Shown here piece by piece: positions 1-64,000 of a DNA stretch of 64,000 nucleotides. The notes beneath the pieces were generated by a model that was not told the origin of the DNA, searched no databases, and was given only the letters and a program-made list of their open reading frames with translations. The DNA lies in contig NZ_JACSMD010000001.1 of NCBI RefSeq assembly GCF_018618475.1, forward strand, positions 248,001-312,000, in the 5' to 3' direction. Both the position numbers and the translations under genes were made by a program. Within the stretch, counting starts at the first letter, position 1, and every line of letters starts with the position of its first letter. The DNA is from Exiguobacterium sp. s122 (GTDB taxonomy: Bacteria > Bacillota > Bacilli > Exiguobacteriales > Exiguobacteriaceae).

Positions 1-28
1 CGGTCTGTAAGTGGTTGATCCAGTCCAT
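1..28 (-). CDS. 5' end of an unidentified gene running off the left edge
   Basis: Only the first nine codons are visible, reading MDWINHLQT. They are preceded by a clean AGGAGG (complement of 36-41) seven bases before the ATG, so the start is well supported. Nine residues are too few to assign a family. The gene diverges from the ATP synthase operon. A cre-like sequence lies about 80 bases upstream of its start (106-119). Confidence 0.6.
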
Positions 29-41
29 CTAATTTCCTCCT

Positions 42-550
42 GACACACATCCAAAATAGAAGATGCGGGCGTCGGTTCCGAAAGTCACAAAATCGACACA
101 ATTTTAGAGAGCGCTTACACGGTAATCGTAGCGATTTGAATTGGGATTGTCCACCTATTCTACGTTGATGGGAGGGGATTTCCAGCATTTTCACTTCAGG
201 GAAAATGGCTGTGACATTCCTCACGACAAAATCGGCTGAACCCCTCGACATCGTAAAAAGGGTATCGGTATACTAAAACAGGGCGTTGTAAACGATTTCA
301 AAATCAGGTCAACTTCCGTTTCAAAACCTTTTGTGAACGTGCGTCGTTTGCCGTTGTATTTTCCAAAACGTGGAGGTATAACTGAACTATTCTTCATCTT
401 GTTCGTTTTGTGAAATGTTATCAATTTAACATTTTTATTTCACCATTTCTTCATACTTTTTTAAAATTTATGGATTTTAATTTAGTTTGTGAAGTGCGTA
501 AAAGCATTGATACGACTTGATTTAAAGCGCTTTTATAATTGTGAAATTCA
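42..550. other. Long spacer between divergent genes, no convincing gene
   Basis: About 500 bases without a supported gene. At 106-119 the sequence AGAGAGCGCTTACA matches 12 of 14 positions of the CcpA cre consensus and would lie in the promoter region of the leftward gene. A 7-bp hairpin (CATTTTC 186-192 with GAAAATG 201-207) has no T-run. At 521-534 a palindrome AAAGCGCTTT sits directly before a TATAAT (534-539), but the best -35 candidate (TTGATA, 507-512) is 21 bases away. The open frame at 221-424 on the minus strand lacks a ribosome site. Confidence 0.5.
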
Positions 551-579
551 TTGACTTCTTATGCCATTTCCATTACTCT
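551..579 (+). promoter_or_regulatory. Probable sigma-A promoter of the atp operon
   Basis: TTGACT (551-556) and TACTCT (574-579) are separated by 17 bases, placing the transcription start near 586, about 78 bases before atpZ. It is the best-spaced promoter in the spacer; the TATAAT at 534-539 is an alternative with a poor -35. Confidence 0.5.
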
Positions 580-663
580 GAACTTGTGTGACTTTTGATG
601 GTCACGCGAGTGTGAATCGACAAAGATGAAGACGAGCTTCCTAGAGAGAAAGGGGAGAGTAGG

Positions 664-891
664 ATGGCGAAAAAAGAGAATCGTTACCTATCCTATGCCT
701 CGCTCGCCTCACAAATCTCGACCGCGCTTGCAGGACCGATCGTCATCGGTTATCTCGTCGGCCAATACGGCGCGAGACGTGAATTCTGGGGTACGTTTGG
801 TTGGAATGTGTCGGTGCTTCTCGGCATGGCGTTCGGGATCACGGCGCTTGTTCTCACCCTTCGAAGTTTATTGACAGGAGAGGACGAATGA
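664..891 (+). CDS. atpZ: AtpZ/AtpI-family small membrane protein, first gene of the ATP synthase operon
   Basis: A 75-residue protein with two predicted membrane helices (about residues 16-34 and 44-66) and a basic N-terminus. It matches in size, layout and position the AtpZ-type proteins (PF09527-like) that precede atpI in several Bacillales; these are linked to magnesium or calcium handling and ATP synthase assembly, but the role is poorly settled. AGGGGAGAG lies just upstream of the ATG. The stop codon overlaps the atpI start (ATGA, 888-891), which implies translational coupling. Confidence 0.75.
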   Translation: MAKKENRYLSYASLASQISTALAGPIVIGYLVGQYGARREFWGTFGWNVSVLLGMAFGITALVLTLRSLLTGEDE

Positions 892-1301
892 ATCTACAAC
901 AAGTGCAAGCAGACAGACAAGCACAAAAGCAGTTGATGAAGCGTTACACGAAGTGGTTCATTGGATGGTTCGCCATTCTCCTCCTCGGTGCGTTCATCGT
1001 CCCTATGTACAAACCGGTCTTTCTCGGGTTGTTCCTAGGTGGGGTCGCCAGTCTCATCATTCTACATATGCAGAATCGAAGCGTCATTCGCATGTATGAC
1101 GTCATCGAACATGGACGACGCCCGAAATCGCACGGGACTGTTTCAAGAATGGCAGTCGGTGCGTTAGCCGTGATAGTCGGTCTCTTTTATGAGGATCGAG
1201 TATCGCTCATTGCGGTGGTAACTGGTCTAATCGCCGGCCACATCATACAATTTGGCGAGTTCACACTTGCCCAGCTCAGCAGGAAAAGAGGTGAATACTA
1301 A
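888..1301 (+). CDS. atpI: ATP synthase subunit I (AtpI)
   Basis: A 137-residue protein with four predicted membrane segments (about 23-40, 44-62, 85-101, 106-122), the usual layout of AtpI, a non-stoichiometric factor associated with c-ring assembly. The start at the ATGA overlap with atpZ was chosen over an upstream in-frame ATG at 801, because that longer reading simply runs antiframe through atpZ. The stop overlaps the atpB start by one base (TAATG). Confidence 0.85.
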   Translation: MNLQQVQADRQAQKQLMKRYTKWFIGWFAILLLGAFIVPMYKPVFLGLFLGGVASLIILHMQNRSVIRMYDVIEHGRRPKSHGTVSRMAVGALAVIVGLFYEDRVSLIAVVTGLIAGHIIQFGEFTLAQLSRKRGEY

Positions 1302-2038
1302 TGGGTCATGAGTTTCCCACCTATTCTCTACAACTTGGAGATTACACGCTTTATGGGAGCTGGACGAACGTCATCACGGTGCTGATCGCTTCACTGCTCG
1401 TCTTCACGTTCGCCGTTTGGGGAACACGACGCTTGGCAATGAAGCCGACTGGCAAACAGAACTTCATGGAGTTCTTTGCAGAATTCGTACGCGGAGTCAT
1501 CTCGAGTGCGATGGATTGGAAGACGGGCGGACGCTTTATCTCGTTCGGAATGACATTGATTTTGTTCATTCTATTTTCAAACTTGATGGGTCTACCGTTT
1601 AACGTCATCTCTGGTCACTACTTATGGTTTAACTCACCGACAGCCGACCCGTATGTCACATTGGCGTTGTCGACACTCGTCGTTGCAATGTCGCACTACT
1701 ACGGCGTGAAGCTGCACGGGTTAAAGCACTATTCGGCGGAGTACGTCAAGCCGGTCTGGTTCTTATTGCCGATCAAGCTCATCGAGGAGTTCGCGAACAC
1801 CTTGACACTCGGTCTGCGTCTTTACGGTAACATCTTTGCCGGTGAAATCATGATTACCATCATCTTGGGACTCGCAATTACGGCACAAGGAGCACTAAAC
1901 CCGCTCGGTGCTGTGTTCGCAATCTTCCCAATGATTTTATGGCAAGGTTTCTCAATCTTTATCGGGGTTATCCAATCCTACATTTTCCTGACGCTTGCAA
2001 TGGTGTACATCGGGCACAAGGCTTCAGCCGAGCATTGA
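1301..2038 (+). CDS. atpB: F1Fo ATP synthase subunit a
   Basis: Membrane subunit of the proton channel in the Fo sector, 245 residues, normal for Bacillales. The hallmark stretch LGLRLYGNIFAGE (about residues 169-181) supplies the essential arginine that faces the c-ring carboxylate. The C-terminal helix ends LAMVYIGHKA, typical of Firmicutes subunit a. It is translationally coupled to atpI and followed 65 bases later by atpE, which has its own strong AGGAGG. Confidence 0.97.
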   Translation: MGHEFPTYSLQLGDYTLYGSWTNVITVLIASLLVFTFAVWGTRRLAMKPTGKQNFMEFFAEFVRGVISSAMDWKTGGRFISFGMTLILFILFSNLMGLPFNVISGHYLWFNSPTADPYVTLALSTLVVAMSHYYGVKLHGLKHYSAEYVKPVWFLLPIKLIEEFANTLTLGLRLYGNIFAGEIMITIILGLAITAQGALNPLGAVFAIFPMILWQGFSIFIGVIQSYIFLTLAMVYIGHKASAEH

Positions 2039-2082
2039 TTCGCCTTCGCCAAAGCGTTGAACACAAAAAACTATTTACTTAA

Positions 2083-2325
<243 letters not shown>

Positions 2326-2345
2326 TTCCGAGTTAACGAGAATAA

Positions 2346-2923
<578 letters not shown>

Positions 2924-2924
<1 letters not shown>

Positions 2925-3457
2925 TGAACGCATCTCTAGCAAAACGCTATGCGAAAGCGCTCTTCGACTTAGCGCGGGAACAAGGCACGCTCGACCAAGT
3001 CGAAGCGGAAGTGCGTCTGCTCGATGAAGTGCTCCACGCGACACCTGAATTGATGGATCTCTTAACGAATCCGGCAATCAGCGACAGCGAGCTTGCACAG
3101 CTTTTGAAAGATAGCTTTGGTGATATGACGACAATCGTTGTGAACACACTTCTCGTCATGGTCGAAAACGACCGTGCGAGCGAAGTTCGCGCGTTGCCGC
3201 GTTACGTTCGCGAATATGTGAACGAGTTCCGCGGTATTGCAGAGGGGTTCGTCACGAGCGCCTACCCATTGTCGGCAACGGACTTAAAAGAAGTCGAACT
3301 CGTCTTCGGTCAGAAGGTGGGCAAGACGCTTCAATTACAGAATGTCGTCGACGAAGAAGTCATCGGTGGACTCCGCGTCCAAATCGGTTACACGACGTAC
3401 GATGACACAATCGAAACCAAACTGACACGCCTCGAGCGTGAACTGTTGAATGCGTAA
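2924..3457 (+). CDS. atpH: F1Fo ATP synthase subunit delta
   Basis: A 177-residue soluble subunit (OSCP family) that links the b-stalk to the alpha subunits. The N-terminal six-helix domain begins LAKRYAKALFDLAREQG. The C-terminal segment EEVIGGLRVQIGYTTYDDT is the conserved family signature. The start overlaps the atpF stop, so translation is coupled. Confidence 0.96.
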
Positions 3458-4984
<1,527 letters not shown>

Positions 4985-5020
4985 TCCGGTGACGAGCGTC
5001 TATTAAGGTGGTGAATCGAA

Positions 5021-5878
5021 ATGGCATCATTACGTGAGATCCAGATGCGGATCACCTCGACCCAAAGCACAAAGCAAATCACGAAAGCGATGAACATGGT
5101 GTCGGCCTCGAAATTGAACCGGGCTCAAGGGAGCAACGCCAACTTCAAGCCGTACATGACCAAGTTGCAGGAAGTCATCTCGTCGATTGCCGGCGGTACT
5201 TCAGGTGCAACACACCCGATGCTTCAAGTCCGTCCCGTCAAACGGACCGGCTATATCGTCATCACGTCTGACCGCGGACTAGCTGGTGGATACAACGCCA
5301 GCGTCCTTCGTGACGTGTATCGCGAATTGAAAGCAAAACACGATTCAACGGACGACTATCGTCTGTATGTGATTGGGAAGGTCGGCGTTCAGTTCTTCAA
5401 GTCGCGTAACATTCCGGTGTACAGTGCGATGACAGGACTAAACGACCAGCCAACATTCGTTGAAGTCGCAGAGATCGTCAAGCAGACGGTCGGCGCGTTC
5501 AGCGACGGCGAGATTGATGAGTTGAAGCTTTGCTACAACTCATTCATCTCTGTTATTAGCCAAGAAGTGAAAATCGATCGACTGCTCCCGCTTGGGAATA
5601 TCGAACAGACCGCATCGAATGTGATGTATGAATACGAACCAGAAGAAGAAACGATCTTAGCAGCGCTCCTCCCGCGTTATGCGGAAGGACTCATCTACGG
5701 CGCGCTCCTCGATGCGAAAGTATCGGAGCACGCGGCGCGGATGACGGCGATGTCGAACGCGACAGACAACGCGGATGAACTCATTCGTGGACTCAAGCTC
5801 AAGTTCAACCGCGCGCGTCAAGCGGCGATCACACAAGAAATCACAGAGATTGTCGGAGGTGCGGCAGCGCTTGAATAA
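5021..5878 (+). CDS. atpG: F1Fo ATP synthase subunit gamma
   Basis: Central rotor shaft, 285 residues. It has the expected N-terminal coiled-coil strand ([11 protein letters not shown]...[15 protein letters not shown]) and the C-terminal counterpart ending [19 protein letters not shown], the gamma signature. GGTGGTGAATCGAA precedes the ATG. It sits between atpA and atpD in the canonical order. Confidence 0.97.
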
Positions 5879-5900
5879 GCGCCCGCCCTCTAGATTGTAG

Positions 5901-7331
<1,431 letters not shown>

Positions 7332-7359
7332 GACCTACGCGGAAGGGGGAAACTAGACG

Positions 7360-7770
7360 ATGAATACTCTTCACGTCAACGTCGTCACCCCGGATGGTGC
7401 AGCCTATGAGGGCGAGGCGCGGATGGTAATCGCCAAATCGGTGACCGGTGAAATCGGTGTCTTACCGAAACACATCCCGATGGTGACACCGCTCGACATC
7501 TCAATTCTCAAGTTGCGCCACGAAGATGGTGGACGCACGCTGATCGCACTCAGCGGCGGTTTCATGGAAGTTCGTCCCGACACGGTGACGATCTTAGCTG
7601 AAACAGCCGAAATGGCGGACAAAATCGACTATGACCGTGCTTCAGCGGCAAAAGTTCGAGCCGAACGTCGTCTTCAAGACACAAAGATTTCGGAAATCGA
7701 ATTTCGTCGCGCGGAGCTCGCGCTCAAAAAAGCGATCAACCGCTTGAGCATTCGCGACATGAAAGACTGA
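7360..7770 (+). CDS. atpC: F1Fo ATP synthase subunit epsilon
   Basis: A 136-residue regulatory rotor subunit. It has an N-terminal beta-sandwich (about 1-84, with [16 protein letters not shown]) and a C-terminal helical hairpin (about 88-135) that can inhibit ATP hydrolysis. GGAAGGGGG precedes the ATG. It is the last gene of the operon and is followed after five bases by a strong terminator. Confidence 0.96.
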
Positions 7771-7775
7771 ATCTT

Positions 7776-7806
7776 AACCTTCTCACTTCGGTGGGAAGGT
7801 TTTTTT
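7776..7806 (+). terminator. Terminator of the atp operon
   Basis: An 11-bp stem (AACCTTCTCAC 7776-7786 with GTGGGAAGGTT 7791-7801) closed by a TTCG tetraloop and followed by a T-run. Confidence 0.95.
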
Positions 7807-7923
7807 GTCGTGTTCCTTCATTATAATAGGTCTAAAGTCTCGACCGGAGTTGGGAAAAGCAGTAAACAAGCGCATCACTTATGCCGATAATAAAGGTGGG
7901 ACTAAACAAAAGGAGAACAAGGG

Positions 7924-9114
7924 ATGAAAGTATACGTTGCGCGACAACCGATATTCGACCAAAAATTACGCGTTTGCGGCTATGAATTGTTGTACCGCCG
8001 CAGCGAAAAAAATATATTCGAACATGTCGACGACGCGTTAGCGACCGCCGACGTGATTCACAACGCCTACCTCGTCTTCAACTTTCGGGAGTTGACCGAA
8101 GGAACGCGGGCGTTCATTAACTTTCCCCAAAATTTGATTGAAGGGGAAGTACCGGCCTTATTGCCTCGGCAATCACTCGTCGTCGAAGTACTCGAACACG
8201 TCGAACCGACGGAGAAAGTACTCGCTGCCTTAAGGTCGCTCCGTCGTAAAGGCTATACAATCGCCCTCGATGATTTCGTGTTCGAAGAGAAGTATCGACC
8301 GTTCATCGGTCTTGCGGATATTATCAAAATTGATTATCAGGCGACGCCTGTTGATCAGCAGAAACGCTTGATTGATGCGCTCGGCCATCGCGTCGAATTT
8401 TTAGCCGAGAAAATCGAGACGCCGTTCGAATACGAGACGGCGAAGAAGCTTGGCTATAAGATGTTCCAAGGCTACTTTTTCAGTAGACCGACTGTCATCC
8501 ACGGTGCTGAAGTGCATCCGCTCCGCCACACACTCATAGAAGTGTTAAAAGAACTGGACCGTCCCGAACCGAACTTCCGTCGGATTGCCGGTTTGATTGA
8601 ACGGAGCGTTGATTTGTCGTATAAGATGCTTCGATCGGTCAACACGGTGTATCAAAAAGGGCGCCGTACAATTCAGTCGATTGAACAAGCCGTCGCCCGC
8701 ATCGGCCTCGATGAACTGCGGCGCTGGTCGTATTTGATGCTTCTTCGGGAGATGCAGACGTCTGAATCAAAAGAGCTAATCAAGCAAAGCGTCATCCGTG
8801 GGAAGATGATGGAATTGATTGCGGCCGATTCGACGCCAGAAGTCAAACCGTTCGATGCGTTCATCACGGGCATCTTCTCGTCGCTCGACGTCATCTTAGA
8901 CGAAACAATGACTTCGCTCGTCTCTGAACTCCCAGTCGAGCCGGTCGTCAAAGAAGCGTTACTCGGGAAACAGAACGCACTCCGGGCGCTCTTAGAAGCG
9001 GTAAAGGCTTATGAACACTTGACAGTGCCGGTCGATGAGTCCGCGCCGGACTGGTCGCCTTATTACATTCAAGCGATTCGATGGGCTCAGACGTTTGACG
9101 AAAAAAGTGAATAA
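7924..9114 (+). CDS. YuxH-like EAL/HDOD signalling protein
   Basis: A 396-residue soluble protein with an N-terminal EAL-like domain (about 1-205) and a C-terminal HDOD domain (about 205-390), the layout of B. subtilis YuxH. The catalytic EAL signature is replaced by YELLYR (residues 20-25), and the metal-binding glutamates are not complete. It is therefore probably a degenerate c-di-GMP-binding or protein-interaction module and not an active phosphodiesterase. AAAGGAG precedes the ATG. It is monocistronic, with a TATAAT at 7822-7827 as the likely -10 and a leader of about 90 bases. The diguanylate cyclase at 33892-34974 is the only c-di-GMP synthase in the window. Confidence 0.8.
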   Translation: MKVYVARQPIFDQKLRVCGYELLYRRSEKNIFEHVDDALATADVIHNAYLVFNFRELTEGTRAFINFPQNLIEGEVPALLPRQSLVVEVLEHVEPTEKVLAALRSLRRKGYTIALDDFVFEEKYRPFIGLADIIKIDYQATPVDQQKRLIDALGHRVEFLAEKIETPFEYETAKKLGYKMFQGYFFSRPTVIHGAEVHPLRHTLIEVLKELDRPEPNFRRIAGLIERSVDLSYKMLRSVNTVYQKGRRTIQSIEQAVARIGLDELRRWSYLMLLREMQTSESKELIKQSVIRGKMMELIAADSTPEVKPFDAFITGIFSSLDVILDETMTSLVSELPVEPVVKEALLGKQNALRALLEAVKAYEHLTVPVDESAPDWSPYYIQAIRWAQTFDEKSE

Positions 9115-9128
9115 TGTTTGAAATTTTG

Positions 9129-9178
9129 AAGGGACGTCAATTACTGTAGTAAGGCTACACGCTGATGACGTTCCTTTT
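9129..9178 (+). terminator. Terminator after the EAL/HDOD gene
   Basis: AAGGGACGTCA (9129-9139) pairs with TGACGTTCCTT (9166-9176), with one G-T pair. The large loop contains its own small hairpin (TGTAG...CTACA). A T-run follows. Confidence 0.8.
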
Positions 9179-9316
9179 TGTATGCGGTTAAATGAGAAAG
9201 CGAGCTGATGGAATGAAATGAAACGAACCTTCCTAATCACGCTAAGTCTTTTTTTCTCTGTCGCGACATGCTATGATTAAAAATGGTACGAATTTTTGAA
9301 AAGAGGGGAATCATCG

Positions 9317-9535
9317 ATGATTAACACCGTATTATCGCTCGTCATTTATATCGTAGCGATTTACGTCGCTTGGTGGGCGCTCATGCCAGTCAAATGGGAC
9401 AAAGTGCTCAATCAAGTGAAGAGTCCGCAAGCAGCCGTCTTGCGCGTTCTCGTGGCTGTCGTCTTTGGTTCACTCATCGCTCAGTTCTTTTTGGAGTACA
9501 TCCGATTGGCACAGGCGCTCGCACCATTACAGTGA
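9317..9535 (+). CDS. DUF1146 small membrane protein (YwzB-like)
   Basis: A 72-residue protein with two predicted membrane helices (about 4-24 and 43-66), matching the DUF1146 family in length and in the WWALMPVKWDKV segment between the helices. The ATG at 9317 is chosen because GAGGGGA lies nine bases upstream; an earlier in-frame ATG at 9296 overlaps that ribosome site. In B. subtilis the homologue ywzB also lies between atpC and murAA. Function is unknown. The 241 bases to murA hold no recognised gene. Confidence 0.8.
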   Translation: MINTVLSLVIYIVAIYVAWWALMPVKWDKVLNQVKSPQAAVLRVLVAVVFGSLIAQFFLEYIRLAQALAPLQ

Positions 9536-9776
9536 TGTTTAAAACCATTAACAAACTGTAATCCTGTTGTAACGATTCCTATATGTTTATCGTGTAGGAT
9601 AAACTCGTCTGACATGCCGTTTTTATCAGTATTTTATCGCAATTATCTTTCGTTTTTCACTGATAACGACGTCACGTTTCACAAACCATCATAGTAATCG
9701 ACACAACCACATCCGGAAGTTGCGGATATCGACGTATAGAACACAAAATCAACGAAGTTGGAGGACAAAGAGAGAT

Positions 9777-11078
9777 ATGAAGGATTTGATTGTAGTCCGT
9801 GGAGGACGTAAATTGTCAGGTACTGTGCGTGTAGAAGGAGCAAAAAACGCAGTACTCAAAACATTGGTTGCCACTTTATTAGCTAGCGAAGGAAAATCAG
9901 TACTTCAGAACGTACCGCGTCTCGCTGACGTATACACGATTAACAAAGTACTCCGTCACCTCGGTGCCGAGGTCGCATTTGATGAAACGAACAACGAAGT
10001 CACTGTCGACGCCTCGGGCACAATCAAAGACGAGGCACCGCTCGAGTACGTTCGCAAAATGCGTGCCTCGATCCTCGTCATGGGTCCTCTTCTCGCTCGT
10101 CTCGGTCATGCGCGCGTCGCAATGCCAGGCGGTTGCTCAATCGGTTCACGTCCGATTGACCTCCACTTGAAAGGCTTCGAAGCAATGGGTGCGAAGACAG
10201 TCATCGGCAACGGCTTCGTTGAAGCGTCAGTCGACGGTCGCTTAAAAGGCGCGAAGATTTACCTCGACTTCCCATCTGTCGGCGCGACAGAAAACATCAT
10301 GATGGCAGCGGTCCTTGCTGAAGGCACGACGGTCATCGAGAACGTCGCCAAAGAACCGGAAATCGTCGACCTCGCGAACTTCTTGAACGGTATGGGCGCA
10401 CATGTCCGCGGTGCCGGTACAGAAACGATTCGCATCGAAGGCGTGGAAAAACTCCACGGTGCCGAGCACTCGATTATTCCGGACCGCATCGAAGCGGGTA
10501 CGTTCCTCGTCGCAGGTGCCATCACAGGCGGCGACATCGAAGTCATCGGGGCAGAGCGCGAGCACCTTCGCCCGCTCATCTCGAAAATGGAAGAAATGGG
10601 TGTTCAGTTCGAAGACACAGCAGAAGGCATGCGCGTCATCGCACCGGATGAGTTGAAGCCGGTCGACGTGAAGACGATGCCACACCCTGGTTTCCCAACA
10701 GACATCCAAGCTCAAATGATGGCGCTCGTCTTAAAAGCAGGCGGCACATCGGTCATCACTGAAACGGTGTTTGAAAACCGCTTCATGCACGTGGAAGAAT
10801 TCCGCCGCATGAACGCAGACATCAAAATCGAAGGACGTTCAGCAATCATCAAAGGCGGCGTTCGCCTCCAAGGTGCCGAAGTTGTCTCGACAGACCTTCG
10901 CGCCGGTGCAGCACTCGTGCTTGCAGGACTCATTGCCGACGAAGAGACACGTGTCGGCGACTTATATCATATCGACCGTGGCTACGTCGACTTCCACAAG
11001 AAACTTCAAGCGCTCGGGGCAGACATCGAGCGAATCGAAGGAAATGTCGAAGTTGCTGAAGAAATGGTCAACAACTAA
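9777..11078 (+). CDS. murA: UDP-N-acetylglucosamine 1-carboxyvinyltransferase
   Basis: First committed step of peptidoglycan synthesis: transfers enolpyruvate from PEP to UDP-GlcNAc in the cytoplasm. It has 433 residues of two-fold inside-out alpha/beta barrels. The catalytic, fosfomycin-reactive cysteine is C120 in [11 protein letters not shown], and the UDP-GlcNAc-binding KNA motif is at about 23-25. The ATG at 9777 begins [10 protein letters not shown], as in homologues; GGAGG (9760-9764) is 12 bases upstream, a slightly long spacing. An upstream in-frame ATG at 9720 gives a non-conserved extension. The position after atpC and DUF1146 marks it as the MurAA orthologue. Confidence 0.95.
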
Positions 11079-11093
11079 TTAATAGACTCATAG

Positions 11094-11120
11094 GAGCGAG
11101 GAGATTCTTCTCGCTCTTTT
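11094..11120 (+). terminator. Terminator after murA
   Basis: GAGCGAGGAG (11094-11103) pairs with CTTCTCGCTC (11107-11116), with one wobble and a three-base loop. Four Ts follow, so it may be leaky into mbl. Confidence 0.6.
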
Positions 11121-11153
11121 CAATGAAGTAATGAACGGAGGAACCTATACATC

Positions 11154-12140
11154 ATGTTTTCAAAAGATATCGGGATTGATTTAGGAACAGCAAACGTCGT
11201 CATCCACGTTAAAGGACGCGGAATCGTCCTTGACGAGCCATCGGTCGTCGCCATCAAACGTTCGACGGGGAAAGTCCTCGCCGTCGGCACGGAAGCGTAC
11301 GAGATGGTCGGTCGTACACCAGGTGACATCGTCGCCATCCGTCCACTCCGTGACGGCGTCATCGCCGACTTTGCGACAACGGAAGAGATGCTTCGCCACT
11401 TCGTCGAGAAGATTCAAGTGCGCGGCTTCTTCGGTGGGATTCGCATGCTTATCTGTACGCCGGCGAACGTGACACCGGTCGAAGCGAAAGCGATTCGTGA
11501 GGCAGCTGAAAAAGCTGGCGCTAAAGAAGTGTTCCTTGCTGATGAACCGAGAGCGGCAGCCGTCGGTTCAGGAATGGACATTTGGAAGCCGGTCGGTCAC
11601 ATGATCGTTGACATCGGTGGCGGAACGACAGACGTTGCGATTCTCTCGATGGGCGACATCGTTTGCGGTGAGACAATTAAAATCGCCGGTGATCGTTTTG
11701 ATACAGACATCCTCCGTGCTATTAAAGACAAGCATAAGCTCATCATCGGGGAACGGACGGCCGAGCAAATCAAGAAAGAGATTGCGACTGTGTTCCCAGG
11801 TGGACGGAACGAGACGATGGACATCCGCGGACGTGACATGGTACGTGGATTGCCACGTACGGTGACGATCACGTCAGAAGAACTCCGTGAGGCGATGGCC
11901 GAATCAGCAAATGAAATCGTCGAAGCGACGAAGCGCGTCCTCGAACAGACGCCGCCAGAACTCGCGGCCGACATCATCGACCGTGGCATCATCATGACAG
12001 GGGGCGGTTCGCTCCTTCACGGCATCGACCAGCTCGTCGCCGAGCGTGTCGGATTGCCGGTCATGATTGCCGAAGAGCCGACGCTCAGCGTCGCACACGG
12101 TACGGGCATCATGCTCGAACATTTGGATCGATTGAAATGA
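11154..12140 (+). CDS. mbl: MreB-like cell-shape protein Mbl
   Basis: Actin-like filament protein, 328 residues, that organises lateral wall synthesis under the membrane. Actin-fold phosphate loops are visible: DIGIDLGTANVV near the N-terminus, DIGGGTTDVAIL near 159-170 and TGGGSLLHGI near 281-290. It is called Mbl and not MreB because it lies downstream of murA and upstream of flhO-flhP, the Bacillus mbl locus, and no mreC/mreD follow. Its own CGGAGG precedes the ATG. Confidence 0.9.
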   Translation: MFSKDIGIDLGTANVVIHVKGRGIVLDEPSVVAIKRSTGKVLAVGTEAYEMVGRTPGDIVAIRPLRDGVIADFATTEEMLRHFVEKIQVRGFFGGIRMLICTPANVTPVEAKAIREAAEKAGAKEVFLADEPRAAAVGSGMDIWKPVGHMIVDIGGGTTDVAILSMGDIVCGETIKIAGDRFDTDILRAIKDKHKLIIGERTAEQIKKEIATVFPGGRNETMDIRGRDMVRGLPRTVTITSEELREAMAESANEIVEATKRVLEQTPPELAADIIDRGIIMTGGGSLLHGIDQLVAERVGLPVMIAEEPTLSVAHGTGIMLEHLDRLK

Positions 12141-12145
12141 GCTCG

Positions 12146-12183
12146 ACCTGATTCACGCGTGTAAGCGTGAATCAGGTTTTTTT
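12146..12183 (+). terminator. Terminator after mbl
   Basis: A perfect 13-bp stem (12146-12158 with 12165-12177), loop GTGTAA, followed by a T-run. Confidence 0.95.
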
Positions 12184-12241
12184 ATTTCCTCGGAAAATGT
12201 CTGATACACTAGACTTATCGAAATGAGAGAGGGGAATCGCC

Positions 12242-12262
12242 ATGGCACCGATTTTTGAATGA
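12242..12262 (+). CDS. Possible six-codon leader ORF before the SDR gene
   Basis: ATG GCA CCG ATT TTT GAA TGA (MAPIFE) follows a good ribosome site (GAGAGGGGA) and a plausible TGATACACT extended -10 near 12203-12211. It ends 41 bases before the SDR start. It could be a leader peptide or the intact start of a frameshifted remnant, since the next frame stays open for about 28 further codons. Neither is proven. Confidence 0.3.
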   Translation: MAPIFE

Positions 12263-12303
12263 ACTAGGTAAATATAAAATTCAGAACGAATCGGAGGAAC
12301 ATG

Positions 12304-13062
12304 ATGCGACCACTCACCTTGATTACCGGTGTCAGCCGTCATAAAGGCATCGGCGCGGCAATCGCCAGAAAGCTTGCCAAAGAGGGACACGACCTCTATC
12401 TCACACACTGGACCCCGTTTGACGAGACGGACGGGGTCGGGGCCGAGCCAGACTTCATAAATTGGTTCGTCGACGAATTACAGGCTTTAGGCGCACGTGT
12501 CGCGCATGAGGCGTTCGATTTGGCGTCCGGAGACGCGGAAGGACTGCTCGACCGTGTCGAGGCTACACTCGGTGTTCCGAGTCGGCTTATCAACAATGCG
12601 ACGTACGAGCGACATGTGAACGTCGACTCGTTCACGACCGAAACGCTTCGTTCGCATTACCTCGTCAATAACGAAGGAACGCTCGGGCTCACGTTCGCCT
12701 TCCTGGAGCGGTTTAAACGAGCGGGGCTAACAGATGGACGAGTCTTGTTCATGGTGTCGGGTGGACCGGACGCGAACAATCTCGCCTACATCGCGACGAA
12801 AGGGGCGCTCATCGCCATTACGCCGGCGCTCGCGAACGGGACCGGGCGCTACGGGATTTCCGTCAACGCCCTCGACCCAGGACCGACCGATTCCGGTTGG
12901 ATTGACGAGACACTACATGACTATCTCGTTCCATTTTTTCCAAAGGGCCGCGTCGGTACCCCAGAAGATACGGCACGCTTTGTCGCGTTCTTAATGGGAC
13001 CGGACGGGGCGTGGGTAAACGGTCAGCATCTTCACGTCGATGGAGGGTTTACCGGACGATGA
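12304..13062 (+). CDS. Short-chain dehydrogenase/reductase
   Basis: NAD(P)-dependent SDR, 252 residues. The N-terminal dinucleotide motif TGVSRHKGIG resembles the TGxxxGxG form with a two-residue insert. The active-site YxxxK is YIATK, and the C-terminus VNGQHLHVDGGF is typical of the family. An NNATYER stretch occupies the NNAG position. The substrate is unknown; 3-oxoacyl-reductase-like proteins look similar. Two adjacent ATGs (12301, 12304) are possible; GGAGG is better spaced for the second. It is not part of the B. subtilis mbl-flhO interval, so it is an insertion relative to that synteny. Confidence 0.8.
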   Translation: MRPLTLITGVSRHKGIGAAIARKLAKEGHDLYLTHWTPFDETDGVGAEPDFINWFVDELQALGARVAHEAFDLASGDAEGLLDRVEATLGVPSRLINNATYERHVNVDSFTTETLRSHYLVNNEGTLGLTFAFLERFKRAGLTDGRVLFMVSGGPDANNLAYIATKGALIAITPALANGTGRYGISVNALDPGPTDSGWIDETLHDYLVPFFPKGRVGTPEDTARFVAFLMGPDGAWVNGQHLHVDGGFTGR

Positions 13063-13098
13063 AAAACGCTTCTCCGAAGGGATCGGAGAAGCGTTTTT
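13062..13098. terminator. Bidirectional terminator between SDR and response regulator
   Basis: A 16-bp stem (13062-13077 with 13083-13098) with A-run and T-run on the two sides serves both convergent genes; their stop codons lie at its edges. Confidence 0.95.
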
Positions 13099-13877
13099 TA
13101 GTGCCATGTATAATCTTTGTCGACAAAGAGGCGACTTTCTACTTCTTCTTTTGGTATCGGTTTTGGGTTCGCATCGAGCCACGTATGATAATCGCATGCG
13201 CACGCTTCGTCGAGACGGAGCGAGTAGCCATTATTAATGGTCTGAATCGAGATATTTAAATTGTAGTCAGCAAGTGTCTTTTTCAAGCGATAGACGAGAT
13301 TGTAGACGTTATGAAGCGCACGTTGTGGTTCGTCGATATCAGGGTATAGCGTCTCAGCAATCAGCCATTTGTTGACGATTTTATCGCGATGATATACCAA
13401 GTAGGCAAACAGTTCTTCCGTCTTTTGTGTCGGCCATTTAACAAGGTCGCCGTCTTGCGTATTGACGGAGAAATGATCCAGGCATTGAATCGTACACGTG
13501 CGATGACGTTTCGATTGCAAGATTGATTCATAGCGTTTCGTCACACGGGGAATTAAAGCATGTATTTTTTCTTCTGTAATGGGTTTAAGCAAATAATGCG
13601 TCGCTTGTAAGTCGAACGCTTCGACCGCGTAGTGGCTATGTGCCGTCGTAAAGACGACTTGTGTCGTTTCCGGCAACTGTTTGGCGACTTCGATGCCCGA
13701 TATGCTAGGCATCTCGATATCGAGAAAGACGAGGTCGACATCTTGATTTTGTAAAAACGTCAAGGCTTCTTTCGGGTCATGGAACGAGCCCATCCACTTC
13801 AAGTTCGGTTCGGTTTGGACGATGCGTTCCATCATCCGTAGCAAGTGTTGTTCATCTTCAATCAAAATCGTGCGCAT
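13098..13877 (-). CDS. Response regulator with SARP-type winged-helix output
   Basis: A 259-residue protein with an N-terminal receiver domain (1-120): acidic pocket E8/D9, phospho-acceptor D53 in FLDIEMPS, and the KPI lysine near 98. The C-terminal part (about 140-259) resembles the OmpR/SARP-type winged helix of COG3947 regulators (segments LVYHRDKIVNKWLIAETLYPD and RALHNVYNLVYRLKKTL). Its start lies inside the last 20 bases of the upstream kinase gene, so the two are coupled and form a pair. Targets are unknown. Confidence 0.8.
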   Translation of the reverse strand: MRTILIEDEQHLLRMMERIVQTEPNLKWMGSFHDPKEALTFLQNQDVDLVFLDIEMPSISGIEVAKQLPETTQVVFTTAHSHYAVEAFDLQATHYLLKPITEEKIHALIPRVTKRYESILQSKRHRTCTIQCLDHFSVNTQDGDLVKWPTQKTEELFAYLVYHRDKIVNKWLIAETLYPDIDEPQRALHNVYNLVYRLKKTLADYNLNISIQTINNGYSLRLDEACACDYHTWLDANPKPIPKEEVESRLFVDKDYTWH

Positions 13878-15666
13878 TCGGGACGTTCATCCTTTCGTGT
13901 TTCGGAAGACGGATTTGCACGTGCGTGCCGACGCCGATTTCCGACTGTATTTTAAACGTAGCGTTTGACAAGTAGGCGATGCGGTTCCGGACGTTCGGGA
14001 TCCCGATTCCAGACGACGGCATCGTCGTATGTTTCGGATCAAATCCTAACCCGTTGTCAGCGATTCGAATCTCGATTGCCGAACCGAGGTCTTGCACCGC
14101 TAACATGAGCCGCTTTTTGCCGTTCTTCTTCATCAACCCGTGCCGAATTGCGTTCTCGACGAGTGGCTGGATGAGGAGTGGGGGGACTTCGAAGTTCGTC
14201 AGGCTCTCATCAATGTCTTTAATAACGGTGAACGCGTCGTTGAATCGCGTCTGTTCAATCGATAGATACGAGTCGATCATCTCGAGTTCTTGTCCGAGAG
14301 TAATGGTCGTTTCTGTTCGGCCGTTCTCAAAGATGAAGCGGACGTATGTGCTCAAATGCCCAAGTAGTCGAGCGGCTTCATGGGGTGCCGTGTAACAAAG
14401 GGCGATGACGTTCCCGAACGTGTTATAGAGAAAGTGTGGCTTGATTTGAGCGTTGAAGAACGAAATCTCGCTTTGGTCAGCGAACGTCTGGACTTCTTGT
14501 TTTTGTCGCTTATCCGTCGATAAATGGACCGGCAGCAACATGAACATGAGCACGAAGAACGTGAGCGACAAGACGCTCGTATAGACGGACTGATTCGGGT
14601 GAGGGATTAACACGTTAATGGTTTGGCCGATATACCCGAGAATCATCGCCAGTGTGAAGATGAAGAACTCGAGCGGATAGCCGGTCGTCTTTCGCTCAAA
14701 GAGCCAATTGACGTTGAGCCCGCTCCAAAAGAACGTGATGAACAAGATGTAAATCCATGCGCCGTAGTCAAATCCGCTATGCGCATTGTAAGGGAGGATA
14801 ACGGCAACCGCGCTTAACAAATAAAGCGGATACGTCGCAATCTGTAAGAAACGTTCGAACGGGACGCGTTCGAGCCGTATCGCAAATTCGATGAGCATAC
14901 AGACACTAAGCATTACGGCAATCAGACTCACTTTATGGGCGACGATATACGCCACGGACGGGATGAGTTCAAAGACGATTTGATCGCGCATCAAGAGCGA
15001 CAAGGCGACAAGGAAGAAAAAAGCAGCCCCATATAAATAAATCGATTCTTTCCGATGAAAGATGGAAACGATGAGATAAAAAAGAAAGATTAGACACGCG
15101 ATCAATACGTTCACGAAGTCGTAACTGAACAGTTCATTTTGCAACGTCAGCATACTACTGATCGGGCCGATAAACAGACTTTCTTCAAGCCCGGTCGGTC
15201 GGTCATTGGACGTGTTGATTTGCATCGTCAAGCGAAACGATGACATCTCCGGCTCAAGCAATACCAAATAAGCCTGGCGATCACTCTGTTTAGCAGAAGA
15301 GTAGATGCGCTCGACAGGCGCCCCATCGATGAACAAACGAACGTGAGGATGATTTTCTGGGACACGGATTGCATAATGTCCAGATGGAAGCGCAACATCG
15401 ACCTCATACGTCGCAGTTGCATGAGGCGTGATATGGGGGACGTGTCGATAGGATTGTCGGTCGACTTGGTCGAGTAGACTGGATTGGAAGCGCCATGTTC
15501 CATCGAGTCGAAGAATTTGCTGTGTCACGTTTGACTCGGTCAAATCGGCCGAACCGCGAGTAACAGTGGCTGTACTGTCAATCGTTTGTCCGCGGGTGAG
15601 CAACAAGCCGCTCGTAATGGCGACAACGATAATGACAAGCATCAGCCCGATATGTTTACGGGTCAT
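13858..15666 (-). CDS. 7TM-DISM sensor histidine kinase of the LytS type
   Basis: A 602-residue membrane kinase. It has an N-terminal helix (about 5-24), an extracellular beta-rich region (about 27-175, jelly-roll-like 7TMR-DISMED), seven membrane helices (about 180-380), then a His_kinase domain with phospho-acceptor H411 in AQIKPHFLYN and an ATPase domain (NPLVENAIRHGL-like N box as LVENAIRHG, then IADNGLGFD). The ATG at 15666 is preferred over GTG at 15672 because AAAGGA is spaced eight bases from it. The extracellular fold often binds carbohydrates; the ligand is unknown. The gene overlaps its regulator by 20 bases. Confidence 0.85.
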   Translation of the reverse strand: MTRKHIGLMLVIIVVAITSGLLLTRGQTIDSTATVTRGSADLTESNVTQQILRLDGTWRFQSSLLDQVDRQSYRHVPHITPHATATYEVDVALPSGHYAIRVPENHPHVRLFIDGAPVERIYSSAKQSDRQAYLVLLEPEMSSFRLTMQINTSNDRPTGLEESLFIGPISSMLTLQNELFSYDFVNVLIACLIFLFYLIVSIFHRKESIYLYGAAFFFLVALSLLMRDQIVFELIPSVAYIVAHKVSLIAVMLSVCMLIEFAIRLERVPFERFLQIATYPLYLLSAVAVILPYNAHSGFDYGAWIYILFITFFWSGLNVNWLFERKTTGYPLEFFIFTLAMILGYIGQTINVLIPHPNQSVYTSVLSLTFFVLMFMLLPVHLSTDKRQKQEVQTFADQSEISFFNAQIKPHFLYNTFGNVIALCYTAPHEAARLLGHLSTYVRFIFENGRTETTITLGQELEMIDSYLSIEQTRFNDAFTVIKDIDESLTNFEVPPLLIQPLVENAIRHGLMKKNGKKRLMLAVQDLGSAIEIRIADNGLGFDPKHTTMPSSGIGIPNVRNRIAYLSNATFKIQSEIGVGTHVQIRLPKHERMNVPNAHDFD

Positions 15667-15856
15667 GAGCACATTCCTTTCGGACTTGTGAGTTTCTTGT
15701 GAGAAGACAAGTTTATACTGAAGTTATCCAAATTTTTGACAAACTACTTACAATTAAAAAGTGATTAATCTTTTATTATATTACAAGAAATCGCCTTATT
15801 TGAATAGAGAAATGAGCTGAGTCCAAGCAGGAATAAACGAAGGAAGAAGGCTACAA

Positions 15857-17791
15857 ATGAAACGTTGGATTGAAGCAAGAATCAGCCGTCAAGTGCTGAC
15901 AGTGTTTTACGTACTCGTCGCATTGATTACGCTGACGTCGCTCGGAACTTACTTTTATACACAACAAGCAATTAAAGAGACGACTGTCGAGCTTGAACGT
16001 ATTAGTGAGCAACGATCGCAGGCGACCAATTTGTTTGAAACTTGGCAGTCCATGCAGTACGAAATGCGCGGGCATGTCTTACTCGGAGAAGAGGCACTTT
16101 TAAATGAAGTGCGCAAAGCTCAGACAAAAATTGATGAACAGACGACATGGTTTGAAGAGCGGGCTGTCAGTAAAGAAGAGAAGACGTTTGCCAAAGACGC
16201 GCGTCTTTTATTCACAATTTATACGAGCAGGGTGATGCCTGGACTTGAACGATACGTCATTGCCAAAGAGAATGGCGAGATTGACGAACCGTTCCTACAG
16301 ATGGCGACGGTCGGTCAGCTCATGCCGAAAAATGCGACATCGAACCAAACTCGTTTCAAACTGAACTCAAAAAGTGCAGCCGATATGAGTGCAAGTATCG
16401 TTGATATGGAATCGGTCTTCACCGACTATCGTGCCGATCTCGATTTTCAAGAGACCGCGCTTCGTGAGTCGCTATCTGAACAACTTGCGCGCGCCCAGTG
16501 GATGTGGCTTATGATTTTACTCGGTGCCGTCTTTATCTTGTTCGTGAGCCTTCAGCCGTATATTGTCCGATTGACGAAGCAACTTCAGGCGCTCATTACG
16601 AATAGTGAACGACTTGCGGTCGACCCGCATGCCACGCTCATCCCGGTCGAGCCACTCAAAAATGAAGTCGGGCAACTCTCGAAATCATTCAATGAGATGT
16701 CGAGTTCGTTGATTGGGCAACACGACGCGTTAGAGCGCGAACGTGAAAAGACCGCTCGTATTCTGCACACGATGCGCGATTCCATTGTGTTTGAAGAATT
16801 GAGCACGGGAAAGATGTATGGGAATCAGGCGTTGTTTGATTTGTATGATCAACCGGTCCCCTATGACAATCGCCAAAGTCTTTACCCGATTGAGACGTTT
16901 TATGAACCGTTCATGAGTCAAATCGATGATCGGGAAGGGTTGCTTCGCTTTACGAATCGAGCTCGTCGGGAGGGAATCTTCGATGAGACGTTTACGTACT
17001 CGATGCAACAGGGTAGACGTATCATACGGATGTACGCCGAACCGATTGAACTGCAAGACGAACGGTTCGGTTTAATGTTTGTGTCACGTGACGTCACGAA
17101 AGAGATTGAAATCGATCGCTTGAAGACGGAGCTTGTCGCGACTGTCTCGCACGAACTCCGTACTCCCCTCACCTCGATTCTCGGGTTCACCGAGCTATTG
17201 GCGCATCGTCATGTCGACGAGGAGAAGCGGAAGCGCTACTTGAGTATGATCAATAGTGAGACGAAGCGCCTTGAGCGACTCGTCAGCGATTTGCTCGACG
17301 TGCAGAAGATGGAAGCAGGCGCCGACCAGCAAGACTTCAGAGTCGAGAACCTTTATGAAATGTTGTCAGATGTACTTGAGATTCAAGCAGGCTCAACGGA
17401 TCTCCATATGTTCCACTTTGATTGTGACGAGTCGCTCCAGATTTCCGGAAATCCGGCTCGGCTTCGTCAAGTGTTCTCGAACATTTTGAACAATGCGATT
17501 AAATACTCACCAGACGGTGGCAATATCACTGTTAACGTCGATTGCGATGACGACGTCATCCGGGTCGCCATTGAAGACGAAGGAATCGGTGTATCAGAAG
17601 AAGACGCGAAACGATTGTTTGAGAAGTTTTACCGTGTACAGAGCGACGCGAGCCGCAACATTGGAGGCACCGGCCTCGGGCTTGCCATCTGTAAAGAGAT
17701 TGTCGAATCTCATGGTGGGACGATTTACGTTCGCTCGGACGCTGGGAAAGGGACGACAATGGTTGTCGAACTGCCGATTGTCGAATCATAA
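15857..17791 (+). CDS. Membrane sensor histidine kinase, orphan
   Basis: A 644-residue kinase with membrane helices at about 12-34 and 214-232 flanking an extracellular helical domain (CHASE3/4HB-like), then HAMP (about 235-290), a PAS-like segment (about 300-415), HisKA with H432 in SHELRTPL, and HATPase (NILNNAIKYSPDGG, EDEGIGVSEED, GGTGLGLAIC). The ribosome site AAGGAAGAAGG precedes the ATG. No response regulator is adjacent; the neighbouring one on the minus strand has its own kinase. It ends with its own terminator. Confidence 0.88.
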   Translation: MKRWIEARISRQVLTVFYVLVALITLTSLGTYFYTQQAIKETTVELERISEQRSQATNLFETWQSMQYEMRGHVLLGEEALLNEVRKAQTKIDEQTTWFEERAVSKEEKTFAKDARLLFTIYTSRVMPGLERYVIAKENGEIDEPFLQMATVGQLMPKNATSNQTRFKLNSKSAADMSASIVDMESVFTDYRADLDFQETALRESLSEQLARAQWMWLMILLGAVFILFVSLQPYIVRLTKQLQALITNSERLAVDPHATLIPVEPLKNEVGQLSKSFNEMSSSLIGQHDALEREREKTARILHTMRDSIVFEELSTGKMYGNQALFDLYDQPVPYDNRQSLYPIETFYEPFMSQIDDREGLLRFTNRARREGIFDETFTYSMQQGRRIIRMYAEPIELQDERFGLMFVSRDVTKEIEIDRLKTELVATVSHELRTPLTSILGFTELLAHRHVDEEKRKRYLSMINSETKRLERLVSDLLDVQKMEAGADQQDFRVENLYEMLSDVLEIQAGSTDLHMFHFDCDESLQISGNPARLRQVFSNILNNAIKYSPDGGNITVNVDCDDDVIRVAIEDEGIGVSEEDAKRLFEKFYRVQSDASRNIGGTGLGLAICKEIVESHGGTIYVRSDAGKGTTMVVELPIVES

Positions 17792-17834
17792 AAACGAGTT
17801 CGTCTCTGAAAGCAGAGATGAACTCGTTTTTATT
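17791..17834 (+). terminator. Terminator after the orphan kinase
   Basis: An 18-bp stem (17791-17808 with 17813-17830) with one wobble and loop AAAG, then a T-rich tail. Confidence 0.95.
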
Positions 17835-17853
17835 ATATTTTTTCAAAAAACGG

Positions 17854-17881
17854 TGAATGATTCCTTCGTTTGGTACGATAA
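17854..17881 (+). promoter_or_regulatory. Possible sigma-D promoter of flhO-flhP
   Basis: TACGATAA (17874-17881) matches six of eight positions of the sigma-D -10 GCCGATAA, with TGAA (17854-17857) 16 bases before it in place of TAAA. Flagellar genes of this type are sigma-D dependent in B. subtilis, so the match is plausible, but it is imperfect. Confidence 0.4.
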
Positions 17882-17920
17882 AGAAAGTAGAACACGTTTA
17901 AGGACGAAAGGAAGACGATC

Positions 17921-18694
17921 ATGTTACGCGGACTATATACGGCGGCCGGTGCGATGAACGCGCTGCAACGCCAACAAGAGATTTTAAGCAATAACCTCGG
18001 CAACGTACGGACACCGGGTTTCAAGGCATCGAACGGTGTCGTTCGGTCGTTCCCGGAGATGTTGCTCGCCCAAGTGAGTAACCCTGGCAACAACCGTTCA
18101 CGGGTGCAAGGTCAGGTCGGGACGCTCTCGACAGGTGTGTATCTTCAAGAGACGATGCCACGTTTCTCAACCGGTAGCATCTCGGAGACGGGAAATCCGA
18201 CGGACGTCTATTTGAAGGCGCCAGCCGGTTTCACGGGTGCCCCGATGTTCGCGGTCGAACAAAACGGTGAGACGCTCTATACGACGAACGGACGCTTCGC
18301 CGTCGATGAGGAGCGCTTCCTCCGTTCATCTGACGGCGGATACGTCTTATCAGACGCCGGCGCCCGCATTCAGTTACCGTCGAGCGAGTTCACATTGTCT
18401 ACCGAGGGACAAATCACGTCACTCGGCGAGAACGTGGCGACACTCGGCGCCTATCAAGTCGATGACTTGGCGACGCTCGAACAAGTCGGGAACGATTACC
18501 GTGTGAACGGTGACGCGCCGGCGCTCGCACCGGTCACGTTCCAGCAAGGGTACATCGAGGAAGCGAACGTTAACCTCGACCAAACGATGGCCGACCTGAT
18601 GATGACGTATCGTCAGTTCGAGGCGAACCAAAAAGTCGTCCAAGCGTATGACAAGAGTGCCGAGCGGGCAATTGAAATCGCTCGGGTTCGATAA
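17921..18694 (+). CDS. flhO: Flagellar basal-body rod protein FlhO
   Basis: A FlgG/FlgF-family rod protein, 257 residues, exported by the flagellar type III system. The N-terminal motif ILSNNLGNVRTPGFKASNG (about 21-39) and the C-terminal heptad helix (NLDQTMADLMMTYRQFEANQ) are the two ends that pack in the rod. The central domain is less conserved. It lies downstream of mbl, as flhO does in B. subtilis, and forms an operon with flhP 11 bases downstream. Confidence 0.9.
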   Translation: MLRGLYTAAGAMNALQRQQEILSNNLGNVRTPGFKASNGVVRSFPEMLLAQVSNPGNNRSRVQGQVGTLSTGVYLQETMPRFSTGSISETGNPTDVYLKAPAGFTGAPMFAVEQNGETLYTTNGRFAVDEERFLRSSDGGYVLSDAGARIQLPSSEFTLSTEGQITSLGENVATLGAYQVDDLATLEQVGNDYRVNGDAPALAPVTFQQGYIEEANVNLDQTMADLMMTYRQFEANQKVVQAYDKSAERAIEIARVR

Positions 18695-18705
18695 GGAGGA
18701 AACGT

Positions 18706-19488
18706 ATGCAGTCCATTTATAATTCGGTCAACTCGCTCACGCAGTTGCAGCGTCAACTCGATGTGACCGGACACAATATCGCAAACGTCGATACGGTCGG
18801 ATTCAAGCGCCAACAAGGGCACTTCGCATCGCTCCTATCACAGGCGTACAACAACCAACCTCGTCCCGAGTTCGAAGTCGGGCGCGAGACGCCGAACGGG
18901 ATTCGGATCGGGGTCGGGGGACACGTCGCCGACATCTCGCAACAGTTTAGCATCGGACAGATTCGGGCGACAGAGCGCGGACTCGACGTCTTCTTGAAGG
19001 CGAGCCGGCAATTCTTCGTCGTTGAGACACCGAATGGTCCTGGCGTAACACGAGACGGCAATCTTCAACTGTCGGTCGGTGCCGAGACGACGCTCGTCGA
19101 TGTGAACGGAAACGCGCTGCTCGGCGCGGACGGTAACCGCATCACGATGCCGAACGAAGCGACGAATCACCGCATCCGTCAAGACGGGGTCGTCGTCGCG
19201 AGCGTGAATGGGGTCGAGCAACAGTTCGGACGACTCGATATCGTGGAAGTGCGGAACACGTCAGAACTCCGTCCGATGGGAAACAATGTCTACTCGGCCG
19301 ATTTTCAGACCGAGGTCGACCGTCCGTTCGGAAACCTCTTGATTGAAGGGACACTCGAGTCGTCGAACATCGATTTGACGAGAGAGATGACCGATATGAC
19401 GATCACCCAACGAGCTTATCAGATGAACTCACGGGCACTCTCGATGAGTGACCAGATGATGGGGCTTGTCACGTCACTTCGCCCATAA
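18706..19488 (+). CDS. flhP: Flagellar basal-body rod/hook protein FlhP
   Basis: A 260-residue paralogue of FlhO with the same end motifs: DVTGHNIANVDTVGFKRQ near the N-terminus and a C-terminal helix (SSNIDLTREMTDMTITQRAYQ). It would build the distal rod with FlhO. TAAGGAGG lies seven bases before the ATG. A terminator follows directly. Confidence 0.9.
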   Translation: MQSIYNSVNSLTQLQRQLDVTGHNIANVDTVGFKRQQGHFASLLSQAYNNQPRPEFEVGRETPNGIRIGVGGHVADISQQFSIGQIRATERGLDVFLKASRQFFVVETPNGPGVTRDGNLQLSVGAETTLVDVNGNALLGADGNRITMPNEATNHRIRQDGVVVASVNGVEQQFGRLDIVEVRNTSELRPMGNNVYSADFQTEVDRPFGNLLIEGTLESSNIDLTREMTDMTITQRAYQMNSRALSMSDQMMGLVTSLRP

Positions 19489-19494
19489 CGTAGG

Positions 19495-19521
19495 CCGCTT
19501 CTCCTCGGGGGGGCGGTTTTT
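19495..19521 (+). terminator. Terminator after flhP
   Basis: CCGCTTCTC (19495-19503) pairs with a G-run ending CGG (19508-19516), including three G-T pairs, then five Ts. Confidence 0.7.
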
Positions 19522-19550
19522 GCGTTACACTTATGAGGAGGAGGGATGGC

Positions 19551-20648
19551 ATGAAGATTGTCGTGGCAATGGATGCATTCAAAGGATCACTCACGAGCGT
19601 CGAGGCAAATGCGGCCGTGGCGCGAGCACTCGAAGAACATGACGTCGTGACCGTACCGATGTCGGACGGGGGTGAAGGGTTTCTCGATGCCTGGCTCGCG
19701 ACGCATCCAGATGGAGACGTGATGACGCATGACGTCACGGCGCTCGACGGTAGGATGCGACGGGCACGCTTTGGCTGGTCCGAGTCATCACGAGACGCAG
19801 TCATCGAACTCGCCGAGGCGTCCGGGCTCACGCTCGTCGAGATGCGCGATCCATGGCGTTACAGTACGTACGGAACCGGACTGCAAATACGGGCGGCGCT
19901 CGAACTTGGGGCGAAGCACATCACGGTCGGGCTTGGCGGGAGTGCGACCATCGACGGGGGCAAAGGTCTGCTTGAGGCGCTCGGAGTCCGATTTTACGAT
20001 CACGTTGGAAACGAACTCGGTACTTTCCCTCATCAACTCGAGCGTGTCGCATCCATCGATTGGTCGAACCTTATGCCGGAAGCGCGAGAAGTGGAATGGC
20101 GCATCGCCTCGGACGTAACGAATCCGCTACTTGGTGACGATGGGGCAGCCGTCGTGTTTGGCCCGCAAAAAGGGTTGACTAGACGAGACATCGGACGCTA
20201 TGAGGCATATCTTGTCGAGTATGCCCGCTGTTTCACGCACGATATGACGACACGACCGGGTGCGGGTGCGGCAGGTGGAGTTGGGTTTGCCCTCTATCAG
20301 CTTGGGGCGACGTATAGGAGCGGAATCGAGGAAGTCGTAAGTTGGTCGAACTTTGAGATGCACGTACACGACGCCGACTGGCTTATCACGGGAGAAGGGA
20401 CGTTTGATCAGCAGTCGCTGTATGGGAAAGCCCCGTATGGACTCGCCCAAATCGCCCACGCACACGGCGTTCCGACGCTCGTATTCACCGGACAGACGGA
20501 AGTGGTCGCCGTCCCGGACGTCGGCATCGAAGCGGTGTTCCCTATCGTTTCCCGGGTGATGACGCTCGAGGAGGCGATGTGTGAGGCGCCAACGCTGTTG
20601 ACGAACGCCGTCGGTCGGGTCGTGCGGTTGCTCGACAAAAAAGCCTGA
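19551..20648 (+). CDS. glxK: Glycerate kinase
   Basis: Phosphorylates D-glycerate with ATP; family 1 (GlxK/GarK), 365 residues. The signature start KIVVAMDAFKGSLTSVEAN, the phosphate-binding VPMSDGGEGFLDA and the GLGGSATIDGGKG segment are present. The ATG at 19551 is set by GGAGGAGGG just upstream; an in-frame ATG at 19533 precedes that site. It is monocistronic and its stop lies inside a bidirectional terminator shared with mscL. Confidence 0.93.
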   Translation: MKIVVAMDAFKGSLTSVEANAAVARALEEHDVVTVPMSDGGEGFLDAWLATHPDGDVMTHDVTALDGRMRRARFGWSESSRDAVIELAEASGLTLVEMRDPWRYSTYGTGLQIRAALELGAKHITVGLGGSATIDGGKGLLEALGVRFYDHVGNELGTFPHQLERVASIDWSNLMPEAREVEWRIASDVTNPLLGDDGAAVVFGPQKGLTRRDIGRYEAYLVEYARCFTHDMTTRPGAGAAGGVGFALYQLGATYRSGIEEVVSWSNFEMHVHDADWLITGEGTFDQQSLYGKAPYGLAQIAHAHGVPTLVFTGQTEVVAVPDVGIEAVFPIVSRVMTLEEAMCEAPTLLTNAVGRVVRLLDKKA

Positions 20649-20670
20649 CCCGTCATGGGTTCAGGCTTTT
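20639..20670. terminator. Bidirectional terminator between glxK and mscL
   Basis: AAAAGCCTGA (20639-20648) pairs with TCAGGCTTTT (20661-20670), extended by CCC/GGG with one bulged T. Confidence 0.92.
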
Positions 20671-20672
20671 CG

Positions 20673-21050
20673 TCATGAGCGTTCTTTCAACAAATCACGA
20701 ATCTCAGAGAGGAGTTGTTCCTCACGTGACAGTTCTGGTTCCGGCGTCTCTTCGACGGCTTTTTCTCGCTTCAAACGGTTGATTACTTTCACCATCATGA
20801 ACAAGGCGAAGGCGATCAGTAAGAACGTGACGATCTCTTGAATGAAGTTGCCGTAAGCGACCTCGACGTCGAGCACGCTCATCGATAAGTCTGAGAAGTT
20901 GATGCCGCCAATCAAGATGCCGAGAAGTGGCATGAAGATGTCGTTGACGAGCGAGTTGACGATGGCCGTGAAGGCGGCCCCGAGAATGAAGGCGACGGCA
21001 AGGTCAACGATGTTGCCACGCATGGCGAACTCTTTAAACTCTTTCCACAT
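20673..21050 (-). CDS. mscL: Large-conductance mechanosensitive channel
   Basis: Osmotic safety valve, 125 residues. The N-terminal amphipathic helix (MWKEFKEFAMRGN), TM1 with the pore motif NIVDLAVAFILGAAF, TM2 (about 68-88) and a C-terminal charged helix (EEQLLSEIRDLLKER) are all visible. AGGAGGT is spaced for the ATG at 21050; an in-frame ATG at 21068 lies within that ribosome site region. In B. subtilis the homologue ywpC also neighbours fabZ. Confidence 0.95.
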   Translation of the reverse strand: MWKEFKEFAMRGNIVDLAVAFILGAAFTAIVNSLVNDIFMPLLGILIGGINFSDLSMSVLDVEVAYGNFIQEIVTFLLIAFALFMMVKVINRLKREKAVEETPEPELSREEQLLSEIRDLLKERS

Positions 21051-21218
21051 AGAATAATACCTCCTCATAAATGAATACTCTCACGGTAGCATATCCTTCT
21101 ATGAAAGCAACATCCTTTTTTCATTTCCCGTCTTTAGGACGGGGCGCTTGTTCGGGTTTTCTAGATACGTTACACTAAAAGAGAACTCATACAACGGTTT
21201 TATTACCTGGTACTAATA

Positions 21219-21227
21219 TGTTATAAT
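21219..21227 (+). promoter_or_regulatory. Extended -10 promoter of the epuA-fabZ unit
   Basis: TG-T-TATAAT (21219-21227) is a perfect extended -10 without a recognisable -35, about 20 bases before the first start codon. The preceding 150 bases hold a small hairpin (CCCGTC 21127-21132 with GACGGG 21138-21143) and no gene. Confidence 0.6.
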
Positions 21228-21247
21228 CAGATGAGCTGAAAGGATGA

Positions 21248-21499
21248 ATGGACGTGGCGAACGAAGAACAAAAGGGCTCGGAAGAAAAAGAGTCGAAACA
21301 GCGGACAGAGCGGAAGCGTCTGTCGAACAACCGCCGTTTCCCAATCTTGCTGCGTGTCATCGTTGTCCTCATATTGGCTGTCGCGATGCTCGCGATTGGT
21401 GCCATTATCGGGTACAGCGTCATTGGCGGCGGCGAGTGGAGGGACGTGTTCAACATCGACACGTGGCGCCATATCACCGATTTTTGGCTAACCTCATAA
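21248..21499 (+). CDS. EpuA-like small membrane protein
   Basis: An 83-residue protein: a charged cytoplasmic N-terminus (about 1-28), one membrane helix (about 33-57), then [20 protein letters not shown]. The RRFPILLR...IGYSVIGGG...DTWRHI pattern matches the EpuA family (PF11772), which databases often label as a DNA-directed RNA polymerase beta-associated protein; the real role is unclear. Start choice is open: the ATG at 21248 is close to AAAGGA, and a GTG two codons later has better spacing. It is followed 13 bases later by fabZ. Confidence 0.7.
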
Positions 21500-21512
21500 G
21501 GGTGGTGGAACC

Positions 21513-21935
21513 ATGTATACGATTGAACAGATTAAAGAAGTAATCCCACATCGGTATCCGTTCTTGCTCATCGACCGTATTCTTGAGGTCGAAGAAGGCA
21601 AGCGGGCCGTTGGACTAAAAAACGTGACGGCGAACGAAGAGTTCTTCAACGGACATTTTCCAGACTATAACGTCATGCCAGGCGTCTTGATTGTCGAGGC
21701 GCTCGCACAAGTCGGTGCATTCGCGATGCTCAAACAAGAAGCGAACCGTGGTAAGCTCGCTTTCTTCGCTGGAATCGACGGATGTCGCTTTAAACGTCAA
21801 GTCGTTCCAGGCGATCAATTGCGCCTTGAAGTCGAGATTTTGAAAGTGCGTGGCCCAATCGGCAAAGGTCGGGCCGTGGCGACTGTCGATGGAGAAGTCG
21901 CTTGTGAAGCGGAACTAACTTTCGCCCTGAAGTAA
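21513..21935 (+). CDS. fabZ: 3-hydroxyacyl-[acyl-carrier-protein] dehydratase
   Basis: Dehydrates 3-hydroxyacyl-ACP in fatty acid elongation, hot-dog fold, 140 residues. The catalytic histidine H48 is in [15 protein letters not shown] and the catalytic glutamate E62 in [14 protein letters not shown] precedes the ATG. It corresponds to B. subtilis ywpB, next to flhP and mscL. Confidence 0.96.
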
Positions 21936-21947
21936 GGGGGGAGTAAC

Positions 21948-22400
21948 ATGCGCGTGTTGGCCATCGCTTTTGTGCTCGGCTTGATGATTGTCGTAGGTTG
22001 TCAGCAGATGCAAAGCGAACAAGCGACCGAGGAGAACATCGTCTACGAACAAAATGTCGATGAACAATTGATTGATAAGCGAGCCGGGCAGTCCGAGGCG
22101 ATCGCCGTCTCTCTAGAACGCGCGAACAGTTCGACGATGCTGTTCACGATTCGCATGCTTGAAGACCGGCGTCTCGAACCGACAACGGTTATCAGTTACG
22201 AAGTGGAAGGAAACCGAGTCCCCATCCCATTTGGCGAACTGACAGCCGAGCGTGAAGGGGATGTGCGAACGTATGTCTATCAAGTCGATTTAAATCCAGA
22301 CTTGTTCGTACCGGAAACACTTCCACTCTTCCATGTCGCGGAAGAAGGGGAAACGGAAGTCTCGATTCCGCTTGAAGTTGTGAACGCGACAAATGAATGA
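21948..22400 (+). CDS. Small lipoprotein of unknown function
   Basis: A 150-residue protein with a lipoprotein signal: hydrophobic stretch 3-17 and lipobox VVGC with C18 as the lipidated residue. The mature part is acidic and contains no motif I recognise; alternating hydrophobic strands suggest a beta-rich fold. AAGGGGGGAG precedes the ATG. It is the last gene of the epuA-fabZ unit. Confidence 0.75.
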   Translation: MRVLAIAFVLGLMIVVGCQQMQSEQATEENIVYEQNVDEQLIDKRAGQSEAIAVSLERANSSTMLFTIRMLEDRRLEPTTVISYEVEGNRVPIPFGELTAEREGDVRTYVYQVDLNPDLFVPETLPLFHVAEEGETEVSIPLEVVNATNE

Positions 22401-22405
22401 AACAG

Positions 22406-22437
22406 AACGGATGATTCTTTGAAATTCATCCGTTTTT
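22406..22437 (+). terminator. Terminator after the lipoprotein gene
   Basis: AACGGATGA (22406-22414) pairs with TCATCCGTT (22426-22434), then Ts. Confidence 0.85.
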
Positions 22438-22497
22438 GTATGCAGTTTTTTCTTCTTGAATCCGATACTAAAAGTAAGGATAGAGGAGGGGAAACGG

Positions 22498-24237
22498 ATG
22501 AAACGAAAGAAAACCCAGTCACTGCAAACCCGGATTTTATTGGCGATGCTCGCGTTCGTGACGCTACTCGTCATCATATTCGGTGTAGTTCAAGTGATCA
22601 GTACGAAACAAACCGTGCTCAGCTCGATGCAAGCCATCTTACTTGAGGACGGGAAGCGCATAAGTGAAGCGATAGATGCAGACGCCTATGCATCGTTTAT
22701 GCAGAATCCGACGCCAGGAGAGACGTTCGAGCAGTTTCGGGAACAGCTCGACACGTACCGTAAGCAAATCGGAGCGATGTACGTCTATACACTCGCCGTG
22801 GACGGCAACGAGCTTCAAATCATCGTCGATGGCATGAGCGCGGAAGACGCGGTCGCAATCGGCACGCCGACGACGGCGACAACAGTGGAAGATGCGCGCC
22901 CGGCTTTTACTGGTGGACAGGTGACGACCCCGATCGTGGAAGATCCGGAGTATGGGGATTACATGACCGTCCTCGTTCCAATAAAACGAGGAAATGAGGT
23001 CATTGGCGTCCTTGGGATTGACAAAGGTGCACAAGACGTCGCGTCGGTGACGAACGACGTGTTGCGTAATAGTTTGCCGCCAGTGTTGATTGGGCTCGTC
23101 ATCCTGCTCGTGTTGGCGTCTGTTGTCATCTGGCGTTATCTCGGGTGGAAATTGCGTCCGCTACGCGACCTCGAACACGTCGCGACACTCGTGGCCGCTG
23201 GCGACTTGGCATCAGCGAACGAGGCGATGGCGCGAATTCAGCTCCGGTCAAACGATGAGATCAAGCGGCTTACTGCATCGATGGACCAGATGACGAAGAT
23301 GCTCCGCGATTTGATTGCGGGGTTACAGGCGTCTGCTCAAACGGTTCGTGAGGAGAGCGGGAACGTGACGTCCATCTCGGAAGAAGTGAACGATGCGTCA
23401 CGACAAATTGCGCATACGATGGAAGCCATTGCAGGTGGTGTCGAGCAGCAAAGCGTGCTGACGATGAGGTTGTATGACCATATGAACGAGTTCTCAGATC
23501 TTGTCGAGCGAACGACGGAAGACGGGGCCGAAGTGCGTGCACAGGCAAAAGACGTCAATCATGCCACGACGAAAGGTCTTCACCTTATGGAGGACGCCGT
23601 CCATCAGATGACGGCTATCCATGGCCACGTCCAGACGTCGCAACATCAAGTGAAAGACTTTGAACGTCAAGCCGACGACGTGACGACGCTCGTCACCGTC
23701 ATTCGACAAATCTCGGAACAGACGAACTTGCTCGCCTTGAACGCGGCCATCGAGGCGGCGCGGGCTGGGGAACACGGGAAAGGATTTGCCGTCGTCGCCT
23801 CCGAGATACGGAACTTATCGACGAGCGTTGCAAAATCAGTCAGCGAAATCTCGGAGATCGTCGGAAGCGTTAAACAAAATTCGATTGCGCTCGGGGAGAC
23901 ATTTACGGTCAGTCTGCGCGCCGCGGAAGATGGGAAGCGGACGCTCGAGTCAACGAAACAGGCATTTCATGAGATTGAACGGAGTGTCCTAGAGATGCAA
24001 CGGTTGACAGACTCCATGCAAGCCCAGCTCGTCCAGGTGAAGACAAATCAGATCGACATCAAACAAGGTCTCTCGGACATCGCTTCAATCTCGGAAGAAA
24101 GCACAGCCGGCAACGAAGAAGTCGCGGCATCGACGGAACAAATGGCGGCGACGAGCGAGACGATGAATCGCCTCGTCAAAGGGTTGGCACATACGGCTTC
24201 AGACATGCAGCAGATGAGCCGTCAGTTCAAGTTGTAA
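22498..24237 (+). CDS. Methyl-accepting chemotaxis protein
   Basis: A 579-residue transmembrane chemoreceptor. It has TM1 at about 10-32, an extracellular sensor (about 33-195), TM2 (about 197-218), HAMP (about 219-275) and a long signalling coiled coil with the conserved tip [20 protein letters not shown]. The ATG at 22498 follows GAGGAGGGG; an in-frame ATG at 22456 gives an unlikely charged extension. A sigma-D-like -10 core, CCGATA, lies at 22462-22467, fitting a motility gene, though no clear TAAA is 15 bases upstream. The ligand is unknown. Confidence 0.92.
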
Positions 24238-24256
24238 ACAGGTTCATCTCAGACAG

Positions 24257-24294
24257 ACCTCCCACGTGTCCGCTATAATGGGCGCAAGGGAGGT
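24257..24294 (+). promoter_or_regulatory. Promoter and hairpin before the C45 hydrolase
   Basis: ACCTCCC (24257-24263) can pair with GGGAGGT (24288-24294), with Ts behind: a terminator for the chemoreceptor gene. The loop holds TATAAT (24274-24279), a -10 for the next gene, and the 3' arm doubles as that gene's ribosome site. Transcripts starting near 24286 would lack the 5' arm and stay translatable; read-through transcripts would mask the site. Confidence 0.5.
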
Positions 24295-24300
24295 TTTTGC

Positions 24301-25350
24301 ATGCAACACGTCTCAAGTGAACTGACACAATTTCGCGGCAGTCACTATGACTTTGGCCGCTTTCAAGGGAATTATATTAAACGAAGCAAACTGCTCGAGA
24401 ATCGCACCGACCAATGGAAACTGCGGGTCCCGCGCTTTGAGATTGACGAGCGTGAGGCGAAACAGGCGTTCGACCGGTTCGCGCCGAAAATTTGGGAAGA
24501 ACTGCTCGGGCTCCAAGACGAGCTCGAACTGTCGCTCGCCGATACGCTTTTACATTTTGGTCACTTCCGGGTGAATAACCCGGTCAGCGGCTGTTCCATC
24601 CTAACGGGGGACAATTTCCTCGTCCGCAATTACGATTACCATCCGATGACGTATGATGGACGATACAACGTGTTTCAACCGGATGAAGGATATGCGGTCA
24701 TCGGTCCTGTCTCGCGTGTCACGGGCCGGATGGACGGGATGAACGAAAAAGGGCTCGCGATGGGCTATAACTTCATCAATCGTCGACGCCCCGGGGACGG
24801 CTTTGTCTGTCAGATGATTGGGCGGATGATTCTTGAGACGTGCGCGACGGTCGAAGAGGCGGTCGACTTATTAAAAGAGATTCCACATCGTGGCTCGTTC
24901 ACGTACGTTGTCCATGATAAGTCATCGAAGACGCGCGTCGTCGAGGCGACGCCACGTGACATCCAAGTCCGTGAGTCGAACATCTGCACGAACCATTTTG
25001 AACTGTTGCAACACGAGAATCGCTACCATCTCGATGATTCGACGCGCCGCATGATGGAAATCAAGATGTATCAACATATCGTCCAAGACGCGGAGAGTGC
25101 GTTCCGACTCATGAACGATTCCGACAAAGGCGTGTTCTCGGAACTGTATAAGAGCTGGGCCGGTACGATCCATACGGCTGCTTATTTCCCGGAGACGCTT
25201 GAGACGTGGTTCGCCCTAGGTGGTGACCGTGACCCTGTCGTCTTCGATTTCCAAGCGTGGCTCGATGGTGAGGACTTCGACCTTCACGCCCTCGACGGCG
25301 AGATTGCGACCGATATCGAGTTCGCCAACACGGTCCAATTGTGGCGCTGA
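24301..25350 (+). CDS. C45-family autoproteolytic acyltransferase/hydrolase
   Basis: A 349-residue Ntn-type linear amide hydrolase, related to acyl-CoA:6-aminopenicillanate acyltransferase and similar peptidase C45 proteins. The nucleophile would be C98 in NPVSGCSIL, exposed by cleavage between G97 and C98. The following NFLVRNYDY and GRMDGMNEKGLAMGYNF segments match the family's substrate-pocket strands. The substrate is unknown; a penicillin-related role is not implied. No signal peptide is present, so it acts in the cytoplasm. Confidence 0.8.
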   Translation: MQHVSSELTQFRGSHYDFGRFQGNYIKRSKLLENRTDQWKLRVPRFEIDEREAKQAFDRFAPKIWEELLGLQDELELSLADTLLHFGHFRVNNPVSGCSILTGDNFLVRNYDYHPMTYDGRYNVFQPDEGYAVIGPVSRVTGRMDGMNEKGLAMGYNFINRRRPGDGFVCQMIGRMILETCATVEEAVDLLKEIPHRGSFTYVVHDKSSKTRVVEATPRDIQVRESNICTNHFELLQHENRYHLDDSTRRMMEIKMYQHIVQDAESAFRLMNDSDKGVFSELYKSWAGTIHTAAYFPETLETWFALGGDRDPVVFDFQAWLDGEDFDLHALDGEIATDIEFANTVQLWR

Positions 25351-25369
25351 CTTCGGTCAGTGCCTTTTT
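25343..25369 (+). terminator. Terminator after the C45 hydrolase
   Basis: GGCGCTGAC (25343-25351) pairs with GTCAGTGCC (25356-25364) around a TTCG loop, with one wobble, then five Ts. It overlaps the stop codon. Confidence 0.85.
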
Positions 25370-25408
25370 AATCAAAATAGGGAATAAAGAGGACAGGAGG
25401 GATTTTGC

Positions 25409-25687
25409 ATGAAACGAATTGGAGTAGTGGCCATCATCTTAACTATGAGTATCGTGCTCGGCGGGTGCGTGCCGGGTGACGGGACGTACACGACCGACCC
25501 GGCTGGTTTCTTTTGGGGGATTTGGCACGGCTGGATTGCACCCATTTCCTTGATTCTCGGGCTGTTCAATGATACGTATCGCGTCTACGAGGTGAACAAC
25601 ACGGGTTGGTTTTATGACTTAGGTTTTTATATCGCCATCATTAGCGGGTTTGGCGGTGTGGCAGTGACGCGGAAGAGTCGGGGCTGA
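25409..25687 (+). CDS. Small lipoprotein with membrane helices
   Basis: A 92-residue protein. The N-terminal signal ends in VLGGC (C20 lipidated), followed by GFFWGIWHGWIAPISLILGLF, a helix-like stretch, and a second hydrophobic stretch (about 68-82). The tryptophan-rich WGIWHGW segment recurs in uncharacterised Firmicutes membrane proteins. GACAGGAGG precedes the ATG. Function unknown. Confidence 0.7.
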   Translation: MKRIGVVAIILTMSIVLGGCVPGDGTYTTDPAGFFWGIWHGWIAPISLILGLFNDTYRVYEVNNTGWFYDLGFYIAIISGFGGVAVTRKSRG

Positions 25688-25689
25688 CG

Positions 25690-26316
25690 TTAGACGGCCT
25701 TTCGTCCGGACACCGCAACCGTATGATAATCGCGCGAATCGGGCCCTCGCGTTTCGATGACGTCAATCAGACCGAGCGAGGAAGCGGCCGGGATGAACTG
25801 TTCTCGAACGATAGACACGATACCGTCCCACGTGATGTCACCTTTCCCGTCACAATACGTAATAACGAACGAGCCACCCGGTACAAGGACGCGCTCGATT
25901 TCGGCAAGCACGGCGTTCACGTCTTCCCAAAAATAGAGCGTGTGGATGCTAAAGACACGGTCGAACTGTGCGTCCGGGAACGGGAGCCTCCTAAGGTCGG
26001 CTTCGACGATTTCAGCGCGACCGGTTTGCACCGCTGCCCGATTCCGTTTCAATGCCGAGCGGACGACGGTCTTAGAGCGATCGAGCCCGGTCACGTGGAC
26101 GGAATCAACGCGATGAAGCATCTGCGCAATGGCGTCACCGGCCCCGCAACCGAGGTCGAGGACGCGGGCATTGGATTGAATCCAAAGTTGGTCAATCGTC
26201 CAATCGACTTCGACTCGATGTTGGCGGACCATTTTCTCGCCGATATACGTGCCGACGATGCCGCGTGGGTTCTCGTAGTGACTGTCAATCCAGTTTTTCA
26301 GGCGTGCGAAGCGCAT
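25690..26316 (-). CDS. Class I SAM-dependent methyltransferase
   Basis: A 208-residue enzyme with the SAM-binding motif VLDLGCGAGDA (about 52-62), motif II acidic residue in VTGLDRSK, and the post-motif segments VEADLRRLPFPDAQFDRVFS and EIERVLVPGGSFVITY of the methyltransferase 11/25 group. The substrate cannot be named. It converges with the lipoprotein gene, two bases away, and diverges from the photolyase gene with 74 bases between them. Confidence 0.85.
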   Translation of the reverse strand: MRFARLKNWIDSHYENPRGIVGTYIGEKMVRQHRVEVDWTIDQLWIQSNARVLDLGCGAGDAIAQMLHRVDSVHVTGLDRSKTVVRSALKRNRAAVQTGRAEIVEADLRRLPFPDAQFDRVFSIHTLYFWEDVNAVLAEIERVLVPGGSFVITYCDGKGDITWDGIVSIVREQFIPAASSLGLIDVIETRGPDSRDYHTVAVSGRKAV

Positions 26317-26390
26317 CGAACCATTCCTTTCCGAATCGAGTAGATGTAGATTGAGTGTAGCATAACCATTTGAATAGAGGAGTTGAATCG

Positions 26391-27878
26391 ATGCGTTCCT
26401 TTTGGATATTCGGTAACCAGCTATCCCACGAGCTCGAGATGCTCGACCATGTGGCAGATGACGATGTCATCGTCATGATTGAGGCGACATCACGAGCGAT
26501 GTGGCGGACGTACCATAAACAAAAGCTCGTCCTCGTTTTCTCGGCGATGCGTCACTTCGCTGACGAGTTACGCGATAAAGGCTTCACCGTCGACTATCAT
26601 GAGGCCGACTCGTTCCAGGACGCATGGGATGACCACTTCAAACGATACGAACCGGAAGAAATCCATCACACTGCCGTCACCGACGTCGCCATGGAGAAGA
26701 AGTTAAAGCAGTTTGGGAAGAAACATACACTCGTCGAGCATACGGACGTTCCGCTCTTCTATTTGACGAAAGAGGAATCCACTGACACGCTCGGAAGCGA
26801 GCCGTGGCGGATGGACCGTTTTTACCGCCAGATGCGCAAGCGCTTTGACGTGTTGCTTGAAGATGGAAAGCCGCGCGGTGGCAAATGGTCGTTTGACGCC
26901 GATAACCGGAAGCCGCCGAAAGCCGGGCTGACGTTCCCCGCTCCGGTTCACTTCCGCCCGGACGCCGTCACGAAAGACGTGATCAAAAAAGTCGAGCGCG
27001 ATTTTCAAGACAATCCGGGGGACATCACGCCATTCGTCTGGCCGGTGACGCGCAGTGAGGCGCGACGTGCGTTAAAGCGTTTCATCGAGGAACGTCTCGA
27101 GACGTTCGGTCCGTATCAGGACGCGATGCTGTCAGACAATCAAGAGATGTCGCATAGTCTGTTATCGGCGGCAATCAATATCGGACTCCTAACACCGCAG
27201 GAAGTCGTCGATGCGGCGTGCGCGACCGATGCGCCGCTCGCTTCAATTGAAGGGTTCGTCCGACAAATTCTTGGCTGGCGGGAATACATGCGTGCCGTAT
27301 ACGTGGCCTCGATGCCCGGCTACGAGTCGGTGAACACATTCAAACACGAGCGCGACTTGCCCGACTATTTTTGGGATGCGAAGACAGACATGCACTGCGT
27401 TCATCAAAGTGTGAAACCGGTCATTGAGCGGGCACATAACCACCATATCCAGCGCCTCATGGTACTCGGTAACTTTGCAACGCTGTTCGAGGTTTCACCG
27501 CAACAGACGAGTGATTGGTTCAACGAATTGTATATCGACGCTTATGATTGGGTCGTCTTGCCGAACGTGCTCGGGATGGCGCTCCATGCGGACGGCGGTA
27601 AGCTTGCGACGAAACCGTATATCGCCTCCGGCAAGTATATCGACCGGATGAGTGACTACTGTAAAGGCTGCAAGTACAACCCGAAACATACGACCGAGGA
27701 AGACGCGTGCCCGTTCAACGCTCTCTATTGGTACTTCATCGACAAGCATCAAGAAAGATTCAAAGACAATCAGCGGATGAAGATGATGCTCCGGAACTGG
27801 CAAGGCCGTGATGACGACGTCAAAGCGGACATCTTGGCGAAGGCGAGACAGACGCTCGACGGAATCGACTCCTTGTGA
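26391..27878 (+). CDS. phrB: Iron-sulfur (6-4) photolyase (FeS-BCP family)
   Basis: Light-driven repair of pyrimidine (6-4) photoproducts with FAD, 495 residues, close to the 507 of Agrobacterium PhrB. Four cysteines C336, C424, C427 and C440 show the spacing 88-3-13 that ligates the [4Fe-4S] cluster in that enzyme. The FAD-domain stretch RQILGWREYMRAVY and the PNVLGMALHADGG segment are present. The ATG at 26391 has GAGGAG at a good distance; an upstream ATG at 26370 precedes it. Repair activity is inferred from the family. Confidence 0.9.
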   Translation: MRSFWIFGNQLSHELEMLDHVADDDVIVMIEATSRAMWRTYHKQKLVLVFSAMRHFADELRDKGFTVDYHEADSFQDAWDDHFKRYEPEEIHHTAVTDVAMEKKLKQFGKKHTLVEHTDVPLFYLTKEESTDTLGSEPWRMDRFYRQMRKRFDVLLEDGKPRGGKWSFDADNRKPPKAGLTFPAPVHFRPDAVTKDVIKKVERDFQDNPGDITPFVWPVTRSEARRALKRFIEERLETFGPYQDAMLSDNQEMSHSLLSAAINIGLLTPQEVVDAACATDAPLASIEGFVRQILGWREYMRAVYVASMPGYESVNTFKHERDLPDYFWDAKTDMHCVHQSVKPVIERAHNHHIQRLMVLGNFATLFEVSPQQTSDWFNELYIDAYDWVVLPNVLGMALHADGGKLATKPYIASGKYIDRMSDYCKGCKYNPKHTTEEDACPFNALYWYFIDKHQERFKDNQRMKMMLRNWQGRDDDVKADILAKARQTLDGIDSL

Positions 27879-27889
27879 GTCGATTTTTT
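27863..27889 (+). terminator. Terminator after the photolyase gene
   Basis: AATCGACTC (27863-27871) pairs with GAGTCGATT (27877-27885), loop CTTGT, then Ts. The 5' arm lies in the coding end. Confidence 0.93.
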
Positions 27890-27908
27890 ACGTACACTTC
27901 ATAAACTT

Positions 27909-27937
27909 TTGCACATGCTTCACAGGAGATTTACATT
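27909..27937 (+). promoter_or_regulatory. Promoter of the glpP-ugp operon
   Basis: TTGCAC (27909-27914) and TACATT (27932-27937) are 17 bases apart. Transcription would start near 27944, leaving a leader of about 134 bases that contains the terminator below. Confidence 0.5.
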
Positions 27938-28005
27938 CGTCCGTTACGATAGGACTTGTGAGACCCCTCATGCCAAGTGAATAGCAATCGGTAGAACATT
28001 CGAGA

Positions 28006-28058
28006 GACCAACAGAAGCCCGTACGTCATTGACGTCTAGTTTCTGTTGGTCCTTTTTT
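28006..28058 (+). terminator. Leader terminator, likely target of GlpP antitermination
   Basis: GACCAACAGAA (28006-28016) pairs with TTCTGTTGGTC (28041-28051). Inside, ACGTC (28023-28027) pairs with GACGT (28031-28035). A run of six Ts (28053-28058) follows. It ends 20 bases before the glpP start and after the operon's own promoter, so it acts as an attenuator and not as the end of the photolyase gene, which has its own terminator. Confidence 0.85.
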
Positions 28059-28077
28059 CTAGGAAAGGGTGAGTCAA

Positions 28078-28665
28078 GTGAATGAAACACTTCGCACAAT
28101 CGGCCAGGAGAAGATGATCGCCTCCATCAAGTCGCCGAAACAATTCGAGACGTTCCTTCAGTCGGACGTCACGACGACGTTCCTCATGATGGGCACACTC
28201 AGCACACTCGACCGGTACGTGTCACACCTGAAACGGGAGAACAAGATCGTCTTCTTGCACGCCGAGCGCATCAACGGCATCAGCCTTGACCGGGATGGTA
28301 TCGACTATTTGGCAAAGCGAGTTGGCGCGGACGGTGTCGTCACGACGAAGGCATCGGTCATCCAGCACGCAAAACGCGCGGGACTCATGACCGTGCAACG
28401 CCTCTTTCTTGTCGATTCGGACGCGATCACGTCCGGCATCAAGATGGCGAACACTCACGAACCGGACGCTCTCGAACTCATGCCAGGCCTCATCCCAAAC
28501 GTCATCGAACATGTCGCCGGAAACGTGCCATTCCCGATTGTCACGGGTGGTATGATTCGAAAACCGAGTGAGGTGCATCAGGCACTCTCGCACGGTGCGT
28601 TCGCCGTGTCGACGGGAGACGAACGGCTCTGGGCGCCGCAAGGAATGAAGGAGGACATCGTATGA
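28078..28665 (+). CDS. glpP: Glycerol-3-phosphate-responsive antiterminator GlpP
   Basis: An RNA-binding antiterminator that, with glycerol-3-phosphate bound, prevents termination in glp leaders. It has 195 residues of TIM-barrel-like fold; recognisable segments include LMMGTLSTL, VFLHAERINGIS, PDALELMPGLIPNVI and PIVTGGMIRKPSEV. The GTG at 28078 is chosen because AGGAAAGG (28061-28068) is nine bases away; a GTG at 28069 abuts it. It is the first gene of a glycerol-3-phosphate uptake operon and overlaps ugpC by four bases. It probably controls its own operon through the upstream attenuator. Confidence 0.93.
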   Translation: MNETLRTIGQEKMIASIKSPKQFETFLQSDVTTTFLMMGTLSTLDRYVSHLKRENKIVFLHAERINGISLDRDGIDYLAKRVGADGVVTTKASVIQHAKRAGLMTVQRLFLVDSDAITSGIKMANTHEPDALELMPGLIPNVIEHVAGNVPFPIVTGGMIRKPSEVHQALSHGAFAVSTGDERLWAPQGMKEDIV

Positions 28666-29753
28666 AGTCGATTCAATTGCAACACATCCAAAAGTCGTAC
28701 GGGGACACCGAAGTCATCCGTGGCATCGACGTGACAATCGAAGCAGGGGAGTTTTTCGCGCTTGTCGGACCGTCTGGCTGCGGCAAGAGCACGATGCTCC
28801 GGATGATTGCGGGGCTCGAGTCGATCACGGCGGGGACGCTTCGGATTGACGGTGTCGCCGCGAACGAACTTAAGCCGAGTGAGCGCCAACTGTCGATGGT
28901 GTTCCAAAACTATGCGCTCTATCCGCATATGTCAGTCGAGAAGAACATCACGTTCGGCCTACATACGAAAGGGCTGACGAAGCTCGAGCAACGCGAACGG
29001 TGCCATGAGGCCGCCGAGACGCTAGGCCTCACCGACTATTTGAAGCGAAAGCCACGAGAACTATCAGGCGGACAACGGCAACGGGTCGCACTAGCCCGTG
29101 CAATCGTCACCGAAGCGCCGATTTGTCTTATGGACGAGCCGCTCTCGAACCTTGACGCCAAGCTCCGGGCCAAGATGCGCTCGGAGATTCGACAGCTGCA
29201 ACGCAAATTGAACTTGACGATGATTTATGTCACGCACGACCAAGTCGAGGCGATGACGATGGCTGACCGGATGATGCTGTTGAACGAAGGGGAAGTCCAA
29301 CAAATCGGTAAGCCGCTCGACTTATACAACAAACCGGCGAACACGTTCGTCGCGTCGTTCATCGGTTCGCCACCGATGAACTTGGTGCCTGTGAAGCGAA
29401 GCGAGAAAGGCTTTGTCGCCTCGGACGGACGGCAGTTTCAGCCGAACGTGATGACGACAGTAGAGACGGCGACGCTCGGCGTCCGTCCGGAACAGATTTT
29501 GCCGGCGAACGAGGACGTCACGTTTTACGCCGAACTGAAAAACATCGAGGTGCTTGGCACGGAGACGATTCTCGCTTTTGACGTCGGCGGGGTCGAATGG
29601 CTTGCTAAATGGCCGGGCCAGTGGCCGCTCTCGATTGGAGAGAAAGTCGCCTGTTACATCGACCCGAAACAGATGTCGCTCTTTGACGCGGACGGGGAAC
29701 GAATCGAACCGCGTCATCCGAAACTGTTCGAGGCGTTGGAGGTGTTCCAATGA
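28662..29753 (+). CDS. ugpC: ABC transporter ATPase UgpC/MsmX type
   Basis: A 363-residue ATPase of the CUT1 importer family. Walker A is GPSGCGKST (about 37-45), Q-loop VFQNYALYPHM, signature LSGGQRQR, Walker B CLMDEPLSNLD, and H-loop VTHD; a C-terminal TOBE-like regulatory domain starts near 240. It energises glycerol-3-phosphate (or glycerophosphodiester) uptake with UgpA and UgpE. It is the only sugar-type ABC ATPase in the window, so it is also a candidate shared motor for the two other importers here. ATGA overlaps link it to glpP and ugpA. Confidence 0.9.
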   Translation: MKSIQLQHIQKSYGDTEVIRGIDVTIEAGEFFALVGPSGCGKSTMLRMIAGLESITAGTLRIDGVAANELKPSERQLSMVFQNYALYPHMSVEKNITFGLHTKGLTKLEQRERCHEAAETLGLTDYLKRKPRELSGGQRQRVALARAIVTEAPICLMDEPLSNLDAKLRAKMRSEIRQLQRKLNLTMIYVTHDQVEAMTMADRMMLLNEGEVQQIGKPLDLYNKPANTFVASFIGSPPMNLVPVKRSEKGFVASDGRQFQPNVMTTVETATLGVRPEQILPANEDVTFYAELKNIEVLGTETILAFDVGGVEWLAKWPGQWPLSIGEKVACYIDPKQMSLFDADGERIEPRHPKLFEALEVFQ

Positions 29754-30655
29754 CGGTCACATTGCCGAGACAACGGGTAAAGGCTCGGCTTTCGGACGCG
29801 GTGAGCGGACTGTTGTATTTGTCGCCGTCAATCGCGCTATTCGGGATTTTCCTCGTCTATCCGCTCCTCCGGACGATTTACTTGAGCTTCTTCCGGACGG
29901 ACACGCAAGGAACACCGCTCGAATTCGTCGGCCTCGGTCATTACGCTAGCCTCTTCATGAGTGCGACGTTTTGGCAAAGCGTTCAGGCGACGGTCGGGTT
30001 CGTCGCTTTGACCGTGCCGCTCACAATCCTGGTCGCGCTCGGTCTCGCCTTGCTTGCGAATGAGAAACTGCGTGGCATCGGCATCTTTCGGACGGCGTTC
30101 TCGGCGACGATGGGGATGAGTGTCGCCGCCTCGTCGGTCATTTGGATGTTCATGTATAACCCGTCGATCGGCATCTTCAACCGCTTTTTAGAAGCAATCG
30201 GGGCGAGCGGGGTGCAGTGGCTCCTCGACCCGCAATATGCGCTCCTGTCCGTGTCGCTCGCGACCGTCTGGATGAATATCGGGTTCACGTTCCTCATTCT
30301 CCTCGGGGGACTGCAAAACATCGACCGGGCGCTCTATGAGAGTGCCGACATCGCCGGGACGGGGTACTGGACCCAACTTCGGGCCATCACGATCCCGATG
30401 CTGTCGCCAACGCTCTTCTTCGTCGGCATCATCTCGCTCATCAACGCCTTTCAGACGTTCGGGCAAATCGACTTGCTGACGAAAGGCGGCCCGATGAATT
30501 CAACGAACGTCATCGTCTACGCCATCTATAAGGACGCGTTCATCAACTATAACGTCGGTGGGGCGAGCGCCCAGGCCGTGCTCTTGTTTGTGACGGTGCT
30601 CCTCTTGACGTGGCTCCAGTTCAAGCTCGTCGAAAGGAAGGTGCATTACCAATGA
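29750..30655 (+). CDS. ugpA: Glycerol-3-phosphate ABC permease UgpA
   Basis: A 301-residue CUT1 permease with six predicted helices. The EAA loop that docks on the ATPase reads YESADIAGTGYWTQLRAITIPMLSP (about residues 198-222). The gene starts inside the ugpC stop and ends inside the ugpE start, so translation is tightly coupled. Substrate assignment rests on the GlpP and phosphodiesterase neighbours. Confidence 0.88.
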   Translation: MTVTLPRQRVKARLSDAVSGLLYLSPSIALFGIFLVYPLLRTIYLSFFRTDTQGTPLEFVGLGHYASLFMSATFWQSVQATVGFVALTVPLTILVALGLALLANEKLRGIGIFRTAFSATMGMSVAASSVIWMFMYNPSIGIFNRFLEAIGASGVQWLLDPQYALLSVSLATVWMNIGFTFLILLGGLQNIDRALYESADIAGTGYWTQLRAITIPMLSPTLFFVGIISLINAFQTFGQIDLLTKGGPMNSTNVIVYAIYKDAFINYNVGGASAQAVLLFVTVLLLTWLQFKLVERKVHYQ

Positions 30656-31461
30656 CGATGCGAAACGCACTCGTATACACGCTTCTCGTTTTGAGCGCTG
30701 CGGTCATGCTGTTCCCGATTGGCTACGCGTTCTCCATCAGCCTCATGGATGGGGGTGAGGTACTGAAGGGGAACCTCATCCCAGAAGAACCGTCACTCGC
30801 AAACTACGTCGCCGCGTTCGACCGGATTCCGTTGTTGACGTATCTCGTCAACAGTCTCGTCGTCGCACTCCTCGTCATGGTCGGGCAAGTTGTCTTATCG
30901 AGTCTCGCCGCGTTCGCGTTCGTTTTCATCGACTTTAAAGGGAAAGCACTCATCTTCATGTTGTTCCTTGCGACGATGATGGTGCCATGGGAAGCGACGA
31001 TGGTACCGAACTTCTTGACCGTACAGTCGCTCGGCTGGCTCAACTCGGTGTGGGGGTTGTCGGTTCCGTTCTTCGCGCTTGCATTCGGGACGTTCCTACT
31101 TCGGCAACAGTTCAAGACGATTCCCCACGAGATGTACGAGGCGTCCCAAATCGCCGGCATCAGCCGGTTCCGTTTCTTTTGGAACGTCGTCTTACCGGTG
31201 TCGAAGACGCCGCTCGTCACGTTGTCAGTGTACAGCTTCTTGACGACATGGAATATGTACTTATGGCCGCTCCTCGTGACGAATACGGAGCAGGCGCGGA
31301 CGGTCCAAATCGGGATTAAACAAATGCAATCGAACGAGATTGCCTCAGACTGGGGCGTCGTCATGGCGGCCGTCGTCATGATCATCATCCCGACACTACT
31401 CTTACTCTTTGCAGGACAAAAGCAATTGCAAGAAGGCTTGACGCAAGGTGCTATCAAATAA
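30652..31461 (+). CDS. ugpE: Glycerol-3-phosphate ABC permease UgpE
   Basis: A 269-residue second permease with six helices and the EAA loop YEASQIAGISRFRFFWNVVLP. The ATG at 30652 overlaps the ugpA stop (ATGA); an upstream in-frame ATG at 30610 lies deep in ugpA and was discarded. It forms the channel with UgpA. Confidence 0.88.
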   Translation: MTMRNALVYTLLVLSAAVMLFPIGYAFSISLMDGGEVLKGNLIPEEPSLANYVAAFDRIPLLTYLVNSLVVALLVMVGQVVLSSLAAFAFVFIDFKGKALIFMLFLATMMVPWEATMVPNFLTVQSLGWLNSVWGLSVPFFALAFGTFLLRQQFKTIPHEMYEASQIAGISRFRFFWNVVLPVSKTPLVTLSVYSFLTTWNMYLWPLLVTNTEQARTVQIGIKQMQSNEIASDWGVVMAAVVMIIIPTLLLLFAGQKQLQEGLTQGAIK

Positions 31462-31476
31462 AAGGAGGAAGTTTAC

Positions 31477-32787
31477 ATGAAGAAAAAATGGGGATTATTC
31501 GCAGGGTTGGCCAGTTCGGTGTTATTACTCGGGGCGTGTGGCAGTGAAGAGGCGGCCCCGGAAGCAGCGGCGACCGAGGATGGGAAAACGGAAGTCGTGT
31601 TTTGGCACGCGATGAGCGGGGACTTAGAGACCGCGCTCAACAATCAAGTCGACGACTTCAACAAGTCGCAGGATGACTATGAAGTGACGCCGATTTTCCA
31701 AGGGACGTATGAAGAGGCGCTCACGAAGTTTAACGCTGTCGCTGGTTCGGCGGACGCACCAGCCATCATGCAGACGTTCGAGGTCGGGACAAAATATATG
31801 ATTGACACGAACAAGATTACGCCGGTCCAAACATTCATCGACAAGGAAAACTTCGACACGAGCGTCTGGGAAGAGAATATCTTGAGCTATTATCAAGTCG
31901 ACGGAAAGCAATACTCGATGCCGTTCAACTCGTCGACACCGGTTCTCATCTATAACAAAGACGCGTTTAAAGAAGCTGGGCTTGACCCGGAGAAGGCACC
32001 GCGCACGTATGACGAATTAAAAGAAGCAGCGAAAGCGCTAACCGGGGATGGGCAAACCGGCTTCACAATCCTCAACTACGGTTGGTTCTTCGAACAACTC
32101 GTCGCCGCGCAAGGTGGGCTTTACGTCGACAACGACAACGGGCGTAGCGGTGCCCCGACGAAAGCGGTGTTTGACGGAGAGGAAGGGCAGAACGCCTTCA
32201 ACTTGATTAAAGACATGTACGACGAGAAGACGTTCTTGAACGTCGGTCAAAACTGGGACGACATGCGTGCCGCATTCCAATCAGGCAACGTCGCGATGTA
32301 CCTTGATTCGTCGGCTGGTGTGCGTACAGTTGTCGACAACGCACCGTTTGACGTCGGTGTCTCATACTTGCCGGTACCGAACGAAGCCGACCGTGAAGGC
32401 GTCGTCATCGGCGGTGCCTCACTTTGGATGGGTGACGGCATCGCAGACGAGACGAAACAAGGGGCTTGGGAATTCATGAAATATGTGGCGTCGAAAGAAG
32501 CACAAGCGAAGTGGCATGTCGAGACCGGATATTTCGCCATTAACCCGGACGCTTACAATGAACCGATTGTAGAAGAAGTGTGGGCCGAATACCCGCAGCT
32601 GAAAGTGACAGTCGATCAGTTGAGCGAGACGAAGACGTCACCGGCAACGCAAGGCGCCCTCATCTCGTCGTTCCCGCAGTCACGTCAAAGCGTCGTCAAC
32701 GCGATGGAGAGCCTGTATCAAGGCGTGTCGGTCGAGGACGCGTTGAAGCGCGCAGCCGACGAGACGACTTCCACCTTGGGGCAATAA
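31477..32787 (+). CDS. ugpB: Glycerol-3-phosphate-binding lipoprotein UgpB
   Basis: A family 1 extracellular solute-binding protein, 436 residues, tethered by lipid at C21 (LLLGACGS). The VVFWHAMSGDLETALNNQVDDFN start of the mature domain is close to UgpB proteins, which use WHAM to hold the phosphate. AAAGGAGG precedes the ATG. It captures glycerol-3-phosphate or glycerophosphodiesters for UgpAEC. It is the fourth transport gene of the operon, whereas binding-protein genes are usually first. Confidence 0.88.
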   Translation: MKKKWGLFAGLASSVLLLGACGSEEAAPEAAATEDGKTEVVFWHAMSGDLETALNNQVDDFNKSQDDYEVTPIFQGTYEEALTKFNAVAGSADAPAIMQTFEVGTKYMIDTNKITPVQTFIDKENFDTSVWEENILSYYQVDGKQYSMPFNSSTPVLIYNKDAFKEAGLDPEKAPRTYDELKEAAKALTGDGQTGFTILNYGWFFEQLVAAQGGLYVDNDNGRSGAPTKAVFDGEEGQNAFNLIKDMYDEKTFLNVGQNWDDMRAAFQSGNVAMYLDSSAGVRTVVDNAPFDVGVSYLPVPNEADREGVVIGGASLWMGDGIADETKQGAWEFMKYVASKEAQAKWHVETGYFAINPDAYNEPIVEEVWAEYPQLKVTVDQLSETKTSPATQGALISSFPQSRQSVVNAMESLYQGVSVEDALKRAADETTSTLGQ

Positions 32788-32788
32788 G

Positions 32789-33463
32789 ATGCACCTTTAC
32801 GCCCACCGCGGGTATAGTGCCAAGTACCCGGAGAATACGCTCCGCGCGTTCGAGGCAGCTCTCCCGCACGTCGACGGCATCGAGCTCGACGTGCAGCGGA
32901 CAAAAGACGGGCGCCTCGTTGTCATCCATGACGAGACGGTCGACCGGACGACGGACGGGAGCGGCTATGTGAAAGACATGACGCTCAAACAAATTCGCCA
33001 ACTCAAGGCCGATGGGGAACGTATCCCGACACTCGAGGAAGTGTACGCCCTTGTCGCAACACATGACGTCACGGTGAACGTCGAGTTGAAGACGGACGAG
33101 TTCGACTATGCTGGTATCGAACCGCTCGCGTGGCTCGCAACGGAAGAGTTCGGACTCGAAGACCGTGTCGTCTTCTCGTCATTCAATCCGTACACGCTCG
33201 TCCGACTGCGTGACGTCGCGCCTGAAGCGAGAATCGCCGTCTTGACGCAGGACGGGCATCCCGAATTAATTGAATTCGTCGAACGCATTCAAGCCGAGGC
33301 CGTCCACGCACAGCTTGCCTTCGTCGGAACGCGTGCGTGGCGAACGTTAAGCGAAAGAGGGATTCTAACGCGCTTGTACACAATCAATGACCCGAGCGAG
33401 CTCCCCGACACGACTCCTGTCGACGCCGTCATGACGGATGAAGTCGAATTGTTACGCCACTAA
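32789..33463 (+). CDS. ugpQ: Cytoplasmic glycerophosphodiester phosphodiesterase
   Basis: Hydrolyses glycerophosphodiesters to glycerol-3-phosphate and an alcohol. It has 224 residues, a TIM barrel with AHRGYSAKYPENT (catalytic histidine and arginine), ELDVQRTKDGRLVVIHD (metal-binding E and D, second histidine) and VNVELK. No signal peptide is present, so it acts on imported substrate, as UgpQ does. The start is one base after the ugpB stop with only a weak ribosome site, so it depends on coupling. Confidence 0.92.
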   Translation: MHLYAHRGYSAKYPENTLRAFEAALPHVDGIELDVQRTKDGRLVVIHDETVDRTTDGSGYVKDMTLKQIRQLKADGERIPTLEEVYALVATHDVTVNVELKTDEFDYAGIEPLAWLATEEFGLEDRVVFSSFNPYTLVRLRDVAPEARIAVLTQDGHPELIEFVERIQAEAVHAQLAFVGTRAWRTLSERGILTRLYTINDPSELPDTTPVDAVMTDEVELLRH

Positions 33464-33475
33464 TGAAAGTTCAGA

Positions 33476-33518
33476 AAGAGGCCACTTGATGCGACTTGCT
33501 CGCGTCAGGTGGCCTCTT
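33476..33518 (+). terminator. Terminator of the glpP-ugp operon
   Basis: An 18-bp stem (33476-33493 with 33501-33518), with two wobbles and a seven-base loop. The T tail is short (TTCTTC). Confidence 0.85.
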
Positions 33519-33526
33519 CTTCATAA

Positions 33527-33874
33527 TTAATAACCTTCGTTTAAAGTCATGAATTCGTCTTCTCTCAAAGGTGAGTCGCCATATGAGTTATGACCATAGT
33601 AGGTGACAACGTACGCATTGTCTTCATTCGTTTTGACGAAGAATTCGTAGGCGACCCTCGTTTCGTCCTCGAAGTCCAAACGATATAAGTAACCAAAGTG
33701 ATTGATCTCGAACTCGACATCATAGTCGCTTTTCTCAATTGAAAATTGCTCGTACAAGGTTTCGTTCAAAAATGTTTCTCGCTCGTATACCTCACGAAGA
33801 AGCAACAAGACCGCTCCTAACATGAATAAAGCAAACGTGATTTGAAGCTTGGGTGAATTTCGTGTAGACGTCAT
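33527..33874 (-). CDS. Small membrane-anchored protein of unknown function
   Basis: A 115-residue protein with one N-terminal membrane helix (about 12-28) and an acidic, tyrosine-rich extracellular part. Layout resembles DUF3139-type proteins, but I cannot confirm the family. AAGGTGG is spaced six bases from the ATG at 33874; the ATG two codons earlier abuts it. It starts 17 bases after the diguanylate cyclase stop, so the two are probably cotranscribed. Confidence 0.6.
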   Translation of the reverse strand: MTSTRNSPKLQITFALFMLGAVLLLLREVYERETFLNETLYEQFSIEKSDYDVEFEINHFGYLYRLDFEDETRVAYEFFVKTNEDNAYVVTYYGHNSYGDSPLREDEFMTLNEGY

Positions 33875-33891
33875 CTCCATCCACCTTCTTT

Positions 33892-34974
33892 TTAATGAGG
33901 AATAAGCCGATGTGCATTGGCATGTCGCACGACCGTCCGGTTTCGTCCTTGGTCTTTTGCTTCGTAGAGCGCCGTATCGGCGAGGCTACTCATCGATTCG
34001 ACCGGTAACGCGTTTCCGTGGGCGATGCCGATCGAGACACTGATTTGAATTGTCGTCCCGTCCGACAAGGTGAACGCCTCAGCCGCGATTCGCTTCCGAA
34101 TCCGCTCGGCGACTTTGGCCACTTTCTCGGGTGATAGATCATAGATGAGGATAACGAACTCTTCGCCTCCGATACGTGCGACGATATCATGGGCACGCGT
34201 CTCAATTTTCAACAGTTCGGCGAACCGTTTCAAGACGAGGTCGCCGTTTGGATGACCATACGTATCGTTCACGTGTTTAAAATGGTCGATATCGAGCGCG
34301 AGTATATTGTATGTCCGTCTCTCAGACACGAGCGAGAGGGTCCGTTCTTCCCACATGCGACGATTGAACAGGCCCGTCAAATGGTCGCGTTCAGCTGAAT
34401 GTTTATACGCCTTGGCGCGTTGTGTCGCTTTCTCTAAGTCGATGGCGAGCAGACTCGCGAGTGTCCCAACAAGTAGTCCGACGGTCCAAAACGTGAGGAC
34501 GAGCTCGATGTAAGCCGTATCCCATCCGAGATTAATGAAAATTGAAACGGAAGTGACAAAGAGTGCCCAGACGTGTAACAACATACTTTGCCACAACAGA
34601 TGATGAATGTGACGATGAATCCACCACATGCCGACGCTGACGATGAACGTCGCAATGAACGCGATGACGGCTTGATCGGTCACGCCGAATAAAAAGCGGG
34701 TACTCGCGACGATCATCGTCGCAATCAAGAGAGGGAAGCGGGCGCCGTAAAACGCGAGCAAGACGAGCGGCAAATACCGTAAGTCGACACGCACTTCACC
34801 GTTCACTTGGACCGCGTTCATCATAAGGAACAGACCGATTGCCCCGGTCAATAATCCGATTAAGAAACCGCGGAATCGAAAAGGTCCGAAGTGTTCAGAG
34901 TGATACAACTTAGAGATTAAGTAAAAGCCTGTGAACGCCACGGAGGCATTCAACAAAAGGGCGGTAAACGGCAC
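33892..34974 (-). CDS. Membrane diguanylate cyclase (5TM, GGDEF)
   Basis: Makes c-di-GMP from two GTP. The 360-residue protein has five to six N-terminal helices of the 5TMR-LYT type (about 1-180), then a GGDEF domain with DHLTGLFNRR, the active-site GGEEF (269-273) and an intact inhibitory I-site RAHD five residues before it. The GTG at 34974 follows AAGGAAG at seven bases. The frame is open upstream to 35085, but that part reads through the terminator of the invertase gene and over the -35, so it is not translated. Confidence 0.87.
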   Translation of the reverse strand: MPFTALLLNASVAFTGFYLISKLYHSEHFGPFRFRGFLIGLLTGAIGLFLMMNAVQVNGEVRVDLRYLPLVLLAFYGARFPLLIATMIVASTRFLFGVTDQAVIAFIATFIVSVGMWWIHRHIHHLLWQSMLLHVWALFVTSVSIFINLGWDTAYIELVLTFWTVGLLVGTLASLLAIDLEKATQRAKAYKHSAERDHLTGLFNRRMWEERTLSLVSERRTYNILALDIDHFKHVNDTYGHPNGDLVLKRFAELLKIETRAHDIVARIGGEEFVILIYDLSPEKVAKVAERIRKRIAAEAFTLSDGTTIQISVSIGIAHGNALPVESMSSLADTALYEAKDQGRNRTVVRHANAHRLIPH

Positions 34975-35005
34975 GATGTCACTTCCTTCAAAATAGCGAT
35001 ACTTC

Positions 35006-35034
35006 AACCGTAACAGAGCGCTAAAAAATGTCAA
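35006..35034 (-). promoter_or_regulatory. Promoter of the diguanylate cyclase gene
   Basis: On the minus strand TTGACA (complement of 35029-35034) is followed after 16 bases by TACGGT. It lies just after the invertase terminator and about 32 bases before the GTG start. Confidence 0.45.
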
Positions 35035-35053
35035 TTGATAATGCACGTTTACG

Positions 35054-35092
35054 AAAACAAGTGCCTCATCCCATGGATGACGCACTTGTTTT
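35054..35092 (-). terminator. Terminator of the GH65-GH32 unit
   Basis: AAAACAAGTGC (35054-35064) pairs with GCACTTGTTTT (35082-35092), and TCATCC with GGATGA inside, one C-C mismatch, loop CAT. Confidence 0.9.
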
Positions 35093-35097
35093 TCGGT

Positions 35098-36390
35098 TCA
35101 CGTAGCGGTCGCGAGCCGATAGAGTGTGAGATTTTTAACATCACCTGAAATCGAGTGATGAGCCTGTTGAGCCAGGTAGACGCGGCTCGAAAATACATAC
35201 TCTCCGTCGTTGACGAACACTTCGATGGACGAGGCGTCGATGAAGATACGGAATGTGCGTCCGTCCGCTTGAATGCGGCGGATTTCGCCGTCTCGGTTCA
35301 ACTCGACCATGTTTCCTCGTCTCGAGAACGTAGCGGTGCCCCCGAAACAATCGAGTGTGAAGTCGCCGTCTGCACGGAACGTCAATTCGAGCGCATCCCC
35401 TTCGAACGTTGGATCTTGAAGTACCTCACGCGTTTGCCGTAACGTCTTCACTTCTTCAATGGGTGTCATATACAAACGGCCGTCGCGAAGCGACAACTCG
35501 CGCGGAAGTGTCATCTGATTCGTCCACCCCTCGGCTTGCTCGGGCCAATCCCGTTCCCACATCGCGTTCCACGCAAGTAAGATTCGACGTCCTTGGTCGT
35601 CTAAAAACGTCTGGGCCGCGTAAAAATCATGCCCGTAATCGAGCTCGGTGAAGGCACCGTGCGTATAGACGGGCGTTCCGACATCGAGTTTGCCGACGAA
35701 GTATCCGCACTGATGCAAGTTGTGATAACGGTCACCGTTTGGCTCCATGCCCTGGGGCGAGAGGAGCAAGACATCATCGCCATCTAAGTGGAACAAATCT
35801 GGGCATTCCCACATCCAACCGTGCTCACCTGTCTCTCCGGCAATCACGCCGCGCTCGGTCCAGTGAATGGCGTCGTCTGAGTCATACAAGACGACTTTTC
35901 CGTCCGTCGCGTCACGCGTGCCGAGAACCATGTAGTGCCGACCGTTCGTTGTCCACACTTTCGGGTCGCGGACATGAGCGTTCCCACCTTTTGGCTCATT
36001 GGAAATGAGAGGATTGGCAGGATGCTTCGTGAACGTCACCCCATCTGTTGAGATCGCGAGGCATTGGACTTGCTTTAACGCTTCCCGTTTCTCGTCGAGC
36101 CAGACGTTCCCGGTGTAATACACGTGCAAGACGTCATCCACAATGAGCGCACTGCCAGAGAACACCCCGTCCCGGTCGTACGTCTTTCCGGGACGGAGGG
36201 CGATCGGTTTATGTTCCCAGTGAATCAAGTCACGCGACGTGGCGTGTCCCCAATGCATATCGTCCCATTCGACACCGAACGGATGGTACTGGTAGAACAG
36301 ATGATACGTCCCGTCGAATTGGCATAGCCCGTTCGGGTCGTTCATCCAACCGAACGGAGGAGCGAAATGGAAGTGAGGCCGGTACGTCAT
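35098..36390 (-). CDS. GH32 beta-fructofuranosidase (sucrose hydrolase)
   Basis: A 430-residue cytoplasmic glycoside hydrolase. The nucleophile aspartate lies in GWMNDPNG (about 14-21), the transition-state RDPK motif in HVRDPKVW, and the acid/base glutamate in WECPDLF. The five-bladed propeller is followed by a short beta-sandwich (from about 330). It cleaves sucrose or sucrose-6-phosphate; with no PTS transporter here the free sugar is more likely, which is inference. The start overlaps the GH65 stop by four bases, so it shares the maltose-type promoter. Confidence 0.92.
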   Translation of the reverse strand: MTYRPHFHFAPPFGWMNDPNGLCQFDGTYHLFYQYHPFGVEWDDMHWGHATSRDLIHWEHKPIALRPGKTYDRDGVFSGSALIVDDVLHVYYTGNVWLDEKREALKQVQCLAISTDGVTFTKHPANPLISNEPKGGNAHVRDPKVWTTNGRHYMVLGTRDATDGKVVLYDSDDAIHWTERGVIAGETGEHGWMWECPDLFHLDGDDVLLLSPQGMEPNGDRYHNLHQCGYFVGKLDVGTPVYTHGAFTELDYGHDFYAAQTFLDDQGRRILLAWNAMWERDWPEQAEGWTNQMTLPRELSLRDGRLYMTPIEEVKTLRQTREVLQDPTFEGDALELTFRADGDFTLDCFGGTATFSRRGNMVELNRDGEIRRIQADGRTFRIFIDASSIEVFVNDGEYVFSSRVYLAQQAHHSISGDVKNLTLYRLATAT

Positions 36391-38732
36391 ACCGTCAACA
36401 CGTCACTTGTGAACGTATCTGTGATGACGCGTGTTTCTCCGTATACTTCCACTTGGAGTGGTTTCTCTGACGCAACGCGGCGGGTAATCGTCACATGTTG
36501 CTGCGTAGCGTGGACGTCGAGTGTCTCGCCTTGCCAGTCGATTGAGAAGGTGAGGGACGTCCATGCTTTTGGAAGCATCGGGGAGATTCGGAGCTTCCCG
36601 CCGGTCATCCGCACACCACCGAACCCGTTGACGACCGCTTGCCAAATCCCGCCGAGCGAGGCGGCATGAATGCCCGCATCAGACGTCTTCATGTTCGGAC
36701 CGAGGTCGATTTCAGACGCGCGCCGGAATAAGTCGTACGCAAGCTCTTGGTCGCCGAGGTCGGAAGCGAGCACGCTGTGCGTCGACAGCGAGAGCGACGA
36801 GTCGTGGAGTGTCTTCGGCTCATAGTATTCCCAGTTCGCGCGCTTCACGTCAGCCGTGAACAAGTCTTCGAGGAGATACATCAAAATCATGACGTCCGCT
36901 TGTTTCGACACTTGAATCTCATTCACTTGCTCGAGGTTATAGTCGAGGAACATCGAACCGACGTTTTCTTGATTCTTATATTTCGTCAAATCGATGATCT
37001 GTTTGTCGAGGTACGTATCATCTTGCGGCAAGACACCGTCCTCGCGCACTTGCGGCAAGTAAATCAAATTAAGGACGTGATGGAAACGTTCCTCGGCCGT
37101 CTCGAGGTCAAGTTTTTCGTTCAAACGTTCGAACAGTTCAGGTTTCTCGGCACGAAGGAGGTCGACGTACTCGATTGCTTTTTGGATGTTCCAATGGGCC
37201 GTATAGTTCGTGAACGCATTGTTGTCGACATGCTCTTTATACTCATCCGGTCCGACGACTTCATTGATGTCGTAACGGCCGGCTGCTTCATTCCACTCTA
37301 AGCGGCTCGCCCAGAACTTGGCCGTGTCAATCAACAACTCGTAACCGTACTGGTCCATGAAGTCTTGATCACCGGTCACTTGGTAGTATTGCCACGTGGC
37401 GAACGCGATGTCGGACGTGATGTGTTGCTCGATAAAGCCGGACCAAATCTTCGTCGCCTCGCCGGTTACGATATCGGCCGCACCCCATATCGGCGTCACT
37501 TCACCGTCATCGAGCCAAGCCGACTCCCAAGGGAACATCGCACCTTCGTAGCCGTTCTCTTTCGCTTTTCGATGCGCCCCGGAGAGCGACTGATAACGAT
37601 ACTCGAGGAGACTGCGGGCGATTTTCGGGTTCGTGTACGTATAGTACGGCAAGATGAAGATTTCCGTGTCCCAGAACGTATGGCCCTTATAGCCTTCGCC
37701 AGACAATCCTTTCGCCCCGATGTTCATCCGGTTGTCGTGTTTTGGTGTCATGACGGCCATATGATATTGCGCGAAACGAATCGCGAGCTGATCGAACATT
37801 TCTGTCGATTCGATTTGAATCGGCACGTGTGACCAGACGAGTTTGTCCCAGGCAGCGATATGCTCTTTTAGAAGACGATCGTAGCCGAGCGCCTCGACAT
37901 CTTTTGTAACGTTGAGCGCGTGCGAGGCAAGATCACTTGTCTCGACATCGCGGTCACGTGACGTGAACACCGTCGAATACTTCTCGATTGTCAGCGTCTC
38001 GCCGGCCGACACCGTGATGTCCGCATAGTCGAAGAAGATTTTCCGGCGGTCCATCTTGATGACCGACTTCGGTTCGACCGTCTCGGCCGTGGCGAAGCGA
38101 TGGACACTATGGAAGACGAAGTCGATGCCGGACTCGGTCGTCGTTTGTAGCTGTTGCATAAAGCGACCATCATAGAGCCGTTTGTCGCCTTCAAGGAAAT
38201 GCTGAACACCGCTATTTGTCATCTGCCCGTTGATGCCAGACGTGAGAGCGAGCGTCGTTCTTTGTTTCGGCGTGATGGTCACGCGCTGGGCGATGACGTG
38301 TAGGTTTGCCATCGAAACGAACCGTGAGAAGACGAGGTCGTACATGTCACCGTTCGGGCTCTCCCACGTCACTTCTCGCGTCAACTCGGCGTGTTTGACG
38401 TTGAGCGTGCGGCGATACGAATGGATCGTTCCTTGCGTCAAGTCAAAACGGACACCGTTCAGTTTGAATTCCATCCATAAAAGGTCGGCCGCATTCGGAA
38501 GCTCGGTCACTTCGTTGTCCGCAAATTTATTGAACGTCCCTGCGACGAACAAATTTCGCGTTTCATTCGCATAGTGCTCTTCTGTCACGGAACGAAGTCC
38601 CATGTAGCCGTTCCCGAGCGAGAAGACTGCCTCGCCTTTCCCGAGCCATTCTGGACGGAAACCGTCCTCCGCCACGAGCCAATGCTGTAAGTCCCCAGTA
38701 CCTGTCGTATAGTTCATTAGTGTCTTCGCCAC
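36387..38732 (-). CDS. mapA: GH65 maltose phosphorylase
   Basis: Phosphorolysis of maltose to glucose and beta-glucose-1-phosphate, which pgcM in the same region then converts to glucose-6-phosphate. It has 781 residues, close to B. subtilis YvdK. The catalytic glutamate is in VVGPDEYKEHVDNNAF; the WDTEIFILPYYTYTNP and HRKAKENGYEGAMFPWES segments are typical of maltose phosphorylases, although trehalose and kojibiose phosphorylases are related. The GTG at 38732 follows GGAGG by seven bases. A longer open frame to 38801 would run through the operator and promoter and is rejected. Confidence 0.88.
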   Translation of the reverse strand: MAKTLMNYTTGTGDLQHWLVAEDGFRPEWLGKGEAVFSLGNGYMGLRSVTEEHYANETRNLFVAGTFNKFADNEVTELPNAADLLWMEFKLNGVRFDLTQGTIHSYRRTLNVKHAELTREVTWESPNGDMYDLVFSRFVSMANLHVIAQRVTITPKQRTTLALTSGINGQMTNSGVQHFLEGDKRLYDGRFMQQLQTTTESGIDFVFHSVHRFATAETVEPKSVIKMDRRKIFFDYADITVSAGETLTIEKYSTVFTSRDRDVETSDLASHALNVTKDVEALGYDRLLKEHIAAWDKLVWSHVPIQIESTEMFDQLAIRFAQYHMAVMTPKHDNRMNIGAKGLSGEGYKGHTFWDTEIFILPYYTYTNPKIARSLLEYRYQSLSGAHRKAKENGYEGAMFPWESAWLDDGEVTPIWGAADIVTGEATKIWSGFIEQHITSDIAFATWQYYQVTGDQDFMDQYGYELLIDTAKFWASRLEWNEAAGRYDINEVVGPDEYKEHVDNNAFTNYTAHWNIQKAIEYVDLLRAEKPELFERLNEKLDLETAEERFHHVLNLIYLPQVREDGVLPQDDTYLDKQIIDLTKYKNQENVGSMFLDYNLEQVNEIQVSKQADVMILMYLLEDLFTADVKRANWEYYEPKTLHDSSLSLSTHSVLASDLGDQELAYDLFRRASEIDLGPNMKTSDAGIHAASLGGIWQAVVNGFGGVRMTGGKLRISPMLPKAWTSLTFSIDWQGETLDVHATQQHVTITRRVASEKPLQVEVYGETRVITDTFTSDVLTV

Positions 38733-38776
38733 ATTGTAACCTCCTGTATAATAAAGCGCTTTCTTGATTCGACCCC

Positions 38777-38805
38777 ATTCTATCCGAAACGTTTCGGACA
38801 ATCAA
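38777..38805 (-). promoter_or_regulatory. Maltose-type promoter with LacI operator, for GH65-GH32
   Basis: On the minus strand TTGATT (complement of 38800-38805) and TAGAAT (complement of 38777-38782) are 17 bases apart. The spacer holds the perfect 16-base palindrome TCCGAAACGTTTCGGA (38783-38798). A repressor there would block RNA polymerase directly. A second palindrome AAAGCGCTTT (38754-38763) in the leader is a weak cre candidate. Confidence 0.88.
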
Positions 38806-38889
38806 GCCGTATTTTTATGAACTTCTCTTTTGTTTGATTCGGAATCGTGATTAAATGGGGGTAGAAACGTTTTAGAAAAGAGGTTTGGC

Positions 38890-39600
38890 ATGGAGCAAAT
38901 GATCGCAAGTCTGGGATTTCAATTCAAAAAAGTGCAACAGTTTCGAGGACAGTCGATTTGGAAGTCAATCTTTTATGTCGTGGTAGCCGTCTTGTTGGCC
39001 AACGCTATCGTGTATGGTGTGAAATGGTTGAATCAGCCGACGTTTGACGAGGCGTTGCCGTCATTTCAAGTGACGGAACAAGGCTTGACGTACGAAGAAC
39101 CGTTTACGTTCGACATGCCGGTGCTCGATCTTGTGGTCATGGTCGGGGAAGAGCGTTCGACGAACGCGAAACAGACGCTTTTACTTGAAGAAGACGGATG
39201 GGTATTCAAGCGGAGCGGCATCACGACGGAGCTGAACGGGTACGAGACGTTGCTAAATTTTGTGAATAAAGAACAACTGACTGAAGCGGACGTTCGCGAT
39301 GTTGGGTCAGACTTAAATTGGTTTTATCCGCTCTACATTTACGGCGCGGTCCTACTAGACTTGCTCGTTCATATCGTGCTGATCACGTTACTGGCAGTGG
39401 CGGGTTTAAGCTTCCGGCGCTTTGTACCAATCCGTTTTAAAGAAGCATGGACGATCACGGCGTACGGCATCACGGCGCCGCTCGTCGTGCGAACGGTCAT
39501 CACGCTCTTGCCAATCACAGTGCAAATGCTCCCTGTTCTCTACTGGGCGACGGTCGGCATCTTTGCTTTCATGACGATACGAAAAATCGGCGATGACTAA
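38890..39600 (+). CDS. DUF1189 membrane protein (YvdJ-like)
   Basis: A 236-residue protein with one N-terminal helix (about 24-44), an extracellular domain (about 45-150) and three C-terminal helices (about 152-178, 193-213, 217-232), the DUF1189 layout. B. subtilis yvdJ has the same location next to the maltodextrin importer, which suggests a role in that system, but the function is unknown. A half-operator-like TAGAAACGTTTTAG lies at 38862-38875, just before its ribosome site AAAAGAGG. Confidence 0.8.
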   Translation: MEQMIASLGFQFKKVQQFRGQSIWKSIFYVVVAVLLANAIVYGVKWLNQPTFDEALPSFQVTEQGLTYEEPFTFDMPVLDLVVMVGEERSTNAKQTLLLEEDGWVFKRSGITTELNGYETLLNFVNKEQLTEADVRDVGSDLNWFYPLYIYGAVLLDLLVHIVLITLLAVAGLSFRRFVPIRFKEAWTITAYGITAPLVVRTVITLLPITVQMLPVLYWATVGIFAFMTIRKIGDD

Positions 39601-39616
39601 TCATCGCCGATTTTTT
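39582..39616. terminator. Bidirectional terminator between yvdJ-like gene and mdxR
   Basis: AAAAATCGGCGATGA (39582-39596) pairs perfectly with 39601-39615 around CTAA. Both convergent stop codons lie within it, with no base between the two genes. Confidence 0.95.
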
Positions 39617-40617
39617 GTGACCGATTCTCTAAGAATCAGCTGATTGTTCACGAACGCTTCGTGCGGTACATCTTTCCCGTCGACGATGTCGACGACCATC
39701 GCGGCCGCTTTCCGGCCCATCTCATAAGGGCGTTGTCCGACCGTTGTGAGCGTCGGGGACACGTATTGTGACAACAAGATATTGTCAAACCCGACAATCG
39801 ACAAGTCTTCCGGAACGTTCAATCCGAGCTCGCGCGTCGCTTGGAGGACACCGAGCGCCATCACGTCCGAGGCGCAGAAAATCGCCGTCACTTCAGGGTG
39901 GTTCAGTAAGAACGGGAGGGCGACGTCTTTTGCCGCAGTCTCCTCGAAATCTCCGTTCAACACGTATGCATCGTTCGCGTCAATGTCGTTTTCTTGCATG
40001 ACTTGACGGTAGGCGTCGTAGCGCACGGTTGATACATAAGCATGAGGTGCCCCATTCATGAAGGCGATGTGCCGATGACCGAGTCGGATCAAGTAGCGGA
40101 CCGCTTGTTTGGCACTATCGAGCTGGTTCGACGTCACATATCCTGTGTTTTCCCCTTCGACTGGGATGTCGACAAGTACGCAAGGGACTTTGCTTTCAAT
40201 CGCTTCGAGCAAATATGGATCGTCTCGTTTCAGTCCCTGGATGACGACGCCATCGAGTTGGCGCTCGGCGCACATTTGGCCGTACGTCTTATTTTTTTGT
40301 TTCGACGTCGTTGTCGATAGGAGGACGAACTCGTAATCGAGTTCGGACAGTTCGTCGGATACGCCGCATAGCGTTTCGAACATAAAGTTATCTTTCACGC
40401 TCTCGCGTTTTAAGTCCGTGACGAGAAAACCAATCGTCTTCGACTGTTTTTTGACGAGGCTGCGCGCTAAAATGTTCGGGCTATATCCAAGTTCTTTCGC
40501 GACGCTCATGATTTTGTCGCGTGTTTCTTTGTTCACGTCGTCGTATCCGTTCAATGCGCGGGAGACGGTCGTGATCGAAAAGCCGGAGGCGCGGGAGACG
40601 TCTTTTAGTGTGGCCAT
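39601..40617 (-). CDS. mdxR: LacI-family maltodextrin regulator
   Basis: A 338-residue regulator. The helix-turn-helix is ATLKDVSRASGFSITTVSRA with the hinge helix SPNILARSL, followed by a periplasmic-binding-like effector domain (about 60-330). AAAGGAG is best spaced for the ATG at 40617; the ATG at 40623 sits too close. The position divergent from mdxE and the presence of palindromes in both maltose promoters point to it as their regulator, as YvdE/MdxR in B. subtilis. A TGAAAACGTTATGA sequence (40634-40647) in its own leader may allow autoregulation. Confidence 0.88.
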   Translation of the reverse strand: MATLKDVSRASGFSITTVSRALNGYDDVNKETRDKIMSVAKELGYSPNILARSLVKKQSKTIGFLVTDLKRESVKDNFMFETLCGVSDELSELDYEFVLLSTTTSKQKNKTYGQMCAERQLDGVVIQGLKRDDPYLLEAIESKVPCVLVDIPVEGENTGYVTSNQLDSAKQAVRYLIRLGHRHIAFMNGAPHAYVSTVRYDAYRQVMQENDIDANDAYVLNGDFEETAAKDVALPFLLNHPEVTAIFCASDVMALGVLQATRELGLNVPEDLSIVGFDNILLSQYVSPTLTTVGQRPYEMGRKAAAMVVDIVDGKDVPHEAFVNNQLILRESVTKNRR

Positions 40618-40748
40618 AGTCATGACTCCTTTATGAAAACGTTATGAACCTTTATGGGATTTGATGTCATTAAGCTCATTTTAGACCGAGAAGGAATAGA
40701 CTGTAAATAGTGATGTATCAACATCTATTCGCCAAAACAAAAAAATGC

Positions 40749-40776
40749 TTGCTTTCCGAAACGTTTCGGGTATAAA
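40749..40776 (+). promoter_or_regulatory. mdxE promoter with LacI operator
   Basis: TTGCTT (40749-40754) and TATAAA (40771-40776) are 16 bases apart. The spacer contains CCGAAACGTTTCGG (40756-40769), identical in its 14-base core to the operator at the GH65 promoter. Confidence 0.88.
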
Positions 40777-40790
40777 ATCGAGTTGTGAGT

Positions 40791-40804
40791 TGAAAGCGGT
40801 TACT
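40791..40804 (+). promoter_or_regulatory. CcpA cre site in the mdxE leader
   Basis: TGAAAGCGGTTACT matches 13 of 14 positions of the cre consensus TGWAANCGNTNWCA. It lies just downstream of the expected transcription start, a position where CcpA would act as a roadblock. Confidence 0.75.
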
Positions 40805-40842
40805 TTTCTATTTTGCTATTATCCCTAAGGAGGAAATCACGC

Positions 40843-42117
40843 ATGAATAAAAAACGCATCTCTTTATCTGTCTTAATGGTATCGAGTCTCGTGTTCGCGG
40901 CGGCTTGTGGCGGAAACGACGAAGCACAGGTCGCGTCGGACCCGGCCGAGCTCGAAGGAAAAGAAATTACAGTCGGGACATGGAAAGGGACGGACGCCGA
41001 AGTCAGAGCGTTTGATGAACTGCTCGCAGCCTTTACTGAAGAGACTGGCATTAAAGTGAAAAAGAAAGTATACAACGACTACCAGACACAGCTCCAAACG
41101 GATCTCGTCGGTGGAACGGCGCCTGACGTCTTTTATGTGGATGCGTTCCTCGCGCCAGAGCTGTCGAAGCAAGGCGTGCTTGAACCGCTCGACCAATACA
41201 TCGAGCAAACAGACAAAGATCTCGGCGACTTTTATGAACCGGCGATTGACGCCTTTAAGTCAGACGATCAGTTATTTGGATTGCCGAAAGACTACTCGAC
41301 GCTCGGACTTTACTATAACAAGCAAATGATTGAAGAGGCGGGCTTCACGGCGGATGATATTCCGACGGAGATGGAAGAACTTCCAGCGTTCCTCGCTGAG
41401 CTGCAAGGGGAACTCCCGTCAGGCGTCGTTCCGGCCATCACGACGTCTGAACTCGCACGTCACATGTTCGTCTTACAGTCAGGCGGTACGGACGTCGTTG
41501 ACGGAGACGGAAAGGCTGTTCTTTCACAACCAGACCAACTCGCGGCGCTTCAACCGCTCGTTGATGCCTATCAGGATAAACTCGTCCAACGTCCGGCTGA
41601 CCTCGGGCAAGGTTGGGCTGGAGACTCGTTCGGTGCCGAGCGCGCGGCCATCATGATTGAAGGCAACTGGGCCATCTCGCACATCGAACAAAACTTCCCA
41701 GATGTCGAAATGGGAACGAAAGAAGTTCCGACAATCGGGGGTGACAGCGGATCGATGATGTTCACCGTCTCGTACTCGCTCAATAGCGACTCGAAAGAAA
41801 AACCTGCAGGCTGGGAGTTCATTAACTACGCGACATCACAAGACGGGATGAAGATTTGGTCTGAAGGTGCCGGCGTCCTTCCATCTCTCAAATCGATTGC
41901 AGAAGAGTTGAACCTCCAAGATGACGAATTGAAAGCACCGTTCGTCGCGGCAGGCGCGTATGCGACACCGTGGCAAAAAGGAGACTCGCTCTCCATCGTC
42001 GCACGTGAATACAACAACTTGTTGCCGGCAGCTCTTACGGGCGACATGACGCTCGAAGAGGCGATGAAACGTGCCGAAGATGCGGCGAACAAAGATATTG
42101 AGACGCAGTTACAGTAA
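40843..42117 (+). CDS. mdxE: Maltodextrin-binding lipoprotein MdxE
   Basis: A family 1 solute-binding protein, 424 residues, lipidated at C22 (VFAAACGG). The mature domain begins LEGKEITVGTWKGTDAEVRAF and carries typical maltose-binding-type segments (TAPDVFYVDAFLAPEL; GLYYNKQMIEEAGF). The ATG at 40843 follows TAAGGAGG; an earlier ATG at 40813 is upstream of it. First gene of mdxEFG-pgcM-malL, controlled by the operator and cre above. Confidence 0.9.
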   Translation: MNKKRISLSVLMVSSLVFAAACGGNDEAQVASDPAELEGKEITVGTWKGTDAEVRAFDELLAAFTEETGIKVKKKVYNDYQTQLQTDLVGGTAPDVFYVDAFLAPELSKQGVLEPLDQYIEQTDKDLGDFYEPAIDAFKSDDQLFGLPKDYSTLGLYYNKQMIEEAGFTADDIPTEMEELPAFLAELQGELPSGVVPAITTSELARHMFVLQSGGTDVVDGDGKAVLSQPDQLAALQPLVDAYQDKLVQRPADLGQGWAGDSFGAERAAIMIEGNWAISHIEQNFPDVEMGTKEVPTIGGDSGSMMFTVSYSLNSDSKEKPAGWEFINYATSQDGMKIWSEGAGVLPSLKSIAEELNLQDDELKAPFVAAGAYATPWQKGDSLSIVAREYNNLLPAALTGDMTLEEAMKRAEDAANKDIETQLQ

Positions 42118-42124
42118 GGTGAAG

Positions 42125-42146
42125 GGCTCGCGTGACACCGCGAGCC
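42125..42146 (+). other. Intercistronic hairpin between mdxE and mdxF
   Basis: GGCTCGCG (42125-42132) pairs with CGCGAGCC (42139-42146), loop TGACAC, then TACTTTTG. It probably stabilises or partly terminates behind the binding-protein message, giving more MdxE than permease, as hairpins do after malE-type genes. Confidence 0.7.
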
Positions 42147-42173
42147 TACTTTTGTTCGGAAAGGAAGGGTCCT

Positions 42174-43139
42174 ATGGGCACACAACTCGAGATTAACCGT
42201 CGCACGGACGCGGCCGCACAAGCCCCGAGTCCGAAAAACGGAAAAGGGAGCGAACGAAATCGTCGGGAGGCCCTGCAAGGCGTCACGTTCATGTTGCCGA
42301 CACTCATTCTATTGTTCACGTTCACATTGCTTCCGATCTTCTATTCGCTCTTTTTGTCGTTCACACGTGTCAACTTGTTCGGGGGCATCGACTTTCAATG
42401 GGTCGGCTTCACAAACTACGTGAACGCCTGGAACGATGACCGGGTATGGGCGGCACTGAACAATACGTTCCGCTACGCGCTCTTCGTCGTCCCGATTCAG
42501 ACGGCGGTCGCGCTCCTTATGGCAGCTGTCCTCAACTCGGGCATCCGGTTCCAAAACACGTTCCGGACGATTTACTTCTTGCCGACGCTCACGTCGAGTT
42601 CGGCGCTCACGATGATTTTCATGTTCCTCTTCAGTTTGAACGGACCGATCAACAACTTGCTCGTCAACATAGGTCTGCTGGAGGCGCCGGTCAACTTCAT
42701 CAACGAGACCGATTTCGCGCTCGCGACGATTATGGTCATGAACATCTGGTCGACCGTGCCGTTCTTTATGACGATTTACTTGGCGGGACTCCAAGACATC
42801 CCACACTCGCTCTATGAGGCGGCGTCCTTGGACGGGGCGAACGCCTGGCAGAAGCTCATGAAAATTACCGTGCCGAACTTAACGCCGGTGACGAACTACG
42901 TTCTCTTGATGGGCATCATCGGATGTTTCCAATTGTTCGACCAAGCGTATATCATCTCGGGCGGAACAGGTGGTCCGAACAATGCGACGCTCACGTTCTC
43001 GCTCATTATCTACCAATACGCGTTCCAGACGATCGGGACGATGGGATACGCCTCGGCGCTCGCCATCATTTTGACGCTCATCATCTTCACCGTGTCGATG
43101 ATTGCCCGTCGCTTGAACAAGGAAGAGTCGAACTACTAA
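42174..43139 (+). CDS. mdxF: Maltodextrin ABC permease MdxF
   Basis: A 321-residue MalF-type permease with a charged N-terminal tail (about 1-38) and six helices. The EAA loop is YEAASLDGANAWQKLMKITVPNLTP. The ATG at 42174 follows AAAGGAAGGG; an in-frame ATG at 42132 lies inside the hairpin and was discarded. Confidence 0.9.
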   Translation: MGTQLEINRRTDAAAQAPSPKNGKGSERNRREALQGVTFMLPTLILLFTFTLLPIFYSLFLSFTRVNLFGGIDFQWVGFTNYVNAWNDDRVWAALNNTFRYALFVVPIQTAVALLMAAVLNSGIRFQNTFRTIYFLPTLTSSSALTMIFMFLFSLNGPINNLLVNIGLLEAPVNFINETDFALATIMVMNIWSTVPFFMTIYLAGLQDIPHSLYEAASLDGANAWQKLMKITVPNLTPVTNYVLLMGIIGCFQLFDQAYIISGGTGGPNNATLTFSLIIYQYAFQTIGTMGYASALAIILTLIIFTVSMIARRLNKEESNY

Positions 43140-43152
43140 GGAGGAATGGACT

Positions 43153-43977
43153 ATGAAAAAAAGAAAATGGCCGCGCGTCTTGCTCTATGTCATTCTCGTG
43201 TCATACGCGCTCATCACGCTGTACCCATTCCTTTGGGCAGTGCTCGCCTCGTTCAAGCCGTATAGCGAGATTGTCGCTGGGGGGCTGACGCTTTGGCCGG
43301 AAAATCCAACGCTTGCCAACTACCAACACATCTTCACGAACGATCCGTTATTCCCACGCTGGATTATGAACTCGTTCTTCATCGCGACGGTCGGGACGAT
43401 TGTGAACGTCATCTTCAACACGATGGCGGGATATTCGCTTGCGCGCCTCCGTTTCCCGGGGCGGAACTACTTGTTCCTGTTGATTCTCGCCGTCATGATG
43501 GTACCGGGACAAATCTTGCTCATCCCGAACTACTTGATTATGCGCTCGCTCGGGATTTTGGATACGTACGCGGCGCTCATCGTACCCGGAGCGATCAACT
43601 TCGCCTACATCTTCTTGATGCGTCAGTTCTTCATCAACTTCCCGCGTGAAGTCGAAGAAGCCGCGCAAGTCGACGGGCTCAACCGATTCCAGACGTTTTG
43701 GCGCATCGTTTTCCCGATGGCGAAAGCCTCTGTCGCGACGCAAGCCGTCTTCGTCTTCCTCGGTTTTTGGAATGAATTTTTAAAACCGCTTCTCTATATC
43801 ACGTCGCCAGAGAAGTACACGCTCACGCTCGGGCTCCAGTCGTTCCAAAGTCAAAATGCAACGCAATGGAACTACATCATGGCGGCCTCGGTCGTCAGTA
43901 TCATCCCAATCATCATCTTGTATATCTTGCTGAATAAGTACTTCATGCAAGGGTTACGTATCGGTGGGGACAAATAA
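43153..43977 (+). CDS. mdxG: Maltodextrin ABC permease MdxG
   Basis: A 274-residue MalG-type permease with six helices; the EAA loop EEAAQVDGLNRFQTFWRIVFP contacts the ATPase. AAGGAGG precedes the ATG. No ATPase gene is in the operon, so an MsmX-like shared ATPase elsewhere must drive it. Confidence 0.9.
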   Translation: MKKRKWPRVLLYVILVSYALITLYPFLWAVLASFKPYSEIVAGGLTLWPENPTLANYQHIFTNDPLFPRWIMNSFFIATVGTIVNVIFNTMAGYSLARLRFPGRNYLFLLILAVMMVPGQILLIPNYLIMRSLGILDTYAALIVPGAINFAYIFLMRQFFINFPREVEEAAQVDGLNRFQTFWRIVFPMAKASVATQAVFVFLGFWNEFLKPLLYITSPEKYTLTLGLQSFQSQNATQWNYIMAASVVSIIPIIILYILLNKYFMQGLRIGGDK

Positions 43978-43988
43978 GGAGAGATCAT

Positions 43989-44639
43989 ATGAAAGCTTTT
44001 ATCTTTGACTTAGACGGTGTCATCACGGACAGCGCGGAATATCACTACTTGGCCTGGAAAGCACTCGGAGAAGAGCTCGATATCCCGTTCGACCGCGAGT
44101 TCAACGAGACGCTCAAAGGGGTAAGCCGTACCGAGTCGCTCGAACGCATTCTTCGTCTCGGCGGCCGTGAGCACGATTTTTCAGTGGAAGAGAAGGAACA
44201 ACTCGCCACGAAGAAGAATGAACACTATGTGTCGCTCATTTCGAACATCACCCATGCGGACATTTTACCTGGGGTTGAAGCGTTCCTAAGTGAAATCATA
44301 CAAGCCGGCTATAAAGTGGGCATGGCGTCCGCTTCAAAGAACGCCCATATGGTGACGCGTCAGCTCGGTCTCCTCGACCAGTTTGACCATATTGTCGATG
44401 CGGCGACCGTCGCCGAGTCGAAACCACATCCAGAAGTATTCTTAAAGGCGGCTGAGGCGCTTGGCGTCGAGCCAAAAGATTGTATCGGCGTCGAGGATGC
44501 GGTGGCGGGAGTCGAAGCGATTCATGCGGCCGGCATGTACGCCGTCGGCATCGGTGACCCGGCGGTGTTGACGGAAGCGGACGTCGTGTTCACAGACACG
44601 ACGGGGCTCACGCTCGACAACATCTTGACACGGATTTGA
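43989..44639 (+). CDS. pgcM: Beta-phosphoglucomutase
   Basis: Converts beta-glucose-1-phosphate to glucose-6-phosphate. A 216-residue HAD enzyme with the nucleophile DxD motif FDLDGVITDSAEYH, cap domain, SASKN phosphate motif and GVEDAVAGVEAI. It links the GH65 phosphorylase to glycolysis. It follows mdxG by 11 bases. Confidence 0.95.
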   Translation: MKAFIFDLDGVITDSAEYHYLAWKALGEELDIPFDREFNETLKGVSRTESLERILRLGGREHDFSVEEKEQLATKKNEHYVSLISNITHADILPGVEAFLSEIIQAGYKVGMASASKNAHMVTRQLGLLDQFDHIVDAATVAESKPHPEVFLKAAEALGVEPKDCIGVEDAVAGVEAIHAAGMYAVGIGDPAVLTEADVVFTDTTGLTLDNILTRI

Positions 44640-44648
44640 AAAACGAAG

Positions 44649-44677
44649 CCTCGAGTGGTCGCTCGAGGCCTTTCTTA
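44649..44677 (+). other. Hairpin between pgcM and malL
   Basis: GCCTCGAG (44649-44656) pairs with CTCGAGGC (44663-44670), followed by CTTTCTT. A weak terminator or processing element; malL has its own AAGGAGG right after it. Confidence 0.55.
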
Positions 44678-44693
44678 TGAAGGAGGAAACGAG

Positions 44694-46307
44694 ATGAACC
44701 GAACATGGTGGAAAGAAGCGGTCGTCTATCAAGTATATTGGCGGAGCTTTCTCGATACGAACGGGGACGGATATGGGGATTTGGAAGGGGTGCGACAAAA
44801 GCTTCCGTATATCAAGGAACTCGGAGCGGACGTCGTCTGGTTGAACCCGTTCTACGTCTCGCCGGACCGGGACAACGGCTATGACATCGCCGACTATTAT
44901 CGCGTCATGGAGAAGGCGGGGACGATGGAAGACTTCGAACGGTTGCTCGATGAAGCCCACGCGATCGGCCTGAAAGTCATCCTCGACCTCGTCGTCAACC
45001 ATACGTCAGACGAACACCCGTGGTTTTTAGAGGCGAAGGCATCGAAAGACGCACCGAAGCGCGACTATTATATTTGGCACGACCCTGTGGACGGCGGGGC
45101 GCCGAACAATTGGCGCTCCTACTTCGCCCCGTCGTGTTGGGAGCTTGATTCGCAGAGTGGGCAATACTACTATCACTCGTTCGCGGTCGAGCAACCCGAT
45201 TTGAACTGGGAAAATGAGGCGCTGCGCCGAGAGATTTATCGCATGATGCGGTTTTGGCTCGACAAAGGCATCGACGGATTCCGCATGGACGTCATCAACC
45301 TGCTCGCTAAGCGGAAAGACTTATCGGATGTGGCCAATCCATACGATCTCAGCTATTTAGCGAACAATCCGGGGATTCACGACTATCTTCAAGAGATGCA
45401 CGAGGAAGTGCTCCAGCACTATGACTGCATGACGGTCGGGGAAATTCCGTTCGTGACGCCGGCGGAAGGACTGTTGTATGTCGATGAGGCACGCCGCGAG
45501 CTCGACACGTTGTTCCACTTCCAAATCGCCGACGAGATGCCGACGTGGGACATGCTCCGCTTTAAAGCGATTCAGCGCGATTGGTATGAAGGCTTGAACG
45601 GACGGGGATGGAACTCACAATTCTTGAACAACCACGATCACACGCGCCAAGTGACCCGGTACGGCAATGACAAGGAACATCGCGTCGCTTCGGCGAAGTT
45701 GCTCGCGACACTCACGCATACGCTCCCCGGCATGCCGTACATTTATCAAGGGGAAGAAATTGGCATGACCGGCGTGACGTTCGACTCGATTGACGACTAT
45801 CAAGACATCGCCATGCGAAACCGGTACACCGAAGAAGTGGGGAATGGGCGTGACCCGAAAGCGGTGCTCGCGAGTCTGCAGCTACTCAGCCGCGACAACT
45901 CCCGCACACCGATGCAGTGGACAGACGAGCCGCAAGCAGGCTTTACGACGGGAGTGCCGTGGATGACGGTCAACCCAAATTACCATGAATTGAACGTGGC
46001 CACCGACCTCGAGCGGGACGATTCGGTTTTCCGCTACTACCAACAATTGATTCAGTTGCGGAAGTCGCATGACGCGCTCATTTACGGTACGTTTGAAGAC
46101 TTGTTGCCAGAGGATGAATTCTTGCACGCCTACGTCCGCGAACTTGACGGTATGCGCTTTACGATTGTCTTAAACCATTCGGATGAACCGCGTGACATTC
46201 CGATCGATGTGGAAGGGGGCACGCTCGTGCTGCAGAACGTAAAGAACGACGAGACGCGATTGTTTCCACATGAAGCGCGCATTTACATGAAAAAGACCGC
46301 CCGTTAA
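44694..46307 (+). CDS. malL: GH13 alpha-glucosidase (oligo-1,6-glucosidase/MalL)
   Basis: A 537-residue cytoplasmic glucosidase that releases glucose from imported maltodextrins. GH13 regions are visible: DLVVNHTSDEHPWF, nucleophile in GFRMDVINLL, acid/base in MTVGEIPF and FLNNHDHTRQVTRYG. The QIADEMPTWD segment and size fit subfamily 31. GAAGGAGG sets the ATG at 44694; the in-frame ATG at 44655 lies in the preceding hairpin. Confidence 0.93.
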   Translation: MNRTWWKEAVVYQVYWRSFLDTNGDGYGDLEGVRQKLPYIKELGADVVWLNPFYVSPDRDNGYDIADYYRVMEKAGTMEDFERLLDEAHAIGLKVILDLVVNHTSDEHPWFLEAKASKDAPKRDYYIWHDPVDGGAPNNWRSYFAPSCWELDSQSGQYYYHSFAVEQPDLNWENEALRREIYRMMRFWLDKGIDGFRMDVINLLAKRKDLSDVANPYDLSYLANNPGIHDYLQEMHEEVLQHYDCMTVGEIPFVTPAEGLLYVDEARRELDTLFHFQIADEMPTWDMLRFKAIQRDWYEGLNGRGWNSQFLNNHDHTRQVTRYGNDKEHRVASAKLLATLTHTLPGMPYIYQGEEIGMTGVTFDSIDDYQDIAMRNRYTEEVGNGRDPKAVLASLQLLSRDNSRTPMQWTDEPQAGFTTGVPWMTVNPNYHELNVATDLERDDSVFRYYQQLIQLRKSHDALIYGTFEDLLPEDEFLHAYVRELDGMRFTIVLNHSDEPRDIPIDVEGGTLVLQNVKNDETRLFPHEARIYMKKTAR

Positions 46308-46358
46308 GCGGTCTTTGAGATGAAGAACCACATCGTGTAAGCGATGCGGTTCTTTTTT
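46292..46358. terminator. Pair of convergent terminator hairpins after malL
   Basis: Hairpin 1 (AAAGACCGC 46292-46300 with GCGGTCTTT 46308-46316) overlaps the malL end and has its T-run on the minus strand, for the sugar ABC operon. Hairpin 2 (46323-46335 with 46342-46354, one mismatch) has its T-run on the plus strand, for malL. Confidence 0.85.
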
Positions 46359-46361
46359 ACG

Positions 46362-46508
46362 TCAGGCTTTCTTTTTCGTCCCTTGGAAGGCGAAGAACAT
46401 CGCAATCCCGACACCGAGGCCGAGCCACCAGTTATTAAATAACAGGCCAAAGATGACAATGAAGGCGATGGCGACGGGTAAGGCTAAAAATCCACGTTGT
46501 CGTTTCAT
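46362..46508 (-). CDS. 48-residue small membrane protein at the end of the sugar ABC operon
   Basis: The protein begins MKRQRGFLALPVAIAF and ends FFAFQGTKKKA. Basic residues lie at both ends, with two short hydrophobic stretches (about 8-23 and 27-42) around NNWW. AAAGGA lies eight bases before the ATG, and it starts 18 bases after the permease stop, so it belongs to that operon. No family is recognised. Confidence 0.7.
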   Translation of the reverse strand: MKRQRGFLALPVAIAFIVIFGLLFNNWWLGLGVGIAMFFAFQGTKKKA

Positions 46509-46526
46509 CTCAATCATCCTTTCTAC

Positions 46527-47357
46527 TTACCCTTTCCCACCGCTCGACAAATCCATTCCTTCGATAAAGTACTTCTGGAAGATGAAGAAGAGGACGATGA
46601 CGGGCAAGAGCACGATCAGCGACCCGGCCATCAATAGATTCCACTGCGTGTTCGCCTCACTCTTGAACACTTGAAGTCCAAGTTGGAGCGTATACTTCGT
46701 CTCGTCGTTCAAATATAAGAGCGGTCCAAGAAAGTCGTTCCAAGCCCCGTTGAACGAGAAGATGGCGACGGTCGCAAGGATGGGTTTGGATAACGGAAGC
46801 ATAATGTGCCACCAAATGTAGAAATGGCTAGCCCCGTCCATTCGTGCCGCTTCAATCAGTTCGTTCGGGATGCGTAAATAGAACTGGCGGAGCAAAAAGA
46901 TAAAGAACGCACTACCGAAAAACGCCGGCACGATGAGTGGCAAATACGTATTCAACCAACCGAGCCGAGAGAACAAGATATATTGGGGTACGAGCGTGAC
47001 GAAGCCGGGAATCATCATCGTCGACAGCAAAATGACGAACCATACATTGCGTCCCGGAAATTGAATTTTCGCGAAACCATAGGCAACAAATGCGTTCACG
47101 AGCACGTTGCCGATGACGACGAGAAGTGTGATGAACAATGTATTCACTAAATAAAGCGTGAATGGGGCGGCTTGCCACGTTTTTAAATAGTTGCTGAACT
47201 GCCAGTCGTCCGGGAAGAACGTCGGAGGAAACTGGAGGATTTCCGCCATCGGTTTCAACGACGTCGAGATCATCCACCAGAGCGGCAATAAAATTAGGAC
47301 GCTGCCGAGGCAGAGCAACAGAAACACGACTAAGTTACTTCCGCGTAACGATTTCAT
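46527..47357 (-). CDS. Sugar ABC permease, MalG type
   Basis: A 276-residue CUT1 permease with six helices and the EAA loop EAARMDGASHFYIWWHIMLP. It overlaps the other permease gene by four bases. The sugar is unknown; the proximity to malL and a LacI-type operator upstream of the operon suggest an oligosaccharide. Confidence 0.88.
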   Translation of the reverse strand: MKSLRGSNLVVFLLLCLGSVLILLPLWWMISTSLKPMAEILQFPPTFFPDDWQFSNYLKTWQAAPFTLYLVNTLFITLLVVIGNVLVNAFVAYGFAKIQFPGRNVWFVILLSTMMIPGFVTLVPQYILFSRLGWLNTYLPLIVPAFFGSAFFIFLLRQFYLRIPNELIEAARMDGASHFYIWWHIMLPLSKPILATVAIFSFNGAWNDFLGPLLYLNDETKYTLQLGLQVFKSEANTQWNLLMAGSLIVLLPVIVLFFIFQKYFIEGMDLSSGGKG

Positions 47358-48256
47358 CGGCGATCCCCCTCATAATACACCCATTTTTTCGCGAATTTGA
47401 AATTGAAAAGCGTCAGCAAGAGGACGATCACGAACAAGAACCACGTCATCGACATCGCATACCCCATGTTATACACCTCAAACGCCTGATTCCAAATGCG
47501 CAAATTGTAGAACAAGAGCGAGTTGACCGGCCCGCCGTTCCCACCTTCACTCATGACGTACGCTTCCGAGAAGATTTGGAATGCACCGATTGTGCTCGTG
47601 ATTAAATCAAAAAAGACGACCGGTGTGATGAGCGGGAACGTGATGTAGCGGAAGCGGTGCCACCAATTCGCTCCTTCGAGTGCCCCGACCTCATATAGCG
47701 TCTTCGGTACACTCTGGAGCGAGGCGAGATAAAACAGCATGCTTCCACCGACCGACCACATCTTCATTAAAATGAGGGCCGGCTTTGTCCAGTTCGGGTC
47801 GGCGAGCCACGCGGGACCGTCGATGCCGATAAATCCGAGCATCGTGTTCACGAGACCGGATGACGGGGATAACATCTGCATCCATAATAAGTAGACGCCG
47901 ACGCCAGACAAGACGGCCGGCAAATAGAAAATGGTGCGGAACACGCGCTGGCCCGGGATGCCTTTATTGAGTAAGAGGGCCAAAATCATCGCCCCGACCG
48001 TCGTGAGCGGCACGCTCCAAATGACAAAAAAGAACGTGTTATAAAGTGAGACCCAAAACAGGTCATCTTTTGTGAACATCGTCGTATAGTTGACGATGCC
48101 GATGAAATTCATCCGGGACGTCATATCATAGTCGGTGAAACTCGCCGCGAGCGAAAACAGCATCGGACCCGCCGTTAAGACGGCGAATCCGATGAGCCAG
48201 GGCATAATGAAGAGATAGCCTTGCCAAGTGTCGGCACGGCGGAGCGGGTTCTTCAC
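47354..48256 (-). CDS. Sugar ABC permease, MalF type
   Basis: A 300-residue permease with six helices and the EAA loop YEVGALEGANWWHRFRYITFPLITP. It overlaps both neighbours by four bases (ATGA), so the operon is tightly coupled. No ATPase is encoded nearby. Confidence 0.88.
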   Translation of the reverse strand: MKNPLRRADTWQGYLFIMPWLIGFAVLTAGPMLFSLAASFTDYDMTSRMNFIGIVNYTTMFTKDDLFWVSLYNTFFFVIWSVPLTTVGAMILALLLNKGIPGQRVFRTIFYLPAVLSGVGVYLLWMQMLSPSSGLVNTMLGFIGIDGPAWLADPNWTKPALILMKMWSVGGSMLFYLASLQSVPKTLYEVGALEGANWWHRFRYITFPLITPVVFFDLITSTIGAFQIFSEAYVMSEGGNGGPVNSLLFYNLRIWNQAFEVYNMGYAMSMTWFLFVIVLLLTLFNFKFAKKWVYYEGDRR

Positions 48257-49569
48257 TGTGCTCCCTCCTTGGCAGCTTTTACTTTTTGTTCGGCTGCTTG
48301 GAGTGCTTGTTCAGGTGTTTTCTTTCCGAGCGTCGCTTGCTCGAGTTCCGGGCTCACGAGGCTGACCAAATCAGGCACCTCGACCGGGACAGGGGTCAAA
48401 AGAGTGTTTTCCATGGCCGTGAGTGCCACTTCATACACTTCCTTCTCTTTGTCCTCGAGTTGATCGGCTACCGCGCGACCTGCTTCTTGGTTCGCGACTT
48501 GGTCGAAGTTTTTCTCCGCCCAATACATTTGCGCTTCTTTGCCGGCCATGTACTCGATAAATGTTGCGGCTTCTTTCGGGTGTTTCGCCCCTTTCGGGAT
48601 TTCGAGGGCGAAGCCGCCGCTCCAGCTGTAATGTCCGCTACCTTCTTCTCGTTCTGGGAGCGGGACGACCCCGTAGTCAAGGTGGTCACCATAGTCTCGG
48701 ATTTGCGTGTAGAACGTGGCGACATCGACGTACATCGCCACTTTTTCAGACAAGAACGGGTTCGCTTGTTGCTCACCGAACTCGGCTTTGAACGCATCGA
48801 TTTCTTTGCGGCCCATCTTGTCTGTGAATTCGTTGATCCACTCTAACGCTTCGCGGTCTTCTGGCGTGTTAATCGTGACCTCGCCATCTTTCGTGATGTA
48901 GTTCCGTCCGTCGGCATTGATGAGCCAGACGTCGGTCCCGACACCGAAGAGGGGATAGAAGCCGACTTTTTCAAATGTATTGCCTTGTTTGACCGTGATC
49001 TTCTCGCTCATCTCGGTCAAATCGGCCCACGTTTGTGGCGGCTCGGTGTACCCGGCCTCTTCTAACATTTTCTTGTTGTAAAACAAGAGACGTGTGTCCA
49101 TCGTGAACGGCACCGCATACGTTTCGTTCTCATATTGCACGGCGTCCCACGCCTCCGGGTGCATGACCCCTTGTAACGCGTTCACATCGACCAAGTTATT
49201 TAGCGGTTCGACTTGTTGCTTTTGCCCGCGTAGCTTGATGGCGTTAATATCCCCGACGACGACGTCCGGAATCGCGTTTTGATTTTTCGAAGCGACAGCA
49301 GCGAGTTCTTTCGTCCAAATGTCACCGAACGGGATAAACGTATGTTTCACGAAAATCTCGTCTTGCGATTCGTTGAAGTCTGAAATCATCTGTTCAATAA
49401 TCGGGCGTCTCGTTTCAGACCCCCAAAATGACCAAAAGTCGAGCGTCACTTTCTCATCCGAGTTCGCAGTGTTAGAGGCCTGCTCTTGCCCACCTTGCAT
49501 CCACCAGACGAGGCCGCCAAGCGCAGCAATCAACAAGACAACGAGTCCAATGCCGACTCCTCTTTTCAT
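48253..49569 (-). CDS. Membrane-anchored sugar-binding protein
   Basis: A family 1 solute-binding protein, 438 residues. The N-terminus MKRGVGIGLVVLLIAALGGLV is a membrane helix without a lipobox cysteine and without a clear signal peptidase site, so it is probably held by an uncleaved helix, unlike the lipoproteins of the other two importers. The mature part begins VTLDFWSFWGSETRRPI. GGAAGGGG is spaced for the ATG at 49569, which also overlaps the stop of an upstream leader ORF. Confidence 0.85.
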   Translation of the reverse strand: MKRGVGIGLVVLLIAALGGLVWWMQGGQEQASNTANSDEKVTLDFWSFWGSETRRPIIEQMISDFNESQDEIFVKHTFIPFGDIWTKELAAVASKNQNAIPDVVVGDINAIKLRGQKQQVEPLNNLVDVNALQGVMHPEAWDAVQYENETYAVPFTMDTRLLFYNKKMLEEAGYTEPPQTWADLTEMSEKITVKQGNTFEKVGFYPLFGVGTDVWLINADGRNYITKDGEVTINTPEDREALEWINEFTDKMGRKEIDAFKAEFGEQQANPFLSEKVAMYVDVATFYTQIRDYGDHLDYGVVPLPEREEGSGHYSWSGGFALEIPKGAKHPKEAATFIEYMAGKEAQMYWAEKNFDQVANQEAGRAVADQLEDKEKEVYEVALTAMENTLLTPVPVEVPDLVSLVSPELEQATLGKKTPEQALQAAEQKVKAAKEGAQ

Positions 49570-49631
49570 AGTAAAACCCCTTCCTTGATTGAATTGGTTG
49601 ACGATATGTATGTAGTGCGTATGAAAATCAC
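49566..49631 (-). CDS. 21-codon leader ORF coupled to the binding-protein gene
   Basis: GTG at 49631 follows AAAGGAG by eight bases and opens a 21-codon frame (MIFIRTTYISS...KEGVLL) whose TGA overlaps the ATG of the binding protein (ATGA). The ribosome site of the main gene lies inside this frame. It is therefore well placed to control downstream translation. The peptide shows no family. Confidence 0.5.
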   Translation of the reverse strand: MIFIRTTYISSTNSIKEGVLL

Positions 49632-49702
49632 TGTGATGACTCCTTTCATATTTATATAAGTAAAAGCACACGTGATAGTGATGTTCCTCTTTTGTAGCGA
49701 GA

Positions 49703-49716
49703 AGAAACCGTTTTCT
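49703..49716 (-). promoter_or_regulatory. LacI/cre-like palindrome upstream of the sugar ABC operon
   Basis: AGAAACCGTTTTCT is an imperfect palindrome centred on CG, resembling LacI-family operators and distinct from the CCGAAACGTTTCGG of the maltose promoters. It lies between the kinase terminator and the leader ORF, where the operon promoter must be. A TATAAA at about 49654-49659 (minus strand) may be the -10. Confidence 0.45.
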
Positions 49717-49727
49717 TTTAAATAAAG

Positions 49728-49765
49728 AAAAAACCTTCGCTCATCATTTTTTGATGGACGAAGGT
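49728..49765 (-). terminator. Terminator of the orphan soluble kinase
   Basis: A stem between 49733-49746 and 49752-49765, with one mismatch and a wobble, and six As on the plus strand (49728-49733) forming the T-run on the minus strand. Confidence 0.85.
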
Positions 49766-49768
49766 CAA

Positions 49769-50947
49769 TCATTCGTATACTTCTCGTTCTGGGGGCGGGA
49801 GCGTCTCGGTTACGGACGCCGGATAGAAATAAATCGAGAACGTCGTCCCTTCCCCATACACGGAATCGGCCTGAATGGCCCAACCGTGTGCTTCAGCAAT
49901 ACGCTTACAGATGCGAAGTCCTAATCCCGTCCCTTTAATTGGACGATGGGCATCGGAATCGACGCGATAGTATTCGTCAAAAATATGAGGGAGTGCTTCT
50001 TCCGGAATCCCGATTCCAGAATCTGTAACGGATAAGACGAGCGTACCGTCTTCGTCGGTGACATGAATTTTGATTGTGCCACCGTCGGGGGAGTATTTAA
50101 TGGCATTCCCCATCAGATTATGGATGAGTTGCAACAATTTGTCTTGATCGGCGTTGAGCGTTACATCGTCGTTCGCGGTCAAGACGATGCGATGCTGCAT
50201 GGAAGTCGTGTCGTAACTCGCGACAATCGTTTCGAGCACCGGTTTCAGTTCGAATGTCTCTCGATTGAGGAGCTCTTCTGAATAAGAGACCCGCTGGTAA
50301 TCGAGGAAGTTGTCAACGAGGCGTTCGAGTCGTTCGGCTTCTTGTTTCACGAGCTTCAGCATCGCATGCGTCTTCTCATCATCGGTATGACGATAGGTGA
50401 GCAGTTCGGCATAGCCGGTAATTGCTGTGAGTGGCGTACGGAAGTCGTGCGACAGTTCGGCCAAGAACGCGTCTTTTTGTTCTTCAAAGCGAATCGCTTC
50501 CGTGTCGTCACGCCACATAATGAACACACCCCGTGGTGTCGTCATAAAATTAAAGATCAGTTGCAAAATGCGCTCCCCGACTTGAATGCGTCGGGCGTCC
50601 ATTTGTGGACGCTCGGTGAAGCGTTTGTCGAGCAGCTCTTGCCAGAGAAGTTTGACGACGTCCAGATCCGCACCGTTCTGTTCAAACTTTTCAAGAAAGA
50701 ACGCCGACAGCGCCTCCATGCTACTGAAGCGTCGGGTCGGCATCGACGGACAGAGTTCACGTAAATGATCGTTCGAATAGAGATGATGACATGTGAAGTC
50801 GATATAACAGACAGCATCTTGTGCTTCATTGACAATGGAAGCGATAGGGATGGTTCGAACGGTGGAATGGCGGATGTTACGATGAGATCGTTGTAGATTT
50901 GAATGACCGTGGCGACGGCGTGCCGAAAAGTAAGCCTTTCGTTTCAT
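49769..50947 (-). CDS. Soluble PAS-type sensor histidine kinase, orphan
   Basis: A 392-residue kinase without membrane helices. A very basic N-terminus (about 1-30) is followed by a PAS-like region (about 33-150), HisKA with H167 in AELSHDFRTPLTAITGY, and HATPase (LMGNAIKYSPDGG, VTDSGIGIPEE, GTGLGLRIC). No response regulator is adjacent. A TATAAT on the minus strand (complement of 51048-51053) is the likely -10; the ribosome site GGGAGG is 11 bases from the ATG. Confidence 0.87.
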   Translation of the reverse strand: MKRKAYFSARRRHGHSNLQRSHRNIRHSTVRTIPIASIVNEAQDAVCYIDFTCHHLYSNDHLRELCPSMPTRRFSSMEALSAFFLEKFEQNGADLDVVKLLWQELLDKRFTERPQMDARRIQVGERILQLIFNFMTTPRGVFIMWRDDTEAIRFEEQKDAFLAELSHDFRTPLTAITGYAELLTYRHTDDEKTHAMLKLVKQEAERLERLVDNFLDYQRVSYSEELLNRETFELKPVLETIVASYDTTSMQHRIVLTANDDVTLNADQDKLLQLIHNLMGNAIKYSPDGGTIKIHVTDEDGTLVLSVTDSGIGIPEEALPHIFDEYYRVDSDAHRPIKGTGLGLRICKRIAEAHGWAIQADSVYGEGTTFSIYFYPASVTETLPPPEREVYE

Positions 50948-50985
50948 CGTAAACTTAACCTCCCTTCGTCTTACATTTGAATTTC

Positions 50986-51007
50986 ATCTATAGGTTATCT
51001 ATAGGTT
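50986..51007. repeat. Tandem 11-bp direct repeat upstream of the orphan kinase
   Basis: ATCTATAGGTT occurs twice without a gap (50986-50996 and 50997-51007), one helical turn apart, between the kinase -10 and its start. The rest of 50948-51209 shows no gene. Confidence 0.6.
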
Positions 51008-51209
51008 CAGGAATATGAATACAAAAGATATGTAAATACCTACTCTTATTATACGTTAACTTGTCTAACGCCCATAGCTGACACAAAGTCCTATTGAAAA
51101 CGATGCAAACTTGGGCGGGACAAAGTGAAATGATAAAAAATATATAGAATACATGTTTCAATTCCACCAAATGACCTATGTGAATCGTAAATGGCAGAAA
51201 AATCACACG

Positions 51210-51240
51210 AAAAAACCCCCATCCGATGGAGGATGGGGGG
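51210..51240 (-). terminator. Terminator of the M23 peptidase gene
   Basis: CCCCCATCC (51216-51224) pairs with GGATGGGGG (51231-51239); As before it form the T-run on the minus strand. Confidence 0.95.
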
Positions 51241-51245
51241 AAGGG

Positions 51246-51962
51246 TCAAAAGAAGTTATAAGGGTTAAGGCTATTCGCTGGCGCGCTACTGCTGTAGACG
51301 TACGGCGACTTATGGACTTCGAAGTGAAGGTGGCTACCGAACGAGTTGCCAGTGTTCCCGACCGTTCCGATCGTCGCACCGCGTAAGACGGTCTGTCCTT
51401 GGACGACGTTCAAACGGTCGAGGTGGGCGTAGACGGTCGTATACGACTGACCATTGATTTGATGGGTGATCATAATGTGGTTCCCGTAGGCACCGGCGTT
51501 ACGGGCGACGATGACCTGACCGCCAGAAGCAGCCTGGACCGGTGTACCTTTCGCTGCGGCGAGGTCGATGCCGTTATGGAACGTGTAGCCGTAAATGCCG
51601 CTCGCCGGACCGTACTTTTGCGTCAATGTGCCTTTTGTCGGCATGAGGAGCGTCGCCGCTGACGTCGTTTGGAGCGTCGTGCTCGTGTAAGGCTTAAGGA
51701 ATGAGCTCGAGACGTAGCGAGACGTGCCGTTGTAATTGATTTTTGTCCAGGCGGCCGTCGTGCTTTGAGCCGAGAACGTTTGACCCGTATTGACGGTTGC
51801 GACGACAGGATACGTCGTTCCAGGGCCGGAGCGGACGTTCAAATTGTTCGTCGTCACGACCGCTTTATAGTATGTGGATGCTTCGACCGGTGTCGAGGCA
51901 GGGGTGATTAGACCGATGGTAAGTAGTACGCTTAATGTAATTGTCATTAATTTCTTTTTCAT
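51246..51962 (-). CDS. Secreted SH3b-M23 peptidoglycan endopeptidase
   Basis: A 238-residue exported zinc peptidase. It has a signal peptide (about 1-29, cleavage near VEAS), an SH3b domain (about 31-92, NLNVRSGPGTTYPVV), and an M23 LytM domain (about 105-238) with zinc ligands in FHNGIDLAAA and the HLHFEVH motif, plus VYAHLDRL. It would cut peptide crossbridges in the wall. The ribosome site is weak (AAGGG, 12 bases away). The upstream spacer is very AT-rich. Confidence 0.93.
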   Translation of the reverse strand: MKKKLMTITLSVLLTIGLITPASTPVEASTYYKAVVTTNNLNVRSGPGTTYPVVATVNTGQTFSAQSTTAAWTKINYNGTSRYVSSSFLKPYTSTTLQTTSAATLLMPTKGTLTQKYGPASGIYGYTFHNGIDLAAAKGTPVQAASGGQVIVARNAGAYGNHIMITHQINGQSYTTVYAHLDRLNVVQGQTVLRGATIGTVGNTGNSFGSHLHFEVHKSPYVYSSSAPANSLNPYNFF

Positions 51963-52089
51963 GATTATGTAAATCCCTTCGCTGTTAGAAAGTGGTACAA
52001 TGCGACATTAGCAACCTTATAAAGAAATTTTACCATCAAAAATATAATTTAATATTTCATTTATATTTCAAAAAAATATATTGACATCC

Positions 52090-52123
52090 TAAAAAGAACC
52101 TATCTAACTCGGACAGGTTCTTT
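52090..52123 (-). terminator. Terminator of the ydhK-like gene
   Basis: AAAGAACCTATC (52093-52104) pairs with GACAGGTTCTTT (52112-52123), one wobble; As at 52090-52095 give the minus-strand T-run. Confidence 0.88.
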
Positions 52124-52154
52124 CTGATTGTTTTATAGATTGTGCGACGTTCCT

Positions 52155-52721
52155 TTAGTTTGCAGAAAGCTCGTCTTCCGTCACCCATTTGTGGTTCGTC
52201 ACGCGCTCCCCGCTGTCGAGCTCGAAATCGACCATGTAAACAGTCGTCTCTTCAGCCGAGTCGATTGTGGCAGTGGCACCGCCCATCCCCCTCATATGTT
52301 CAGCATCGACCGTCACTTCGTCACCCGGCTCGTAAGCGTCGGCTTTTGCGTCAACGATCTCTTCGTGAATGATCCATTTATGGTCACGTACGCGTTCACC
52401 GCCATGCATGGGATCATACGAGATGCTATAGACGACTGTATCGTAGGCGCCGACGATGGTCGCCTCGGCTCCCTCCATTCCAGGCATATGTGCCTCCGTG
52501 ATGATTGCTTGATCGCCGACTTTGAACGTCGGGTTTTCAGCTTCTTGGAGATCAGTCGGGACTTCACCAGAACCGGACATGTCCATCTCGCCATGATCCA
52601 TCTCACTCATCGATTCGTTAGGCATGTCGTCCATCGTTTGATCGTTCGTACCGCAAGCGGCGAGTCCGGCGCTTAAGGCAAGCGTCATCGTCAACGCCGT
52701 GATTTTATTGTTTAGTCTCAT
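52155..52721 (-). CDS. YdhK-like DUF1541 lipoprotein, copper-linked
   Basis: A 188-residue lipoprotein (lipobox LAAC, C23). A methionine- and histidine-rich linker (MDDMPNESMSEMDHGEMDM) is followed by two DUF1541 repeats, each with a MxGMxGA and a DHKW or NHKW motif (about 65-120 and 128-183). The Met/His content and the divergent CopB gene suggest copper binding outside the membrane. AGGAGG precedes the ATG. Confidence 0.85.
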   Translation of the reverse strand: MRLNNKITALTMTLALSAGLAACGTNDQTMDDMPNESMSEMDHGEMDMSGSGEVPTDLQEAENPTFKVGDQAIITEAHMPGMEGAEATIVGAYDTVVYSISYDPMHGGERVRDHKWIIHEEIVDAKADAYEPGDEVTVDAEHMRGMGGATATIDSAEETTVYMVDFELDSGERVTNHKWVTEDELSAN

Positions 52722-52865
52722 GTGAATTCCTCCTGCATAAAAAGATTGTCAATCATTTGGTGAAACAAGCTGCACTCCACGTTTAGACACGCATCATTAA
52801 GTGACTGTACTCTCTTTATAGCACTCGTTTATGAAATATTTGTTAAATCAAAAAATTGAGTTTCA

Positions 52866-52883
52866 TATACTGTATAGGGGTAT
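52866..52883 (+). promoter_or_regulatory. Promoter and CsoR-like operator of the CopB gene
   Basis: TATACT (52866-52871) is a plausible -10. It overlaps ATACTGTATAGGGGTAT (52867-52883), whose complement resembles the B. subtilis CsoR site ATACCCTACGGGGGTAT at both ends. CsoR is not encoded in the window. Confidence 0.5.
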
Positions 52884-52906
52884 ATGGTATATAGGAGGTG
52901 ATCGAC

Positions 52907-54913
52907 ATGGACCATCATGACCATATGCATTCTTCTCACAAGGAAGCGGATAGACGTCATTCAGACGAAACCGGTCATGATCACATGATTGGAATGTATA
53001 AACGTCGATTTTATGTATCGCTCGTGTTAACGGTGCCCATTGTCATATTGTCAGACATGATCCAACAGTGGGCGGGATTTGAACTCACATTCGCCTATGA
53101 GAAACCCCTTTTGTTTATCCTATCGACCATTGTTTATCTGTATGGAGGCGGACCGTTCTTGAAAGGAAGCCTCGTTGAATTACGAGATAGAAACCCGGGC
53201 ATGATGCTGTTGATCGGACTCGCCATTAGCGTTGCGTATGTTTATAGCGTGGCCGTCGTCGTTGGATACGGGCATGGGCACGACTTCTTTTGGGAGTTAG
53301 CGACGTTGATTGTCATCATGTTGCTCGGGCATTGGGTAGAGATGAAGTCCGTGATGGGTGCGTCGAATGCACTTCAACAACTTGTCCGACTTCTGCCGAG
53401 CGTAGCCCACCGCGTGAATGATGAAGGTGCTGAAGATATACCAGTGGCAGACGTGAAAGCAGGAGATTTGATTTTAGTTAAACCAGGCGAACAAATCCCG
53501 GTCGACGGGGAAGTGGTCAAAGGACGAACGACCATCGACGAATCAATGCTGACCGGGGAGTCCTTGCCGATTGAGAAAGAACCGGGGCATCCTGTGATTG
53601 CGGGTTCCATCAATCAGGAGGGAAGCGTGACGATTCGGACGACAGGGACGGGTGAAGGGACGTACTTGTCCAAAGTCATTGAGTTGGTACATGAAGCGCA
53701 ACAGTCGAAGTCGCGCACACAAAACCTTGCCAACCGTGCGGCAAAATATCTTTTTTATATCGCAATCGGTGCCGGATTATTCACTTTCTTCGTTTGGATT
53801 GCGCTTGGCTATCCGGTTGGCACTGCCGTCGAGCGGATGGTCACGGTCATGGTCATCTCATGTCCTCATGCACTTGGGTTGGCGGCACCGCTCGTCGTGG
53901 CGGTCTCGACAAGTATATCGGCGAAGCGTGGCCTGCTCATTCGCAATCGCACCCAATTTGAAGAAGCACGTCACTTGGATGCCGTCATTTTCGACAAGAC
54001 GGGAACGTTGACGCAAGGGGATTTTGGTGTGACGGATATCGAATCGATGGCACCTAATACGGAAGAAGACGTGTTACGTTTTGCGGCATCAGTCGAAAGC
54101 GCTTCGCAACATCCGCTCGCGAAAGGCATCGTGCGTGAGGCAACCCATCGATCGTTACCGTTGTTCGAAGTGGACGCGTTCCGTTCCATGACCGGCATCG
54201 GACTTGAAGGCTTCGTGAACGACGAGAAAATCCAAGTCGTCAGCCCTCGCTATATGCGTGATGCTGGAGAACCGCTCCCGGAAGAAACGTTTGAGCGATG
54301 GTCGGCTGCCGGGAAGACGGTTGTGTTTATTTTAAAAGATGACCAATTCATTGGCATGATTGCCTTAGCGGACATCGTGCGCGATGAGGCGCGTGAGACG
54401 ATTCGAGCGTTACACGATCGGGGCATCCGCTCCATCATGTTGACAGGAGACAATGAAAAAGTAGCGAACTGGGTAGCGTCACAGCTTCAAATGGATGAAG
54501 TCTATGCCGAAGTCTTGCCAGACGACAAATCCCGTCAAGTCCAGACGGTTCAAGCCGACGGTAGTAAAGTGGCGATGGTGGGAGATGGAATCAATGATGC
54601 ACCCGCGTTGGCGCAAGCAGACGTCGGCATCGCGATCGGCAGCGGAACCGATGTGGCTGTCGAGACGGCGGATATCGTCCTCGTTCGAAGCAATCCGAAA
54701 GACGTGTTGAACATTCTTGAGCTGTCGCGTCGAACGTATAACAAGATGGTTCAAAACCTTTGGTGGGCAGCAGGATACAACATCCTCGCCATTCCGTTAG
54801 CAGCCGGCGTCCTTGCCCCGTTTGGCATCCTACTGTCACCAGCCATCGGTGCGGTGTTGATGAGTTTGAGCACAATCATCGTGGCGCTCAATGCCCGGAC
54901 GCTTCGAATTTAA
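52907..54913 (+). CDS. copB: CopB-type P1B ATPase, copper export
   Basis: A 668-residue heavy-metal ATPase with a histidine-rich N-tail (MDHHDHMHSSHKEADRRH) in place of a CxxC domain. The membrane motif is SCPHALGLAAP, the CPH form of subgroup P1B-3 (CopB) pumps. TGES, the phosphorylation site DKTGTLTQGD, an HP dipeptide in SQHPLAKGI, and GDGINDAPAL are all present. AGGAGG sets the ATG at 52907; a GTG at 52898 overlaps that site. Copper or silver efflux is expected. Confidence 0.93.
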   Translation: MDHHDHMHSSHKEADRRHSDETGHDHMIGMYKRRFYVSLVLTVPIVILSDMIQQWAGFELTFAYEKPLLFILSTIVYLYGGGPFLKGSLVELRDRNPGMMLLIGLAISVAYVYSVAVVVGYGHGHDFFWELATLIVIMLLGHWVEMKSVMGASNALQQLVRLLPSVAHRVNDEGAEDIPVADVKAGDLILVKPGEQIPVDGEVVKGRTTIDESMLTGESLPIEKEPGHPVIAGSINQEGSVTIRTTGTGEGTYLSKVIELVHEAQQSKSRTQNLANRAAKYLFYIAIGAGLFTFFVWIALGYPVGTAVERMVTVMVISCPHALGLAAPLVVAVSTSISAKRGLLIRNRTQFEEARHLDAVIFDKTGTLTQGDFGVTDIESMAPNTEEDVLRFAASVESASQHPLAKGIVREATHRSLPLFEVDAFRSMTGIGLEGFVNDEKIQVVSPRYMRDAGEPLPEETFERWSAAGKTVVFILKDDQFIGMIALADIVRDEARETIRALHDRGIRSIMLTGDNEKVANWVASQLQMDEVYAEVLPDDKSRQVQTVQADGSKVAMVGDGINDAPALAQADVGIAIGSGTDVAVETADIVLVRSNPKDVLNILELSRRTYNKMVQNLWWAAGYNILAIPLAAGVLAPFGILLSPAIGAVLMSLSTIIVALNARTLRI

Positions 54914-54973
54914 CAATTCTTTCATCTTTAGACGGTACACTGAGAACGATGCTGAAGATGGAGGAAAAAACAC

Positions 54974-55933
54974 ATGAAGAAAACGTTGAGTCTGTCAGTT
55001 CTTTTGGCGACCGTATTATTAACCGCTTGCGCGAGCACGCCTTCGAATGAAATGACACCTGAACCGGAGGCGCCAGAAGCCGAGGTGGAACAAGCGTCAC
55101 CACAAAATGAGACCGACAATTGGCAACAAGTCAAAGCCGACGCGGCGATCACGCACATCCATGGTGCCGGGTTTTGGCAGGAAGATGCCCGTCCAGTCGT
55201 AGCGACGCACCATGGGTTGATGGAGTATCGTGAGGACGGCTGGTATGAGCTCATGTCAAACCGACATGATTATATGGGTTTTGAGCTCGTCGAAGATGGA
55301 TTTTATGCGAGCGGGCACCCTGAACCGCAATCCGCATATAAAAATCCGCTCGGTGTCGTCCGCGGTACCGACCGAGGAGAGACGCTCGAAATCCGCTCGC
55401 TCGAAGGGGAAGCGGATTTTCATCATATGAGCGTGGGGTATCGTTCCGAAAGTCTATACGTCTATCTAGAAGAACCGACAAGTGAGTTACGACCGGGCTT
55501 TTATCGTTCCCTCGACAAAGGTGAGACGTTTGACCCGATGAAGATGGAAGGGACGGCTCGACACGGGATTGCCGGTCTTCTCGCCGACTCCAGTGAACCG
55601 CGACGTGTGTATGTGTACGGTCCGAACGGGATGCTCGTCTCAGATGATGGGGGCGATACGTTCGAAGCATGGATTACAGACGAGCACATCCTTCTTGCCG
55701 CGAAAGACGACACGACACTCGCCTACGTACGCGAAGCGTCTGTTTATAAACTCGTCTTACAAAAGGATGAAGGAGAGACGGTCCTTCCGTTACCTGACTT
55801 AGAAGCGGGAGCGCTCCCGCTTGAACTCGCCATTAAAGAGGGACGTCTCTTACTCGCCACGTCTGACAATAGCGTCTACTTGTATGAAGATGGGGACTGG
55901 GTAACGCTTTTACAAGCAGGAGCAGTACCCTAA
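54974..55933 (+). CDS. BNR-repeat lipoprotein (F510_1955 type)
   Basis: A 319-residue lipoprotein (lipobox LTAC, C19) with an acidic linker (about 24-50) and a beta-propeller-like domain. It carries BNR/Asp-box repeats such as GVVRGTDRGETLE, GFYRSLDKGETFD and LVSDDGGDTFE. Such proteins commonly neighbour CopB and YdhK genes in Firmicutes; the role is unknown. It starts 60 bases after copB with no terminator between, so it is cotranscribed. Confidence 0.8.
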   Translation: MKKTLSLSVLLATVLLTACASTPSNEMTPEPEAPEAEVEQASPQNETDNWQQVKADAAITHIHGAGFWQEDARPVVATHHGLMEYREDGWYELMSNRHDYMGFELVEDGFYASGHPEPQSAYKNPLGVVRGTDRGETLEIRSLEGEADFHHMSVGYRSESLYVYLEEPTSELRPGFYRSLDKGETFDPMKMEGTARHGIAGLLADSSEPRRVYVYGPNGMLVSDDGGDTFEAWITDEHILLAAKDDTTLAYVREASVYKLVLQKDEGETVLPLPDLEAGALPLELAIKEGRLLLATSDNSVYLYEDGDWVTLLQAGAVP

Positions 55934-55958
55934 TCTTTCCATGGGGTGAGTCCATCAT

Positions 55959-56000
55959 AAAAATGAGCCGTTACCTGTAGACAGGCAGCGGCTCATTTTT
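55959..56000. terminator. Bidirectional terminator between the BNR lipoprotein and the CusS-like kinase
   Basis: AAAAATGAGCCG (55959-55970) pairs with CGGCTCATTTTT (55989-56000); inside, CCTGT pairs with ACAGG. The kinase stop lies in the loop side of the stem. Confidence 0.9.
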
Positions 56001-57389
56001 TAGGAGGGGGAGGACGATCGTAAACGTCGTGCCCGAATGATTGGAGGCGACATGTAACGAACCTTCATGATATTGGATAATTTGTTGCGCGATGGCGAGC
56101 CCGAGCCCGCTTCCACCCGTTCGTCTCGAGCGGGACTTCTCGACGCGATAGAGACGTTCGAAGATATATGGTACGTCTTCTTCAGGGATACCTCTACCGT
56201 CATCCCGGATGGTGAATAGAATCGTGTCTTGTTTCAAAGTGCCATCGAGAGTGACATGGGTCGCCCCGCTATGCTCGATGGCATTATGCCCGAGCGCACG
56301 GAACACTTGGATGATTCGATTATGGTCGATGCAAAGCGGCACATCGGCCATATTCGCAAGGCGACTCTCGAACGTGATCGGGGTGACACGAAACATGGAG
56401 GTGAGGACACGGGTCAAATCAACACATAGTTCTGAAACCATGATGTCCTCCTTATGGAGTGTGAACGTGTTCTCGTCAAGTTGAGCGAGCTGAAACGCAT
56501 TCTCGACGAGTTCCGTTAACGCTTGGCTCTCCTCTAAAATCGTTTGAATCGATTGCTCCTTCAGTGCGATGGGTGTTTGAGGTTTGGATGCAATCTCGGC
56601 GTACCCTTGTAAATACGTGAGTGGTGTTTTGATCTCGTGGGCGAGATTGGAAAGAAATTGATTGCGCTCATTTTTTAAACGCACCAGCTCGAGCGACATC
56701 GATTCAATGGAGCGGGCGAGTTCCCCGATCTCATCGACACGTGACGTCGGGAGGGTGAGCTGATCCGGTCGCGTCAACACGTTCTCGGTCGCTCGGCGAA
56801 GTTGCTGAATCGGATTCGAAATGAGTCGACTGAGCAAGAGGAACGTCAATGCCGTGACGATGAGCGCGATAGCGGTGATGTACAGGAAGCGAACCTGTAA
56901 GCGGTGGCTGATGCCGTGGATGATTTCGGTCGGTAGGAACATGTACACATAGCCATACCGTGTCGCCCCATCCATCGACTCGATCGGCGTCCGAACGGCA
57001 AGATACGGCTTGTTTTCCCAGTCCGTCTCGAGCACGACTGTTTCATCGAGCGTAGTCGGATTAGAAACGTCACCGATGAACCCTGACAAGACGTCCGGGA
57101 AGCGATTGGATGTGTCGAGTACCGTCTGATCCGGTGCGACGATGGCGACTTTCGTGTCGGTTTCGCTTTCCATCGTCGCGACATGCGAAATCGTCTCTTC
57201 GTCAAAACTCATCGCCAGTACACTCGCGTGGCTTTCTGCCCGTGACTCGAGCCGGTCCATCTCCTCGACGACCCGCTCCCCGAGCAACGTGTGATACAAA
57301 AGGATGAACAAGACGCTTTCAATGAGTAATGTCGTCAATAGAAAGACGAGACTGATTCGAAACGGGAGACTATTTCGCCAAGGCATCAT
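55971..57389 (-). CDS. Membrane sensor histidine kinase of the copper-region pair
   Basis: A 472-residue kinase. It has membrane helices at about 11-33 and 168-188 around an extracellular domain, HAMP (about 189-242), HisKA with H251 in NLAHEIKTPLTYL, and HATPase (LGHNAIEHSG, RDDGRGIPEED, GGSGLGLAIA). The ATG at 57389 overlaps the regulator stop (ATGA). The location suggests metal or envelope stress sensing, but the extracellular part lacks the Met/His motifs expected of a copper sensor. Confidence 0.88.
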   Translation of the reverse strand: MMPWRNSLPFRISLVFLLTTLLIESVLFILLYHTLLGERVVEEMDRLESRAESHASVLAMSFDEETISHVATMESETDTKVAIVAPDQTVLDTSNRFPDVLSGFIGDVSNPTTLDETVVLETDWENKPYLAVRTPIESMDGATRYGYVYMFLPTEIIHGISHRLQVRFLYITAIALIVTALTFLLLSRLISNPIQQLRRATENVLTRPDQLTLPTSRVDEIGELARSIESMSLELVRLKNERNQFLSNLAHEIKTPLTYLQGYAEIASKPQTPIALKEQSIQTILEESQALTELVENAFQLAQLDENTFTLHKEDIMVSELCVDLTRVLTSMFRVTPITFESRLANMADVPLCIDHNRIIQVFRALGHNAIEHSGATHVTLDGTLKQDTILFTIRDDGRGIPEEDVPYIFERLYRVEKSRSRRTGGSGLGLAIAQQIIQYHEGSLHVASNHSGTTFTIVLPLLKNEPLPVYR

Positions 57390-58063
57390 GATGGATCCCT
57401 CCCCTCGACCCAGCGGTATCCCCGTCCCCACACGGTCTTCAAATAATCATCGATCGGAAAACCAGCCTCCCCGAGCTTATCCCGAATCATGCGGATATGA
57501 GCGTCGACGGTCCGGGGATCGGATTCTGAAGAGTACGGCCAGACGAGGTCGTACAAATCCATGCGATGATACAAACGGTTCGGATGCTCGAGAAACAATT
57601 TTAAAATCGCCGTCGCTTTTGGAGTTAGGACGACTTCTTGTTCCTCATAGAGCACACGGCCGCTCGGTTCGTCATATCGCAGCGGACCATAGCTGACGTT
57701 CGTGAGTCGGCTACGGCGTAACACGGCACGAATCCGGGCGAGTAAGACGTTCCCATCGAACGGTTTCGTCACATAGTCATCGGCCCCGGCGTCTAAGCCG
57801 CGAATCGTCGTTTCACTGTCGGACCGCGCCGTCAATAAGACGACGGGTAAGTCCGCATCTCGCTTTTTCAGTTGACGACAGAAGGTGATGCCGTCCACGT
57901 CCGGCATCATAATATCCAATAAGACTAAGTCAGGACGTTCGGCCATGAGTTCAAGCGCTTCGGCCGCGTCGCTCGCCTCGAGACACGTATAACCGTCGCC
58001 TTCGAGAAAGAGTCGCAACAGGCGGCGCATCTTCATCTCGTCATCCACAATTAGTATCTTCAT
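57386..58063 (-). CDS. OmpR-family response regulator of the pair
   Basis: A 225-residue regulator: receiver domain with D7/D8, phospho-acceptor D50 in LVLLDIMMPD and the KPFD lysine, then an OmpR winged helix (about 128-222, DPRTVDAHIRMIRDKLG and TVWGRGYRW). The ATG at 58063 follows AAGGAGGGAGGG; in-frame codons further upstream overlap the preceding gene. It is downstream of, and 23 bases from, the MurE-like gene. Confidence 0.93.
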   Translation of the reverse strand: MKILIVDDEMKMRRLLRLFLEGDGYTCLEASDAAEALELMAERPDLVLLDIMMPDVDGITFCRQLKKRDADLPVVLLTARSDSETTIRGLDAGADDYVTKPFDGNVLLARIRAVLRRSRLTNVSYGPLRYDEPSGRVLYEEQEVVLTPKATAILKLFLEHPNRLYHRMDLYDLVWPYSSESDPRTVDAHIRMIRDKLGEAGFPIDDYLKTVWGRGYRWVEGRDPS

Positions 58064-58086
58064 GCATTCCCTCCCTCCTTTTCTTC

Positions 58087-59571
58087 TCAACCTTCAGTTC
58101 GTGATGCATCTCCAGGTTCCCTTTCGTTTGGGTAGAAACGATGGATGAGGGCAGGTTCGTCACACGGAATCAATTCGCCGTCGATACGTTCGATTCGATC
58201 ATGTCCTTTTCCGAAAATGACGCCACAGTCATAGTTCGGAAGCTGTTCGGCGAACGCACGGATGGCGTCGTGCCGTGTTGGATGAACGGACAGCGGAGGG
58301 AGGGCAGACTGACCGAGCGCTAAATCGTCAAGAATCTGTTGTGGGGCCTCGCCTCTCGGATCGTGGACCGATAAAATATAGTCCGCTCCCGACTGTGAAA
58401 CAATCTCTGTCATCCCGCTCCGCTTTGAGCGGTCCCGCTCTCCGGCGGCACTGAGCAGGACGAGGACGCGGGTATGACGTTCGGTCAACACTGTGACAAC
58501 TTTCTGAATCGCATCTGGCGTATGCCCGTAGTCGACATAGGCGAGGGAAGCGATTCCTTCGATTCGTTCGAGCCTTCCGCTCGGCAAGCGAAGAGAGGCA
58601 AGATGCGGTGCGGCGTTTTCAAGCGACACTCCGGTCGCGAGGACGATTCCGAGCGCGCACAGCAGGTTGTCGAGGTTGTACGTCTCTTTGAACGGAGGTA
58701 TGACGGCAATGAATTGTCCTTTCGTACTAATTGACAATCGATCGCGGTCAAGTTGTCTAAACAAATCAGCAGAAGCGTCGTGTCGACTGTAGTAGCTTCG
58801 TTTCACGTCGCCAGGTGTCGCGCTGTCCATCTGTACATGGAACGGGTCATCTCTGTTAAAGAAGACATGGCCGTTCGTCTTCACTTGTTGGAATAGGCGT
58901 GCTTTCGTCTCCGCGTAGGATTCTATCGACCCGTGATAGTCGAGATGATCCTGGGTCAGGTTCAGAAAAGATGCCGATTGAAAAGAAAGTCCAGTGATTC
59001 GGGATTCAGCGATTGCCTGAGAGGAGACTTCAATCACGCAGTCGGTGATTCCCGCTTTAACCATTTCATTTAGATGACGGTTGACGGTCAACGGGTCGGG
59101 TGTCGTGTTCGGTGTCGTAAACGTCTGACCGGCGTATTGAATCCCAAGCGTTCCGACCCACCCGGCTTTCATCCCGAGAGCTGTGAAGAGTTGATATGCA
59201 AGCGAGGTCGTCGTCGTTTTCCCGTTCGTCCCCGTGACCCCGTGTACACGTAAACGTTTAGAAGGCTCGTCATAAAACGTCGCCGCGAGCTCGGCCAAAG
59301 CGATTTTGGTATCTCGACAATAAATGACGGGTATAGGCGCATCGATTGGTCGTTCCGCGACGATGGCGATGGCTCCGTTTGCGATGGCTTCATCGATGAA
59401 GTTGTGTCCGTCATGCCGGTGTCCGGTTATGCAGACGAATAAATAATTTTTTTTTATTTTTTTCGAGGAGAAAGCAATCCCTTCGATGAACGTTTCATTC
59501 GAACGTTCCAAATACGTCCACGTGACAATCTGGCTTAGCCTTGCCATAAAGTGTTGTAAAGTGTTAAGCAC
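58087..59571 (-). CDS. MurE-like Mur ligase
   Basis: A 494-residue ATP-dependent amino-acid ligase of the UDP-MurNAc-dipeptide type, cytoplasmic. The N-terminal UDP-binding domain (about 1-90), P-loop VTGTNGKTTTTSL, TTPDPLTVNRHLNEM, and LDYHGSIESYAETKARLF are clear MurE traits. In the amino-acid selecting loop, DNPR is replaced by HDPRGEAP: the arginine remains but the aspartate and asparagine are changed. GTG at 59571 follows AAAGGAG by eight bases; the ATG at 59601 precedes it. A TATACT (complement of 59608-59613) is the likely -10. It is cotranscribed with the two-component genes and is not in a cell-division cluster, so it may be a second MurE. Confidence 0.82.
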   Translation of the reverse strand: MLNTLQHFMARLSQIVTWTYLERSNETFIEGIAFSSKKIKKNYLFVCITGHRHDGHNFIDEAIANGAIAIVAERPIDAPIPVIYCRDTKIALAELAATFYDEPSKRLRVHGVTGTNGKTTTTSLAYQLFTALGMKAGWVGTLGIQYAGQTFTTPNTTPDPLTVNRHLNEMVKAGITDCVIEVSSQAIAESRITGLSFQSASFLNLTQDHLDYHGSIESYAETKARLFQQVKTNGHVFFNRDDPFHVQMDSATPGDVKRSYYSRHDASADLFRQLDRDRLSISTKGQFIAVIPPFKETYNLDNLLCALGIVLATGVSLENAAPHLASLRLPSGRLERIEGIASLAYVDYGHTPDAIQKVVTVLTERHTRVLVLLSAAGERDRSKRSGMTEIVSQSGADYILSVHDPRGEAPQQILDDLALGQSALPPLSVHPTRHDAIRAFAEQLPNYDCGVIFGKGHDRIERIDGELIPCDEPALIHRFYPNEREPGDASRTEG

Positions 59572-59727
59572 GAGGCGTTCTCCTTTTTCTAGTAAGTCCA
59601 TTTTGACAGTATAGCCGTCGTTTGTGAAAAAGAAGTGAAATCGAAGAAACGTAAAAATAGCTCATGTTTTTGATTCAGAAACAGTGGAAACATAGTGTTA
59701 ACCATACAAAACAAAGGAGGAATCCAT

Positions 59728-60231
59728 TTGAATCCATACGTAAAATTTGGGGTCATGATTGGCGTCTCAACGTTTCTCATGTATTGGCTCATGTATTTGA
59801 ACGTGTTTCAGCTCGACCACATCCTTTTCAGTCAAACACGACTTTACATGGCACTGATTATGGGATCGGTCATGGCATTCGTCATGATGCTTTTTATGTG
59901 GGGGATGTACAAAAATAAGAGACAGAACGCAGTCATTTTAGGGGTTAGCGCAATCGTATTTGCCGTCTCGCTTTGGCTCGTCCGGAGTCAGACGACGGTC
60001 GACGACGTCAGTTGGATGAAAGCGATGATTCCACATCACTCGATTGCGATTTTAACGAGTGAACGAGCGGAAATTGAAGATCCGCGTGTGAAACAACTAT
60101 CAGAAGAAATCATCCATGCGCAAGAACGGGAAATTGCCGAGATGAAGCGATTGATTGAAGAGTTGGAAAAAGAAGAGGGAACAGCTAAAGCAGATGTGCA
60201 AGTGCCTACTAAGGCGGATAGGAGCGAATAA
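59728..60231 (+). CDS. DUF305 membrane protein
   Basis: A 167-residue protein with three predicted helices (about 8-27, 34-57, 64-82) and a soluble C-terminal DUF305 helical domain, with the motif WMKAMIPHHSIAI (about 94-106) that binds metal in related proteins. The start is TTG at 59728, seven bases after AAAGGAGG; no ATG is correctly placed. DUF305 proteins are often linked to copper resistance, in line with the neighbours. Confidence 0.85.
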   Translation: MNPYVKFGVMIGVSTFLMYWLMYLNVFQLDHILFSQTRLYMALIMGSVMAFVMMLFMWGMYKNKRQNAVILGVSAIVFAVSLWLVRSQTTVDDVSWMKAMIPHHSIAILTSERAEIEDPRVKQLSEEIIHAQEREIAEMKRLIEELEKEEGTAKADVQVPTKADRSE

Positions 60232-60260
60232 GGGGGACCTATACATTATGTTTTTATCAG

Positions 60261-60294
60261 AAAGCCGTCGGTCATAAATGGACCGACGGCTTTT
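60261..60294 (+). terminator. Terminator after the DUF305 gene
   Basis: AAAGCCGTCGGTC (60261-60273) pairs with GACCGACGGCTTT (60281-60293), seven-base loop, short T tail. Confidence 0.9.
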
Positions 60295-60372
60295 CGTGTA
60301 TTGGTACGCGAAGAAAACGTAAAGTAAGATGAACTTTCTTCAACAATCGACACGTTCTTGATTATACGTTAC

Positions 60373-60546
60373 TTAACGAACTTGTGGCATGTCGTCACGC
60401 GAACGGCGATTTGACAAGTATGGTGTGATTGCGAAACCGATACCAAGCAATGAACCGACGACAAGTCCGATCATACTATCGGTCAAGAGCATGAATACAA
60501 TGCCGAACATGAATCCGATACTTATATCTCCAATCCGGTCAAACAT
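60373..60546 (-). CDS. 57-residue small membrane protein downstream of terC
   Basis: The protein begins MFDRIGDISIGFMFGIVF and ends SNRRSRDDMPQVR, with two hydrophobic stretches (about 9-22 and 25-42) and a charged C-terminus. AGGTGG is six bases before the ATG. It starts 44 bases after the terC stop with no terminator between, so it is probably cotranscribed. No family is recognised. Confidence 0.7.
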   Translation of the reverse strand: MFDRIGDISIGFMFGIVFMLLTDSMIGLVVGSLLGIGFAITPYLSNRRSRDDMPQVR

Positions 60547-60590
60547 GTTGCACCACCTTTTTTCATAGACGAAACCATTACAACTGAACG

Positions 60591-61526
60591 TTAACTCGTC
60601 TCTCTTTTACGCATGCTTCCCTCGTTAGGTTTCGTTTTATAAAAACTATAGACGACACTGATCAGAATCACGACGATGATCACACCGAGTGACATCCAGT
60701 TCGGCATCTTGTACACATCCCCGAATACCATCTTCGTTCCGATGAAGACAAGCATGAAACTGAGTCCGTGTTTCAAATAGTAGAAGCGGTCAATCAAGTT
60801 GGCGAGGACGAAATAGAGGCTACGGAGTCCGAGAATCGCCATGATGTTCGCGTAGAAGATGATATACGGGTCACGCGAGTACGCGAAGCTAGCGGCGACC
60901 GAATCGACGGCGAAGACGATATCCGACAGCTCGATGAAAAGGAGCGCGATGAAGAGTGGTGTGAAAAATAGCTTTCCGCCTAGGCGCTTCACAAACTTAC
61001 CCGAAGAGATGTCTTGTGTGAGCGGCAAGCGACGTTCGAGCCAGCGAATCGTCTTGTTCGCTTCGAGCGACTCCTCCTTCCCGATGTTCTTGTACATCAT
61101 CCACCCGGTATAGACGAGGAAGGCACCGAACACGTAATAGACCCAACTAAAGTTCTCCAAAAGCGACACACCGGCGACGATGAAGACGGCTCGGAAGAAA
61201 ATCGCGCCGAGGATGCCCCAAAACAACACCTTGTGCTGGTATTTGAGCGGGATGGCGAAGTAGGCGAAGACGAGCGAAAATACGAACACGTTGTCAATCG
61301 CGAGCGCTTTCTCGATAAAGTAGACGCTTGCGTACTCGGTCGCGACCGCGCTCCCTTGCGAGTAGAACAACCAACCGCCGAAGGCGATGGCAATCCCGAT
61401 CCAGACGAACGTCCACGTCCATGCCTCGCGCATGGACACCTCGTGGGCTTTTCGGTGAAATACACCTAAATCAAGTGCGAGCATCACGACAACGAGCAGT
61501 AAAAACCCAATGAGTAGGGTCAACAA
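60591..61526 (-). CDS. terC: TerC-family membrane protein
   Basis: A 311-residue integral membrane protein with about nine helices and the TerC signatures EKALAIDNVFVFSLVF, KVLFWGILGAIFFRA and ELSDIVFAVDSVAASFA, whose acidic residues bind metal in the membrane. Relatives export manganese and help metallate secreted enzymes. The start is TTG: 61526 or the next codon 61523, both served by AGGAGG. No yybP-ykoY manganese riboswitch is seen; a palindromic operator lies in the promoter instead. Confidence 0.88.
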   Translation of the reverse strand: MLTLLIGFLLLVVVMLALDLGVFHRKAHEVSMREAWTWTFVWIGIAIAFGGWLFYSQGSAVATEYASVYFIEKALAIDNVFVFSLVFAYFAIPLKYQHKVLFWGILGAIFFRAVFIVAGVSLLENFSWVYYVFGAFLVYTGWMMYKNIGKEESLEANKTIRWLERRLPLTQDISSGKFVKRLGGKLFFTPLFIALLFIELSDIVFAVDSVAASFAYSRDPYIIFYANIMAILGLRSLYFVLANLIDRFYYLKHGLSFMLVFIGTKMVFGDVYKMPNWMSLGVIIVVILISVVYSFYKTKPNEGSMRKRETS

Positions 61527-61542
61527 CTATTCCTCCTTTTAA

Positions 61543-61554
61543 GTTCAAATGAAC
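61543..61554 (-). promoter_or_regulatory. Second palindromic operator in the terC leader
   Basis: GTTCAAATGAAC is a perfect 12-base inverted repeat that matches the core of the promoter operator at 61569-61590. It lies between the transcription start and the ribosome site. Confidence 0.65.
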
Positions 61555-61566
61555 CTCTATATCATT

Positions 61567-61595
61567 AATTTAAGTTCATTTGAACTTAAAGTCAA
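61567..61595 (-). promoter_or_regulatory. terC promoter with palindromic operator in the spacer
   Basis: On the minus strand TTGACT (complement of 61590-61595) and TAAATT (complement of 61567-61572) are 17 bases apart. The spacer is filled by an inverted repeat with perfect 10-base arms, TTTAAGTTCA (61569-61578) and TGAACTTAAA (61581-61590). Confidence 0.8.
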
Positions 61596-61618
61596 GTGTC
61601 GAATGTCATTTCATCATT

Positions 61619-61648
61619 TTGACAGGAGGAACGCACGAGCGGTATGCT
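61619..61648 (+). promoter_or_regulatory. Promoter of the HAD gene or of a small RNA
   Basis: TTGACA (61619-61624) and TATGCT (61643-61648) are 18 bases apart. The transcript would start near 61655, only about 85 bases before the terminator below. Confidence 0.5.
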
Positions 61649-61692
61649 GGAAACGAACCGCATATCGTTAGGATTGTTACTGACTTGCAGGC

Positions 61693-61740
61693 AAAACCTA
61701 AATCTGGCGCATCCATTGCGTCTGGTTTAGGTTTTTCTTT
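61693..61740 (+). terminator. Leader terminator before the HAD gene
   Basis: AAAACCTAAA (61693-61702) pairs with TTTAGGTTTT (61726-61735), with an inner GGCGCA/TGCGTC stem, then a T-rich run. No gene precedes it on this strand, so it ends a short leader or a small RNA. Confidence 0.7.
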
Positions 61741-61765
61741 TTTTACAGGGAAGGGGAGATAAAGT

Positions 61766-62602
61766 ATGCAAAAAATCATCTTTTTAGACGTCGATGGCAC
61801 ACTCGTCGATGAACACGGGAATATCCCGGAATCAGCTAAGGAAGCCGTTCAAAAAGCCAGACAAAACGGCCACCTCGTCTTCTTGTCGACGGGGCGCTCG
61901 AAAGCGGAACTGTTCCCGGACATACTCGATGTCGGCTTCGACGGCATTATCGGGGCAGCTGGTGGCTATATCGAGCTTGAAGAGGATATCTTGTTTCATC
62001 AACACGTATCGACCGAGGATTTAACCCATCTCGTCTCGTTCTTTACGGAACATGGCATCGATTTCTATCTCGAATCGAACGACGGTCTGTACGCCGGTGG
62101 AAATGCGAAAGCACGGATCGCACAACTGATCGAGGACTTGATGACGAGCAACCCGGAAGCGAGTGCGACGATTGAACGGGGCTTGAAACCGTTCCATGAC
62201 GCGATGAAGGAAGGGGTTGACCTCGTCCGTCCGAACGTCAACAAAATCTCGTTTCTCGGTTCATCAATTCCGCTTAATGTCATCCAAAGCGAGTTCGCTT
62301 CTCGATTTACCGTCATCCCGAGTACCGTTGCCGTGTTTGGCGCCAACAGCGGCGAGCTGTCCATTCCAGGCATCAACAAGGCGACGGCGATTGCAACGCT
62401 GCTTGAACATCTAGGGCTCGAGCGATCGCAGACGTTTGCCTACGGAGACGGGTTGAACGACATCGAGATGCTCGAGTATGTCGAGATCGGTGTCGCGATG
62501 GGGAACGCCAAACCCGAGGTGAAACGGGTCGCGGACGACGTGACCGACGCTTGTGAAGCGGACGGGCTCGCCAATAGTTTTGAAAAATACGGACTCATAT
62601 AA
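61766..62602 (+). CDS. HAD-superfamily Cof-type sugar phosphatase
   Basis: A 278-residue HAD-IIB hydrolase. Motif I is FLDVDGTLVDEHG, motif II LSTGRSK, the C2 cap spans about 85-190, and motif IV is AYGDGLNDIEML. Members dephosphorylate sugar phosphates or related metabolites; the substrate is unknown. GGGGAG precedes the ATG. Confidence 0.9.
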   Translation: MQKIIFLDVDGTLVDEHGNIPESAKEAVQKARQNGHLVFLSTGRSKAELFPDILDVGFDGIIGAAGGYIELEEDILFHQHVSTEDLTHLVSFFTEHGIDFYLESNDGLYAGGNAKARIAQLIEDLMTSNPEASATIERGLKPFHDAMKEGVDLVRPNVNKISFLGSSIPLNVIQSEFASRFTVIPSTVAVFGANSGELSIPGINKATAIATLLEHLGLERSQTFAYGDGLNDIEMLEYVEIGVAMGNAKPEVKRVADDVTDACEADGLANSFEKYGLI

Positions 62603-62641
62603 AAAAGCCAAGGAACCGGTCGTTAGGTTCCTTGGCTTTTT
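62602..62641. terminator. Bidirectional terminator between the HAD and Rrf2 genes
   Basis: A perfect 16-bp stem (62602-62617 with 62626-62641), eight-base loop, A-run and T-run at the ends. Confidence 0.95.
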
Positions 62642-63057
62642 GTGGCGACGTCTTGGACGATATCGGCGAGCGTCACATGCTTCAATACTGATTCCATCGC
62701 CGATTGGGCGTGAATAAAAATCGGTTCAATCGTCGTTTGGATATGTTGACCGACAGGACATGCCGGATTCGGATTGTCATGGATGCTGAACAACTCGTTC
62801 TCCTCGACGACGTTGACGGCTTGATACACATCATATAGTGAGATTTCGGTCAATTCTTTCGTCAGTTTGGCGCCGGCGACGCCGGGTTTCACTTCAATCA
62901 AGTCGGCCTTCTTCAACATGGCCATGATTTTACGGATTAAGGCAGGGTTCGTATTAACGCTCCCGGCTAAATAATCAGACGAGGTGACGCCGTCCTTGTT
63001 GAACTCGATTAACGTCAAGATATGAATGCCAACTGCGAAACGGCTACTAATTGACAT
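62623..63057 (-). CDS. Rrf2-family transcriptional regulator
   Basis: A 144-residue winged-helix regulator (helix-turn-helix about 25-60, VTSSDYLAGSVNTNPALIRKIMAML). It has a single cysteine, C100 in NPACPVG, where iron-sulfur Rrf2 proteins have three, so a [2Fe-2S] cluster is unlikely and a thiol switch is possible. AAGGTGG precedes the ATG. It diverges from the oxidoreductase gene and the shared spacer holds three matching operators, so it probably represses both. Confidence 0.88.
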   Translation of the reverse strand: MSISSRFAVGIHILTLIEFNKDGVTSSDYLAGSVNTNPALIRKIMAMLKKADLIEVKPGVAGAKLTKELTEISLYDVYQAVNVVEENELFSIHDNPNPACPVGQHIQTTIEPIFIHAQSAMESVLKHVTLADIVQDVATKSQGT

Positions 63058-63082
63058 AAGCCACCACCTTTCTGAACTGTCG

Positions 63083-63101
63083 TGTAAGCGAATTGGTTAC
63101 A
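63083..63101. promoter_or_regulatory. Operator 1 on the Rrf2 side
   Basis: TGTAAGCGAATTGGTTACA, 19 bases, TGTAA-N9-TTACA. It lies just downstream of the Rrf2 transcription start, in the position for autorepression. Confidence 0.7.
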
Positions 63102-63106
63102 TCTTC

Positions 63107-63134
63107 AGTATAACAGGGAACAAACAATTGACAA
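63107..63134 (-). promoter_or_regulatory. Promoter of the Rrf2 gene
   Basis: On the minus strand TTGTCA (complement of 63129-63134) and TATACT (complement of 63107-63112) are 16 bases apart. Its -35 overlaps the -35 of the divergent promoter. Confidence 0.75.
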
Positions 63135-63156
63135 ACGAAGATGCTGTAACTATGAT
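63128..63156 (+). promoter_or_regulatory. Promoter of the quinone-reductase-like gene
   Basis: TTGACA (63128-63133) and TATGAT (63151-63156) are 17 bases apart, a near-consensus promoter whose -10 lies inside operator 2. Confidence 0.85.
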
Positions 63157-63182
63157 GATTACATGTAACTGATTTGATTACA
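63145..63182. promoter_or_regulatory. Tandem operators 2 and 3
   Basis: TGTAACTATGATGATTACA (63145-63163) and TGTAACTGATTTGATTACA (63164-63182) abut head to tail. Both share TGTAAC-N7-ATTACA and cover the -10 and the transcription start. Confidence 0.8.
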
Positions 63183-63204
63183 GGTTAAAGGGAGGAAATA
63201 AATC

Positions 63205-64000
63205 ATGAAATATTTAGTCACAGGGGCGACCGGGAAACTCGGTTCGAAGATTGTCGATTTCTTGCTTGAATCCGTACCGGCAAGTGAAGTGGCCGTCAGC
63301 GTCCGCAACCTAGAGAAAGCGTCACTATTGAAAGAAAAAGGCGTCGATGTGCGTCATGGCGACTTTGACAAGCCGGAGACGCTCGAAGCGGCGTTCAAAG
63401 GGGTCGAGCGACTTCTCATCATCTCAGCAGACGGGGACAACGAGACGCGGATTCGTCAACATGCGAACGCGGTCGAAGCCGCAGAGACAGCAGGGGTCAA
63501 GTTCATCGCCTATACGAGTCTCGCGGATGCCCAGCAGAGTCAGAACTTGATGGCACCGCCGCACGTCGAGACGGAAGGCGCCATCGAACGGACGGGAATC
63601 AAGCATGCGTTTCTACGCAACAACTGGTACTTAGAGAACGAACTCGGGAGCATCCAAGGCGTCCTTGCCGGCGCACCTTGGGTGACGGCGGCACGTGATG
63701 GGAAAGTCGGATGGGCGCTCCAACGAGATTATGCGGAAGCGGCGGCAAACGTCCTCATGTCGGATGACTTCGATCAAGAAATCTTCGAACTCTCCGGTCC
63801 GCTCCACACGCAAACCGAGCTTGTCGAGGCGCTCAGCGAAGTCCTTGGGCGAGACGTCGCACTCCAAGAAGTGAGTGCCGAGGCCTACGGTGACATCATG
63901 CGCGGTGCGGGCGTGCCGGAAGGGGCGATCCCCATCGTCGTCGGCATTCAAGACAGCATTCGCAACGGGTCGCTTGAAGTCGAGTCGAACGACTTTGAAT
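63205..64000 (+). CDS. NmrA/QorB-like NAD(P)H:quinone oxidoreductase, 3' end beyond window
   Basis: The first 265 residues are visible; homologues have about 285. The Rossmann motif LVTGATGKLGSKIV starts at residue 4. SVRNLEKASLLKEKG, HGDFDKPETLEAAFKGVERLLI and KFIAYTSLAD fit the QorB/YtfG group of atypical SDR proteins, which lack a standard YxxxK. It would reduce quinones with NADPH in the cytoplasm. GGGAGG precedes the ATG. Regulation by the divergent Rrf2 protein is likely. Confidence 0.87.
   Translation, partial: MKYLVTGATGKLGSKIVDFLLESVPASEVAVSVRNLEKASLLKEKGVDVRHGDFDKPETLEAAFKGVERLLIISADGDNETRIRQHANAVEAAETAGVKFIAYTSLADAQQSQNLMAPPHVETEGAIERTGIKHAFLRNNWYLENELGSIQGVLAGAPWVTAARDGKVGWALQRDYAEAAANVLMSDDFDQEIFELSGPLHTQTELVEALSEVLGRDVALQEVSAEAYGDIMRGAGVPEGAIPIVVGIQDSIRNGSLEVESNDFE

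Follow-up and report, generated by a model that had tools for sequence, protein, structure and literature searches.

A MurE-type ligase heading a predicted two-component operon in a copper-type gene locus of Exiguobacterium

In the window, the stretch of 64,000 nucleotides from Exiguobacterium sp. s122 that was analysed here, a complete MurE-type Mur ligase, termed MurE-4, is the first gene of a predicted operon that continues with a response regulator and its sensor kinase and that is flanked on both sides by copper-type genes. As best explanation, to which we give about an even chance of being correct, we propose that a copper-type two-component regulon has recruited a MurE isoenzyme whose N-terminal domain (N-domain) has acquired a second, non-catalytic role. 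Our computations document the paralogy of the ligase, the layout of the operon, the shared operator sequence, the pattern of conservation and the selection acting on a stand-alone form of the N-domain, and the presence of this short non-enzymatic piece of MurE in six related species suggests that it has a job of its own. Through a candidate operator open to testing, the arrangement ties wall synthesis, at one of its essential cytoplasmic steps, to a defence regulon of copper type; a further MurE lineage, only distantly related, travels on plasmids with metal genes. Should the stand-alone domain prove functional, it would provide a clear example from nature of a biosynthetic enzyme retained solely for a non-catalytic domain beside a sensor kinase, and the effect of copper on wall precursor supply would become directly testable.

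The operon, its neighbours and a shared candidate operator

The gene of MurE-4 (494 amino acids, 58087..59571, reverse strand) starts with the GTG at 59571, which is preceded by AAAAAGGAG, and terminates with the stop codon at 58087-58089. A gap of 23 bases containing the sequence AAGGAGG separates it from the ATG (58063) of an OmpR/PhoB-type response regulator (225 amino acids, 57386..58063, reverse strand), whose stop codon overlaps with the ATG of a membrane sensor histidine kinase containing HAMP, HisKA and HATPase domains (55971..57389, reverse strand), the predicted order of the operon being MurE-4, regulator and kinase. Coordinates and family and domain matches bear out the preliminary description, which had put a Mur ligase 23 bases before a pair of OmpR-type regulator and kinase and copper genes on either side. 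The latter comprise, on one side, a DUF1541 lipoprotein of the YdhK/CopL type (52155..52721, reverse strand), a CopB-like P1B ATPase of copper type (52898..54913, forward strand; TIGR01511 643 bits, cut-off 397) and an F510_1955-family protein (54974..55933, forward strand; 202.7 bits, cut-off 175) and, on the other, a CopM-like DUF305 protein divergent from murE-4 (59695..60231, forward strand; 41 bits in Pfam at a cut-off of 27), which reaches only 44 of 90 bits with the NCBIfam CopM model. Since related genomes share this gene order, a chance arrangement is untenable. With an OmpR-type regulator and a HAMP/HisKA kinase adjoining genes of copper efflux and binding, the locus has a CopRS/CusRS-type layout. 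Among the 25 matches listed for each, neither regulator nor kinase passed an NCBIfam cut-off, and the copper models cztR_silR_copR (125 of 279 bits) and cztS_silS_copS (146 of 293 bits) stayed below theirs. The kinase shares an extracytoplasmic H...H..ME pattern with kinases adjoining plasmid metal genes. No Rfam match was found within 49000-64000, and scans for promoter-like and terminator-like elements remained at chance level.

A putative common operator, recognized as a sequence match, connects the operon with neighbouring genes of the copper locus. Searched across the 2.98 Mb genome, this composite element of 11-bp direct repeats and a -10 box matches exactly at three sites, all of them in this locus. 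They comprise TTTCAC-N5-TTTCAC-N10-TATACT (59608..59640, reverse strand), located 36 nucleotides before the GTG of murE-4, TTTAAC-N5-TTTCAT-N10-TACACT (54909..54941, forward strand), located 32 nucleotides before the F510_1955 gene, and TTTAAC-N5-TTTCAT-N10-TATAAA (52815..52847, reverse strand), located 93 nucleotides before the DUF1541 gene, the corresponding site in genome G002 preceding a multicopper-oxidase-like gene. No such element was found directly before the ATPase gene. With up to two mismatches, the pattern, which was defined only after its three sites had been seen, recovers three sites in the window compared to 0.05 expected. The looser TTTCAC-N5-TTTCAC, at the same tolerance, yields nine sites compared to 8.4 by chance, so that only the version including the -10 box discriminates. 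Allowing a single mismatch, the operator precedes this operon in 17 of 19 genomes of the genus; 45 of its 63 sites genus-wide reside in the locus and 18 elsewhere, whereas a reversed control pattern gave 8. The proposed link of the ligase with the copper locus has thus gained a predicted operon and an operator type that appears common to two neighbouring genes.

In the mechanism that we favour, the three genes would stand at the head of a two-component regulon of copper type, with copper as its presumed signal. What the kinase senses on the outer side of the membrane would be a metal or an envelope cue, and the regulator would bind to the direct repeats, spaced by 11 bp, that occupy the -35 region at three promoters, thereby jointly inducing the DUF1541 lipoprotein (in relatives also the multicopper oxidase), the F510_1955 protein and its own operon including MurE-4. 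The full-length protein would probably act as a ligase, adding the third residue onto UDP-MurNAc-dipeptide during metal stress.

MurE-4 and its paralogs

MurE-4 scores 380 bits with the murE model TIGR01085 (cut-off 257) and contains all three Mur ligase Pfam domains (N, middle and C). Its catalytic motifs GTNGKT, EVSS, DHLDYH, the lysine in ETK, NxxN, GRLE and DYGHTPD are intact, as they are in nine of nine intact orthologs, and we take them to comprise the P-loop lysine, the position of the carbamylated lysine, EVSS, NxxN, GR and the aspartate of DYxHTPD. Purifying selection acts on the catalytic domains of the full-length protein, with dN/dS values of 0.07-0.27 in the four listed pairs whose dS was below 1. 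In place of the DNPR loop (for DAP) or a DDPR-type loop and of GKGHE, all nine MurE-4 rows contain HDPR (HDPRGEAP in the window) and GKGHD, with the arginine of DNPR still present in the loop. The altered loop, which had been singled out at the outset, is real; it is not a special mark of this protein, as MurE-2 shares HDxR. Read from the sequences, the loop change is a lineage trait of MurE-2 and MurE-4 and cannot by itself mark a stress enzyme, with the caveat that loop reading by regular expression misread 6 of 20 MurE-4, 2 of 6 MurE-3, 1 of 18 MurE-1 and 9 of 79 other rows, duplicates being present among the rows. A change in the third residue of the wall peptide or tripeptide recycling had been suggested at the outset as a possible role.

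As anticipated, this murE is not the sole copy, the genome containing four paralogs above the family cut-off. The expectation of a primary murE in the dcw cluster was not upheld, since this cluster (PBP-murF-mraY-murD-murG) contains none. MurE-1 adjoins a FemAB-family gene, and MurE-2, which is present almost throughout the family, is located elsewhere outside the dcw cluster. MurE-4 is a fast-evolving and, in our preferred explanation, neofunctionalised sister of MurE-2. A fusion of MurE and FemX, considered on the basis of open frames of 921 amino acids, was rejected because the five loci examined each contain two separate frames.

The intact motifs of MurE-4 would also be expected if the protein were purely an isoenzyme, a copper-induced spare MurE that sustains precursor supply or changes the third residue and whose N-domain, where found alone, is a slowly decaying remnant. 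This explanation, which we regard as possible though on the unlikely side, draws further on MurE-3, a distant MurE lineage on metal-gene plasmids that has retained its catalytic motifs and has a D,D-carboxypeptidase as its neighbour both on C17 and in Paenibacillus. The apparent metal link of the plasmid copies comes from an uncontrolled count of five of five examined records, of 40 listed. A general link of MurE-3 to metal genes was rejected in a comparison of the best 14 of 80 loci with the other 66 as control, which scored preset marker proteins in flanks of up to 10 kb and found them at 1 of 14 chromosomal loci and 1 of 66 controls (Fisher p 0.32), so that the link rests on the plasmid copies. 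At locus L099, CzcD-like and ArsR-like genes outside the preset markers were noticed by eye and excluded from the count. A scan for the 11-bp repeats with -10 box before plasmid genes found none before MurE-3. The plasmid pattern CTGCACA-N5-TCRAMA, found by eye, has two exact sites in the genome, both on C17, and with up to one mismatch ten sites compared to nine of its reversed control; this near-control frequency makes the pattern weak and leaves a shared operator of MurE-3's own as a weakly supported candidate.

The stand-alone N-terminal domain in sister species

MurE-4 exceeds the cut-off in 10 of the 19 genus genomes, one copy being frameshifted (G015), and is truncated at the end of a contig in one further genome. 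Wherever both sides were assembled, it is located between the DUF305 gene and the regulator. In six of the 19 genomes, all of sister species, it is replaced by a stand-alone MurE N-terminal domain of 112 amino acids, which occupies the same position behind the same operator. This gene is intact and in frame in five of the six species, the copy in G010 containing a nonsense codon. One or the other form is the first operon gene in 16 of 16 loci carrying either uncut. The murE-4 gene is dispensable, in light of the nonsense codon in G010, the frameshift in G015, the lack of a recognisable MurE beside the retained regulator and kinase of G001 and the absence of a kinase match at E 1e-60 in G006. 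Its absence or disruption in several species would suit a fortuitous operon, where a duplicated murE had landed before the regulator and was carried along with no role in metal stress; we consider this very unlikely, as orthologs of 59-92% protein identity preserve place and operator and as purifying selection acts on the full-length and the stand-alone form.

The stand-alone domain is under purifying selection, with dN/dS values of 0.04-0.15 (15 pairs; dS up to 1.05). This constraint in a gene that is in frame in five of six species argues against a decaying remnant, as do its retained promoter and ribosome site, although one copy is already broken. The six cysteines in the window's MurE-4, compared to two in MurE-1, are equally unlike the copper-proofing of a spare enzyme. 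As only the N-domain is kept in six species, a purely enzymatic account leaves it unexplained, whereas in our preferred explanation its non-catalytic role would be all that is left there, most likely a protein contact or the sensing of a ligand tied to the regulon. Judged by protein identity, conservation of the N-domain exceeds that of the middle domain in all 36 pairs of MurE-4 but in only 1 of 36 of MurE-1; for MurE-2 in the genus the same holds in 54 of 66 pairs, with a smaller margin.

The stand-alone domain is predicted to adopt a Mur N-domain fold (pLDDT 85.5), its model matching MurE and MurF chains with TMq values of up to 0.72 in Foldseek. The glycine/DGH motif, which we take to be part of the UDP pocket of the UDP-MurNAc-binding Mur N-domain, is replaced in five of five rows (G to P, D to R and H to V). 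All 14 rows of MurE-4 and the N-domain have Cys86 (N-domain numbering), whereas V, L or I occupies this position in all 75 rows of other MurE proteins, the row counts including duplicates. Together with the leading position in the operon and the six species devoid of catalytic domains, this cysteine would accord with signalling proteins in which ligase activity no longer exists or no longer matters and the N-domain, by binding a wall precursor or Cu(I), modulates kinase or regulator. The best fold match of the model, the MurE-like chain of the plastid RNA polymerase (PAP11), points in the same direction, plant MurE having a role in plastid gene expression according to PMC9434261, but may reflect shared Mur ancestry only. 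Since full-length genes preserve catalytic motifs and catalytic domains under purifying selection, we judge this explanation improbable. A broader proposal, tentative and rather unlikely in our estimate, is that the N-domain of MurE-4 has been drawn into copper two-component signalling and reports copper or precursor status to the kinase or regulator, the enzyme having been pared down to this domain in one clade; it covers both the signalling proteins just described and the version of our preferred explanation with signalling as second role. Two invariant cysteines of the N-domain, Cys48 and Cys86, one of them unique to the lineage, may form a Cu(I) site.

Relation to known systems

Among the literature matches listed, no title concerned MurE in a copper regulon, and 'mure' is absent from the main text of the genus-wide paper PMC13233415. 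With the MurE ligases (TIGR01085) of known structure from T. maritima (4bub), which is its best match among single-function MurE chains, E. coli (1e8c) and S. aureus (4c12), MurE-4 shares three domains, the P-loop and other motifs, while differing from them by HDPR for DNPR/DDPR, GKGHD for GKGHE and SSQ for SSH and by residing in a two-component operon instead of with wall genes. The copMRS system of Synechocystis, as described in PMC4335983, combines the DUF305 protein CopM with CopRS and resembles our locus in its set of regulator, kinase and DUF305 protein with one gene ahead of the pair, although here that gene encodes a MurE ligase, the DUF305 gene is divergent and the exporter is a P-type ATPase instead of an RND system. 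In S. aureus, copXL encodes a P1B ATPase and the DUF1541 lipoprotein CopL under control of CsoR, according to PMC5947656, and the same pair of P-type ATPase and DUF1541 lipoprotein is found here with predicted operator repeats and a two-component system in place of CsoR. A parallel outside bacteria is provided by the plant MurE-like PAP11, a relative of MurE with a transcription-tied role outside wall synthesis (PMC9434261); PAP11 is a full-length subunit of an RNA polymerase, whereas the bacterial stand-alone gene encodes a single domain beside a sensor kinase.

The murE-4 operon and its copper locus

MurE-4 is encoded on the minus strand of the window as a complete MurE-type ligase of 494 amino acids (58087-59571) with a GTG start preceded by AAAAAGGAG, and is followed on the same strand by genes for an OmpR-type regulator (57386-58063) and a HAMP/HisKA sensor kinase (55971-57389). 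As stated in a preliminary description of this region, the ligase lies exactly 23 bases ahead of the regulator. The gap contains AAGGAGG, and the regulator stop codon overlaps the ATG of the kinase. A longer version of the frame, starting at an ATG at 59601, is less likely since direct reading of the sequences places this ATG out of frame in distant orthologs such as that of genome G005. The copper genes that had been proposed to surround this unit could be identified as encoding a DUF1541 (YdhK/CopL-type) lipoprotein, a copper-type P1B ATPase, an F510_1955 protein and a DUF305 (CopM-like) protein; according to excerpts of the respective papers, DUF1541 (PMC5947656) and DUF305 proteins (PMC4335983) are known in copper resistance. 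In 15 of the 17 genus loci retrieved (the window and L072-L087), an M23 endopeptidase gene is located near the copper locus (51246-51962 in the window), on a side that differs between the two clades, and contig C17 of the same genome also carries a relative.

Ahead of MurE-4, or of a short form replacing it in sister species, TTTCAC-N5-TTTCAC followed after 10 bases by a -10-like box is found in all 16 uncut loci. In the genome of 2,983,338 bases, the composite pattern TTTMACNNNNNTTTCAY-N10-TAYAMW is matched exactly at three places, all within the copper locus (before YdhK, F510 and murE-4), with one more site at one mismatch and six at two, while the reversed pattern used as control has 6 sites at up to two mismatches. 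With the same tolerance, the window contains three sites compared to 0.05 expected, a number reached in none of 100 shuffles. Across the 19 genus genomes, 63 sites were found at up to one mismatch, 45 in the copper locus and 18 elsewhere, compared to 8 for the reversed control. Since the pattern was defined after seeing the three sites, the evidence resides in their concentration in the locus and in their conservation. Of the 19 genomes, 17 have the operator before the two-component operon; the remaining two are G016, whose locus is cut by the contig end before the site, and G006, where the kinase found no match at E 1e-60. The ATPase gene has no composite site immediately ahead of it. In G002, a multicopper-oxidase-like gene between YdhK and the ATPase is preceded by the first operator; this gene is missing in the window (52722-52897), where the operator thus stands directly before YdhK. 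On sequence grounds, the assignment of a regulon is well supported, with the operator presumably bound by this OmpR-type regulator and copper as the putative signal. Among the open-access papers listed in literature searches, none on a copper regulon containing a MurE came up.

Four MurE paralogs and the HDxR loop

The window's ligase is not the sole MurE of this genome, which encodes four such proteins above the TIGR01085 cut-off. The dcw cluster, where the primary murE had been expected, contains none and reads PBP-murF-mraY-murD-murG-divIB-ftsA-ftsZ (names read from translations, PBP assigned by PF00905). MurE-1 (C1:1534.7 kb) precedes a FemAB-family gene, and the pair looks like a unit serving both the third residue and the interpeptide bridge; the two are spaced by 6 bases and lie outside the dcw cluster (locus L001, 220-2970). 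No recognisable wall gene was found adjoining MurE-2 (C1:81 kb, loci L002 and L069), and MurE-3 resides on C17, a contig of 107 kb that is rich in metal genes and probably a plasmid. MurE-1 and MurE-2 are both found in 19 of 19 genus genomes, MurE-3 in two and MurE-4 above the cut-off in ten, one of them frameshifted. The family's second genus has a match at the level of MurE-2 in 18 of 19 genomes, the best match of genome G348 being at the level of MurE-1. MurE-2 with its HDxR loop is thus a near-universal second MurE. A tree of 143 rows, obtained by a quick method and with long branches flagged, places MurE-4 as sister to MurE-2 of both genera (SH-aLRT 99), with a stem of 1.09 compared to 0.42 changes per column.

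The altered amino-acid loop attributed to MurE-4 is real, with HDPR and GKGHD invariant in 9/9 rows, but it is not peculiar to this paralog, as HDVR, HDAR, HDPR or HDTR is found in 45/45 MurE-2 rows (GKGHD in 35). MurE-1 carries DDPR in 17 of 18 rows (1 unread), and the 79 other MurE rows comprise 65 with DNPR, 5 with DDLN, 9 not cleanly read and none with HDxR, all counts except those for MurE-4 including duplicates. Shared by MurE-4 and MurE-2, the HDxR loop is thus the mark of a lineage. MurE-4 retains the arginine of DNPR. According to excerpts of PMC9434261, the DDPR-type MurE of Thermotoga maritima uses DAP efficiently in vitro, yet almost none is present in the wall. MurE-4 is presumably an active ligase that would add a residue, and its loop does not single out a substrate.

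MurE-3 on plasmids

A second and weaker case is provided by MurE-3, whose relatives are found on plasmids of Planococcus, Peribacillus, Cytobacillus and Paenibacillus, with metal genes within 9 kb in 5/5 records opened and, in several, wall genes (D,D-carboxypeptidase, PBP2, SpoIIP, MreB, Lgt). A different element spotted by eye, CTGCACA-N5-TCRAMA, is matched exactly only twice in the genome, ahead of F510 and ahead of MurE-3 on C17; with one mismatch allowed, there is no genome-wide excess (10 sites vs 9 for the reversed control). Both sites recur on the P. glaciei plasmid. The chromosomal island of G002 again has the MurE-3 site and also contains the other one, but an F510 gene was not found on this island. 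Chromosomal family members show no metal link (1/14 loci vs 1/66 controls). MurE-3 is thus no metal enzyme at the level of the family, and its membership of a metal regulon on plasmids is a lead. On the G002 chromosome (L094, 7625-13031) and on C17 (L068), CcdA-ResA-YdhK-MurE3-DacA-VTT is flanked by transposase genes, and the 99% identity of MurE-3 and DacA between the plasmid-like contig and the chromosome of another species indicates recent transfer.

A stand-alone N-domain in place of MurE-4

The copper locus is syntenic in the genus with respect to the ATPase, F510, kinase, regulator and DUF305. In G015 (L080), murE-4 is frameshifted near residue 50, coinciding with an ATPase gene missing from the 19 kb examined. 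In G003, G004, G008, G010, G012 and G017, its place behind the same operator is taken by a 112-residue N-terminal domain only, whose gene contains a nonsense codon in G010. G001 retains regulator and kinase with no recognisable MurE; the only trace is a short open frame, located after the operator and ahead of the regulator, that resembles the N-domain by eye. The G012 regulator reads ILIVKKEEK compared to ILIVDDEEK in relatives (L087, 9300-9959), so that either the two acidic residues of the phosphorylation pocket are replaced or the sequence is in error.

The stand-alone proteins are closest to the N-domains of MurE-4 (mean 93 bits vs 41 for MurE-2) and show a dN/dS of 0.04-0.15 (15 pairs, dS up to 1.05), with 0.02-0.07 for the regulator genes of the same genomes. 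Three UDP-pocket motif residues that show little or no variation across 21 full-length rows differ in 5/5 stand-alone rows. Within full-length MurE-4, conservation is highest in the N-domain (80.7%, with 68.6% in the middle and 73.1% in the C-terminal domain), exceeding the middle domain in 36/36 pairs compared to 1/36 in MurE-1; for MurE-2 this holds in 54/66 pairs within the genus (87.9 vs 84.5%) and in 8/36 across the family. Cys86 (domain numbering) is found in 14/14 MurE-4 and stand-alone rows, where other MurE rows contain V, L or I (75/75), and Cys48 is common to the MurE-4 lineage, MurE-2 and some others. As selection has retained this domain without the catalytic ones, the best explanation is a second role of the N-domain. 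One stand-alone protein is predicted with good confidence to adopt a Mur N-domain fold (pLDDT 85.5, pTM 0.78); among solved structures, it is matched best by the MurE-like chain of plastid RNA polymerase, with MurF and MurE next.
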